From Synaphobranchus kaupii (Eukaryota > Chordata > Actinopteri > Anguilliformes > Synaphobranchidae), in the NCBI GenBank assembly GCA_029718625.1, contig CM056391.1:20249218-20313217 (forward strand): 64,000 nucleotides of DNA, given 5' to 3'. The number at the start of each line of letters is the position of its first letter. Position 1 is the first letter of the stretch. Of the stretch, positions 1 to 64,000 are shown piece by piece. The notes below the pieces were generated by a model. The model had not been told where the DNA came from. It saw only the letters and a program-made list of their open reading frames with translations, and did not search any database. Both the position numbers and the translations under genes were made by a program.

Positions 1-62
1 GTGTGTTTTGCTGCATGTTGTTGAAGGGACTAAGCAACACACTTTCTGCGTCATGACGGCAG

Positions 63-279
63 GGCCAACATCCTAGGGCACAAGGGCGAGGTGGCCGAGG
101 AGTTTGGTGCGATCATGAAGGCCTTGTGGTCGGGGCTTTACAAGTTCATCAGCCCGCGGGACTTCAAAATCACCATCGGGAAGATCAATGACCAGTTCGC
201 CAGCTACGACCAGCATGACTCCCAGGAGCTGCTGCTCTTCCTTATGGACGGACTCCACGAGGACCTCAACAAAGTAAAA

Positions 280-316
<37 letters not shown>

Positions 317-3192
317 GAGGTCTCTTTCATTGTTTCATTGGTTTGGTAGGAGAATGAGAACTGAAGACGGGGAGAGTATTTGGTGCTTTTGCAAAAATAT
401 TTTAGTTTTTATTTCCCATTGTTCATAATTTTGTGAAAGCCATTAAGAACCAAATTTGTAACTACATTGTAATGACCACATCTTTTTATCATTATAATTC
501 TTGCAGGATTAAATAAATAATCAAAAATTCTGAATAAATTCTGAAAGTAATAATAACGATTCTCAAGTTATTTTTTGCAAGTAATTTATTAATTTTGAAA
601 AGCATTTTAAAATGACCATTTTTAAAAATCTTTAGTCTTATCTTTTTATATGCCGTATTGTATGAACACAGAAAAATTGGACAAAGTTGGATCTCTAATA
701 TATAGGCCTACATATCAAAAGAAAATAACTTGAAATATGTGTATGTGAAAAACATTTCCAACATTAATACATTACTGTATAAAAAATACCTTACAAAATT
801 ATTGCCCTCATTTTTTAGAACATCAAATAAGGATTATAACAATGCCAAGGTGTTCAGTACAATGTGCAGTCAAAATGCCACAGGGTCATAAATGAGGCAC
901 TTATTGTATAAGGCCAAAAATACCCTAAAAAGTGGACTTTAATTGCAAGTTTCTCAAAAATAATTTGTGATTCAAATCTCAAATATGCGTCAAGTAGCCT
1001 CCTTACCTCAGTTGGGTAATTTTATCACCATTAACTGTACCGTGGACATTGACATGAGACATTGACATAGAGACATTGACCATAGCTATACGGTTAACTG
1101 AACAGTAGAGTAATTCTGAAATGTAATCCAATATGAGGAGGTAAATGCATGTGTCACTGTATTCATACTTGACTGCTTTTTATTATTATCCCTTCTTTTT
1201 TGGTTTACATTTTGATGGCACAATTAGAGAGTAAGTAAATTTGTCATATGATATTTATCCCCTGAAATTCTCTGTATGTGTTGAGCGTGATGTGTGTCTG
1301 TCCTGTCTGAAACGGCATCAGAAATTTCTTGCATGTGAACCCCAGAAACATTCATCATTACAGAAATCAGTGCTATGAATGACTCCCATGCAGTGCAGAG
1401 GAGTGCTGAGGTCAGCCATTTAGTGCCTTTGACGTGTTTCTCATGCTGTCCGGTTCTGAGTGGACAGGCCTGATGTGTCTAGTCTGTGATGCTATGTTTC
1501 AGTCGGCTTTTCCATCTCATGGAAACATTTCCTGCCATCTGAAGTCTAACCTGTTCATCAGGATAGATCACTGTGTTTCCTTGAGGGGTATTCCGTAGGA
1601 AAACAATTGCCAGTTGGCCTCACATGTTAATTAAAATCAATATATCAGTATCTTTTGCCTATGGGAGAAATGGTTACAGTGATATTCACTGAGTAACAAA
1701 TTGCTCCCATTAGAAAAATATTAAGAAAATTTCATTAAGATAAAAAGGGTCACTGTCAAAATTTGCCATTGAACTTTTTTTACCGGAATTATCCCCATCA
1801 TACACAGATGAATATATCTGATAAGCAACTGGTAGGTAAGATAAGGCAACTTGACTTTTGCCTTATTTGGTTTTACTTCCATGCAATTACACATTGATTC
1901 TGAAGATCTGTATGGCTAAAATGTTGCTTTATAGGAGTAATGATTGTGGTGCAGCAATGAACTTTTACCTATGGAAAGCAGTGATTAGTCTGCGTGCTTG
2001 TTTTCATGTGCTTGAGTAGTCGAAGACCTTATATACCAGTTGAAGGAATGTAGAAGCATTTGGAGTGCATTGGAATGGATTGAAATGGCATATTTGAAAA
2101 TGACAACACAGCTTGTTTTCTGCTACATGGGCATCTGCTTGGCTTCGTCCTTAGGCTGACAACCGCAAGCGGTACAAAGAGGAGGAGAACGATCATCTGG
2201 ACGACGTCAAAGCGGCGGACTTGGCCTGGAACAAACACAAGTTGCTCAATGAATCAATCATCGTGGCCTTCTTCCAGGGCCAGTTCAAGTCCACTGTGCA
2301 GTGTCTGACCTGCCACAAGAAATCGCGCACTTTCGAAACGTTCATGTACCTGTCATTACCGCTGGCTTCCACCAACAAGTGTTCCCTGCAGGTGAGTGAC
2401 GTAGTCTGAGGTAAGGCCTTGTCTCCCCTTGGTTTAACTGCATGGGACATGTTTGGTTGGCTTGATAAGGCTTTTCTCCTCAGGACTGCTTGAAGCTGTT
2501 CTCCAAAGAAGAGAGGCTTACAGGCAACAACAAGGTGTTCTGCAGACACTGCAAGACCCACAGAGATTCAACCAAGAAGCTGGAAGTCTGGAAGGTCCCT
2601 CCCATTCTGCTGGTGCACCTAAAACGGTATGAGCGCTACAGGTCTCCCTCAGCTACATCTACAGCTACAGCAAACGGGATTGTTGTTACCCTTTTTATTT
2701 GGTGTTGGTTGGTATAATGGCCTTGAATATTGGCATGAAAAATGCCACTGAGGTTGTTTTGCTGAGAAACAATGTTTTTCCCCAATGTATAAACAAAATG
2801 CTTTCCTGAAGGTTCTCCTATGAGGGACGATGGAAACAGAAGCTTCAGACATCTGTCGACTTCCCTCTTGAAAACCTGGACCTGAGTCAGTATGTTATTG
2901 GCCCAAAGCACAACTTGAAGGAATACAACCTCTATGGAGTATCTGTAAGTACACTCAAAACTGCATGTGTATGCACAAACATGCTCACTCTGTGTCTGTG
3001 AAACTAATTGTTCCCTGATTTGTTTCCAAACAGAACCACTATGGAGGTCTTGATGGAGGACATTATACCGCATATTGTAAGAACATCACAAAGCAACGCT
3101 GGTTCAAGTTTGACGACCACGAGGTGATGGAAATTTCCACGTCTACAGTCAAGTCCCCGGCTGCCTACATCTTTTTCTACTCGGCCTTGTGA
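63..3192 (+). CDS. usp8: USP8-like deubiquitinase, C-terminal catalytic part (5 exons, 5' part outside window)
   Basis: USP8 (UBPY) removes ubiquitin from endosomal cargo and ESCRT partners. I read exons 63-273, 2155-2391, 2484-2626, 2812-2944 and 3034-3192, all with AG acceptors and GT donors in matching phase (294 codons plus one leading base, stop TGA at 3190-3192). Visible protease elements are the QELLLFLMDGLHEDL box in the first exon, two zinc-ribbon cysteine pairs (CLTCHKK and CRHC), the VHLKR block, and the histidine box GGLDGGHYTAYCKN followed by WFKFDDHEV. The catalytic cysteine box lies upstream of the window. The similarity to vertebrate USP8 is close throughout, including ENLDLSQYVIGPK. 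The C-terminus ends a few residues after the FFYSAL block, a little shorter than the human tail as I remember it. The gene faces USP50, its paralogue, tail-to-tail. Confidence 0.95.
274..2154 (+). other. USP8 intron, AT-rich, no gene seen
   Basis: The 1.9-kb intron between the first two visible USP8 exons begins with GTAAAA and ends with a TTAG acceptor. Apart from the GT microsatellite at its 5' end I see no coding sequence or recognisable transposon. Confidence 0.8.
285..313 (+). repeat. (GT)n microsatellite
   Basis: About fourteen uninterrupted GT dinucleotides start 11 bases after the 5' splice site at 274. UG-rich tracts just downstream of donors can bind splicing regulators, but nothing here shows that this one does. 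Confidence 0.95.
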
Positions 3193-3656
3193 AAGCACAG
3201 CGGAGATGCTGGTCTGTGAATCTGTACTACATGGCCGCAGCGCTGCTGCCGAGGGCGAGAAGTGGGTGTCCATCTTGGTCTGAGGATCTGATTAAAGAAC
3301 ATTCAGGGCTGGTGCACGTGCTACCCCCAACATGGGGATGAGTCCACAGTGCCAACACTATCACATGATGGCGCCTCAATTCCAGTAAGATTATGTAGAA
3401 ATTCAGCACTTTATTTGCTGATATTACTGACCATAGCAAAAAGGGCGAGCATATGTTATTTTGTCATCATAACTGGTTTTATGCTGCATAGTACGTCTGC
3501 AAGGACCACATATTTTATTGGTCTTCAATACTGTTTTGTTTGTGTTTCAGTTGTGGAACCCCTTAAAATTTCCATGTTTTCTTCTTCTTTTTTCCATTGG
3601 TTTCAGTGTGATGGCCTTTTCACACAACCTTAATGCTTTCTTGTACTGTGAATAAA
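3193..3656 (+). terminator. usp8: USP8 3'UTR with polyadenylation signal
   Basis: The stretch after the USP8 stop has no conserved coding and ends with AATAAA at 3651-3656, the first canonical signal after the stop, which puts the cleavage site shortly downstream. Confidence 0.65.
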
Positions 3657-3958
3657 TATAGAATCAAGTTATTGGAAACTATGATGTACATGCAGATGAC
3701 AGATAAAGTGCATTAACATATATTCAAATTGGTGAGACATTTTAATTTAAGAAGTGGCCAGGTTCTGCTCAAAAGAGCAAAGGGATGCTTAACATCACGT
3801 AAATATTCAACATGTTGAAAGTCCTGTTTTACACGTTTTTCATTTTATTTTTGAACTATTTGTAGAGGAGGGAACTTTTGGAGACCTTTTGATGTTTTGT
3901 CAATCCGATGGTATAACGCTCCAGTCAGCAGAGTTGGACATGTTTGTTTTTGACACTA

Positions 3959-4118
3959 AGGGCCTGATTTACTAAGACCTTTAGCGGGTGCAAAACCATT
4001 TAGCACACGCAAAACCAATAACATGACCAATGTTTTGCACCAATCATTGGTCATGTTATTAGTTTTGCGTGTGCTAAAAGGTTTTTCACACGCAAAAGGT
4101 CTTAGTAAATCAGGCCCT
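3959..4118. mobile_element. Hairpin MITE with long terminal inverted repeats
   Basis: A 160-bp element is almost entirely self-complementary. It begins AGGGCCTGATTTACTAAGAC and ends with the reverse complement of that sequence. The inner arms also pair through the CATTGGTCATGTTATT region. There is no coding. It looks like a non-autonomous DNA transposon; I see no clear target duplication and cannot assign a superfamily. Confidence 0.7.
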
Positions 4119-5480
4119 AAATGGTCCAAATTGTGTCAGTGGTTAACAGATGTAGTTTACTTCTTCTGCCCCTGTATACTGTACAATAAATCCGGTATTA
4201 TAGAAATGGCATATTTACCAAGCAGTTGTTACCGTAGGTTAAGTGAAGTGCATTGCAAAAGATATACCGTCTTATAAAGATGTATAAGATTCTTAAGACT
4301 CTTACTTAAGTAAATGTTTTACATGCAGTTCTTATTTCCTGGTTATTCCATTTGAATATCATCCTTAAAATAAGAAAAAAACTGAATTGAGAAATGAAGT
4401 TAGGCATGGTTATAGGTGGCGACTTGAAAGCACTAAATGGTGTTGCCACTGTTTGGCAATGCAAAATCCCTTGCTTTGCCACAAGGGGGCAAAAAAGGCT
4501 ATAAAGCAGTTGCAGTTCCTGAAAGGCGTCTTTATTTCTTGCATTTAACAAAACTGGTTATTATTAAAACCTTATTTCCATTGGTCCTATTTTAAGATAA
4601 TATTATAAAGGAAAGAATGTATGCAGTTTAATTGTATGTTCACGTCCTACTTTCTGCGTGCACTGCATTAATTGAAACATGTAGAGGACAGCAGCTAGGA
4701 GGTTACACTGTTGCAGTAACATCTTCACATGTCATTAAGGTACCATTGGGCCGAATGAGTGAGACTGTCTGATGGGGCAGAAGCACCAATTATTAATTTG
4801 GAACCCTCTAGCAGAATTGACACAAACACACAGTGACAGACTATGACTCATTCATATGACTCATCCATTTCTTGAAGTCATTTGTTTTTGTATAGCTGCT
4901 TATTTAACCGCTGTTAAGTTTTTGTTTCCCTTCTCATATCCTAACATTACACTTAACATATTTTAAAAAGACAAATGTATTGATCAATTGCATGCAAAAA
5001 ATAAAATAAATGAGCAAAGTGCATGGTTTTCTCTCATGACGGCTAATGGACCCTCTTCAGTAGGCCTATTGCACAGTAAATCCACAGAAAGTTTAAGCTG
5101 TAAAAGGTTGTTTAGTATCTCTAAAATTAAATGCAAATACCCCACCCACCTACACTTCCTGATTCTCCAAAGCCAGCATGTGGGCCTATGACGTCACCAT
5201 TCAGGAAGGGGTGGGGATGGGGGGGGGGGGGGGCAAGCTCCATCCCACACAATACCCTTTTACATCAGGCTATGCCCACACATGGAAAACTCAACTATCC
5301 AGCTGTGTTTTCCACACATCTGTGGAAACACTACAATACTATTATTAGTTTATGACATAATAGGCAGGTCCTTTAACACATACATATACTGTATACTAAA
5401 CATTATGAGTATATATATATATATATATGCACACTAATATATACATATATATCAGTTAAAAATCTCTATGTGTGCAATTG
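4119..5480. other. Intergenic spacer between USP8 and USP50
   Basis: AT-rich intergenic DNA without recognisable genes. It contains a run of about 15 G at 5219-5233 and an (AT)n stretch at 5410-5428, both ordinary low-complexity repeats. Confidence 0.75.
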
Positions 5481-5770
5481 GGTTGAGATGTGGTGACTGC
5501 GAAGGCCACAGCATATGATTCACATAATTTTCAGACTCATCAAACCATTTCATGCCCTGTGGATGGGGGCATTGTCATCTTGGAAGAGACCACTCCCATT
5601 AGGATAGAAATGTTTCATCATAGGATGAAGTTGATCACTCAGAATGACTTTGTATTGATTTGCAGTGACCCTTCCCTCCAAGGGGACAAGTGGACCCAGT
5701 CCATGCCATGAAAATGCCCTCCACAGCATAACAGAGTCACTGATCCCTTCACTGTAGGGGTTTTTCCTTT
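5481..5770 (-). mobile_element. Tc1-type transposase relic
   Basis: The minus strand encodes the middle of a Tc1/mariner transposase (residues like LWRAFSWHGLGPLVPLEGRV and GLFQDDNAPIHRA, the latter around the second catalytic Asp). Both ends are missing. It sits within 400 bases downstream of the USP50 stop, so it may form part of that gene's 3'UTR. A second copy of the same family, also minus strand, is at 19490-19850. Confidence 0.8.
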
Positions 5771-5878
5771 TAATTTCCCCATTGTCTAAATGGCCAGCTG
5801 ACTCAGTCAGGGTCTGCGTCTGTTTTTGTGGTGGGAAGGTTGATGCCCATGTCACGTGGATGGGCTGGAAGGACTCAA

Positions 5879-8684
5879 TCACAGGCCCAGGATGCGAGGC
5901 CGGCGGAACTTATCACAGGTGTAGAGCAGGATGTAGGCACCGAGCGACTGGACAAGATGGTCCTGAACATCGCTCACTGCAGCATCGTCAAACTTGTGCC
6001 AGCTGCGGGTATGGGCATTGTGGAGGTATGCCGTGTAGTGCCCCATGTCCAAGTTGCCTGTGTGGTTCTGTTAGTTGGAAGGTACAGTGTACAGACATAA
6101 AGGAATTATATATTTTTTAGTTACTATTTAGGTTGAGCGCTGGTTTCTACACTAGGTGCTTGAACTTACCACCACGGCATACAGAGAGTATTTGCTGTGT
6201 CGGGGGGACAGGTTCGGTGAAAATGGGGTCAGGTCCAGATTCTCCAAAGGGAAGACCACATTCGTTTTCAGCTTCTTCTTGTGATTTCCTCGACATTCGA
6301 AACTGCAGATTTCACATTTTTCCGTCAATTTATTTGTCATTTCTTCAGATGCACCTTTACATACAGCATTTTCAATCTAAATGAGCAAAAATAACCAAAA
6401 TAGCCAAAGATGCATCAACAGGTTGATAAACTGTCTTCTGCAGTTTGTTAGGTGCTTCTGAGGAGCGAGTGAAAATAAAAATGCTGTAGCCAGGAAGTCT
6501 GGTATCTCCTCCTTTCAATGGTTTGGCCACAGTCAAACCCAGAGAAAGACACCGAGAGCTTGGAAACATTTCACCGGTGCGGAGACAGCCAGGCAGACAA
6601 ACAGACAGACGAAACAGCTGTGGTGCGCTGCGGTTACAGACTGCTGTGACGCGGCATAGCGTGAAAGGCCAGACGACGCGGAGGTGTACTGGCAGACGGG
6701 CGTAGCACAGTGCGGTGACATAGCTGAGATGCAGCTGTGATACAGTTCAGAATGGATATATGTCTTGGTGGGACGATAGGAAAAAATACACTAACCGCTT
6801 GAGATGCAGCACTAGTATGTCAGGGGGTTTGACCAGAGTGGTTTTCACAGCAGTGTCCTGTCTCAGTCCACACTCCGGGCACAGCCTCCGCTCGGTGTTT
6901 GTTAGAGTGCTCTGCTGGAAGAAGAGAGCCAGGCAGTCCTGCAAAAGGATTCATTCTCACATGAAACAAACCTGCCCTCTACCACTGCTGTACTGACTAG
7001 TGTTGCGTGGCACTTCAAATGAGTCATGCATATAACAAAAATATTTATGCTAATCTGCCCCCAGTATGACTGGCTTGAAATTCCTCCCTTTCTGCATCAA
7101 CTGATGGCTGCCATGCATCTCGCAGACGGGTGTTGCACGTGGCTGGTGGTTTAGGGGAGTCGACCAGCGTAAACACTTTGGATTTATTATTTTATGCCTT
7201 TATTATTTTATGAATAGTGCCTAGATATATACAGTGACAAGATTTTGAAAAAAATTTAATTCATGTTGTTTTTTACTCTCATATTTTTGATTGACAAAAA
7301 ATTGTGATGGGACCTTGTCCAGACTTTATTCTTTGTTTCCTTACACAACTGACTCTTGAATGTAAATTAAAAATTACTCATATGGATGTGTTGTTGTTAT
7401 TGTCAGGGCCTCTCGCTCTGTTCAAGAGTTACAGCAGGCCAAGAGTTTCCCATCTGAGGCAAAAACAAAATGATCTTAAATTCTCATCTTTTCACAAAAA
7501 TTATTTTGATTTTAGTTTTTTCTAAATAAAATCTGGACAAGTCCCAAGTGAATTCATAAATGAGCATAAAATTAAGAACAAGACACATCCAAACCTAGAG
7601 CTCTGTACAGCACCTGATACTAGATTACTGAGCATACAATAGCCCACACTGCATCTGAGGCTAACCGCTGCCACGGTAATGCCTTGCATACTGATGAGCT
7701 CCTGGCTGTGTTCAGAGCACGGTCACCTGGAGTGAGCACTTGATGACGTGGTTGGGGACGGGCAGGGACAGCATAGTGAAGACCTGGTTCTGCTGGATCT
7801 GATGGCTGCAGTCCATGCAGACCGTGAGGTAGCTGAGCTGGCCCTCGAACAGTTGAGTGACGATGGAGGACTCGCCTTGCAAGTCAGGAGAGTTATGGCC
7901 CTCTTGTTTGTCCTCTCTCTGTTTGATGGAAACAGTCACAGACACAGGCCCTCTTCAGAGCAAGAACTGATATTTGAAGATATTAAATGGTTTGAAGAAG
8001 CAGAGGAATTTGACTCTAACTCTTGTTACCACAGTGCAGATTGACTTTATCAGGAGCAGCAACAACAAACAAAATCCTAAATTGAATCAGGAAATGCAGT
8101 CAGGGGTGGCACTGCATACCGTTTTGAGGTCATCGTGGATGGCGTTTAGGAGGAAGAGCAGCAGCTCCTGGGCGTCCTGCTGACAGCTGTTGTCAAATTG
8201 TGGATGGAGGGTGCATACCACGTCCCTCATTTCCGATGGTGTCCAACTGTCCCGTCTAACCAGCCACACCTCCTCCACCAGCCCGAGGAAAGGACCAGCA
8301 GCCACCTGACTCTCGAGGCTGAGGAAGGGGGAGGACAAGAGGGCAGGAATTTAGAACAGGATACAGTCATAACAATACAGTGGGGTATGCTCAGCCAGAA
8401 AGCAGCACTATGAACTGATAGAGTCAAATCTGAATGGAGTTAGAAAGAGCAAACAACAAAATAAAGGAAGCATAAAGAAAAATAAAGCAGTGGTTAACCT
8501 GGATATCTTGCTTCTGTTTCGTCTATCCAGGAAGTGCTCGACCAGGGGCACTGTGCCAAGGAGGCACTGCAGAACCGCATTCATGTAGCATGAGTTCCCG
8601 CAGTTCACCAGGCCACAGAGGCCTGGACATTGAACCATACTGGCATGCCTTCTGGAGTCTTCCTCCTCCCTGATTACAGGAACA
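5879..8684 (-). CDS. usp50: USP50 protease-domain exons
   Basis: Six exons encode a compact USP domain. The cysteine box reads GLVNCGNSCYMNAVLQCL (Cys at fusion residue 460). It is followed by CQQDAQELLLFLLNAIHDDL, the cysteine pairs CMDC and CPEC, the LVLHLKR block, and the histidine box NLDMGHYTAYLHN with KFDD (His 722 and Asp 739). All three catalytic residues are present. Unusual points are Cys in place of the usual Leu in N-L-G-N and Met in place of Gly before GHY. Mammalian USP50 has been described as probably inactive, so activity here is an open question. No clear minus-strand polyadenylation signal stands out downstream. Confidence 0.93.
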
Positions 8685-10253
8685 CTGCTAATATTAGATT
8701 TTACCACTCAACACTGCAGGACATATGCATATAAAAAATATGTTAAATGACAATGTGGGGAAGGGAACAGATTTAATATTTTATAGCTGTAGATTAGATG
8801 AGATCAGAAAATATGCCAGTCATGAGAAAGAGAGATATCATAATCTTAGCCGGTAAAAAAGCATATAAAAAGGAGCGGTATGAGTTTTGAATAATTTTGT
8901 GAATACGTTTGTTGTATGTTATGATTGTCAGTTAACACAAATGCTATTAACAAGTAATAATAAAACTAACCTTGAAATAGCTGCTTTTTGGACATTAGGC
9001 TGGCTGGACAGGCTGGAGAGTAATGGTGTTGTTAGTGGAGTGGACGGCAGGTATCCCACAGCCAGCTCGGTGGCTAACCCGTAAGTAAAATCACGAAGGC
9101 TGATATGGCTGCTTGGTGCCCGCGACCGCAGCGAATACAGCACAAATGCATCAATGCACCCTAGGTGCACCACCAGCCAGAAGCCTTGCAGAAACACTGC
9201 AGATTGATGTTCAGATGTGTCCGATGCCCAAGGAAGGAGTACTGGGCCAACCCAGCCTTGGAGGTGAGCTCTTAGGAGGGCTGCAGAGTCATCCTCAGTT
9301 GCAGAATCCCCTTGCTTCTTGGAAGGGAAGCCAGAGGGAGAGGGGGGAGAAGAAAACGTCCTAACTGTGTTATCCTCTCCGGCCCACACATTTACAAACT
9401 CAAGGTTTACGCCCAGACCTGAAAATACCTGGCTTAATCTCCCCTCCATGTGGGCAGAAGAGTCCAGTTGTACATTGTAGCCCTTGTTGTAATAGGGCCT
9501 CAGAAGCCAGTGAAGGACTTGTTCCGTTACAGGTGACTTGGAGCCCTTCTGAAGCACCTCTGGGGAATACAGGAAGAAATTGCACACATACCCAGATTCC
9601 ACCTCACACAGGAGAGCCATTTTCATGTGGCATTCGGCTGGGTGGCCTTTGTATGACAAGGCGTATTTTTTCACGCACAGCAGACACCCTGGAGTGTATA
9701 ATGTCTGGAAATTCCTGGAGATTTTTCCTTGGAGATTGTAAAAGGCATCCCATTGGCCCTCTGCATTCTCATCACATCCGTTCAAATTCAGCAGGGCACT
9801 CTGTGAAAGGCTCTTCTGAAATCTCTGTCGCCATTTTTCCACTGTGGCAACCATGCCTGCAGCTTTTCTGTTCCCATCTCCAGGAATGAGTCCACCCTGC
9901 AGGGCCACTGATGTCCATGCCAAGAGGTCTGAACCTTGAACCACCTGCTTTTCTCCGTCCTGGCCGCGTGTATGGATGCTCTCAGAGGAGCAGCCATTAA
10001 CCTTCTTGCACAACTCCTTGATCACTCTTTTACCCAGTAGCTCCACAAATAACTCTTTGGCTGGCTGCCTGTGATGTGGGCCTGTTGGCCCAGATTTGAT
10101 CCTGGTAAATGTCCTCACTTTCCAGGACCTGAAGAGGTTTGGCGCACAGGAGCTGTCCCGGTCAGTAGTCACGCTCACTGGCTGCCCCTGGGGACATTCC
10201 TCCGGAGCCCACTGGCTCTCGGTGACCGCCACCGCCCATGTGTCTATCGCCAT
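5879..10253 (-). CDS. usp50: USP50-type protease with an N-terminal piggyBac-derived exon (predicted fusion, 774 aa)
   Basis: Coding exons in order of transcription are 10253-8971, 8684-8499, 8318-8120, 7918-7727, 6938-6796, 6302-6170 and 6067-5879 (stop TGA at 5881-5879). They total 2325 nt, exactly 775 codons. Every junction has GT and AG dinucleotides and compatible phase. The first ATG after an in-frame TAG is at 10253. Residues 1-427 resemble a piggyBac transposase and residues 428-774 are the USP50 protease. USP50 is a USP8 paralogue, and its place between USP8 and TRPM7 fits the vertebrate locus. The protease exons are near-certain. The join to the piggyBac exon is inferred from splice phase only. 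An alternative is two genes, with USP50 starting at its own Met (residue 444 in the fusion numbering) from a separate promoter. Confidence 0.72.
8971..10253 (-). CDS. piggyBac-transposase-derived coding exon
   Basis: One uninterrupted reading frame of 427 codons plus two bases ends in CAAG/GTTAGT, a good splice donor. I recognise the piggyBac transposase fold order. An N-terminal ELFVELLG...VIKELCKKVN block is at about residues 67-86, LYTPG with the K-G core near 185-203, CEVESGYVCNFFLYS near 216-230, LRPYYNKGYNVQLDSS near 251-266, and a late IDAFVLYSL block near 367-375. At the first catalytic Asp position (normally V-D-E) the sequence reads V-K-K, D264 fits the second, and I find no match for the third. 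The cysteine-rich C-terminal domain is absent. No piggyBac terminal repeats or TTAA pair are visible nearby. The intact frame with lost catalytic residues suggests a domesticated, non-transposing protein. Confidence 0.75.
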
Positions 10254-13049
10254 GTCATGTTCCTAAACAACTGAAGATGGAGTTGTTTGGAACCAACAAC
10301 TTTCCACAAAAAATAGAAACTCTCCCCAGCAAGCACACTCTTTAGCAAATTATTTCTGGAAGGCTTTATCATGGCAAACCTTTAGGTTCAACAGAAAGCG
10401 TGGATGGGTCATCCAACAAAGCTTCCTTCCTAACGATTGCATTAAAAAACTTCAACTGTACCCTGACAGTAAAATTCTGACAGAAGTTGTAAAAAAAATG
10501 CATGATATGATAAAGCATAGCCAACAGATCAGAAAACATGATCAACAGAAAAAAAAATCATTTTCTTTGGTGTTTTTGCTAGCACAGGCTCAAATAAAAT
10601 ACAAGTCTGGCATAAGATTCTGCTCCCAGAGGTTTGCTGCAGCAAAGGGGATAGTTTTGTGTATGCGTGTGCTTTTATATAGGAGAGATAGCTTCTTGAC
10701 AACTGTCTCTTAGCAACCTGCAAACACTGACAGCGTTTCATTAACAGCCTAATGATGCATTTACTATACTCCAGGGGTGAGCCAGCCCATTTAAAATAAC
10801 ATGTTGCAGAAGAAGAAATAATGGACTTTGTATAAAATGAGGAAGAACACACAGCCAATCATTATGAGTAGGCCTATATAGAAGTGTCTGTGTTCTGCTA
10901 TGGTTACACATTGAACAGGTGTTTCTGTGAATAGCCAATTTCGATATTCTTACTTTTTAAGGTTGTTGCATACAATCAGGTACATGTTTATCATACATAC
11001 AATCAAAATAAATTAAATTGCACGTTGTTTAACAGTAGATATCCCACTTCCTAATGCTCATACACATCTTTCCTGTCGTTTCCCCCTCTTTTATGAAACA
11101 ATAATTTTGTATTGTCTAATGGCCACACTCCGGTAACGAGCAAGCATCGAATTTCAATTCAGTTATGCAAATTATTATTTATACGACCTTATGTGAAACT
11201 TATACGTAACTAAAGTTGATTTAAAGCAAATTGCTAAACTTTGTCATTTCTCCCTCAATTCAAGCGATGGTATAGCTTGTATGGCGTGCGCACTGTGGAT
11301 CACTCTTAATCCAGACTCAGCCATTTATATAACTCCAAGTAAAAATATTCAAAGTAACACACTCGAAGTAATAAATATAATAATGTATTGTGAAATGTGT
11401 TAATATTTGATGTACCACAAGTACTTCGACGCATTTTGGTACAAGTAAAACATATTAAAGAACAAAACCCATCTGGTTAATGAAAGATCAGGCGTTGAAG
11501 ACCAAAGGTTTGATTCGTTTGTGATACGGTATTTAGTTGTATACAGAGAAAGCTCCTCCGTCGGTTTCTTTGTATTTGATATTCGACCGCTAGAGGTCAC
11601 TCTCATCATTATAAGCAAGACAAGGGATGCTTGACGCTCACATTGCTAATACAATTGTATGGAGAAATTTTTATGACTTTGCAGTATAGATGCAATACTG
11701 TATTATGGCATCATCACAATGTGTTGGATACCAGTACCCCTGAGATAATAGCAGTCTTATCTTTTGAATCCTGAATCAATATCTAAACATTTTGATTCAG
11801 AAGCTCACCTTCACTAGTTGTGATCATACAGGTCAAAGGAATAATCACAATCTGTCAGCTGTTGATTTAACCTTAAAGAATTATTACTATTACTTGTTTA
11901 ATACCACTGTCTTCATTGCAGTTTAACCCATTTTAAGGATCGGTGACCCTGTCCTGGTTTTTTTGTTTGTTTTTCTAGACTAGGCCAGTTTGTCCTGTCT
12001 GGTACACAGCCCTTTTGAAGTGTACAGTCTTTGTGTAATAGAAAATGTGAACGGTTTTGCACACAATGTTTAAAATAGTTCAGAAGTTGAGATTACAATA
12101 GATATGTATTGATTTGAAACTCCCTTGGCGAACACTTTTACCTTCAGTTTATAGACAGGCTTACAGTATCTTAAAGATAGCCTTATCACTATACTGTATA
12201 TACACTACAGGGATTCTTTTTTTAAACTCATGAAAAGACTTCAATTTTAGTTTTCTTCTTTTTACACATGATGTGGCCAATTATTTTTGCACTTCATTTT
12301 CCAACCAGAAAGCAACAAAGTGCTACTGTGCCAGTACAAAATAACTCAATACTCGCCCCATACTGTAGCAGATAACTTAAGACAATGTCTTCATTCCAGA
12401 AATGTTTCAAGTGATTATGACAGTCTCACTAAAGATGAAAGGCATGTCTCCAAAGCTAAATATAAAGGAATTTTCTCTGTGATCAACTTTTTACTAATAA
12501 TTCAAAGTTCAGAATTCACAGTTAATATATACACATACACACATACTATGTGAGAAAATGTTTTAAATAAAAACAATATCAAATGTATATTTTGGAGATG
12601 TTAGATTTGGCAAAAGACCAACCCAAAAACACATTTAAACTGTGCAAATATGCCCATAGTTTGTAGGCCACATTATTCAAATGACTGCGTTGAATTCACA
12701 TGCCGTTATATGCATTACATATAGAAGTTATATGCATCATATTTTTGTTTTCTATATGTCCCCCTAACATGTGTGTACATACAGTATACAGCAGAAATTT
12801 GTGAAACTAGTTAATAACCATTCCAGTCTAACAACATACTGGGACATTCTAACGCGGATGGCGGAACACAGAGTACATTCTTATGTTCTGCCAATGGCAG
12901 TGGCTTGGACCCTATGGAATGTGAAGGACTCCTCCAGACAAATACCACAGCGAGGGGAAGCGGACTGCCCCAGTGACAATAGGAGCATTTCCAAATGCCA
13001 GCCTCAGCTCCTTCCCACATTTTAGCGATAGAAGGTTGATTATAATGTA
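10254..13049. other. Intergenic region upstream of the USP50 fusion gene
   Basis: AT-rich DNA between the 5' end of the minus-strand USP50 gene and the TRPM7 3' end. It should contain the USP50 promoter and any noncoding first exon, but I see no TATA box or CpG-rich block that would place them. No coding sequence is recognised. Confidence 0.6.
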
Positions 13050-13956
13050 CAGATCCTTTCCAAAAAATTAGAATATCATGGAAAAGTTGTTTTTTTTCCC
13101 ATAATTCCATTCGAAAAGTGAAACTTTCATAGATTATAGATTCATTACACACAAAGTGAAATATTTCTAGCCTTTATTTGTTTCATTTTTCATAATTTTG
13201 GTTTACAGCTCCAGAAAACCCCCAAAACAGTATTTCAAGAAATTAGAATAGTGTGTCGAAAATCAGCATTTACTTCAGTTATTTCAGAGAATGAGTGGAG
13301 TGGCTTGACTCGAGGAATCCGACAGTTGTAGCCCATGTCCCGGATACGTCTGTACGTGGTGGTTTTTGAAGCACTGACTCCAGCCTCAGTCCACTCCCTC
13401 TGCATCTCCGCCAAATTTTGGAATCATCTTTGCTTGACAATCCACTGAAGCCTACGGTCATCTCTTTTGCTTGTGCACCTTCTCCTGCCACATTTTTCCC
13501 TTCCACTAAACTTTCTATTGATATGCTTGGACACTGCACTCTGTGAACAGCCAGCCACCTTTTGTGGCTTACCCATCTTCTGGAGGGTGTCAATGATGGT
13601 CTTCTGGCCAATTGTCAAGTCTGCAGTCTTCCCCATACTGAACCAAACTGAGATAAACTTTGCAGGTGTTTTGAGTAAATTAGATGATAGCGTGACACTC
13701 AGTCTAAAACATTCATTCTCTGAAATAACTGAAGTAAATGCTGATTTTCGACACACTATTCTAATTTCTTGAAATACTGTTTTGGGGGTTTTCTGGAGCT
13801 GTAAGCCAAAATTATGAAAAATGAAACAAATAAAGGCGAGAAATATTTCACTTTGTGTGTAATTAATCTATAATCTATGAAAGTTTCACTTTTTGAATGG
13901 AATTATGGAAAAAAAACAACTTTTCCATGATATTCTAATTTTTTGGAAAGGATCTG
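13050..13956 (-). mobile_element. Internally deleted Tc1-type element, N-terminal transposase half kept
   Basis: A 907-bp element flanked by TA on both sides, starting CAGATCCTTTCCAAAAAATT and ending with its reverse complement. The terminal inverted repeats extend for roughly 200 bp. The interior on the minus strand encodes the start of a Tc1-type transposase (MGKTADLTIGQK and GCSQSAVSKHINRK, the helix-turn-helix part). The catalytic C-terminal half is deleted, so it cannot move itself. It is the same family as 46165-47082. Confidence 0.85.
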
Positions 13957-14171
13957 TATATTTTTAAACAATAAAGCCACACAGACCTGGTCTTCTCCCA
14001 CAGTGAATCAATTCATAATTAGTGTCAGTCATTATTTGTATACGTGTACGTCCTAGTTATATGGTGCAATTTAAAAAATGAGTTGTGTAAATGTGTAATT
14101 GTACTGTACGTATAATTCAGATTTTAAAAATGATATTGTTCATATAAAGTGGAAATAACTTTAAAAAAATC

Positions 14172-14468
14172 TTAAACCATCAAGCCATAAACACATATAA
14201 ATCTGCTGGAAGCTAGAGGGCCACCAGAGATAGTGGAGACCCCATTCCTGCTGGCACATATCACTGTGGTATCGTAGAGCTCCCTTGCTGTCTGCTGAGG
14301 GACCCAGGCAGTGCTGACGTCAATCGACAAGAGGTCAGCCATCTTCCCAAAATAATCATTCTGCTGTATATTGCACAAAGCACTTATCCAACTGCTCCCC
14401 TGAGTCTTTGCATAAGGACTCACTTTTAGAGAAAGGCAGTGCACAAATGCCTTCAAAAAGATCAACAT
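14172..14468 (-). other. Unrecognised 98-codon open frame
   Basis: An open frame in locally GC-richer DNA, containing an internal ATG followed by ADLLSIDVSTAWVPQQTARE. I do not recognise it. It lies downstream of TRPM7 on the same strand, so it may be part of a long 3'UTR or a repeat fragment. No splice sites clearly bound it. Confidence 0.15.
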
Positions 14469-14494
14469 TAGAGCAGAGCTTAACCATTTTATAT

Positions 14495-15460
14495 TTTATT
14501 AGATTAAATGATATACAGTACAAAATGTATACAGTATTATACCCTTAATATGTTTCACAATTCCCCCAGCATAAAATAACTATAATTTTAATCTATTTAG
14601 CTCGTGCCAGATAACTGTATCTATAAGATACACTAGATTAAAATTTGCTCATACAATACTTGAATGACAAAAAGACAATAGTACCTCTGTAACATTAAAA
14701 ACTCTTCTATTAATTTTTGGTGGACACAGTTTCAGATAGAGTTCAACACATTAAAATGACATATATTGTACTGTAAAAGTTGCATTGCAATCTGCCCATA
14801 TTTTACAAGATTTTCAATCCATGTGTATTTATTAATAAAGGATGTACCACAAATGCCATAATACAGATATTTCTACATGTTTTTTTACATTTATATAAAA
14901 AACTGGATTACATTCTGTCCTAGATAAATTCTTGCAGTTTGAATCTGAACAGGTCTCCCTTACAAACCTGCCATAACAAAAATGTAGACAATGCACATAA
15001 AATTGCTTATTTTATACAAGGCAACTTTCATAAATTCATAATAAATACTATACCCCCTCTATACAATGAGATTGTACAAGTTGATAGCCACTGTGGATAC
15101 TAATATCAACATATAAACTTGTTTTAAAAAAGCCTTAAAAGTTGTTCTTCCCCATTTATATATTCTAAAATCACTATGGTTCTTAATAATTGCACCTTCT
15201 CACTTCTTATTTGCGGCCAACAAATAAGTTTTCCATAAAAAAAGTTACACGTAACTTCCTTACGAATTCTGAGAGACCGAGGAGCTTAGTGTCCTGCGCT
15301 TCCTATTCCATCATGCAGTGCATGACAAAAATGGACTGACCAAGGATGACAGAAACCTCCACACAGTCCACAAGAATACGTTTGATGGGAAGTGAGATGA
15401 TTTTCCAGTGGAAATGAAAGCGCTTCCTCGTCCCTCCACTCGCACCCTTGGCCACGGGTC
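14495..15460 (-). terminator. trpm7: Probable TRPM7 3'UTR
   Basis: AT-rich sequence following the TRPM7 stop, with minus-strand AATAAA candidates at 14828-14833 and 14495-14500 (seen as TTTATT on the given strand). Which one is used cannot be told from sequence. Confidence 0.45.
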
Positions 15461-18400
15461 TCACAGCATCAGTCGCATAGAATGCCTTTGTTCTTTGGCG
15501 CCACTTCCTGGATGAAGTGAATCCTCTGGCGGCTCATCTTGGGGTAGTGTTACTTTGTCAGGCGTGTAATCGTTGCGCTTCAGATCTGAGGTGTTTGGAA
15601 AAAGAACACGCAAGAAAATGTTTTTATAAAAATGGCCAAGAGAGGTTCCCAGGTTCTGGAATTCAATGGGAACGATTCCACAATTCAAAACAGAGACTCA
15701 AATAACTTACATTCCTTTGGAACTATTACAGTTCTTCGTGACTACACCTGCTTGCACATTTTTAGGCCAATGGCACACGGTTCTAACTGACATCATTATA
15801 TCAGTTCACTGACCGAATTACACAGTTCATATCTGTTCATAATCCAGAGAGAGTTAAACAGTTTATATTTTTATTGCATGCAATCAATTTAGCTGGATAT
15901 TTACTGAAGCAATTCAGGGTACATTGGCAGTGCCCAAACTGCAAGCCAAACCTGCAGCCTTGGAGTTGCAAGGCCACTTCTCTAACCATTATGCTACAAA
16001 ACCATTATGCTCTAACCATTATGCTACAAAAAAAAATATTGGTCAATCACCATCAGCTTGCAAATGCACTGAATGATTTTTATTTACGTTTTAATGATGA
16101 ACATGATTTTACAAATGTGCATAGTGACTTGCCTGATGTGTTGAGTGACTGTACTGTCACCTCTCAGCCTACAATCAGTGCCCATTCTGCCAGATCCATG
16201 CTCCATGAATGTGATATTAGAAAGAGCCCTGGGCCTGACATGATCACTGGCAAATGCCTTAAAGTTTTGCAGACCAGTTATGTGATATTTTTACTGATCT
16301 TTTTAACTCGTCACTTACCCAGCACAAGGTCCCGAAACTGTGGAAGGAATCTATTGTTGTACCCATGGCCAAGAACAAATCCCCAAAAGAGCTTAATGAT
16401 CTCAGGCCTGTGGCTCTGACCTCACTAGTGATGAAGACTTTTGAGCGATTGGTCAAACAAATCCTGACTGATAAGGTTCAGGGCCTGCTCGACCCGATGC
16501 AATTTGCATATCGGGTTAATAGAGGGGTGGATGATGCTACTACTACTTTATTTAATTATCTGTACAAGCATCTCGAGCATACAAAAACTCATGCAAGGCT
16601 TTTATTTGTAGATTTCTCCTCAGCTTTTAATACAATCCAACCACACATTTTAGCTAGTAAACTACTGTCCATTTTTTATCTTGATGCTGTTATGGTGAAA
16701 TATGGCAAGCCGAATGAGGATTTATTCCATATCCCTGATATCCAATTTACGGTTTCCCACTAGTTGCCCGTTTTTCTCAACGTGTTCGACATTTTGTCTT
16801 ACTAGTTCAACGAAACCATTTTGATATCAAAGATTGGCACCTTACTAGTCATGCATTTTGAGCCACTAGTTGCGCTTTTATTCTATATGTTACACCAGAA
16901 CCTTACTAGTTGCACCACAGTGCCGACTAGTGGCACCACAGCCACAACTAGTCAGCCTTTAAACCCACTAGTGGCCTTTTAAGCCTAACGTGTTGCAATT
17001 AAAGCAGCACTAGTTGACTAGTGAAGTGGCAACAGTGTAACATGTTAACTAGTTACACTACTACACTAACTATCATACTGACATTTATAGATTAAACAGT
17101 TAAATGTTTAAAGGGACTGTAAAGGTAAATCCGTACTTTGCTTCAGACTACATTATATGTGGTTGTTATGGCATGTATTAAGCATCAGCAACAGTATCAG
17201 CAACAATTTCATTGCAATATCGATCTATATCCATCTATCCATTTCCATCTATTCCGATGTGGGGATTAAATGGGTGGAGTTCAAATTATTACTGGGCTCA
17301 GTCCTATTGGGCACAGCTAGCTCTTCATGACGTCATGAAGCACCAGACGTAATGGCCAATAAATGTTTTAATGCCATTGCATATCTCCTCCCATAGTTAG
17401 AGGAAAATAAAACTATTCTGTCCCACTAACGTTAAACAGCCTATTTGAGTCTGAGCAAAACAATCGTTTGCTATAGAGAACCTTTGTCTGCGTTATCGAT
17501 AGTTTTGTAATCCTTAGCCGTAGTAATTTTGATATTTTTCAGTTCTTAATCCCTCTCCCAGTCTCTCTCCTTCAACCCGCTATTTCATTTCTCCCACCTT
17601 CTCTATCCCTTCGTGATGGTGCTACCTAGCTGTCTAGCTAGCAAGGCTACTTTAGCCCTAGAGTTAAGTTAAGAGTTATAACTTATTTGTTGTTATCGCC
17701 CCCGTTTGCATTGCAAGCATGCCGCATATACCCCGTGTATGTGCCCTCCCTGGATGCACAAACAGAGGATGAGGTCGAGGGTAAGGCTAGGTGTCATTTT
17801 TTCGGTTTCCTCAAGATGCGGAAATTCTTAAGAAATGGGTGGCGTTTTTGGAAAGCTAACATTACTGCTACAATGGCAAGCTCAGGGCAAATACCCGCTT
17901 GTGCAGCGACCATTTAACAAAACCGGACAGCTTTCAGAATTATAACAATTTGGCATGGCCAAATTCGTCAAACTTGCTGGGGTTGTGCCCTCTCTACCCT
18001 TTTCCTATCCGGGATCATCCTCTCCCTCCCCTGACGAATAGGCTACCTGTGGCCATTGCCGGGAAGATGAACCTGCTGCAACCGGCAAGTTGCTAGCTTG
18101 CACTGCTGTTAATTTACCGAAGCTGATAGGCGTAATGTTAGCTATGTTCTCAATAAATAATAGAGCAGCTAGTCTGCTGCAGTAATAATATATGTTTGAT
18201 ATAGTTGTCATTGTAATGTAGCCCACTGCTTTTCATCAGATTTTATGGACAACCTGACCTGCTGAGCTAGCTTAGTTTTGGCGGGCGGGCACAGGTGGTT
18301 ATGCTGGGGTAGCGTCAGTCATCAACACCGTAGTTTGCCAACGCTTGAGGACAAGCTGATATTGACTGTTATTTGAAGCTGATTGAAGTGAAATTACGAG

Positions 18401-21400
18401 TTGGTTACTGTACATATATGGTTGTAACGTGCACACCTCTGAACTGACACGGCATTTACTGCCGCAGAGATTAATGCCACTCCATAAAGAGCATTTCTTT
18501 TCTTTTTAAAGTTTCCGTTTCACAATTTGCGAAATTCCGTTTTTACTCCATCTGCCATTGTTTCCGACATTCCTTCATGGATATGAACGGGGATATGTAT
18601 GCTATCTAGCTAGGTTAGCTGTGGGCGTTTTCTGGACAATTGCTGCGAATATAGGAGTGGAGATAAGCACGTTCATGTGGAAAAATTTACGATTTCATCA
18701 GGACGCTCTGATTTATATTGAGAAACTGGTAGTACATGGTGTTTGGTAAATAACAGAAAAAACGTATACAGTACTAGGCTAACACATGTGAGGTGTTCTA
18801 TAGCACCGGACTTTTGGAGGCTAATGCTAACATGAGCCAGCTTGTAACCAGTCACACAATAGCCTATGCTGCTTTTGCGGCGACAAGCTAAGGAGTTATT
18901 CGGTTTCATCTCATTTTACTCTAAAAATGTCTAGGCTTTCATTATTTGCGTATCTTGATGTCAAATCCAATGTGAAACTATAGTTTTGAAGCATTTAAAC
19001 ATAATATAACAACCAAATAGTTTTTTTAGGTTATGAAACCCCAGCAAAGTTTCTCTCCAGAAACGTTAACGCAACTTTCGCAGCTGGACTTTGAAGGGTT
19101 TTTCTCAAAAATATGGTTTGATTGCATTCCAAATATAATGGGACATAACTCTTGATATTTGGATTAGACACATCATTTTGGTATCATTAGAAAGCTTACA
19201 TCCTCCTTCGGGTAGTATATAAGCCCAACATGTTACATATTTAGTGCTCGGCCGGAATGATCGGCCCACCGGAATCAATACGGAGACGGTCTATATGCCT
19301 ATCTAGCTATTCAATTTAAAAATAAAAACAACAAACTAGCATAAATGCAATGATGATTTTGATGGCAGTGAATGACATTTCACACAATGGGACACACAAT
19401 GACGTTATCTGTGCATTGGCTTTCTTTTACAATAGGCTATGGCACAGGTTCTGAAAAAGTGGCGAGATTGGAGCAGCGCTAGCCTACGGTAGAGGATATA
19501 GTACAGCTTCAATGCACCTTGGCATAGATTCTAGTCTCTGGAACTCTACTGGAGGGATGGAACACCATTCATCTGAAAGATATTCCCTCATTTGGTGTTT
19601 GGATGATAGTAGTGGAGAGCTGGCTAAAACGTCGGTCCAAAATCTCCCATAGGTGTTAATTTGGGTTGAGATGGTGACTACGAAGGCCATAGCATATAAT
19701 TCACATCATTGTCATGCTCATCAAACCATTCAGTGACCCCTCGTGTCCTGTGGATGAGGGTATTGTCATGCTGGAAGAGACCACTCCCATCAGGATAGAA
19801 ATGTTTCGTCATAGAATAAAGGTGATTACTCAGAATAACTTTGTGTAGCATAGGCCACCTTTCAATTTACCAGGGCTAATGGTGCTCAATCCCAGAAGGG
19901 GTCGTCATCCACAGGTTTACCCCAGGGGTGTGTCCTGTCCCCATTATTCCATATTCTATACACAAATGACTGCAGGTATTTACGATTACAGGCATCTCCT
20001 GAAGTTCGCAGATGACACTGTTTTAATCAGTCTGCTCCAGGACGGAGAAGTCGATCATGGGCCCGTTGTGAAAGACTTTGTAGAGTGGTGTGACAACCAC
20101 TTCCTGAAGTTAAATGTTCACAAAACTAAAGATATGGCCACCGACCTCAGGAACACCTCCCACTCAACCTTCCCAACTATAATTAAGGGCTCACTTGTTG
20201 AGACGGTTGAGTGCTACAAGTACCTGGGAACAGTGATCGACAAGAATTTGAACCATGACCTTGACACATCTGCAATCTGCAAAAAGGGCCTGGAGAGACT
20301 TCACTTTCTGCGCAGACTGAATACTTTTAATGTGGACAAGACACTGATGGCTTTATTTTATAAATCTTTTATTGAGCCCATTTTAACCTTTTGTTTAATT
20401 TCTTGGTATGGGAACTTCAAAAATCGTTTGTTTAACATTGTTAAAGTAGCCAGCAAAATAATTGGCACGCAGCAACTTTCTTTAGCAGATATCTATAACA
20501 GACAAGTTTTGCGGAAGGCACGGTCGGTCTTGGCCAGCTCTGACCACCCACTCTTGGAGGAATTAATTCTTCTCCCTTGTGGGTGGAGATATAGGTCCCC
20601 CCAGGGTAAAAAGCAATAGGTACAAATTTTCCTTTGTTCAAAGTGCAATAAATGTGCTTAATTTGCACTAAACCCTGACTGTACTGCTCAGCAGCACATT
20701 ATTATGGTAACCATTCCAATGGTCTGATATTTTTATTGAACAGATACATTCTTTTTTTTCTTTTGGTAGTTTTACTGTAATTGTTGTGATTAATGTCCCA
20801 TGTCCTCTTCATGTTGTGTTGTGTTTTTGCCCTGTACTGTAAATCAAATTTCCCCTCGAGGGACAATAAAGATCTGAACTGAACTGCCATCTGAAATAAA
20901 ACCCCACAAACAATGGAAAAACAAAACTTAATCCCAAAAATACTTACCTGGAAGTTTGAGTTTACGGCAGCAGGAATTACAGTGGTGTTTAGCGCGGAAG
21001 TTCCGTATTGCATCATCTCCCAGGTTCGCTGGTCCAAAAATCATGTCATATGATCTGCAACGGAGGGATATGGTTACCGTTTCTAGTGCAATACTGTTCT
21101 GCTCCAATACAATATTGTGCAACGTTGTCTGATGCATTTCCATTTTATTCAGTTAGATGAAATGTAAGAACATGTTCCTGAACAAGTATCCAAACTCTCC
21201 TACTTCAAAAAGGTTACAGCATACTACACTGCTAGGATTCTCTCTGGAGGCCAGTGAACCTATGAAACTCACCCCTTTTCACCACTTTTTATCACAGACG
21301 GATCAGTCAAAATCTCGCCAACACCTAAAGAAAATAAGTGTCAGTACTAAATTACTTGACGTGCACAAGTCTTACGATTTCCAATTACTATAAAGTAATT

Positions 21401-23039
21401 CCACATTTGCATAAACCATGCGAATACATTTAGATTCATAAGCCATTCTGCCTTACTGTAATACTAAGATGATTGTACCTTGCAAGTCCAGCACCAGCAG
21501 CTCTCCCCTTGTGTATTCATATGACCAATGGCTGAAGGCCAGCATGGTTTCCTCAAGCAGGTTTGTGGGAACAATTTCATCACCGTTGTTGTTGTTGAAC
21601 TTCCTGAATTCTCCAGTGATGCACTCCTCAATGGCAAACCACTGGCCAGCTGAGTGGCAATATAACAGAAACACCTCCAGAAACCTGTGTTAAAACAAAT
21701 ATACGTACAAAATTTGATTCAAAGAACCGCATATTGAAATGAAACATAAACTTCCATTGCAAGAGTTGCAAAATTGCGGCCACACGATGCTAGAGCAGGC
21801 TGTGGGTCTCATTTACCTGGGTGAATAAGGAATAGTTTTCGGCCTCATTTGGTTAAAGGCAAAGGTCAGTTTCTGAGCAGCTCTTTGCTGCTGAATTTCC
21901 TGTGAGGGAAGAAAATGTCACAGGATTAGAGAGAATCACAGACACCTTGTCCATCACACCGTCCATAACAGTTCAAGTACAGTTCAAGGGGACGTCGATG
22001 TGCTTCAAAGTGCGTCAACGTGCTTCACTGTTCAATAGTACTTCAATAGATTCTTCTTACAGCCCATTCAGTGCACGACAATGGCGCCTGTTGCTTGCTT
22101 GTGTAATTTCCTTCCGTGTTATGTGGTGCATTTAACCCCCTCATAAGAGGATATGGCCATCATGTGTGGGGAACAGAGTAAATAAGCGGGGCTGCCTTCC
22201 AATGGTTGAACCGGTTAACCTATCTGTATCAATTAAACACCCAGGAACGACAAAAAATGTATTTATGGTTCCATTCAAGTTAAATTTGATGCTTTGATCA
22301 TTTCATTTCCCTGGATGATATCAATATAGAGAATCGCGCTGACAAATTGTTGGGGGGAAAAAAACCAAAAAAACACTGGAAGGATAGTCCATGAATAAAT
22401 ATAGCAGAGGAAGGAAGGGAGGAATTTATTGTTATGGAAACTAGATTTACCACCTCCAAAAAGGAAACACATGGCTAATTCATCAATCATTGTCACCTAC
22501 AGTACCATTACCATTCAAAACCAGGGGGGGGGGGGGGATAAAATAAAAATTGATTGAGGTACTATGAGAATGAAACAAAATATACCATAGTCGAGAAAAA
22601 TTAAATCACAAGAATGACGAATGACCTTTACACAGGCAATTCAACCACAGAGGCTGAGCACACACTCATATTCGCACACAAAGGCTTCATCTGGCCCCAC
22701 TGTGGCCCATGCGTAGCTGCGATGCCAGTCAGCGCACGGTGCTTTGGCTTCCTACCCTGAGACAGAGATGCAGCACAGTGTCTTCTTTGTAGATGCTTTG
22801 CCAGGTGTTGACCACCTCCGGCAGGAAGGACTTGACGATGTACAGGTGGCCCGGCTTGAGGATGTCGTACTCGGCCCAGGTGCAGAGAACCTTGAGCGCC
22901 CGGCGCAGGCCCCCGCCCATCTCCTCTTTGCTGAGGAACTCAATTTTGGCACAGAGCCCCCGCTGGGCCCAGGAGGACATGCTGTTGTTGATGGTGTTGG
23001 GCGAGCTCTCCTCCAGACGGTACACAGTGACAGGCTCTC
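15461..23039 (-). CDS. trpm7: TRPM7 exons 34-39: alpha-kinase domain and C-terminus
   Basis: Exons 23039-22756, 21899-21817, 21684-21479, 21324-21273, 21054-20948 and 15585-15461 (residues about 1575-1859). The atypical kinase is intact at the positions I can judge. The ATP-binding lysine is in [32 protein letters not shown] carries a zinc-ligand His and the loop Asp, TDPSVIK follows, and the zinc module reads [14 protein letters not shown]. The last exon encodes [11 protein letters not shown] and ends SMRLML, matching the vertebrate C-terminus. The final intron (20947-15586) is 5.4 kb and full of nested transposons. Confidence 0.96.
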
Positions 23040-26000
23040 CTGCAGGGGCGGGGCAGGGGAAGAGAGGAAGGGGAGGGAGGCGCAGTTGAGCAATTGGAAC
23101 AGAGAAGGAAGAGGGCACAAGGAAGAGAGTGGGCGGAGTTAACAGCACCTTACCTCTCGGTGGCACGGGGGTGAATGGAATGCTCTGGGACAACCGCATC
23201 AGATTATTGCGCTCCACAGCTAATGCACAAAAGAACATAAGAGGGTCTTTTTAAAACACATATAAGAAAGGGCAACATGAATTAACTTGTTTAAACTCTT
23301 GCAGACTTGTTTTTTTCCCTCCAGAGAACACTTCTAGGAAAAAGAAACAAGAAGGTAATCTAGTACAAATCCTTGATCCTATACAAATGTGCACTTAACT
23401 GACCTGAATATTGATAGCTTATATCCATAGGCTTGAAAGGGGAACCAATCGCTGTGGAGTAAGAGAAATTAAGATTATTTCTAGGTTATTATTTATAGTG
23501 CCTATAGTTCAGTGACTTCAGACAAACTGACACGTGAAGCGGCAGGCCATAGCACTGAAGGCAGTGAACATGTGCAGCCAGGGGGGCAGACTTTGCCTGA
23601 CGACAATTCAGAAGTAGCTAAACTGCTTCGGGATGCATGGACAAGAAGGAACCCAAACCAAACCAAACCAAACCAAGCCAAACAAAACCAAAAACCAAAC
23701 AAAACACAAACAGACTCACAGTCTTTCCTGGCCCCCAGATGTGCGTGTCTGGACGTGAACAGGCATGCTGCAGCTGTTATTATAAGTGAATCAACAAACA
23801 GTACAAAAATTACACCACTTGTTATAAATCTTCAATGATTCCTTGTTTGAACGTTCTGCTTGAGAGGCAGCCTCTCTGCCTGTCCTATGTGGCCTGGGCT
23901 GCAAGCAGGTTTGGAAGGAGGAACCTGACCCAGAGGTCCTGATCTGACCAGGCCAGAATGGCGCAGTCCTAGATCAACCACATGGTTCTCACGAGGTAAA
24001 TACCCAACAGTAACGAGGCTGGGGATATGAGGGATACCAGGGATGTGAGCACAACGGAGATTTGGCCAATAAACCCAAGGGCTTTTCAGCCCACTTTAAA
24101 TTTGAGTCCTGCAAACAGTGGGGCTTCAGAAAGACAGCACTGAAGTACACTCTTCAGTGTAAAAATTAAATAAAAAATAAAGAAAGAAAGAAAAAGAAAA
24201 AAGGTATGCGAGTGAGCCTTTGAAGTGAAATCTGACAAGCTAAGGTTTTGTTTTCAACAGCTCACGGGAGAAGAGTCTGTCACCAGGAAACGGTGAGCTG
24301 AGCGCTGTCTCCAGGGCTCTGCGTGTGAGAAGAACCCATTCCCCTCTGCAACACCTGTTTCAAGCTCATGAGTATACAGCTGAACCATTAACCAAGAAGT
24401 GTTTCAACAGAGAAATTATGTCCTACCATTTAAGGCATCTTCTCCCGGGTTTCTGCAGAGAGAGAATATAAAATGTTTAATGTAAAATCCCAGGAAAACG
24501 CTGACATAGTTAATCAAAAAATCACTCGCAATTGACCTTTATAAAAGAACTAGTGTAAAAACAAAACAAAAATATATTCATTTATCTTTTGATTCGGGAT
24601 ACAGTAATTAATTCTGTGCTTGGTTGTTTAATTCTGTGGTTGGTTGAGCAAAAACTGGAGCATAATTTAACTGTGAATTAATGAATAATTTCCCAGTCAC
24701 TGAACTAGCTGCAAGCAATACATTTCACATTTTCTTTCAGTGAAGGGAGCCAGAAATTAAAGATCGTTCCAATTCAAAAATATCAAGAGGCCCGATTGAG
24801 GCAAATGCTTTATTGGGAGTGTGCTGAATGGCTGATTGTTTCCCATCGCCATGGAAACCCTAATATTGGATTGGCAGTGGGCCACGGCTGCCTTGTGAAA
24901 ATTCTTTGATTTAAGAAGAGAGAAAAATGAGTCCAATCTCGAGAGGGGAATGTGAACCCTGGTCTGCCAGGTGAGAGGAACTGCTTGCAAACACAGAGAA
25001 GTTAGACAGAAGAAAAGACTTATCAGGGATCTCACTCTCGACTCTCGAAAAGGCAATTCTCTTAACAATAAAAATTGCAAACTGGTTTCACCCGACCTCA
25101 GTCAATCATTAACATAAGGTTGTTTTTTTGAAGATGACTCCCAGATACTCACAGACAGCTGGCTTGTGAGGACTTGCCTTGAACCCTCTCCTGTACATTA
25201 TAAACAAAAGGGCAAAAAGATCAAGTTAAAAAGAACAGTTAATGATGGAGGGGTTTACTTGTATGATGTGAAATGGTTCGCTCTGTTGGTTTGGGGCTAG
25301 GATACGGTGTCATAGAAAGAAATTTAATTGAACTGAAGTCCCGCCTGTGGCTGGGATTGTAGATGGCAGCTCTCACACAGGGCAAAGAGAACCGTACACA
25401 CGGACTCACCAGCAGCTGTGCTGCCCGCAGATCCTCGTGCGAGGGGATATCTTCGGCGGAGACTCGACTCCTCTCTTGCTTGCTCAGCGCTTGATCCACG
25501 GCAATGGCAAGTACGACAGAAAAGCCCAGTTAAACACAGTACATGGAAAGGCCAAGGTCACAAATAAAACGATTTTTGATTTTGATGCATTTTCTCTGTC
25601 ACAGGGGGAAAGGCCGTTGAAATAAACTGGGCTTACTTGTTTCAGGATGGAGTGAGACTGGGTTCATGTCAAACTCAGTGAAGCCAGCATATGAATTGAC
25701 TGTCCTCAAATGACCTTCGGGGTGAGCCTTGGTTGCAAAAAAAGACAACACAAAAAGCAATTTAGCCACAGTTCATTGTGCAGGGAGCCATTGTTTCATA
25801 TTCTGGACTGTTCCATTTAACCTTTTGAGAGTTATCTTTACTATGCAATGTTGCAGCTTTATTTTAAACACAAGATGACCAGGAAAGGTCAATTGCATAC
25901 GCTACGGCCACCTATGGTACATATTAATTTGAACAAGCCATTTCAATACGAACCACATTCTTAATGAAATTACACCCAACCATGGCTTTAATTATCCTCC

Positions 26001-29000
26001 ACTTCCATTTTCACCCAGTTGCTTGAACTATACAGTCAAGCCGGAAAGTCTGCACACTCCTTTCACCTTCTCCACGTTTTATTACGTTACAGACATATTC
26101 TACAATAGATTGAGTTCATTTTTTGTCTCAAAATTCTACACAAAGTAGCCCATAATGACAAAGTGAAAACAGGTTTTTAGACATTTGTGCTAATTTATTA
26201 AAAATCTAAATGTAAAATATCATATGTACACAAGTGTGCACACCCTTTGATATGACACCCAAAAGTGAGCTGAGGTGCATTTTGTTTCCACTGATACTGC
26301 TTGAGATGTTTCTACAACTTAATTGGAGTCCACCTGTGATAAATTCAATTGATTGGACATGATTGGGGATTGCCAACACCTGCCTATATAAGGTCCCACA
26401 GTTGACAGTGCATGTCAGAGCAAACTCCAAGCCATGGGGTCAAAGGAATTATCTGCAGACCTCAGAAACAGGATTGTGTCAAGGCATAGATCTGGAGAAG
26501 GGTATGGAAAAATCTCTGCAGCTTTACAGGTCCCAAAGAGCAGAGTGGCCACCATCATTCGTAAATGGAAGAAGTTTGGAACCACCAAGAATCTTCCTAG
26601 ACCTGGCCGCCCAGCCAAACTGAGCAATCGGGGAAGACGGGCCTTGGCCAGGGAGGTAAACAGGAACCCGAGGGTCACTCTGACAGAGCTCCAGCGTATC
26701 CTTGTGGAGATGGGAGAACCTTTCAGAAGATCAACCATCCAGGCAGCACTCCACCAATCAGGCCTTTATGGTAGAGTGGCCAGACGGAAGCCCCTCCTTA
26801 GTAAAAGACACATCACAGCCCGCTTGGAGTTTGCCAAAAGGCACCTAGAGGACTCTCAAACCATGAGAATCAATATTCTCTGGTCTGATGAAACCAAAAT
26901 GTAACTTTTTGGCCTGAATACCAAGCGTCACGTCTGGAGGAAGCCAGGCACCGCTCATCACCTGGCTAATACCATCCCTACAGTGAAGCATGGCGGTGGC
27001 AGCATCATGATGTGGGGATGTTTTTCAGCAGCGGGAACGGGGCGACTAGTCCTGATAGAGGGAAAGATGAATGCAGCTAAGTACACGAGATCCTTGAAGA
27101 AAACCTGCTCCAGAGCGCTCTGAACCTCAGACTGGGGCGAAGGTTTACCTTCCAACATGACAACGACCCGAAGCACACAGCCAAGAGAACAAAGGAGTGG
27201 CTTCGGAGAAAGTCTGTGAATGTCCTTGAGTGGCCCAGCCAGAGCCCAGACCTGAATCCAATTGAACACCTGTGGAAAGAGCTGAAAATGGCTGTGTACC
27301 GACGCTCCCCATCCAACCTGACGGAGCTTGCAAGGATATGCCAAGAGGAATGGGTAAAAATATCCAGAAACAAGTGTGCCAAGCTCGTAGCTTCTTTCCC
27401 AAGACGCCTTGAAGCTGTAATCGCTGCCAAAGGTGCAGCAACCAAGTATTAGGCTAAGGGTGTGTACAGATATGTAACCGCTAAATAACCTATTTTTGTC
27501 AGTAAAATAAAATTGCATATTTTCTAAAAACCTGTTTTCACTTCGTCATTATTGGCTATTGTGTGTAGATGTTTGAGGCAAAAAATGAACTCAATCTATT
27601 GTAGTATAAGTCTGTAACGTAATAAAACGTGGAGAAGGTGAAAGGAGTGTGCAGACTTTCCGGCTTGACTGTACGTGCTAAATGGAGGTATAAAGAGACT
27701 GACCATTTCGTTGCCCTTCTTGGATGGACTGAGCCGTATGCTTTCAGCAGACACATCTTTTGATAATGATCTCTGAAGTTCAGAGTCCTCTTTGTGACCT
27801 GAGCATGAGGTAAATGGAACCCATACACAGGAGTTAGACACAGCATAAAAGACAGCGGCGCACAGCTAAATCTGTATCTGAATAAGACGCATTAGCAAAA
27901 ACAAAAGCTTTCAAATTACTTCAGTTGCCAAATTAGGGGTTGTGGAAAGTCTGTAAACACTGGAATTACAAAGCCTCCACATTTAACATGCAAAATCCAC
28001 CACCCAAAATACATAATTGCAAATGTGTTGTAGTCAATCAAGTGACTGAGATGTAACCTATCACCCAATGAAAGACAACAACCAATAACAACCAGACAGT
28101 CAGTGACAGGTTCTACTTCTAATACACGAAAGTGCAAAAGGCCATTCACTGTTCAGTCTTAGCGAGGCTATAGGCTAATGTTTCTTCCCAAACTTTCTTT
28201 TCCATCATGTAGCCCTCATCATACATCATATTCCTACCTAAAAACTTAAATTTACCCAAAAATATATTTACCCAAAAAAGATATATATTTACAAGCAAAT
28301 CTGAAACAATATACATGTAGTCTTGAGTATATTTTAAAGTATTGAATATAAAAGTACGTTGGATTCCCTGACTCTTTTCAGCCAGGCAGAGATTTTTAGC
28401 TTTGATGAGAACAGCGTGAACTTTATCTGTGCTTTTTAATGCTATAGAGCAAGCTAGCTAGTCAGACCTACTTCTTGCAGAAAATACCAAAACAACTGAA
28501 TCCAGGAACGTCAAGGAACATTTTAATAATTTACTTACAATTTATTATACTATTGTACCCATCGTGTAGTGTCTTTTTAGTTAAATCAATTTACATGATT
28601 GGAAGCGACGAGAAGATTAGAAGTTTTGGTGGAGCCTGTACTGGAGAATTTTGATGGTATAATGTGCAGGAAAATTAAAATGATTAAATCAATGAAGATG
28701 ATGAGGAAGTATGTGCAAAACTGTTGAAGTCCTGCCATTTATTGCGTGGCCATATAAAGGTTTCTGTGTTCCCCATTTCTACTTTAAGTCTGTTTACAAT
28801 ACAAAATTTATGGTGATAGTTTGCCTTAAAGAGCCGCAAAACACGCTGCAGTCTTAACAGTAGTCTGTACAACTGGGATATGGCAAATGCATTTTGTCCC
28901 AAAGCGCCTATTCTTGAAACACATTTAGAAGGCCACTGGCTGATTTGTTCAGAAACTGATTGGTTCTTTTGTTCGGGTACTGGCAAGACTTGTGGCCATG

Positions 29001-32000
29001 GAAGCTAGGGAAAATTTGCAGTAAGGAAGCGGATCCAGGTGTTACTATTATACATTAGGGGAAAAGTAATCACAACAGGTACACGAGGTGCTTTCTGAAG
29101 CCAAGTTTGTTATCGTCAAATTGTAGCTCATTTTCAGCAAGGAATTCACCCATGCTATGAAACACTTCTGTGTTATTTTTCTCCACAAAACTGCCATGGA
29201 TCCCGGCTATCCAGCTTTTTTAACGGTTTTGTCCTGTGAATCTTAAATATCTACTCTGTGCTTGAGGTTCTAGATTGAGCGTTTTGAGCAAGTGAACATG
29301 TGATAAATATCGCAATCGTGTGAGCCAGGCCACATTGTGAAGACATATGCAGAGAGGGAATTTGCTCTGAGAAAGTACATCTTTACATAATGCAGTTACA
29401 AAAACTGCCAGCACTGTGCCGCTCCAAAGCCTATGAATTTCTGGGAGTACACCTGTGGATTCAGTGACCTTCCCCTGATAAAGTTGACAGTTCACAGCAT
29501 TGTTCAGAATAGTATTGTTTCCCCTATGCTGGCTAGAATATTTTAGTAGCTTGGGAGGAGAGGTCCCATTTAATGTAAACACTAGATGTACTCCTAGTGC
29601 TAAAACCCCAAGCAAACCATGCCGCTTTGTCAGGGGCTGTAGCTTCGTTTCGAATGGAACTCTGGGATGCGTAGTATGAAAATGAACTGTTGTGACCACC
29701 AGTCACCACAGATGTCACCATATCCACCAAAACTGAGAAATTATGGATTACAGCTTTAACAGAAAATCATCACATGAAAATCATCAGATTGTGTGGGGAA
29801 ATAAAGCAGGTGGTGATGAGGAGGGGAGGAGTGGCGAAAGAGAATTTCAGACATGATCTGTTCACCAATTGAATGTGGTCATCTGTACCCAAGCACCCTG
29901 TTCTCCAAACTCAAACCTGGGGATCCGGCTGCCGTTTGCAGCCTGTGCAGCCTTCCTTTACAACTCTGCCTAAGCACTGAGGTCCTTCGCTGGGCGCCAA
30001 TCTCAGTGCGGCGCTCGCTCTCCTGGCCGCTGTAGCTCTCCATGGGTCGGACTGCTGAGGCCAGCTCACAACCCGGAAGGGGGCTGTTTCTCTGCACCTC
30101 ATTCTCGAGCCCGGGTTTCGAAAGAGCCCGCCTTGAGGTTTGAGCTCCGCATTCCCTGCCACGGTCGGTAACAATCTCTGCGCTAACTTCATCATGGCAA
30201 AAGGCCTGATTGACATACCCGCCCCTCTCAGCAGAAGCAGGCAAGAAACGGGACCCAGAATATCTAGGCATCTCTGCCACAGCGACAATAGCAGGATAAC
30301 AGCACATAGTGTCCTCGTACTTACCGACAAACGCCCCAAATTCTACAACGGAGCTTTCGGGCAGGATGTCCTGGGGCCCTCCAGGAGAGGGCCCACGAGG
30401 GCTTGAGCCACCGGGCTGAGAAGGGGAGCTGACAAAAAACTTTGCAGCTGGAGGGGGGACACTTGGTAGACTGCTGGGTGAGTCAGCGCACTGGGAGTCT
30501 TGTGGACGGGGCACGTGCCTCTCCATAAAGGAGTGGCCCTTCGGCCGGAGTTCGGGGGGGGAAATGGCACTTTGGGTTAAGGCACTACCCGAGGAACCAG
30601 CCTCTGGAATGTTCGCAGCTCTCCTCTCGGGGCTCAGAGTGTTGTCCAGGCCGTACCTCCGGCCGACCACGTCCTGGGCCCTGCTGCCAAACAAGGAGTC
30701 TGCGATGTTGCCTCCGCCCTGTGGGAAAGAAGACCCAAAGTGCGCCCCGAAGCTGCGCTTCACCAGCACTGAGGACTTGGACTGGGACCCGATGTCCACC
30801 AGGTTGGGCCCCAGGTTCTTGGAGATGCTGAGCTCCCGGGTGATCTCGTTGTGAACCTTGCTGGCCTCGGACGCCCTCTGCGCGGTGAGTGCTTTCAGCG
30901 TGTCCACCGTCAGCGCCGACAGGTCCTGCAGGTGGCCGATCTGAGAGTCCAGGGTATGAAGGGAGCGCTTTATGAAGTTCACCCTGTTGCCGACTTCCTT
31001 CAGCTGTATGCACATGGTCTCAACCCTGCGCAGGATGTGAAGGAGGCGGAGGGGGTTATTATTTATGTTGATGTTTTCAATCATCAGATGAACTCAACAT
31101 TCAACTGTATTGTGATAGGTATACAAAAATCTTTAAAATGTGTTCTTTAAAAAAAATTCATAAAATAAAAAAATAGATAATAAATTTTAAAAAGATTTTC
31201 AAAAGCATGAGATGTTAACAGTGGTTTTCATATCGTTTTACAGATGATCCTTTGTTCTTTTAATAAATATTTTTCTACATTCAAAGGGAACTACATTTTC
31301 TACAAAGGGAACTACATGGTTTTTATAGTAGAAATAGGAAAGATGAGGTTCAGTGCATAGAAAATAATGAAGGAACTCATAAGAATACAGATATTCCCTA
31401 AACTTATTTTGTTGGGAGGTTCAAAAGTGGTTATAAACATGCCTGCAAGTGCATCCAAAATCCAGGATGTTTTACAAGATATTGAGATAAGGGATGATAA
31501 AGTATGAGAAAATTACAAAAATGTAAGACAAATAGGGCTGCAGGCCCTGATGGCATATATCCAAGAGGACTGAAAAAAATAAGGGAGATTATATCTAAAC
31601 CACTTAAAAGTATTTCTCTCTAAAAAGTTGGCTGGAAGCAATGCAGTAGTATAAAGAAATATAAGAAGAGGAACTGTACTGATTCAGAAAAAAGCAGGCC
31701 CATTAGTATAACATGAATGTCTATCACAAGGGACAAGCTAGAATTAATCATGGAAAAAAACAGCATCGTACTCCAGGATTAGACAAGATGGACTGAATTG
31801 CCTGTTCTGACCAAACATAGTTATATTTTTATTTTCTGCTGTGGATATATCCAAAAGGGGACGTAATGTGGAAATTAAAATGTGGCACACCTGTCCGAGG
31901 TGACCCTAATTCTCTCCTCACTCCCAGAGTGGAACTGGTCATCCTTTTCATGGAAGTACGTTTCCACGCACTGCTCTTCAAAGTCATGGAGCTTTTTTTG

Positions 32001-35000
32001 GTCTTCCTCCGTCAGAAAGAGTTCTAGAACAAGAGATGAAACAAATATTAATTGCTTGTACACAATAACTACCACTCCCGTTAGCATGGAGCACACATGA
32101 TGGTTGCCCTTACTTGGTCCGTATGTCCCACTGCCCTTCTTCCTCTTCCGGCAGATGCAAGAGAAGACGGAGACCAGGTGACTGAGCAAGATGAGAGGAG
32201 GAGGAAGGACTGGTTTCTCATGGTAAGCCATGATGAAATGATACCGCTGGTACTTCCACACCAGATTGGACATGGATTTCACTTGTATGTACACATTGCT
32301 GTGGGAAATCAAAGGAATACAGAATTCAACACACTGTTTAACCATTTTAGATTAATACAAGAGAACTGGCAATATCGCAACCTGCTGCGTACAGTCCCCC
32401 CCCTATTGATTATATCTAATTTTTTTTGGTGCTACCAAGTCAAATTAAATAAACTTTATGGCCAAAAGTATCTGGACACCCCTCGGTATGGGGCTATTTT
32501 CATGGTTCGTGCTAGGCCCCTTAGTTCCAGTGAAGGTAAATCTTAACGCTAAAGCATACAATGACATTCTAGACGATTCTGTGCTTCCAACTTTGTGGCA
32601 ACAGTTTGGAAGGCCCTTTCCTGTTTCAGCATGACAATGCCCCCATGCACAAAGCAAAGTCCATACAGAAATGGTTTGTCAAGATTGGTGTGGAAGAACT
32701 TGACTGGCCTGCACAAAGACCTGACCTCAACCCCATCAAACACCTTTGGGATCAATTGGGAAGCCGACTGTGAGCCAGGCCTAATCGCCCCACATCAGTG
32801 CCCTAATGCTCTTCTGGCTGAAAGGAAGAAAATCCCTACAGAAATGTTCCAAGATCTAGTGGAAGACCTTCCCAGAGTGGGGGCTGTTATAGCAGCAAAG
32901 GGTGGACTAACACCATATTAATGTCGATGACTTTGCAATGAGTTGGATGAGCAGGTGTCCATATACCTTTGGCCACATAGTGTATATTTAAATAAATTCT
33001 TTTCTACTCTTACACAAGTAATTCTATATAATTTTAAAATTAAATAAAGTAGATGTTTTCTGAATAATAATAAAGACAAGTGTTGCCCTTTAAGAACATG
33101 GCTTAAGTATTCACCTGCTTTGTATTAAACTAAATTGGGCCAGGTGTATTCCATTTTCTGGAGCGATTATACTAAACATGTTAATGAGGTTCACCTATGT
33201 TGATTTAGAATCCATGTGTGTTCACTTGCAAGATTGCAGAATAAATATCACCAACTTTTTGAGGTCTTGCAACAAACTGAGCAACTGATTGAGAAGGCCA
33301 ATGGTCAGAAAAGTAGCCAAGAGGCCAGCTACAATGAGTTGCAGAGCTCATCACCTGAAATGGGAGGAACTGTTCAGAGATCAACAATCTCTTCAGCATT
33401 GCACTGATTTGACCTCCTCTGGAGAGTCGCTAGATGGAAGCCACTTCTGAGAAAGGCCAATATTAAGTCTTGCCTGGCGCTTGCCAGAAGTGACTGACCC
33501 TGAGGCCTTCTGGAAGAAGATTTCGTGGTCTGATGAGACTAAAGTTGGGCTCTTTGGCTTGAAAGCGAAGTGCTGTTTGGCACAAACCAAACACAGCACA
33601 TCACCCAAGTAATACTATCCCTGCTAACAAACATGATTATGGCAGCATGACGCCATCAGGTTGCTTTTCAGCAGGAGGGACCAGGAAGCTTGTTGCCATC
33701 AAGGGCAAGATGGATAGAGCAAAATACAAACAAATTCATGAGGAGAACCTGTTCCAGTCTGCATTCAGGGTGAAGTTTCATGTTCCAATAGGACAATTAC
33801 GTAAAGTACATGGCAAAAACTAAAATCGACTTAAACTCCATTGAAAATGTGTGGAATGACCTGAAAATTTCTGTCCGCCAACACTCTCAGTCTAACATGG
33901 CAGAGTTGGAGCAAATTCGATCCAATCACGTTTAGATACAACTCTCCATGCCTGCAATTGGTTGTTTTCCCCTGTCAATTATTTCCTCAACATTCGGCTA
34001 CAAAGGGTCAATTGAAGAGATAGGCCAGGTCACGTCGCGAACCAATCAACAATGAGATTGACTGTGCCAGTTCACCAGCTAGAAATTTCACCAACAATGG
34101 CGGAGAAGGGACCTGTTACACCGACACCATTTCACGCAAATAAAAAGAAAAGGGAATTGGATAAAGCTTGCTCGAAAACTAGAGTAAACATAGGTGCTCA
34201 TTTTAGAAGGTGGTGAGATGTTCGGGAGCGGATTGGTTTAAATACAGACGTCGAGCTCCCATATTCTACTGGCCAGGTAGTTAAAAGTTTCAACAATAAT
34301 TTACCTGTTCTTTCTGCTTGCCAGCCAACTGTAATTACCTATAATGAATAGTAGTTAGGTTGCTATTATTGTTAATGTTACTTAATTTGCAGCTAGTTCT
34401 TGGAAGAAGGAAATGTTTACTAAAGTTATATGTCATATAGATCACGTTAGCTAGAACCGGCAACTCGGCTATAACCATGCATGCCAGCTGTAGCCAGATA
34501 ATGCTTAGTTCAGACTAACGCTACACGAACTCAGAGTGATGCAACAACTCTGCAACAACAGAAAAGATTCCCTTGGTAGCTGACATTTCTACTGTTACGT
34601 TAGCTATACCAGTCTGTAATCCTGCAATCACATCTAGAAAACTTCACGTTCACAACGAGGTCTGTGGAAGCAGTGGGGTTGGGATTGTGTTTCTCTGTGG
34701 GCAGGGCCAATGGGTATTATGACTTTGAAATGTTCTGACAACAAATGTGACGGTTGAGAAAGTAGCGTACTCCAGCTTTGAATCAGTAGTCTTGCAGGGA
34801 CGGGCCTAATTGGCTAGCAGTATATATGACAGACTGAATACGGAAAAGTAGAGGTCGCTGGCTACACAATTATAATTGAGCATTCCACAAAGGATAAAAT
34901 GTTTTAAAAATAAAACTCATTATACTCAAAACAATCAAAATTGTAACAAGAGTACAACGTACTTGAAGAAAGCGATGAGTAGATTAACCATAAGAATGTA

Positions 35001-38000
35001 TTGAACAAAGAGGTAGACTGCTTGCAGGAGCGGCGTCAACCACACTCCAGTGCCACAGAGAGCCTTCACATTGTTCTCAGTGCTATTCGCACAAACTGAG
35101 GAGAAAAGAAGACAAAGAAAAATTACAAAAAAGGTTCACAAGCATTAGCGTGACATGAAACTATACTACACCTCAACAAAAGTAGGCTGATGCCATACTT
35201 ACTCATTTGCGCTGTTAAAACAATGACCTACCAACATACCTATGAATGTAATATACAACACAATTATGAACGTTACCGACCTGCAGCTTACTTATATTGG
35301 CTTTAAGCAGCTTTTTCCAAAAAAAGAGAAAATTAAAAGTAAATTAAGTTAAACATTTGGTGTGGGGGGGGGAAAAGGTCTGATTTCCCGTTTTGGAGAA
35401 GTTCTCATTCGGTGTCGTAGTAAAAATCTTTCAAACTGCTCCCTTACCATCAATCTCATAAGCGTACACTTCACCATACATCATCCAGTAGGGCTGGAAC
35501 ACAACATCTTTAGCGAGCTTCCATGAGGGTTCCTCCTTCGGGTACAGGATAGCTTGCCTGGGAACGCCATAGCTCAGGAGCACCACTACCATTATCACAA
35601 CTATGTAAAACATGTTGGCCACCTACAAATGCAAACAAGGAAAGGCAAAGATTCAGCAAATAGAATTGCAAGAACAATGTGGCATTTAGTTCAAACACTG
35701 CAACTGAAATGGTGAAAAGCATGATTTGTCCCAGGTAATATTAGTGTTTTTTGGTTTCTGAATGTGAAAAATAATACTTCACATTTGCTTCAATTTATAA
35801 TTATATCTACAGTATGTATACAATAATATATAAACTGAATGATCTCACTTCAAGGACCACCAATCAAGAGTGTATACACACACACATACAGTGAGCACCA
35901 TAATTCATTGGACAGTGACACATTTTTGTTATTTTGGTTCTGTACTCTAGCACTTTGTCATTGTATCCTTTCAAACTCAATGAGGTTGAAGTACAGACTA
36001 TCAGCTTTAATTTGAGGGTATTTTCAGAACCATATCAGATGAACCATTTATAAATTATAGAACCTTTTGTACAGTCCCCCCCTCATTGTCGGGCATCAAA
36101 AATTATTGGACAGTTTAACATAATGTAGAATAAAGTAATCATTTTTAATATTCGGTTGCATATCCTTTGCATGCCATGACTTGTCATCAAGGGTCTGACG
36201 TATCAAACAAGCCTTAAACCATCACTCTGCTGCCAGAAACACAGAAGATGGATGGATAACGTGAAGGTTTTTTCCCCCTGACTTATTTTTCCATCGAGTT
36301 CAATAGGAAAATTTGTCAGGAGAAGAAACCCTTGAAGTGTCCATCCATATCTACTGCATATCTGGCAGTAGAGTGATGGTTTAAGGCTTGTTTGAAACTT
36401 CAGACCCTTGATGACTTATAGCCATTTAGCCAACCATGTGTTCCATACTGTTCCAGTGTAATTTACAGCTAAATCTAGTCCCACCCCCCAATTCCCATAA
36501 AGCTCCATTCAAATGCAGAGAGGTTATAGTATCGCTTGTAAGAGTACCAGAAAATAAGATATCAACATTCTTTTGATATTGTTGGATCACAGACATCAGG
36601 AAATCATGGCATGCAACGGATTCATACATAATAATTCACAATTCATACATAATAACCACATAATATACATTAAGCTCAAAAACTGAAATTTATTTTTAGC
36701 CTTAACCCATTTATACCTAAAACGCCCCCTAAAAACATTCTAAAACCTAAGGCATTGTTGTAAACAACCTCCTAAAACCTGAGGGTTTTCTGAAAAACTT
36801 GACAGAATTGTCAACGTTCACTAAAACCTTTATTTCTCAGTCTCTATAGCAGATAGAAACATGAATTAAAAACCATTTGAGCTTACACCTTTGGCTTTTA
36901 TTGGGACTTACTTGCCTTTGCCCTAATGTTCATTAACATTTTTTATTTCTTTTTTTAAACTGAAATTGATCATCTGGGTCTGAATCTTCTAATTTATTGT
37001 TGTTTTCATGTGTACTGCTGTACTCGACATCTTCAATGTCGCTCCCGTCGCTCAAGTCATCAGTCATTGTCACTATCTGAAGCACAACTTTAGGCTAAGA
37101 GGCTAACAGCAGAAATGGATCTCTATCGAGCCTTTCCAGACTGATCTGCCTAACAACAAGGCTAAAATAAATATTAAAAAATCCCATAATATGCATTTCA
37201 CCTTCCCAACGTGTATTTCAACGAATCACGATGCATTTCATTAATCACGTGTCTTGAAAACTATGACAGCGTCTAAAGCGACCTCAATGTCCCAACCTAT
37301 CTTAAAGGGATATACACGCAAACTGCACACCCGGTTTTAAAGGTATATACACAAAAATGCTGCATCCGGTCTAAATGGGTTAAATTAATTGTGAACTTTT
37401 GAAACACTTCAATATGATGCGGTGTATTCATTTCCTGATAATGACCAAAATGGAATTATTACCCATTTAACATGTTTTCTGTTTATTTTTAATTAATTTA
37501 ACAAAATAATCTTTTATTTGAAAGTGGTTACTGAATACATGCACGACTAATCTGACAACTACATAAACTGGCCATTAAAACCAAAACAACTTATGACAGG
37601 CTTGCCAGTTACTGAAGATTCCAATTTAATTTTAATTATATAAAGCATTAATCCACTTACCATTTTACCAATCATCATGACATAGGGTCCAGCCTGCTGG
37701 TTAACAGCCAGAATATCCAAGAGCCGCACGTACCAAAATATGATATTCAAGCAATAAACGATTCTTCCGGCATCAAAGACATCCCTATGTACTGCTCCAA
37801 ATCTCAGGCCAAACCCAACAAAGAACGTGACAATTGCAAGGGTGTCTGAAATGTTAAAATAGTCACTGAACCAGACTTTGATCTTTTGGCCAATTTTTCC
37901 AGCTTCAGACATAAACATCTAAGACAAAAGACATGAAAGATTCAATGAGTGCATAGCATGGAAAGAAAATAAATGGATAAGAAACAAAGCAAAAGCTAAT

Positions 38001-41000
38001 TAAAGATACAAAAGGCAGACTAAATATTTAATCAATGCTTTGACCTGCCCAGCTAATCAGGGCACAGGTCTGGGACTGGTGAATTAAGATTTGTTTCTTT
38101 TTGAGCTGAGGTACCATCAAGCAGCAGGTGGAATTTACAACAGGTATTTTTTATTTTTTATTTTTTTCCCCTGTACCTCACGGATCTTCTCGATGGCTGA
38201 GGTGAAGATGTAGAGGATGACTCCCCACTCCTGTGGGGAGGGCCAACTGGGCATTTGCACCAGGACAACGTAGGAGTACAGCATCAGAAACACAAGGTAT
38301 GCCAGCTGCAGGATCACAATGGGAAGAAAGTACTGTGAGTAGTACTGACTCTATTCCTGAGTATATTCTGCTCCAACACAAACATGTTTATTTATGCATT
38401 CGCCAACCAAGTGTGAAGTTTTCATGTCAAAATATGTTGCATGGCAGGTAAATACACACCTACGCATGTATTCGAGGTAGATTTGGCTGGCAGTGTACTA
38501 TAATGCTTAGGGAAGATTATTGAATTATCACATCTTACAGCTTAAATAGCTGATTTTTCTTTTACTGGGGCCATTTAGTACCTTACACAAAAGGTGAAGC
38601 AGTCGCGGGCTATTGGGTTTGTAATCCTCAACTCTAGAGGCCAGAAAAATAACCACTTCTTCTGCAGTGTTAACACTGCTGTCGTGTCTTGACACATCAC
38701 AGATTTCTTGGAGGAAGTGACTGGTGACGCCATTTGTTTTTTTTTAGTAAATGATTATGTTGCCTGGACATTTCTCTCTGGGGGAGAAATCATGCTGTCA
38801 TTTGTATTGCTTTGTTACCCAAAAAAGTAATAAAGCAATACAAACGCAAAGCACTCAGAGCAAAACAAAACGGTACCAATCTGCTGTGATGTGATGAACG
38901 CATTCCCCCTTCAATCCTGTTCACCAACCAGAGGCTTTTCCCACGGCTGCCAGCTACGGCTGGTTGGGTAAATTGATTTTAACAGTCCACCCCCCTTCAT
39001 GTTACTGCATCTTCAAAGTATAACGCTGAGCCCTTTAAGCGATAAATACTACGGGAGTGTCAGAGCTCGATCGTTAAGAAGGGGAAATTCAGGCAATAAT
39101 TTGTCACTTTAGGTATTTTATCGCTTTGCGTGTGAGTCGGAGCTGGACAGAAAGGCTAGAGAGCACAGGCCCAGAGGGGAGTAATACATCAGCTTTTAGT
39201 GCAACGTCACATGTTTTTCGTGATCGTATCAGTTCTTCCTCTTTCCCTTGGTTGGGAACAACGGTCACCCTGCTGAGAAATGCAAATGAAACTACATCCA
39301 CATTTACATTTTAAAGTACAGGGCACCTGGAAAGCCGCCTGCAGCAAATCACGCCGCTGGAAAATTACGACCTTGTTACCCTGCTGCCTCTTTCTAATTT
39401 CCACGCAAATGCAGCCACTCGGTCCCAGGGTCCCCGGTGGCAAGCATCACCAGCATCAACTTACCGTGTTGAACCAAAACTTCACGATGGGAGCATGGTA
39501 AAATGCATAAAATTTCCTGGTGATCGGTATCCTTCTTGGTCGGACGTGGATTTCGGTTTCGCTTTTTGCTTCGACGTTGTCATTTAATCTCACTTCCTTG
39601 AAAACATCCTAAATAAAGAGCAAACAACAAAATTGATTAAAGTATGCAACTTTACGCCTTTAGAAAAGGTTTCATAATTTCTTACACCGCATACACTGTG
39701 ATAGGTCCCGTTGCAGTTAATTAATGGTTCGCCTTGGGCTGTACAGAACATGCACAAGGTTCTTAAGGCTCGTTCGAATTTATTTCAATAAATAAAAGTG
39801 TGAGATCTGGCCTTTTTATTTAAAGAAGAGAACAAGCTTTAGACATCTCATTAGCAAAACAAAATATTAGTTGGTATTCAGTTTAATGGCTCATTATTCT
39901 ATATTAAAATGTATTTTTTTGTTTTTGTTTTGAATTAAATTACAAAGTTTCATCATTGTAGACCAGTTCTACAATATTTCAGTGTCAGAAATATTAGGTA
40001 GGAAGAAAATGTGAAATAAAACTGGATTTCATACATTTTTGTGTGATTACATTATTATATTAGGTTACCAAACCAATGCTTCCATTTTGTATTGGGATTT
40101 TACAGGGCAGGTTTGTTACCAGCTCATTGTCCTCATCAGTATGCAGTGTTTAAACCAGAGCTTTACCAAGTAAATTGTGGTTTAAATAAAATTCACAGAA
40201 ACCTTCAAAAGCAGTCTTCACAGGCACATAAAAAGAATTTGTGGAGGGAACATGTGTCCTTCATACCATCTGGATGTCTTCTGCTGGGCTCTGGAAGTTA
40301 TGCTCACTGTCCTCCATGGTCATCTGGTGGGCATCCTGTGACTGGGGAATATGGGACATCTCTGCTTTCGTCTTATACTCCAACATCAGGATCGCTGGGG
40401 GGACCAGAATGCTCAAAATGACCTGAGAGAGACAGATATAGATAACAGAAACAAATCACATATAAAAAAAATCTATTATCTATTATCACAAAAATAAAAT
40501 CTGAAATAAAATAATAAATAAAAGCACAGTGAAGACTAAAATGTCTTGTTTTCATAAAAAAGTACATGGGAATCATTCTGATAAAGGCCATTCCCCAATA
40601 ACTTCGCTTCTGCGTTTGTTATGCGGTGCTTCTTGTGAAAGATCTGGAAAAAAAGACAACCAGACATGGCAGGATCTGCACCTTGTACCAGGAATTCTTC
40701 CTCATGTTGAGCCGTCCCATCCACATGTCAGAGAGCAGCATCTGTGTGCAGGTGTGAGCCACAAACGGCCGCAGCCTCGCTGACACCGCCAGCTTAAGGC
40801 ACGTTGAGTTGCTCCAGTTCTTCAGCTCGTAGGTCAGCAGCTTCATGGCCATCGTCTCGTCCTGCCTGAATGACTGTTCCAACAGGTCCACTGCCAATGT
40901 GCCAAATTCGCTGGAATTAAAAGGCCCCAATCACCAACAAGAACCACATTTCCAAACGGGACAGCCAGATGTCGGACTGTATGAGACAACTCCTCCAGAA

Positions 41001-44000
41001 TTCGAGGAAAATGTTGTCTGGGTTTTTGTTACCATTTTTTTGAGGTCTGGGCTTACTTTGAGTACTCTTTTAGCTCTTCTGAGGTGTCGTCAACCACGTC
41101 GCTCTTCTTAGCCTCGTAGCCCATGGAGCGGCACAGCTTACAGGCCACCAGGGCCTTGGCCATGGACTCCTCCCCATGCTGCCAGAAAAACAACGACATC
41201 TTCTGCCTCTTCATCAGCACTGCCCACACCAGCAGCTCGTTGAAGGGATAGGGGAACCGCCGGGTCTCCGGATCATCGATATCCACAATCTCCTCCTTAC
41301 TCTTCTTCTTGGACTGTTCTCCTGAGGACTCCAGCTATCAAAGAACAGGGTACCATTGTGAGACCATCCAAAACATCCATTATAAACAGACAAATATATT
41401 TATTGAACTGAAGTGATAATGAAGATAAGTGACATAATTACAAAACGCTCTCAAGTAAGTATTTTGTATTAACATTAATACTATTAACATTATTAAGTTT
41501 GAGACCTTGGGTTTGTATGGCTGTGCAGTCTTGATGAAGTGGTTGTGCCTCGTCTTCTCTTTCTTGTCTGCCTGGATGCTGAAGGACTCATGGTTTTTAC
41601 GCAGGTGGGATCCAGGCGCCCTGGATCGCTGGTGGAACATTAAAAGGGTAATGTTTTTTTTTGGCGCATTTATTTTAGACACGCAGCCGTTGTTTCACTG
41701 ATCCATCTCTAGGATTAACGTCAAGCAGTAAAGCGTTGACACACAAATAATTATAGTCTAATTTAATTTCCTGTACAATTCTCACTGGGTAACAGCTGAA
41801 TACTATGCTGCAGTGGTAAATTTTTGAATTCTTTACCCGACTATTTCCATGTAGATTGTTGTAAATGATTCTGAAGCGCTTCCGGGTGTAGTTACATCTG
41901 TATGTTCCACCCATAAGGTACTCAATGACGAGGCCAACATCAATCAGTGTCATTTTGTAATTTGGGGGAAGGTTACCCTGCAAGAGAAAGCATATTAATG
42001 TGCAGTACCTGTAAAAACAAATTAAACCTAAATACCGTGCATCACAAATAATTGAAGAAAAGTTTTTGCCCTACCTGTTTAACATCTCTTACTAGGTGAA
42101 AGAGTGTTGGATTTGTTGGGGATTGTTTCTACAAAGAAGGAAAAGACAGAGATTTAACCAGTGTTAAAAAAAAAAAAAAGGATGATAGTTTGAGGCATCC
42201 TGCTGTGATGTAAAGGCCTCCTTCGCGGTTGTGGTGCAGTACCGTGTTGTAGAGCTCCTCCAGGCGGGTGATGGTGAGAAACCTGTGCATGCTCACGCCA
42301 TTCTCAATCAGCAGCTTCACAAACTCCACCCGGTCCATCACCAGAGCATCCAGCATGGCCTGCTCCAAAGAGCCCACCTACATGGCATCGGGGCAGAAAT
42401 GCACACACATCATGCACACACACAAGTTTTTTGTATTCATCTCCCTGGTAAGTAAAATTAGCATCATATCTTGCACAATATATTGTGCACCCCACCCATT
42501 GACTTAGCTCACTTAGGTTTTATTAAAGGAAAGCTCAGTATAAAAGCCATGGCAATTACAAACAAACCATCAACATTACACAGCAACAGAGCCATCAAGC
42601 AACCATCTGTAGTGCCGCCTCATGTCACAACATTTCTACGAATTTAAATTTATGTTGTTTATTGAGCAGATTACAGTATTAGGTGTAATGTTTAACTCAT
42701 CAGAGTATCCAGTGGGGTAAAGTCAAACTGGGCTCACAAGTAAACCTATTAAACCTAAAGTGGTAGGATTTGTGCCAACATAACAATGATAGAGAGTATT
42801 TCCCCGGTTACCTACCAACAACTGCTGACCATATACAAATACGTGGTTCTTGGCGATATCAACCCGGTCCCAGGCCAGAGTGAGGACGAGCTGGTCAAAC
42901 GCAGATGCATCAGTGCCTGGTGGGATGTGTACACAGATTTAAGATTGATGGGACATTCCAGCAAAGGGTCAATATCCCCCGCCAGTTCATCACCCAGGAC
43001 TTAAGACTTAAGTTGTAGCAATTTGTTTTCTACCTTTAAATAAAACATAGGAAACAGAAAGTGGACGGAAAATGGTTAACATGCATATACTGCATTAATC
43101 TGCTTTGCTGACCCCTGCAAATTGTCTGTGCACAGGGACCTATTGCATGTATCTGCACTCCGTTTTGTACATTTTGCAATATGGGGCTTGTGGCAGAAAC
43201 CAATTTTATTTAGCATGATATGATGAGTCTAAAGCAAACATGTCTGAAGCACAAGTACTGCCAAATGCAGCGAAGTGCCGAATAATGTTAGAGTCAATTT
43301 AACAGGGGAAAGCAGCACATTTTACACAAAACAACATGGCCAGTGAAACAATTCACAAATAACTGACGTTACTATCGTAATGCAATTTACAGTTCTCAAG
43401 AATACTAAAGGAACAATACTAAAGGAACAATAGCTACTAAGATACATTTTCTTATAGAGAGCGCTTGTTTCCTCAGAAGGAAAAGCAGTCTTTCTAGTCT
43501 CTTGGCTTAGCAGAGGATGCCATACTGGTGATGCGCAATGGATGGTGGTCTGTAAAACAAATATTTTTCCAGTCTTACAATGAAGACGGAGAGCTCTTGA
43601 ATTTCAAAGGCTTTGCTTTGGATTGTGTCTGACTTGACCTGTTCTCCACACGTTCAAAGGAACACAGAGACAGATGACTCACCCAGTAGGGCATTCTGTA
43701 CCATTCTACATTTCAGTGTGGGGGGTGGCCACCCAAACACGAACACTTTAACAAAAACTAGAACAAAGTGAAGTTTGCTGAACACGGGTGGGGTACCTAT
43801 CTGGCTCTCCTTTAAAGCCCAGCTGTACAAAGCAAAGTGGTGGAAAGCAAAGAGGAACACACAATACAGCACGGTGAGATAAGACTGCAGCTCAGGCCTT
43901 AAGTCACTTGAACTGCACAGATAATGAATCCTTCTGTGGCATCTGGGGCAGAGCCTACAAGCAGCCAACCCCTCCCCCCGATGCAGTAACCCGGCCCCCA

Positions 44001-47000
44001 TTCATTTCGGTTTTCTGTAGCCTACTCCAAAGCTACAGGCTTGGGACTGAAGCTCAGAGTTTGGCCCGATGCCATCCTGCCGCACAGCTCATTCCCTACA
44101 GGGAGAGTGTGTGACAGGGCCTGCCAGAGAGCAGCTACTCCACTCAGGGCATCCACTTGTGACAAAAAAAAAAAAACACATTTCCCAAAAACACATATGC
44201 ATATCAAATCTTTTTTTTTTTTTTTTTTTTTTTTAAAAGGTAAAAATGCACCACAATTTCATAATTCACTGCTCTCCCCCACGCCCCAAACCCCTCCCCA
44301 GCCAAGTACTTGTGTAAGATTGTTAGCTTCATTTTTGCGGTCTTGCCACAGAATGACGTGGAGATGACTGCACTGATGAGACCCAGTAACCAGTCAGGAG
44401 CCATTAAATATCCTCAAAACCCTGAAAGATGCCTCTTCCCAAAAACCAAACACACAGGCAGAACGTCAGCCATTTCAGCGGGGCTGAAAACAGAACAGAA
44501 CAGTCACATTTGATTTACCTTTTAGCAGCGCTCTCAGTATTGCAACGTCAATGTCCTGGTGTTCCTCTGACCCGATGTGAAAGACCGTTATCTTTCATTT
44601 TCAAACAAGGATAGATAGAAACTACATGTTAAAGTCCATTTATCAAGCTTTTACCATTTAAAAGGTTGGCTACTCAAGCTCACAGCACATAAGAAATTAC
44701 ATGCAAATATTTGGCCTCTGACAAAAACAGAATCGTGTTAGCTTACTTAACACCTGAATTGACAATACACACCAGAACACTAATTATTATATGCATTGTT
44801 ACCACAAGATTATAAACAATGTTATATACCAGCTCTATGGTTGAAATTGAAGCTATTAGGCTTACAATTATACTTTTACATTTCATTTTACTGAATTTGA
44901 ATTAAATAGTGTACTGTACTATGTACCAATTCTTTGCTCTTCATGCATTCCATTAGTGTCTGAAAGAGGTGTATGGCATCGCTGTGACTGAAGTTGAAGG
45001 TTTTTTTAATAGTGGAAATGATGTCTGCTTCAACACCATCAGGAAGACCCCTGGATGACACCAACAACATGTCACATCATGATTAACTGTTATATTCAAT
45101 ATCACTTGCATGACAGTTTGATCTCTCCTTCAACAACTGACAAGACATTTTTCCAACTGCACAAACATGAGAACTCATCAATGAAGAGTACAAAACAGCT
45201 GTAACAATGATTAATCGTCACCAATATTTTATTATTTAAAACTTCACAGGTGCCATTATCTGCTGTGACGTACAGAATTTGGCATACATTTTACATTTCA
45301 ATGTAATGTACATATGTCATTGCTACACCTTGGATCTAAAAACCTAAATTTCCATAAAGAACAAATGATTATTTATGAAATGACATGATTAATTCTATTA
45401 TAAAATGCTTTTTGCTGAATGACTGTAGGTAGAAGCAGGCCTACCCTGCCTTTGGGGTATTGGGCAACAGGTGAAAAGGCCTGTAACTAACATGGGCAGT
45501 GTCCGTGGTGCTCTTTCTAATTATACTGAAAGTAGTAAACAGGCTTGTGCTGTAATCCCCAGGGCCTTACCCTCCCTCTTCAGTCTGCTTGTGGACGTAC
45601 GCCAGGATGTCGGCAGCTCGGCCAGTGCCCTCGCACACCACCACCGGCACGGGCGGGCTCTCCTGCAGGTACTCCAGCACAGTGAGGATCACGTTGGGAC
45701 CGCCCTCGAAGATCAGCGCCACCACCGGCACACCCTGCCCGATCCCTGGAAGCGTACACCGCCACATTACAACCACCCACATACCGCTCAAAAACACATT
45801 TCTTCCCCATTTACTTGCTAGACTACAAAAAAAAAAAAGAAAATTGAATGATTCAAAGCCTTTTAGGACATGATGTAACACACCTGACTCACTGCACATT
45901 TTGAACTTAATGGAAATTATTATTTGGGTGCCGCTAACCTCTCATTTCAGATGAGGTCAACTTTTTAAGCGCTCAAATTACCTTACACTTAAAGCCTTGG
46001 TAATAATCATAGATCCACTACAATCTGCTTCTGTACTGGGTAATTTACAACCAAAAAAAACCACCATGACTAACTTCAGATATCGTAATTGTACGTACTT
46101 TTCAGGATATCTAGACCTGAAAATTTCTGCTTATTTAAGAGCAAAACGTTTGCGTTGTTATATATAGATCCTTTCCAAAAAATTAGAATATCATGGAAAA
46201 GTTGTTTTTTTTTCCATAATTCCATTCAAAAAGTGAAACTTTCATAGATTATAGATTCATTACACACAAAGTAAAGTATTTATTTGTTTAACTTTGCATA
46301 AGTTTGGCTTCCAGCTCATAAAAAACCCCAAAACAGTATTTCAAGAAATTAAATATCACATAAAACCAATCTCAAAACGGTATTTTCAAAACAGAAATGT
46401 CAATCTTCTGAAAAGTTATGTTCATGCCTGCACTCAATACTTGGTGGGGAATCCTTTTGCACGAATTACTGCCTTGATGCGCCGTGGCATGGAGGCGATC
46501 AGCCTGTGGCATCGCTCTGGAGTTATGGAAGCCCAGGATGCCTTGATGCCAGCCTTCAGCTCCTTTGTGTTGTTGGGCCTGGTGTCTCTCATGTTCCTCT
46601 TGACAATACACCATAGATTCTCTATGGGATTCAGGTCAGGTGAGTTTGCTGGCCAATCGAGCACTGTTATAGCATGGTTATTAAACCAGGTATTGTTTGT
46701 TCGGGCATGGTTTGTTCCCCATACTGAACCAAACTGAGATACCTGTCCAATTTAACGACACACCTGTAGAAAAACTTTGCAGGTGTTTTGAGTAAATTAG
46801 ATGATTAGAGTGTGACACTCAGTCTAAACCATTCATTCTCTGAAATAACTGAAGTAAATGCTGATTTTCGACACACTATTCTAATTTCTTGAAATACTGT
46901 TTTGGGGGTTTTCTGGAGCTGTAAGCCAAAATTATGAAAAATTAAACGGGGAGAAATTAAAAAGGCGAGAAATATTTCACTTTGTGTGTAATGAATCTAT

Positions 47001-50000
47001 AATCTATGAAAGTTTCACTTTTTGAATGGAATTATGGAAAAAAAACTTTTCCATGATATTCAAATTTTTTGGAAAGGATCTGTATATCGCACACGCACAC
47101 ACACAAAGAAAATGTGTGTCTGTAAATAAAGTGATATGGAACAAGAGCGCACATATCACATCAGAAATACTGGCATGGCCAGGGGGTGCTGTGAGATCTG
47201 AAATGGTCGCAGTGTTTAGCTATGAGCACAGGCTTACTGGCGTGAATCCTCTGCAGGTTAATGTGCTTCTCCAGTTCCCGCCGCAGCTTGACCTCCGCCC
47301 CGTACTTTCCCACCGTCCCATCGTCCACCAGGATGAAATGAGAGTGCACGTTGTTCAACACGTTCAGCTTGCTCAGGGGGTTCAGCAGCGTTTGGTAGGG
47401 CGCAACCACCTGGATAAGAAGACGGACGTGCTTACTTAACGCTAGCATGTTGCCTATATCAAATGGGCGGGAAAAAAACAGCCTTTACGCTAGCAATGAA
47501 ATCCATTTTAAGATTCTTTCAAAAATGTCTGATTTAGCTTTGTCAGTTCTGAAATGACCACGTTTACAATATTTATGGAGCTCAGCACTTTCGATACGAC
47601 ACGTATCAACATTGCACCATTTAAAAAAAAAAAACATTTTGGATTGTCCACCCTCCTCATAAATTAAAAATATAATAATAATTTATTCACACAGGGAAAT
47701 TTGAAAAGGTAACAGACAGAGATGTGAGCAAAGGGCAGACAAAGCCATGGCAGGGAATCTGCCACATGGGGGAATTCATACACACTCTAGAAACTGCAGG
47801 ACGTGGTCACCCCCATTTCCCCATGTTTCAGCGATACTATAAAAGCTATATTACTTTTTAATTGTCCTCAAAGGAGAAATTTGTCTTGCGTCATACATGT
47901 ATTATCACCACATCACTGCAAGCTCATGCATATCGACTATAATAGCAATGTTTCTGTGGGTACTAAAGGTTTGTAGTTTACCACAAACCATTTTGCGTAA
48001 TAAATGCCTTCAAAAGTAAAAGCTATAATACTGTCATCATTTTATTTAAAAACAAGATATCTGCTTAATATTGATTTACGCTAAGGATAGGCAGACGTGT
48101 TAGCATTAATTCAGTCATTGTCATAGGCCTCTCACATCTCTTCCGATGAGGTCGTTCCTGTTTTCAATAACTCCCCATGGAGCTATTCCAATAGTGCAAA
48201 TTTTCCGTGTGGATCTGGAAGAGTGCTCTTTTAGAGCATCACCAACATGTTTTGCTACACCTGGAAAAAAAAAAAAGTAAATCAGTGGAAAAACAAAATA
48301 AACAGGTGAATACATTAAATACACAATGTAACTGGCTTTACATTACTAAATATATATTGACACATGGAAAAAGAACTGAGACAAGAGAATAATGCTGCAT
48401 TACTCATATAGGCATGAAGGACCTTTTAAGGGTCATTAATAATCCATGAGAGAAGATACCCTCTTTACTGCATAGTTTAGCGATGAGTAGAAATAAAAGC
48501 AGTTCCGAACAGGATATATAAACAATACAGCCCCTGGTGATATCATAAACATCTACTCGGCTACGGCTGCCTGACTGTCTCGACAATAAATATAAGCTAT
48601 AATCAGTAATTAGACATAAATACCAGCTGGGTTAATTGAGCACAGACTAAGCTCACAGAAAGACTATCATTGAGTCTCTGCACCCAGCAGCGCTGCATTA
48701 TAGCATACAAAGAGCAGACCTCTGCTGAGAGTGCCAGACATCAACAGCTTTGTACAATAACAGTCTCCTATATTTCACCATTTCAGCAGTAAAAGGGGCT
48801 TTGTGTCCAGGTTCAGTTCTCATTCTTGCCTGTGTTCACCCCTCCGGTCAGGATCCAGGCACCCGTGGTAACCGCCGCTTTGATCAGGCCCTTTCCTACC
48901 ACTTGCTTGATGCGGGGGTGGAGGTCGAAGTTCTGGATCCCACCGTGGACAGAGATGACGATTTTTGGAAGCTCCATCTGCCATTCTTTGAGCATAAGGC
49001 GAAGGATCATTTCTGGTTTGGAGTCATAAGATAGTCGCACATACTGCAACCAAGGTAAAAGAGAGGGTCAGTTAGGATTTGAGGCTACTCTTTTTAAAAA
49101 AGATAAAATCACTTTTGAAAGCGGTGTGCAATTTTTATCTGCAATTTTCTTATTACCTAGCCCATCATATGTACAATTCACTCCACTCCACATGCTGTAT
49201 TTGATTAAATACAAGGGAATAACATATATTAGGCATATACTACCTTTGCTGGGAGTCTAAAAACTCTGCTTGGGTAATTGATAAAAACAATATTACCTCA
49301 ATCTTTTTAAAGGCTTTATATTGACCTCACATTCTTCTAGATTAAGTATTTATTGCTTAATGGTAAAACAAAGGAAGTATTGTATCCTAAATTGTTGTTA
49401 TATGCAATTTCATCGATTTGCTTAATTATTTCTACATTGGCAGCCATGGAGCTAGAAAGCAACTTCAATTCCCATTATGCAAAGCTCGTAGTTCACTTTC
49501 TGGTCGCTAGCTCTACAACGTGTAAATTATCCAGCACTGTTGCAATAACAGGTATTTGCTGACTCTAGTACTGCTAAAAGAAATGGAACCTTAGCAAATA
49601 ACGCTGCTGCAATGACTGAAAAGTGTGCATTCTGGGATTTTTAAGGCTTCTGTATCTTACTGAAAATCACCTCTGATGAATGCTGGTTGTTGCTACATTT
49701 TTTATTAACAATCAGCATTTTCATACACTACCAATATGTCTATAAATTATGCAATATTAAAACTAAATCATAAAACTGATGATAATCAATATGAAGATGA
49801 ATCTAAATCTTTTATCTTGAAGTGCTTTATACATATATGACAAGAACCTAAGTGGTTGGGCTGAATATGTGAACATGTACTGAAGGTGATATATGGTACA
49901 TTATTACCAATGAGACCAGGGAACCCAAACCTCTACCAAGCGCAAGAGCTACAGACGCTCTCGTTACACACCTTGGCTCTGTAGGAATGGGATCCTCCCT

Positions 50001-53000
50001 GAAAGTTGATGACACCGTACGCATCGGTGGGGTTTTTCCTCCGTGTGTTTCTCCACGCACCACTCCTCCAGCTCGGGCATCTCATTCTCACCCAACTTCA
50101 CATCCGAGTACTTCATGGCCAGGCTGGCGGTGAAGCCAGCATGCTGCCGGACGAGCCGCCCGCAGCAGCACCTGTCGACACACACACAATCCACCCGCGT
50201 CAGGGGCCTGCGTCCGAAGCAGGGGCACACAGCCATCCTTCGTCTCTCAAGATGGCGCTCTGTTACGGCTTCAGGTTCCAGCCTCGCACTTCTGTTTTTG
50301 GTTCAACACCGGTTCGGAAGGAGGGGTACTTTCATACACCCTTTTCAAAGAAGCGAATGCCAAGTATGCCACAACCCCAACAGAAATCTCATGCTCCCAA
50401 GGTAACACTCTGGAGTGTAATGCATCCTGATACACAAAGCCTGGAAAACGGATTGCTTCCTGTAGAGGGGTGGTGTACAGTTTTGTGTACCAGGTTCTCT
50501 TGACACATTTAAAATCACTTTCGGAAAATGCTGCTTACACCCAAAACGTTACAGCACTGAAGCTGACCTCACTTTGCGCCTTTATTTTTTAAATATATAT
50601 GCAGAGAAAGAACCAGTGGCAGGAATACTGAACACAGAGTCTTACAGTTCTATTAAAATAAATTGAAATTTATTCTTTTATCACCAGATAAAGGCAAAAC
50701 CCAAATGTCATGACAATACAGTAAACGGAGGTACAACTGAATGATGTAAAACGGTCTACAGTTTTTTCCCCTGGGTTAATAGGCCTGACAATAGTGTGTC
50801 TTCCTGGGAACTCAACATTGGAAAACTTACCGCACAAGCTGCTGGCAAATTTGACATCCTGGAAGGCATCTGAAAGAAAGAAATGGCAATCTGTATTTAT
50901 TTGTAAATAATATAAATTAGAGTATTACAGGACAATCTATTATAGAACTGACTGCAACTACAAGTAAAATGTCGCCTGTTCTGGGAAAAATACTTCTTAT
51001 GTTTACTTCTTATGTTCCTGTTCAGTGAAGTTCACATACCTAAAACTGAGACTCTGTTTTGCACACATTGGTTTACAAAAGCTGCAGAGTTCTTTTTTTA
51101 AAACTCATGAACCATATAATTAAACATAAAACGGTAGGATTCCACTGAATGCGACTGCATCCGCATGGTGAACTACACTGATTATGAAAGAAATCAATGT
51201 GAACTTTGCTTGCTTTATTTGCTTTACTCAATTTACCCTGTTGTTTACACTCTGAAGTAGCACCTTTGTTCACATTTTATTTTAGGAAGATTTTCCTCAC
51301 ATTCCACACGTCTTATGTCTAGACATCTTAAATTTAAACACCACCATGTTTGTTATATGTGACAGCCAGTTGATATTAAATAATTTCAAAAGTTCAAAAA
51401 GTCAAAGGTTAGAAAGCTAGGAAATTTTGATCCTTTACTTGAAACTGCTCCACAAGAATATCAATTATAAATATGCATACAATCTCACTGAACACATCTG
51501 TAAGTGCAGTATGTTGTTTAGGGGGGTAATTATTATTATTATTTTTTTATTATTTGTAGCTATAAGTTAGATTGTGACTTCGAAATTTCAGTATTCTTAA
51601 CCATTATTAATGTTGCTTCTTGCTAGCTGTTCTTGTAACGTATAATTTTCAAAGCCATCTCCGTGCATCCAAGGTCAACCATATGTCAGATCCAGGCCCA
51701 CTTTTTTACTTGCATATTTTTGAGTGACATTATTGCTGTTCCTTTCATTTCAAAATGAATCTAAGGTTGCATTCAGACTGAAGGTGATACCTGCACCTAA
51801 AATAAATTTTTGATCCCTTTAATGACATTTTAAAGAATAGACATTCACAGACCTTGACCAGGCCATACCCAGGACACAAGTTAAATTCTTGATTTTGTCT
51901 TGAATTACAGATCAAAACACCCCAGAAGTATAGTTTAAAATGGACTAAAAATATATTCCACCATAGTACCGCTACCCTACTTTGATGTGCATCAAAACTC
52001 AATCGCCATTACTACACAATACCTTAAAAATGTAAATGGCATGCAAGTGCACTAAATGGCAGTTCAAGTTAATAAAAATACAAACATTGCTAAATTACAT
52101 TAATGTGATGCAATCATATTATTTGCCAAAAGAAAAAAAATAGCGGGGTGGCGTCCAGCTCTATCTAAACAGACCAATGAGCAAAGTTTCACTGTGTGAC
52201 AATGAATTCATAAATTCGTTAAGGTTTTCCAGCAGTACTGTATTCCAGAAAGCCTGTTTAGTTTACTATTTGACACTGATAGTAGCATGAGGTAGCATAT
52301 GATAAACGGGCCTTAAGACTTAATTGGTATCCATAACCTTGAATTAAAGAACATCACAATCACACAATTAAGCACCCTGTGTTTATGTCAGTGGATAGCT
52401 ACATCATTTAATTAAGCTGTTCCACGGCACTCCCTTGTCGTCAGGTCATGCAGTGGGCACATGTCGGATGCACCAAGCAGGCTTAAACATTTCACTTGCA
52501 AATAAACTAAGAATTGGCTGAGAAAGATGTCCAGTGGCTGCTGGGGCTTAACTAGCGGGAAAGATGAATATTCATCATGTATAGTGGAGGAGGTTTTAAT
52601 TAACACGAAAATGCCACATGACGTCCTTATTTAATATGGCAGAGTAAGAAAGGCTGCTTCAGAAAACATTGACTGCAATGGCGCAGCATTAGAAGCCACG
52701 ACAAAATTACGTAAGCAAGATCACCAAGAATAGCTTGTGCATATTATAACTCTGCTTCACTCATGTTGGGTTGTCAAGTTCCAAACATAGGGCCACTTAC
52801 TTTGAATTACAAGATAGAACTGCCAGATCTCCATATAGGCTACACGTTTTTTGTATTCAAGGTTTATTTTCTGATGGAAATGCGATGTTGCAGGTAGACA
52901 CATCGTGTAGGACACGTGGTACCACCCTAGCTTCTGTCCTCTACATGTGATATGAAGCCTAGTCTATTAAACCGTTTCCTCAAATGTTTCCTGTATATAG

Positions 53001-53535
53001 CACTTCAAGCGGCTCATGTGGGGACGCAGTTGCGTTTCATTTAGATGAGCCTGGAGAACAAACGTATAACACACAGAAGACTGCGCGTTACTATTCTGCT
53101 AATATGCGCCAGGCTAAAGCCAGACTAGGAGACCAAGCCTGCCCATGTGGACGAGCAGTTCTCAGCTCTGGCAGTCACCCGCTGCATTTCAGTGCAGAGC
53201 CAATGTCATTCACTGACCACATGCTTTAAAACCCCACTCCATTTCAAATCGCTTTCAAGAAGCTCTACTTGATCGCATTCGAGTAGGCGTGGGGGGGGGG
53301 GATGTTTCATATATGAAGAACAGTTTTGATTTAAATAGAGTGCTTAAATAGAGTCTTTACATTCACGCAATGCATGCGTTTTACATTTCAAAACTATTTT
53401 ACACATTTCCGCCACTGTTGCATTATGCGGACTCCAGACAGACACAAGCACATACCTGTGGGGATCTTTTGAGACTGGAAGTATGTACACACATTCCCTC
53501 TTGGTGAAAGTGCTTTCTATCCAGGATTTCTGGGA
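15461..53535 (-). CDS. trpm7: TRPM7 divalent-cation channel-kinase, exons 2 to 39
   Basis: TRPM7 is a plasma-membrane and vesicle channel for magnesium, calcium and zinc fused to a C-terminal alpha-kinase. I placed 38 coding exons on the minus strand; the sub-entries list them by domain. Human TRPM7, as I know it, has 39 exons and 1865 residues. Here the exons plus one ATG total 5581 nt, so about 1859 residues once one extra base in exon 4 is discounted. Exon 2 begins with TCC-CAG-AAA after an acceptor, so the start codon must end the unseen exon 1. Exons are joined by GT-AG introns except one GC-AG intron (48829-48261). Many introns hold transposon insertions. The S3 region is slightly shorter than in human ([13 protein letters not shown]). 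Closely related TRPM6 is the alternative, but residue identity and gene order favour TRPM7. Confidence 0.96.
15875..16030 (-). repeat. tRNA-derived SINE with a short terminal duplication
   Basis: On the minus strand the element starts GTAGCATAATGGTTAGAGAA, which has the form of a tRNA A box, followed by a GCAGGTTTGGCTTGCAG B-box-like block. Its tail reads TTGCTTCAGTAAATATCCAG. A short partial repeat of the head (TAACCATTATGCTACAAA) lies at 16001-16030. It is a retroposed SINE, not a tRNA gene, because no cloverleaf can be completed. Confidence 0.6.
16031..16690 (+). mobile_element. LINE fragment, 5' part of reverse transcriptase
   Basis: The plus strand encodes the first half of a non-LTR reverse transcriptase: [64 protein letters not shown] and [19 protein letters not shown]. 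There is at least one frame change near 16290-16360. Similarity stops near 16690 and resumes at about 19890, so the element was split by later insertions. The family looks CR1/L2/Rex1-like. Confidence 0.85.
16759..17053. repeat. Degenerate array of ACTAGT motifs phased at about 21 bp
   Basis: Eleven copies of ACTAGT start at 16759, 16801, 16844, 16865, 16905, 16926, 16947, 16967, 17009, 17017 and 17048. Most spacings are 20-21 or 40-43. Two of the empty half-way slots (16780 and 16988) hold the variant ACGTGT. A typical unit reads ACTAGTTGCACCACAGTGCCG. The flanking bases are less conserved than the core. It is either an old minisatellite or a cluster of protein sites. Confidence 0.85.
17719..17995 (+). 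pseudogene. Decayed THAP-domain ORF
   Basis: An ATG at 17719 opens [17 protein letters not shown], the first Cys pair of a C2CH THAP zinc finger. After stops and a frame change the sequence continues [19 protein letters not shown] and then [20 protein letters not shown], the Cys-x2-His half and the DSF motif. THAP domains occur in P-like transposases and in host factors. This copy has no open frame and lies within the DNA that split the LINE, so a P-like transposon remnant is the best reading. Confidence 0.7.
17996..19489. other. Unassigned insert between LINE halves
   Basis: About 1.5 kb with no open frame of interest. It belongs to the material that separates the two LINE halves, and probably to the same insertion as the THAP relic. 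I could not find a right-hand terminal repeat. Confidence 0.5.
19490..19850 (-). mobile_element. Tc1-type transposase relic
   Basis: The minus strand gives the C-terminal end of a Tc1-type transposase ([21 protein letters not shown]) and then a segment nearly the same as the relic at 5481-5770. Both copies stop being similar at about the same place (CAGAATAACTTTGT). It has been truncated and is non-functional. Confidence 0.75.
19890..20885 (+). mobile_element. LINE fragment, 3' part of reverse transcriptase and tail
   Basis: The reverse transcriptase resumes at its catalytic motif, [18 protein letters not shown], followed by [12 protein letters not shown] and [18 protein letters not shown], with an open frame to 20619. 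The 3' tail ends GGGACAATAAAGATCTGAAC followed by short CTGAA repeats, typical of CR1/L2/Rex1-type elements. It is the continuation of the fragment at 16031-16690. Confidence 0.88.
23154..27798 (-). CDS. trpm7: TRPM7 exons 27-33: short linker exons before the kinase
   Basis: Exons 27798-27704, 25727-25637, 25489-25410, 25190-25153, 24452-24427, 23451-23404 and 23219-23154 (residues about 1427-1574). Conservation is patchy: [46 protein letters not shown], then [20 protein letters not shown], where strong conservation resumes. The 38-nt and 26-nt exons were placed by phase and splice sites and are the least certain. The long Tc1 element lies in the intron between 25728 and 27703. Confidence 0.82.
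23646..23705. repeat. (AACC)n-like simple repeat
   Basis: CCAAA/AACC units repeat imperfectly within a TRPM7 intron. This is a simple microsatellite with no sign of function. Confidence 0.85.
26033..27671 (+). mobile_element. Long Tc1-type transposon with near-identical terminal repeats
   Basis: A 1639-bp element bounded by TA dinucleotides, beginning CAGTCAAGCCGGAAAGTCTG and ending with its reverse complement. Terminal repeats match for about 100 bp with few differences. The transposase starts with ATG at 26434 ([18 protein letters not shown], then the paired DNA-binding helices and a GRPAK linker). The first catalytic Asp is in WSDETK, the second in [11 protein letters not shown], and the Glu in [14 protein letters not shown] at 26902-26904 falls just after WSDETKM, and a small deletion near 27080-27095 shifts the frame, so the copy is dead. 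It sits in a TRPM7 intron in antisense orientation to the gene. Confidence 0.93.
27805..30320. other. TRPM7 intron, no recognised feature
   Basis: About 2.5 kb of intron between exons 26 and 27 with scattered short open frames that lack similarity to anything I know. Confidence 0.6.
30325..32023 (-). CDS. trpm7: TRPM7 exons 25-26: coiled coil and serine-rich region
   Basis: Exons 32023-31891 and 31025-30325 (residues about 1149-1426). The first gives [20 protein letters not shown]. The second, 701 nt, carries the assembly coiled coil ([38 protein letters not shown]) and then a low-complexity Ser/Pro/Gly-rich linker ending [11 protein letters not shown], where the frame leaves through CG/GTAAGT. 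In mammals this linker is heavily autophosphorylated; the sequence here is divergent except at the two ends. Confidence 0.93.
31500..31830 (+). mobile_element. Decayed LINE fragment
   Basis: Short pieces resemble the start of a non-LTR reverse transcriptase ([15 protein letters not shown]), and the end, GATGGACTGAATTGCCTGTTC, resembles a LINE 3' tail. There is no open frame and the internal part is mostly lost. Confidence 0.45.
32114..40422 (-). CDS. trpm7: TRPM7 exons 18-24: transmembrane channel
   Basis: Exons 40422-40267, 39608-39465, 38305-38177, 37918-37661, 35622-35448, 35095-34963 and 32298-32114 (residues about 756-1148). They encode the six membrane helices. The pore loop reads [14 protein letters not shown] and keeps the Glu of the selectivity filter (GEVYAYE). 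S6 reads [19 protein letters not shown], and the TRP helix follows as [17 protein letters not shown]. The extracellular pore turn ([17 protein letters not shown]) differs from the mammalian one but keeps a cysteine on each side (VCAN and LCG). Confidence 0.95.
32455..32985 (+). mobile_element. Internally deleted Tc1-type element
   Basis: The ends ATGGCCAAAAGTATCTGGAC and its inverted counterpart GTCCATATACCTTTGGCCA mark a Tc1 family. The interior keeps only the C-terminal half of the transposase ([34 protein letters not shown]). The catalytic Glu position reads Lys (NPIKHLW), and stops follow. It is inactive. Confidence 0.82.
33210..33960 (+). mobile_element. Old Tc1-type transposase relic
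   Basis: A heavily mutated Tc1 sequence with recognisable stretches such as EVASYNELQ-like and [15 protein letters not shown], broken by many stops and indels. It lies within 300 bp of another Tc1 copy. Confidence 0.7.
34097..34300 (+). pseudogene. N-terminal ORF of an unplaced DNA transposon
   Basis: ATG at 34097 opens [20 protein letters not shown] and, further on, [16 protein letters not shown] follows, and the same frame continues [17 protein letters not shown] to a CAG/GTAGTT donor-like site. The RVNIG..F.RW.D.R pattern is one I associate with fish DNA-transposon proteins. The single stop fits a CGA to TGA change. Family assignment is tentative. Confidence 0.45.
35887..36182. mobile_element. 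Probable Tc1-related repeat
   Basis: Sequence beginning CAGTGAGCACCATAATTCAT and containing a second ATTATTGGACAGT block looks like the end of a Tc1-family element. No transposase is present. It abuts the long hairpin that starts at 36183. Confidence 0.4.
36183..36415. repeat. Long near-perfect inverted repeat (hairpin)
   Basis: Two arms of roughly 100 bp, GTCATCAAGGGTCTGACG at the left and its counterpart ending CAGACCCTTGATGAC at the right, pair almost throughout around a loop of about 25 bases at 36288-36312. It lies in a TRPM7 intron and would fold into a long RNA hairpin when transcribed. It is probably a foldback element or MITE. Confidence 0.85.
36706..37379 (-). mobile_element. Non-autonomous piggyBac-type element
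   Basis: A 674-bp element flanked by TTAA at 36702-36705 and 37380-37383, beginning CCCATTTATACC and ending GGTCTAAATGGG. This is the end structure of piggyBac transposons: CCC/GGG termini and TTAA target duplication. On the minus strand an ATG at 37067 opens 44 codons rich in Asp and Glu ([18 protein letters not shown]) that stop at 36933. That is the expected acidic start of a piggyBac transposase, but the catalytic core is missing. Confidence 0.8.
40682..42916 (-). CDS. trpm7: TRPM7 exons 11-17: pre-channel cytosolic region
   Basis: Exons 42916-42816, 42377-42243, 42128-42075, 41977-41837, 41628-41506, 41334-41057 and 40910-40682 (residues about 402-755). Landmarks are [58 protein letters not shown], the basic stretch [34 protein letters not shown] and [19 protein letters not shown]. 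This helical repeat region packs between the N-terminal TRPM homology domain and the first membrane helix. All phases match. Confidence 0.95.
43017..44500. other. TRPM7 intron with poly-T tract
   Basis: Intron between exons 10 and 11. It includes a T run of over 20 bases near 44209-44234 and an A run near 44163-44176. No gene or clear transposon is seen. Confidence 0.6.
44519..53535 (-). CDS. trpm7: TRPM7 exons 2-10: N-terminal TRPM homology region
   Basis: Exons 53535-53456, 50869-50831, 50171-49972, 49043-48830, 48260-48136, 47409-47238, 45745-45571, 45050-44927 and 44591-44519. They encode the cytosolic TRPM homology region (residues about 2-401), with landmarks [80 protein letters not shown] and [20 protein letters not shown]. 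Exon 4 (50171-49972) is 200 nt where 199 is needed. After EKHTEEKP the frame shifts, and the conserved [19 protein letters not shown] continues in another frame. Exon 5 ends with the GC donor ACAG/GCAAGA. Confidence 0.93.
46165..47082 (-). mobile_element. Internally deleted Tc1-type element, C-terminal transposase half kept
   Basis: A 918-bp copy of the family at 13050-13956, with matching ends (first base mutated to T) and TA on both sides. Its interior on the minus strand encodes the C-terminal third of the transposase ([20 protein letters not shown] through [12 protein letters not shown], including the catalytic Glu). The DNA-binding half is missing. It sits in a TRPM7 intron. Confidence 0.85.
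50880..53440. other. TRPM7 intron between exons 2 and 3
   Basis: About 2.6 kb of AT-rich intron with short tandem T/A stretches near 51530-51550. No gene or identifiable transposon is found. Confidence 0.6.
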
Positions 53536-55870
53536 CTGCGGAAAAAGAAAAGAGGAGATCATTATTCACACCACTAACTCTGAGTAATACTGTATAAAGA
53601 AATGCATACATTAATGAAGTGAGAATAGAAGTACCTCCTAAGGCCCCTTTTTTATAAATTATAGTTACCCACATTTTTAAATGCCACACTTCATTCTGTA
53701 GCAATGCCTGCATATTTTTTGCTATGAGATACAAAGGCTGACCCACGTCTGGTGCATCCTAAATCAAGTAATATTACAAAGGGGCTCCTTGTGACCTGCT
53801 AATCCTGGACTTATTTAAAAATCCTAAAGAATCAGCAGGCAGTGTAATAAACAAATACATGTAACCAGAGAAAACCCTTTGTATTTGCACTGGTAGCCAA
53901 AGAAAAGCAGTTCACAGGCAGACATTCAATCAGTCCTGAATTGCAAACGCAAGGTGCTATAAAAGGATTTTTATAAATCATTTTGATTGAAGTTCCAGAT
54001 GTTATTTACTTACCTCTTACTGGGATCCAGAAAATGTTTTGGACAAAAACCTACATTCTACATTTCTAAAAGCCACTAAATAAAGCCCATCATCTGTACA
54101 CATTTAAAATGGATGCAGCATATCCAAAGGGAATTACTAGTGATGGCATACAAGAATAAATTTATCATGGTTGCTTTAAAAAGTTTATTCACTGTGGTAA
54201 ATCAAAATTATGTATCATTTATTCACCTTAATTATGGGGGAAAAATTGATAAAAATTAGACATGAAAGCTGCTTTTCCCCTTAAATAAAAGCAGGAGAAA
54301 GCAAATTACAAAAGGCTTTCTTGAATGAGCAAATACAAGCTTCACATTGTCACAAATGTACCTCTTATTCTTTCATTATTCTATAGTTTCTCTGGTCTTT
54401 TATGTATTGTTTTATAGTTTTGTACCGTATTCTCATCAGCGCACTTTTAACTCTCTTTTATTACTTAGTCTTGTCATTTGATCACAGTGTTCTACTTAGG
54501 CTATCTACCTATGTTTTTGTGCAAACTTGCAATTTTGATTGCAGTCTACCATATAAAATGTGCTCAACAAATAAACTTTATCATTACCTTGCAGTCATCA
54601 TCTTCATCGCTATGTAACAAGGCAGAGTAACGGAACATAACAAGAGATCTTCAGGCATCTCCTACACCATACAAGAGATTTCATTCCCTTTACAACTGCT
54701 TCAGTCTTATAGAGCATAAAATGGCATTCTATTCATTCTGAATACTCTGAGTTAAAAAATAATTTTATTATGTTAAAACATGAGCAGCCACTGCCAAAAA
54801 GCTTGTGTTTCTCCAGCTATATCTCTGCAGCGGTTAAACTGCAAAGGTCTGGGGTGTACCCAATCTGGGCTTGATGAATGTTTCTAAGAGGCCAGGGATA
54901 CTGAGGGAGAATAAGAAAGGTTGAAGAGACAACAAAGGGGGAACCGCAATGGGACAGCAGTGATATATACCATAGATACCGCACAAGGGGCATGCCGGCT
55001 CATTAGATCACCATGCTAAACTCAACGGTTGTACTTTACCACCATCAACATGAAAGGCACTAGTTGGCTTGTGTTAGGAGAGAGAAAAAAACAGCAGTTC
55101 CAGTCACATTTTTCACTTTCATTTGGGACAAACGGTTTCCCTGAACCACAGAACAATCGATTCAAGTTGGAAACAAAACATCTTTTATATCTCAAAAATG
55201 TCTTTTTAAAGCTCATAATAAAGAGTTCAGGGGTAGACAACTCACAACTTTGCTTCCAGCTGGCAAGTATCCAAGGTACCTGAAAATGTCAGGCAACAAA
55301 AATGTCAAGCCTGCAACCTCTTGCCAAAATACAGTACTTTTGTTAGGCTATAGCCCATCACAGTTCCTTACTTTTAAAATACGAATACACATTCTTCAAG
55401 TAAAACTTAACAGACCCCTGACAAATTTAGTTTTTGTAGACTCAAAGCAAAAATGAAATAATTCAAAATATACAGTGATTTCCATCATGCATCAAATGTG
55501 CTGCCAACCAATTAACAAGACAATGTTGCTTCACTTCTATTTCATAGAAAAACTGAACAGTACATAACATGCACTGGGGGGGGGGGGGGGAAACAATCAA
55601 GGAAGTTAAATAATCTGGGGCCCATTTTCTAAATGCAATCGATATTGACATGGCCACAGAAGTAATTTTGATCTCTGAAATCATATTCCACTCCAGTAAG
55701 TACAGCACAGGACATGTACAGTACATGGTTACAGTGGGCGACTCGATGATGCTCTATTGGGTTTTGGACCCATGTCATATTAGGGTGACATCTCCATGCT
55801 AGCCTGGACATGGTAACATTCAGGTGTCTGTTGCAATTTAGGATGCAGGTATGTGGGTTGTGGACATGAT
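53536..55870. other. TRPM7 intron 1 or 5' flank
   Basis: Sequence upstream of TRPM7 exon 2. The exon carrying ATG must lie further upstream on the minus strand, ending in ATG/GT. Several ACCAT occurrences could serve, but none is backed by a GC-rich leader, so I did not choose one. Confidence 0.5.
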
Positions 55871-55881
55871 GTCTCCAGATA

Positions 55882-56165
55882 CAGTGCCCTCAAAAATTAT
55901 TAGCACCCTTGACTAGCAAAAAAATAGGCTGTTTAAAATAAACACAGGTAATGAGCTATATATAGGGTCACCTCATGAGCCACAGGGATTTAACTTGCAC
56001 TACAATATCCTCACGGGGTCCTCATCAGCAGCGGATTAGCACAATAGCTGGACTAATCACTCAATTAGTAGTTCATTGTGAACCTCTTAAGAGCAATTTG
56101 TTTTCAGAACACATGGAGAGGAAGAAAAGCAAACATGGAAATAAACTAATAACAGGAAAATAAAA
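55882..56165 (+). mobile_element. End fragment of a Tc1-type element
   Basis: TA followed by CAGTGCCCTCAAAAATTATT is a typical Tc1-family terminus, and the next 250 bp resemble its 5' untranslated part. The transposase and the other end are absent. Confidence 0.5.
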
Positions 56166-59100
56166 TAACTTTTTTTTTTTTTTTTTAACTTTTTCGCAAT
56201 TGTACTAGTAAAATAATATACTTTTGCCATTTATTTCAGCATGAATTATAGCTCATTACCTGTACGGTTTATTACGACCCTTTTTACTTAATTATGTTAA
56301 CTATTGCATTGTCTTTGCTAGCTGTTAGCTAAATAATTAAAGCTGGGGTGACTAGTTATCTTTTTTATATGATCTTCATTGCTAACTATATCTAGCTCAC
56401 TGTCAAACTAATTTCATATGGTTAACACTAACGATGAATGTTAATATACTCCCACAATTCACAATTTGTTTTGCTCAGCAATTAGCTAGCAAATACCGAA
56501 ACATATGCGTTTCATTCATTTTTACGAGTAAGAGTATAGTTACCCTAAGGAGCTAACATGAGTTACAGCTAACTAGCCATTCTAGCTAGCTAAATGCATG
56601 GCATTTAACTTACATACTCACTAACATGTTACTGTCTCAGATGCACATTGCTAGCTAGGTAGATGTAAATGTATATAATGTGCATTACGTTGTAAATGCA
56701 CATTTTTGATGTCTTAGCCTAAGCTATTGCATGCTCATCCTGAGAATTGTTTGCATTGGTCAGCTTTCCAATATTAAACAGATTTCTGAATCTCAATCTC
56801 TTTGCCGTTTCAAAAACCAATCTTGAATACTGTGTAAATATGGTTGTTTTTCTTTTGAATTGATACAGTCATTGTGTCATTGGGACACTATAAAAGCTAG
56901 TTTCTACACTCAGACATGGTTGTGGTGTCAATGGTGCTTGCCAGTAAGCGGAAGAGACACTAGCCATTGGACAGGAAGTATGAAAAGTCTTTGTATTTGT
57001 CTCTCTCATCAGTCTAACAAATCCATTACTAACTTCCCTGCCATCAGCAGCCAAATATTCTCTCGTCGTCAGTGACCTTGTAGCAGTCATTACATTTATG
57101 TTAAGTCTTTACCAAAGTATCTTTCCACCATTGTTTCATTACTGATATCTGCAATGTGCATATATTTAAAATGGGTTCAATATATGTTACCATTGCCCTG
57201 ATGGTTGAAGCTTTATATGCAGCCAATGTATCAGAATTCCAAACTGACCAAACTATGGTAGGTTGAGCTTCTTCTATGAGTCCATCTTTAACCCACTAGG
57301 CCTCTACCTGTGGTCCTGAGCTACCAATGTAGGCACTGAAATGTAAGACAGCCTTGCAAACTGAATAAATCGTTTGGTTTAAAAAAGAGAAATAAATACA
57401 AACATTACCCTTTGCTACTGTAAATTGCACAAAGCTGCTGAGCAGAATTTGACTATGTTGCAATAAAAACTCTCTCAACTGCTGTACCACTTGCTGCCTT
57501 ATCAGTTCCTCCACTTTCCCACCACAGACCCATAGAATACCAGATGTCACAGGACTGTAAAGCCCTGCAACAATAATTAACCTTCTCCTCCCACCCTATG
57601 TTATTACAACACAGATAAGATCTGGCAGGCCAATTCACTCACCTCATTTTTCGCCAGGAACCATAATATTTCAGATGTGTCTGGATGGACTACACAGCTC
57701 TTCGTAGATTACTAAACCCCTTCTTTCTGCACATCCCAACGAATGTTTGCAGGCATAAAATGGCGTAACCAGCAGAGTGCAGTGCAATTTTTCTCCCCTA
57801 ATCAATATCTAATTGACATTGAATTCATACTGAAAAAATGTAAACCTGAGCATTCTACTACAAGTTTATTTCTATCTGTAGTTTAAATAGCCTATTTATA
57901 TTTCACATTAGTGTAAAATGTTGCTACGATCTATGAACACTCAGGACACGAACTGACCCCCCCCCCCCCCCCCCATTTTCCAGGATGTAAAGACAACCGA
58001 TTTATATGAGGGACCAGATTTGTACCAAGGCTTTCTTTTTAAAAATATTCCGTGTTGCCTTACAACCCGTGATGGGTCATGGGACCAGTGTGATCTACAA
58101 CCAGCTTTCTCGCTGTTCACAGTGAGCATGTGGTTCTAATACACAGACCTATATTGAAGTGTCAGCTCTTAGCAAAGCATTCCATTTGTCCCTTGAACCC
58201 TTTATTTGATTTTGAACATTACGTGTCCCTCAGACTTCATACTATGAATTCATCCAAGTTTTATTGTACACTAACACGACTTTTGAGGACCATCGAAAAA
58301 ATATATGCTTATCATTAGAATATACAAAACAGGATGGATTGGAATCATTCAGGTTAATTGAGGCATCTCTACGTTTGGATGACACTAAAGATTCAGGTTT
58401 CAGCATAGATGCCTTTATCAGCGATCATAAGCATAGAGCCTTTTTCCCCAAAACCAAAATAATAAATGTAGATTGTATAAAACCACACAATGGAAATTAC
58501 TGCCTAACCACTAAACAAATAAGATCTTGGGAACTGCAAGGCTAAGATTAAATCGAATTTTGTCCTTATCTTTGAGTAAAGGCTTCCAACAAGTATTATT
58601 TTCACTTTTTAAATGTGAATCAAAAAGAACTGTAAATACAGACCGATTACTTTGACTGATTCAAAGTAATATTTTCTCACATTGGGGAACCACATTCAAG
58701 GTAATAAACCGTGCTTTAAAAACACAAACATAAAGTTTCTTCCAGAGTAATCAAGTTTCTTCCAGAGTAATTTTGTATCAAGTTTCTTCCAGGGTAATTT
58801 TAAGATAATATGCATTGTTGCTGGCTTGAATCTGGACCTGCCTTAAGCTCCAATCTAAGTGGTGGATCACTGTTCTGTCAGTTGACAACAGTAACCAAAG
58901 AGGCAGGACTGGTTTTTACCACTCATTTAAATTAAAAAAGAACAAATTAAATTGTGACTTGTAATCCAGATGCTTGTCATCTATAATACATTATCAGGGA
59001 TAAAGCACAAAGAGCTTCCTATAAGAGCAAGTTCAACAATTTAAAACAGTTCTTGATATGGCATCTCAGCACACCAATATAAAAACTGGCCATAGGCTAG

Positions 59101-60680
59101 CAACAACCTGTCAGGCATTGTATCAAGCCAGCAAAGAAACATATTACTACACAGGGTCACTGTCTAGCCACTCTAAAAGCCGTCTAGGAAGTTACACTTA
59201 ATTACACACAATTAGCAGACAAAAGCTTTTTTTTCCCCTTTACTGAGAAAAGAAAAGCCAGTATAAGTGAAAATGTTATACATGTAAAATGAATATATAA
59301 TGTTATACACCGAAAATTAATATATACTCCCTGCGCCTTGTAACATGTCAGCTGCAGTAACAATCTGAATCAGGTGCTGGTGAGTAAACACCGGGCCAAC
59401 AACGAAGAGTGACAAACATGCAGTTTGAACAGTTACTGATACCCAGACATGAAATGACCTACCTTTCATCCAAAAATATAAAAAAGTGCTTTTTAACTCT
59501 TCACTGTGACTGCATTTGTTGAAGCATTAAATCACCTACTTGTCATTTCTTTATTAGCTACAGTTTACAACATTTCATCCTAGGGATAGATAGGTTTAAT
59601 CAAACAAGGAGAATGACACATCTAGTGGTATGAGGGCATACACTTCTAATATCGTCATAGGCCTATTTCTTTCCAAGTTGTTGAAAAGAAAATTAAATTC
59701 CAGCAAAAATCACCTGTAAGGACACAGACTTGTGACAATGATATCCATTCATTCACTGAATACATTCAACAATGTCCCACCTGAGAACTGAAGGACACGT
59801 CTCAATCTTAACTTGCTCTCCTCTCTACCACTTGTCCTTTTTCAAATTTTCCTCTAAATCTGCAAGTAAAATACAATCTTCAATGTGTACTACAGACGAC
59901 CAGTATTAATAATAATAATAATCCAGAATCCTACTCAAATCCTTCAAATGTATTTTTATGTAATGTACATTAAATCATTATTATATGTACAAAAAAATCC
60001 CAATATTCTTTGTGGATTGATAACAGCTTTGGAAAACATACATTGCGGCTATCAGTTTCAAATGAATAGACAATCCATTTTGCTAATGTGAAGTACAGCC
60101 AAAGCCTATATTTAAATCTGCAGCAAACAGAAATGTAAAACCCAAACTGCACGTTGAATTATATTTTACAAAAATATGCAGGAAAGAATAAATTACAGGC
60201 ATACATACAGAAGCCAAAGAATTGTGTGGACTAGCATGCAGAGAACTGGGGTCATGCTTTACCACTGATTCATTTCTCTGAATAACATGCCACAAGAACA
60301 ATTTTCAAGAACAATCAAAGGTTATTATTGTTTCCGCCCCCCCACATATTCAGTTTTACCCTCCTGATAATGGATGTGTTGATACCACCAATTGAAGAGA
60401 TGTTAAATAAACAAGCAGGCTCAACTGACTTATTTAATCAAATAAATGTGCATGTTTTTCAAACAATGTTTTCTCAAATGTATAAAGAATGGAGTTGCAG
60501 TTTGTAAGGCAAATGCAAGAGACCGGGGAACAGCATTGTCTCCATATATGTGTTAGAATATTGCGCGTTTAATCTTGTACAAAAATGGTAGGCTCCCCAA
60601 TTTGGACTTCCCAAATGTAGATATCATTGCTTGACCATCCACTATTGATTCGGGAGACCTCTAACAAGCATGTACTCTCC
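56166..60680. other. AT-rich region without recognised genes
   Basis: About 4.5 kb lacking coding signals. It includes a run of 18 C at 57957-57974 and the 20-bp tandem repeat at 58735-58801. Part of it could be the 3'UTR of the putative minus-strand gene ending at 63391 or the TRPM7 promoter side. Confidence 0.5.
58735..58801. repeat. Three-copy tandem repeat of about 20 bp
   Basis: The unit CAAGTTTCTTCCAGAGTAAT occurs three times, the last with one substitution and a short spacer before it. This is a small local duplication. Confidence 0.85.
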
Positions 60681-60689
60681 TCTGAAGGA

Positions 60690-60960
60690 TGCAATGCCAA
60701 AAGCCACTTCTTATCACGCAGCAACTCCTACATCGGGCTAGAGATGAGTCGGAAGATGACACTTCATGTGGAGCGTACCAGGTGGGCATGAGGGCGCCAG
60801 ACTGACCAGTTGGGGACGCTAAGGAGTGATAAGTATGTTGTCCTGCGGGGCTGCCAGCTGTAGTCAGCAGTGAGGCACGATGTGGATTCAATCCCAGGCC
60901 ATGGGGCCCAGACAGTGCCTTAACCGGATGACCCACCCTGCAGCCCCTTATGCCTGGTTT
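60690..60960 (-). repeat. SINE-like retroposon with tRNA-like promoter boxes
   Basis: On the minus strand the element starts GGGGCTGCAGGGTGGGTCAT and then carries CCGGTTAAGGCACTG and GGGATTGAATCC, resembling A and B boxes of a tRNA-derived SINE. It is much richer in GC than its surroundings, as an inserted retroposon would be. Confidence 0.5.
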
Positions 60961-60969
60961 TAGGGAACA

Positions 60970-63390
60970 GGTACGTTGCTGAAATGCTGTCATTTTTCGC
61001 TTCAGTTTTTACTTTTCATCGGTGAAAATGAAAAAATGTAATACAAAATATAACAAGCCTCTTTCAAATCACATGGTTCCATTTCTGAAGCTGACTGGTG
61101 ATCAATAAGCATCCACAAAGCAGCACAGTTAACACCAGCAGAAGGATTAAAAATTACATGCCCACAATCTGCCAATGACAAAGGAAATGACAATTATCAT
61201 TGGAGCCTGCCGACATACCTATTGAACCTTCACTCAAAACCTTTCAACATTTGGACATATCATGAATATCACAACATGGACTTTTAATTAATATTTTGCA
61301 ATACACATACAAAATTCCCCAGATATATTTTAACAAGAGCCAAACACGTTATTTATTTTTCTCTTGAGCTCTGGAAAATAAATTCAGACAGGTTTTCCAT
61401 TGTGTAAGCACTAACTCAGAGAACCAATAACGGATCTCTCACTCTGTTGACAAATCCTTGTTAGGCGGAGTCATTCATGGGAAAGCTCCACATAGAACAC
61501 GCAACATGAGCCCCTCAGCAAGAGATAAGATCTGCTGCAGAATTTAAGCACTTAAAGGAGGCACCACTGTTGGGTCTATGTACTGCAATCGCAGCAAGAT
61601 ACCCAAGCCAATACAGTGAATAGTGCATTTTTGGTGAGGTGTGGGGATAGTTCCGCCAGCTGCTGAAAAATCATAATACTCAGGGATATATAATGCAAAA
61701 TCAAGACATCCCCTGTGAAACTGTCCTTTGAAAGAACACTTGTGATACAAAACTACCACCTGCTTACTGAGTTCAGTAATTTTATTCAAATACATAAGTG
61801 ACACAGAGTAGTCATTTATCCATAAGCCTGTTACTTAACGCTACAAACAGACTTTTAAAATGTGAAGTGTGACTATGAAAAGTCTGCTCATATTTGATTA
61901 AAACACCCACCATTAAAAAATTCTAGACTTTCTTGTCCCTTTGCCCGGATGTAGGCTAAACCTTTACACAGAGGTTTCAACGTACCAAAACATCAAGCAT
62001 CAAGCTCTTCACCAAGTAATCTAAAACATTGAATCCGTGTTGGACTGCACACAATACATTCACAAAGCCACTATTTAAGCTTGGATTTTAACCATTTTAC
62101 ATTTGTACCAAAACCATCTGAAAACTGGTTAAAAGTTAACCCTATTACCAAACTCTTTGGTGAATAAGTAGCAAGCGACATACCATAGGCTCGTCAACAA
62201 CCACACACAACAACTATTTAACCATCATAAGCATACATTAACTTAGCCAACTATACCAGATAATATTTCACTGGAGATTATGCAACTAGCCAAACATAAA
62301 ATGTGTAACATCATTACTGTGATGCAGTCAAGAGGTGTTTCTTTTGCACTGGACTTGAAATGGTAACACAGGTATAGAAAGCCATTTACTGAATGTGGGT
62401 GCTTTTGTAACGTATCTTCAGCCTATATAAGATCTAGACAATATTTTAAAGTTTGTTCTTTTAATGTTTTTTGCCTATGAACTAAAAATGCAATAGAATA
62501 AGACTTCATTTTAAAAGACAGCTTATGAGGTGCAGCTGATATCACAGTACCTAGCTAGCAGGGTCACACACACATTTAACTGCACCAAACTACTTTGCTA
62601 ACCTCTGACCACAAGGGATGTGACCTGCCAAGTCCAAATAAACATTATTCTCTGTCAGGGGCCAATAATTGCAACACACTACCACAAACATGTCCACGGT
62701 TACCACACTCAAATGGAAACAAATGTATAATACGATACAGGCTACAGAACTTCAGCACATACTGTACCTGGTAAACTACAACAGTGCAGCTTGATGAGAG
62801 ATGGAATACATAGCAGTGTATGTAGAACATTGTTTCTTTCAAATGCACTTTAATCAATATATGTGCGTCTACAACAGAATATATGGAGAACGCTACACTG
62901 TACCAAACTATTTTTAGAAGATAAAAATAGACATTGACAGATATTCCTTGACAGATATTAGCAGCAAAAAAAAGAAAAAAAATCTAAATGCACACACCTC
63001 ATTGTAGAATTTTAATTAACATATACAATTTGTTTAGCAAAACAACATTATATTTTCTCTAAGGTGGGTTTGTATGTTTTTAAAGCTTGGAAAGTATAGC
63101 CAAGGAAATGACTAACTCAACAAACTTGCACTTCATACAGTAACATTTGATATGGAAACATTCTGCATGTTTTGTACATTCCGTCATCCTTGTGTGTTTA
63201 GTAACATTAAAAAAACTTCCCACAGCTAAAACATATCACAGATACTGAACAATAAAATACAACTTTGTGTGTAGAAAAACTAATGCTAGCTTCATTCCAA
63301 TAGTTACTGTTCAAGACATTCTGTTTTTCAGGTAGACTGAATCAGATTTAGAAGAAAAAAGGTTTTTAAAACCATGAATCCGTTTCATCA
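60970..63390. other. AT-rich region, possible long 3'UTR
   Basis: No open frame of interest. If the exon at 63391-63443 is real, this would be its downstream untranslated region on the minus strand. Confidence 0.4.
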
Positions 63391-63443
63391 TCATGACACC
63401 TTTTCAGTGTCGGGGTTTGAGGAATGTTCAGATCCATCACTTG
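63391..63443 (-). CDS. Possible terminal coding exon of an upstream minus-strand gene
   Basis: A pyrimidine-rich tract ending TTTTACAG precedes 53 nt that read two leading bases, then SDGSEHSSNPDTEKVS and TGA. Acidic and Ser-rich tails like this are common at C-termini. In human the next gene beyond TRPM7 is SPPL2A on the same strand, which would fit the position. I do not recognise the peptide, so the gene is unnamed. Confidence 0.3.
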
Positions 63444-63659
63444 CTGTAAAAGTTTATTAATTATAATTTTTTTTCCACATCAAACTTATTCCAGAATAGA
63501 TTATTTTAGTTTAAAACATTTTAGCATCTCCCTACTGCGGGAGACACTAGAAATTGTCATAAGGGGGAAATTTTACCTCATCACAGAATAAAACGAGACC
63601 ATAAAAACAGGATCTACTCATTGAATAGCATTTTCATCAGCTTAAACTATACAGAGACT

Positions 63660-64000
63660 ACGTCTTCAGTCGGAGTATGACCTACTCTCAACGGGCAAAT
63701 CTGAACAACTACTGTTACGCACACGTGGGTCTTTCTATGAATACGAAGAGAAGGCAGGACAGTTACTGGCATATCAACTTAAGTGTAGGTATGCATCCCA
63801 GAACATTTCTCAAATATAAAATGCCTCCAATCGCCTGACAGTAATACCAGCTGAAATGAATGAAACATTCAGTCTTTTCTATTCTGATCTATACCACTCA
63901 GAATCCCCTATTTGCAACCAGGATATAGAGGAATTCTTCAATCACCTTGACTCTCCCACCATTAGTAACACTCAGGAGAGGGAACTGGAGCAACCACTCT
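63660..64000 (+). mobile_element. L1-type LINE fragment, continues beyond window
   Basis: The plus strand encodes residues typical of the region just before the L1/Tx1 reverse transcriptase: LQSEYDLLSTGKSEQLLLRT, YEYEEKAGQLLAYQLK and, after one stop, FSLFYSDLYHSE. One in-frame stop near 63815 suggests an inactive copy. Confidence 0.7.

What the first reader, a model, noticed from the sequence alone, without database searches (positions are those of the whole stretch)
5879..10253. Predicted piggyBac-transposase / USP50 fusion protein
Seen: a 1283-nt open frame of piggyBac character on the minus strand ends in a good donor (CAAG/GTTAGT at 8971). The next acceptor upstream of the USP50 cysteine box (AG/TGTTCC at 8684) is in exactly the complementary phase. 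The seven exons sum to 775 full codons. Known: transposase-host fusions such as CSB-PGBD3 exist, and USP50 sits between USP8 and TRPM7. Inference: a DNA-binding transposase module has been captured as the N-terminus of a deubiquitinase, which could direct ubiquitin removal to specific DNA or chromatin sites. I know of no such fusion described for USP50.
Basis: partly seen in the sequence, partly recalled or inferred. Interest (0 to 1): 0.9.

Follow-up and report, generated by a model that had tools for sequence, protein, structure and literature searches.

The report
Ancient fish piggyBac–USP50 fusion gene
In ray-finned fishes, a dead jumping-gene enzyme appears to have been built into the front of a ubiquitin-removing enzyme, and the joined gene is found from sturgeon to perch-like fish.

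Summary
On the minus strand a 1283-nt piggyBac-type exon (10253-8971) is in splice phase with six USP50 exons. One correction: the acceptor is more likely 8669 than 8684; with 8669 the model equals a public Synaphobranchus kaupii protein, 769 of 769 residues, so the window is that cutthroat eel. The fusion is not private to the eel. All 22 named-species proteins found, from sturgeon, gar, eels, shads and spiny-rayed fishes, carry a USP domain behind this module (3 models hold only part of it); Pfam's piggyBac model is reached in 19 of 22. Trees of the two halves share their well-supported groups: inherited as one unit, by recalled dates for roughly 350 million years. The transposase half looks dead: the first catalytic Asp is Lys/Arg in 20 of 20 covered sequences. 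The USP half keeps Cys/His/Asp-Asp in 20 of 20 covered, whereas human USP50 is classed as a pseudo-enzyme. Most likely the module is a non-catalytic docking or dimerising domain. No transcript evidence was available. Nine paper searches found no description of it.

The parts
8971..10253 (-). Exon 1: piggyBac-derived module (427 codons + 2 nt), ATG at 10253, donor GTTAGT
   Evidence: PF13843 E 2.2e-9; fold neighbours piggyBac/piggyBat; tblastn of Anguilla, gar, sturgeon and shad proteins covers it from residue 1
8499..8669 (-).
   Evidence: model with 8669 equals P0008; catalytic Cys present in 22 of 22
8120..8318 (-). Exon 3 (USP domain, QQDAQE)
7727..7918 (-). Exon 4 (USP domain)
6796..6938 (-). 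Exon 5 (USP domain)
6170..6302 (-). Exon 6 (USP domain)
5879..6067 (-). Exon 7 (USP His box GHYTA, FDD acid pair, stop)
10672..10681 (-). TATA-like TATATAAAAG about 420 nt before the ATG; possible own promoter, unproven
   Evidence: a single motif found by eye, may be chance
34..3186 (+). C-terminal exons of USP8, tail to tail with USP50
   Evidence: (USP8 E 1e-36 for 34-354) and tblastn pieces up to 3186
29882..31093 (-). Open frame with a TRPM7 exon (residues 16-100 of 404 match), the neighbour on the far side
   Evidence: TRPM7 E 1.7e-33

Best explanation
One gene, conserved across ray-finned fishes, codes for a protein of about 770 residues. An intronless piggyBac-type transposase ORF was captured as the 5' coding exon of USP50 in or before the common ancestor of sturgeons, gar and teleosts. 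Shown from sequence: the in-frame exon chain in the window, the same join in the predicted proteins of 22 species, matching well-supported groups in the trees, loss of the first transposase catalytic residue, intact USP catalytic residues, and the place between USP8 and TRPM7. Inferred: the two halves are translated together from one spliced message, and the dead module is a non-catalytic docking or dimerising domain that decides where USP50 acts and on what, while the USP half removes or binds ubiquitin. I put docking on protein partners at about 0.5 and docking on DNA or chromatin at about 0.3.
For: Public S. kaupii model identical to the window's exons. UCH in 22 of 22 named-species proteins and PF13843 at E <= 0.01 in 19 of 22. 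Module and USP trees of 19 of the 22 share the starred groups (Aldrovandia,(Synaphobranchus,Anguilla)), (Coilia,Alosa) and spiny-rayed fishes with Lampris then Centroberyx outside the rest. The module's amino-acid distance is 0.8 to 2.5 times that of the USP half over 16 chosen pairs, above 1 in 14 of them. Four module ORFs without organism names (P0001, P0002, P0006, P0007) and the window all read R-F/L-V at the exon end, as a phase-2 AG/GTT(N)GT donor would encode, and then differ. 6 of 22 proteins have no Met between the module and the catalytic Cys, so there an ATG-started USP50 needs an upstream exon. First catalytic Asp to K/R in 20 of 20 covered; USP Cys in 22 of 22, His and Asp-Asp in 20 of 20 covered.
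Against: No RNA read or cDNA was seen; the fusion proteins are gene predictions as far as I could tell. Three models lack part of the module (Albula, Caranx, Salarias), Fundulus lacks the N-terminus, and Acipenser and Siniperca lack the USP end; missing exons and prediction faults cannot be told apart. PDB sequence matches to piggyBat are weak (E 0.018, 0.33 and 0.76), in the range of unrelated chains in the same lists. The models have low confidence (mean pLDDT 45.3 and 46.2), Foldseek TM-scores to piggyBac/piggyBat are only 0.30-0.35. The module evolves faster than the USP half in most pairs.
Confidence: 0.8

Rival explanations
1. The module still binds DNA or chromatin and tethers USP50 to specific sites.
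For: piggyBac origin. Human USP50 is described as chromatin-associated and acting at replication forks (PMC11405836, abstract and passages). Second catalytic-site Asp kept in 20 of 22. The RNase H part is mildly basic (mean +3.1, 18 of 22 sequences). PGBD5, also degraded, is the subject of a 2025 preprint titled as interacting with piggyBac-like elements (PMC12324416, title and start of abstract in a listing).
Against: No cysteine cluster in the linker before the USP domain, and mean module charge near zero. An earlier paper reports that PGBD5 does not appear to bind DNA or chromatin (PMC3902484, passages).
Confidence: 0.3
2. Two separate genes, an intronless domesticated piggyBac gene and USP50, wrongly joined by gene predictors.
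For: Only predictions are available; gene predictors can join neighbours (recalled).
Against: No shared stop at the module's end: reading past the exon gives differing residues in the five ORFs compared, while the donor-like codons are kept. The join is predicted in 22 species. 6 of 22 have no Met for an independent USP50 start in the linker. Apart from the four organism-less ORFs, no hit was a module without a USP domain.
Confidence: 0.08
3. Alternative first exons: the fusion is one isoform, and a plain USP50 is also made from another first exon or from a Met in exon 2.
For: A Met lies 16 residues before the catalytic Cys in 4 of 22 (Synaphobranchus, Anguilla, Albula, Periophthalmus). Three records are named isoform X2 (Lepisosteus, Siniperca, Channa), so other isoforms are predicted.
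Against: That Met is absent at this place in the other 18. It does not exclude the fusion, only its being the sole product.
Confidence: 0.3

Closest known systems
CSB-PGBD3
   Same: A piggyBac transposase joined by splicing to a host nuclear protein and kept (PMC3459987, start of abstract; PMC3902484, passages)
   Different: There CSB exons 1-5 are spliced to a downstream transposase, over 43 million years old, in higher primates, with a single D to N change and kept TIR binding. Here the transposase part is N-terminal, far older, without the first Asp, and joined to a deubiquitinase
PGBD5
   Same: Very old domesticated piggyBac protein that lost 3 of 4 catalytic aspartates, with no mobile ancestor identified (PMC3902484, abstract and passages)
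   Different: PGBD5's transposase part is encoded by seven exons and is its own gene; here the module is one exon and part of another protein
Human USP50
   Different: Human catalytic Cys is residue 53, leaving no room for a 430-residue module, and human USP50 is classed as lacking conserved acidic residues (PMC11405836, passages; the same paper notes that some reports claim activity). The fish proteins keep Cys, His and Asp-Asp
piggyBac / piggyBat transposases (6x67, 9c0f)
   Different: First catalytic Asp lost, no C-terminal Cys-rich domain seen, region after the core (290-340) variable in length

Membership tests
piggyBac transposase superfamily (descent) | DDE_Tnp_1_7 (PF13843) homology | tested here: met
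   E 2.2e-9 for the window exon; 4.5e-18 in sturgeon, profile 2-214; 19 of 22 members at E <= 0.01, of which Brachyistius is under Pfam's cut-off (20.3 against 22.4 bits)
piggyBac transposase superfamily (descent) | RNase H-like fold in a piggyBac-type surround | tested here: met
   Blocks of residues 191-290 at mean pLDDT 66-88 apart from 201-210 at 47; 6x67 and 9c0f are the top two in Foldseek and in VIA-align; the surround itself is modelled below pLDDT 50
Active piggyBac transposase | Catalytic DDD(D) | tested here: not met
   First Asp is K in 18 and R in 2 of 20 covered sequences; second Asp kept in 20 of 22. Third Asp: by eye against a recalled motif it falls on a Gly present in 21 of 21 covered
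Active piggyBac transposase | C-terminal Cys-rich TIR-binding domain | tested here: inconclusive
   Linker 401-442 holds 0-4 Cys, one in 9 of 18 sequences; no conserved cluster seen; not modelled separately
Active piggyBac transposon | Terminal inverted repeats around the ORF | tested here: inconclusive
   None of the 3 inverted pairs found frames 8971-10253; after such an age none would be expected
Host-transposase fusion gene | One open frame joining host and transposase domains through splicing, conserved between species | tested here: met
   on gene models
Host-transposase fusion gene | Fusion transcript observed | not testable with these tools
   No RNA data held
USP (C19) deubiquitinase | UCH domain with Cys, His and Asp/Asn catalytic residues | tested here: met
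   UCH in 22 of 22; Cys in 22 of 22, His and Asp-Asp in 20 of 20 covered; aligned with USP8
USP (C19) deubiquitinase | Enzymatic activity on ubiquitin | not testable with these tools
   needs an assay
USP50 orthologue | Between USP8 and TRPM7 | tested here: met
   in the window only; not checked in the other species

The most novel reading that the evidence does not exclude
Ray-finned fishes have for some 350 million years run a transposase-guided deubiquitinase: the piggyBac fold holds USP50, which unlike the human protein may still cut ubiquitin, at particular DNA sites or chromatin such as stalled replication forks.
Probability: 0.25. Interest if true: 0.88.

Novelty: new variant of a known kind. 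Interest (0 to 1): 0.64.

Why it matters
Transposase capture by host genes is known mostly from tetrapods and often from DNA-binding partners (recalled). A fusion with a deubiquitinase, shared by sturgeon, gar and teleosts, would be among the oldest host-transposase fusions and would show that the captured fold can outlive its catalytic site. It also suggests that USP50 may be an active enzyme in fishes while the human one is classed as a pseudo-enzyme, and gives a natural handle on what USP50 docks to.

Tried and rejected
Chance open frame: judged unlikely. Species-private or broken insertion: rejected. Independent neighbouring gene: judged unlikely. dN/dS: not done, because no DNA of relatives was in hand; amino-acid distances of both halves were compared instead. 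A mobile or unfused relative: none among the hits beside four ORFs without organism names, but these scored only 4482, 6173 and 7986 candidates, so absence in tetrapods, sharks, zebrafish or salmon is not shown. Other copies in the own genome: the genome search did not complete; no second copy in the window. Full-length fold: low confidence, domain arrangement not interpreted. PDB structural neighbours from rank 3 on are integrases and other folds, taken as the common core or noise.

Literature: nine searches of the open library. No paper holds both USP50 and piggyBac or both USP50 and transposase. The other listings showed nothing on this fusion by title or start of abstract, but three of them were cut (25 of 145, 15 of 110 and 15 of 65 papers shown). 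In PMC12062965, a screen for transposon domains joined to host domains, the main text has no match for USP, UCH or deubiquitin; its supplements were not seen. Most subscription papers are not held; a survey of transposase capture in tetrapods (Science 2021, recalled) was not held.

Full report
WHAT IS THERE. The minus strand of the window carries a seven-exon gene. Exon 1 (10253-8971) is one 1283-nt open piece ending in CAAG/GTTAGT in phase 2; six further exons code a USP domain down to a stop at 5879. With 8669 the translation is identical, 769 of 769 residues, to database protein P0008 of Synaphobranchus kaupii, which names the source of the window, and the Anguilla rostrata model joins at the same residue. 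Both acceptors are possible; 8669 is better supported. Independent tblastn with Anguilla, gar and shad proteins finds the same exons. The neighbours are USP8 on the plus strand, tail to tail, and TRPM7, so this is the USP50 locus.

IT IS CONSERVED. Three database searches gave 26 proteins. Twenty-two come from named ray-finned fishes: Synaphobranchus, Anguilla, Aldrovandia, Albula, Lepisosteus, Acipenser, Coilia, Alosa, Siniperca, Brachyistius, Enoplosus, Centroberyx, Scatophagus, Channa, Notolabrus, Lampris, Periophthalmus, Betta, Fundulus, Menidia, Caranx and Salarias. All 22 hold a UCH domain; 19 of 22 reach PF13843 at E <= 0.01. Albula, Caranx and Salarias models hold only part of the module, Fundulus lacks its start, and Acipenser and Siniperca lack the USP end. 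The other four (P0001, P0002, P0006, P0007, no organism given) are module ORFs that appear to run past the exon end. In those four and in the window the residues just past the exon read R-F/L-V, which is what a phase-2 AG/GTTTGT or AG/GTTAGT donor would encode, and then differ. This supports the splice site without a gene model; for the four it is read from protein letters. No shared stop closes the module.

ONE GENE, ONE HISTORY. Trees of the module and of the USP half, from 19 of the 22 proteins, recover the same well-supported groups: (Aldrovandia,(Synaphobranchus,Anguilla)), (Coilia,Alosa), and spiny-rayed fishes with Lampris and then Centroberyx outside the rest. Lepisosteus and Acipenser lie together in the module tree; the USP tree leaves them open, and branching within the percomorphs is mostly unresolved in both. 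Presence in sturgeon, gar and teleosts dates the fusion to their common ancestor or earlier, about 350 million years by recalled dates. Amino-acid distance in the module is 0.8 to 2.5 times that in the USP half over 16 chosen pairs, above 1 in 14, so the module is constrained but usually less so. In 6 of 22 proteins there is no Met between the module and the catalytic Cys.

WHAT IT PROBABLY DOES. The transposase site looks dead. A PDB alignment of a sturgeon piece sets its Arg against the Asp of piggyBat SLDEG, weakly on its own (E 0.76); that this Asp is the first catalytic one is recalled. The column is Lys in 18 and Arg in 2 of 20 covered sequences. The second Asp stays in 20 of 22. By eye, against a recalled motif, the third falls on a Gly found in 21 of 21 covered. 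No Cys cluster like the piggyBac Cys-rich domain is visible before the USP domain, and the module's net charge averages +1.9 over its 400 columns, range -4 to +17, in 18 of 22 sequences. The USP half keeps its Cys in 22 of 22 and its His and Asp-Asp in 20 of 20 covered. Human USP50 is described as lacking conserved acidic residues, as chromatin-associated, and as suppressing replication stress without its catalytic Cys and His, though the authors note reports of activity (PMC11405836, abstract and passages). Its catalytic Cys is residue 53, so it has no such module. The likeliest reading is a docking or dimerising module on a possibly active deubiquitinase. Docking on DNA is possible, but nothing here shows it. 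PGBD5 cuts both ways: a 2013 paper says it does not appear to bind DNA or chromatin (PMC3902484, passages), while a 2025 preprint title says it can interact with piggyBac-like elements (PMC12324416, listing only).

NOVELTY. Host-transposase fusions are a known kind (CSB-PGBD3, SETMAR; named in PMC12062965, passage). This domain pair, its age and its spread were not found in nine searches of the open library, three of whose listings were cut. The proteins exist in databases under names such as 'uncharacterized', 'hypothetical', 'inactive ubiquitin carboxyl-terminal hydrolase 50' or other USP names.

LIMITS. No transcript evidence, no DNA of relatives, no answer from the own-genome search, shallow alignments for folding, synteny checked in the window only, and no proof of absence outside ray-finned fishes.

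Noticed in passing
window 26392-26904 (+): N-terminal part of a Tc1/Sleeping Beauty-type transposase (HTH_SB 5.5e-26, HTH_Tnp_Tc3_2 6.9e-23).
   Followed up: partly
window 13140-13867 and 46255-46737: Repeated translated stretch (IHYTQS..KTVFQEI) in opposite orientations at 13140-13331 and 13424-13867 and again near 46255; looks like ends of a Tc1-like element by eye. No Pfam hit for the one stretch tested (13427-13867).
   Followed up: partly
window 5553-5909 (-): Tc1-like fragment by eye (QDDNAPIHRA) directly downstream of the USP50 stop; no Pfam hit.
   Followed up: partly
window 15787-16763 and 19849-20619 (+): Pieces that look like a LINE reverse transcriptase; for the second, RVT_1 E 9.7e-6, below the curated cut-off; the part of the first that was tested (15787-16416) had no Pfam hit.
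   Followed up: partly
fish USP50 proteins in alignment A4: USP catalytic residues intact in fishes (20 of 20 covered), while human USP50 is reported to lack conserved acidic residues; loss of activity may be specific to the mammalian or tetrapod line.
   Followed up: partly
P0008 residues 1-45: An N-terminal pattern (W15, E19, C20, C36, F41) that is invariant in the 14-sequence alignment A1 and of unknown role.
   Followed up: no
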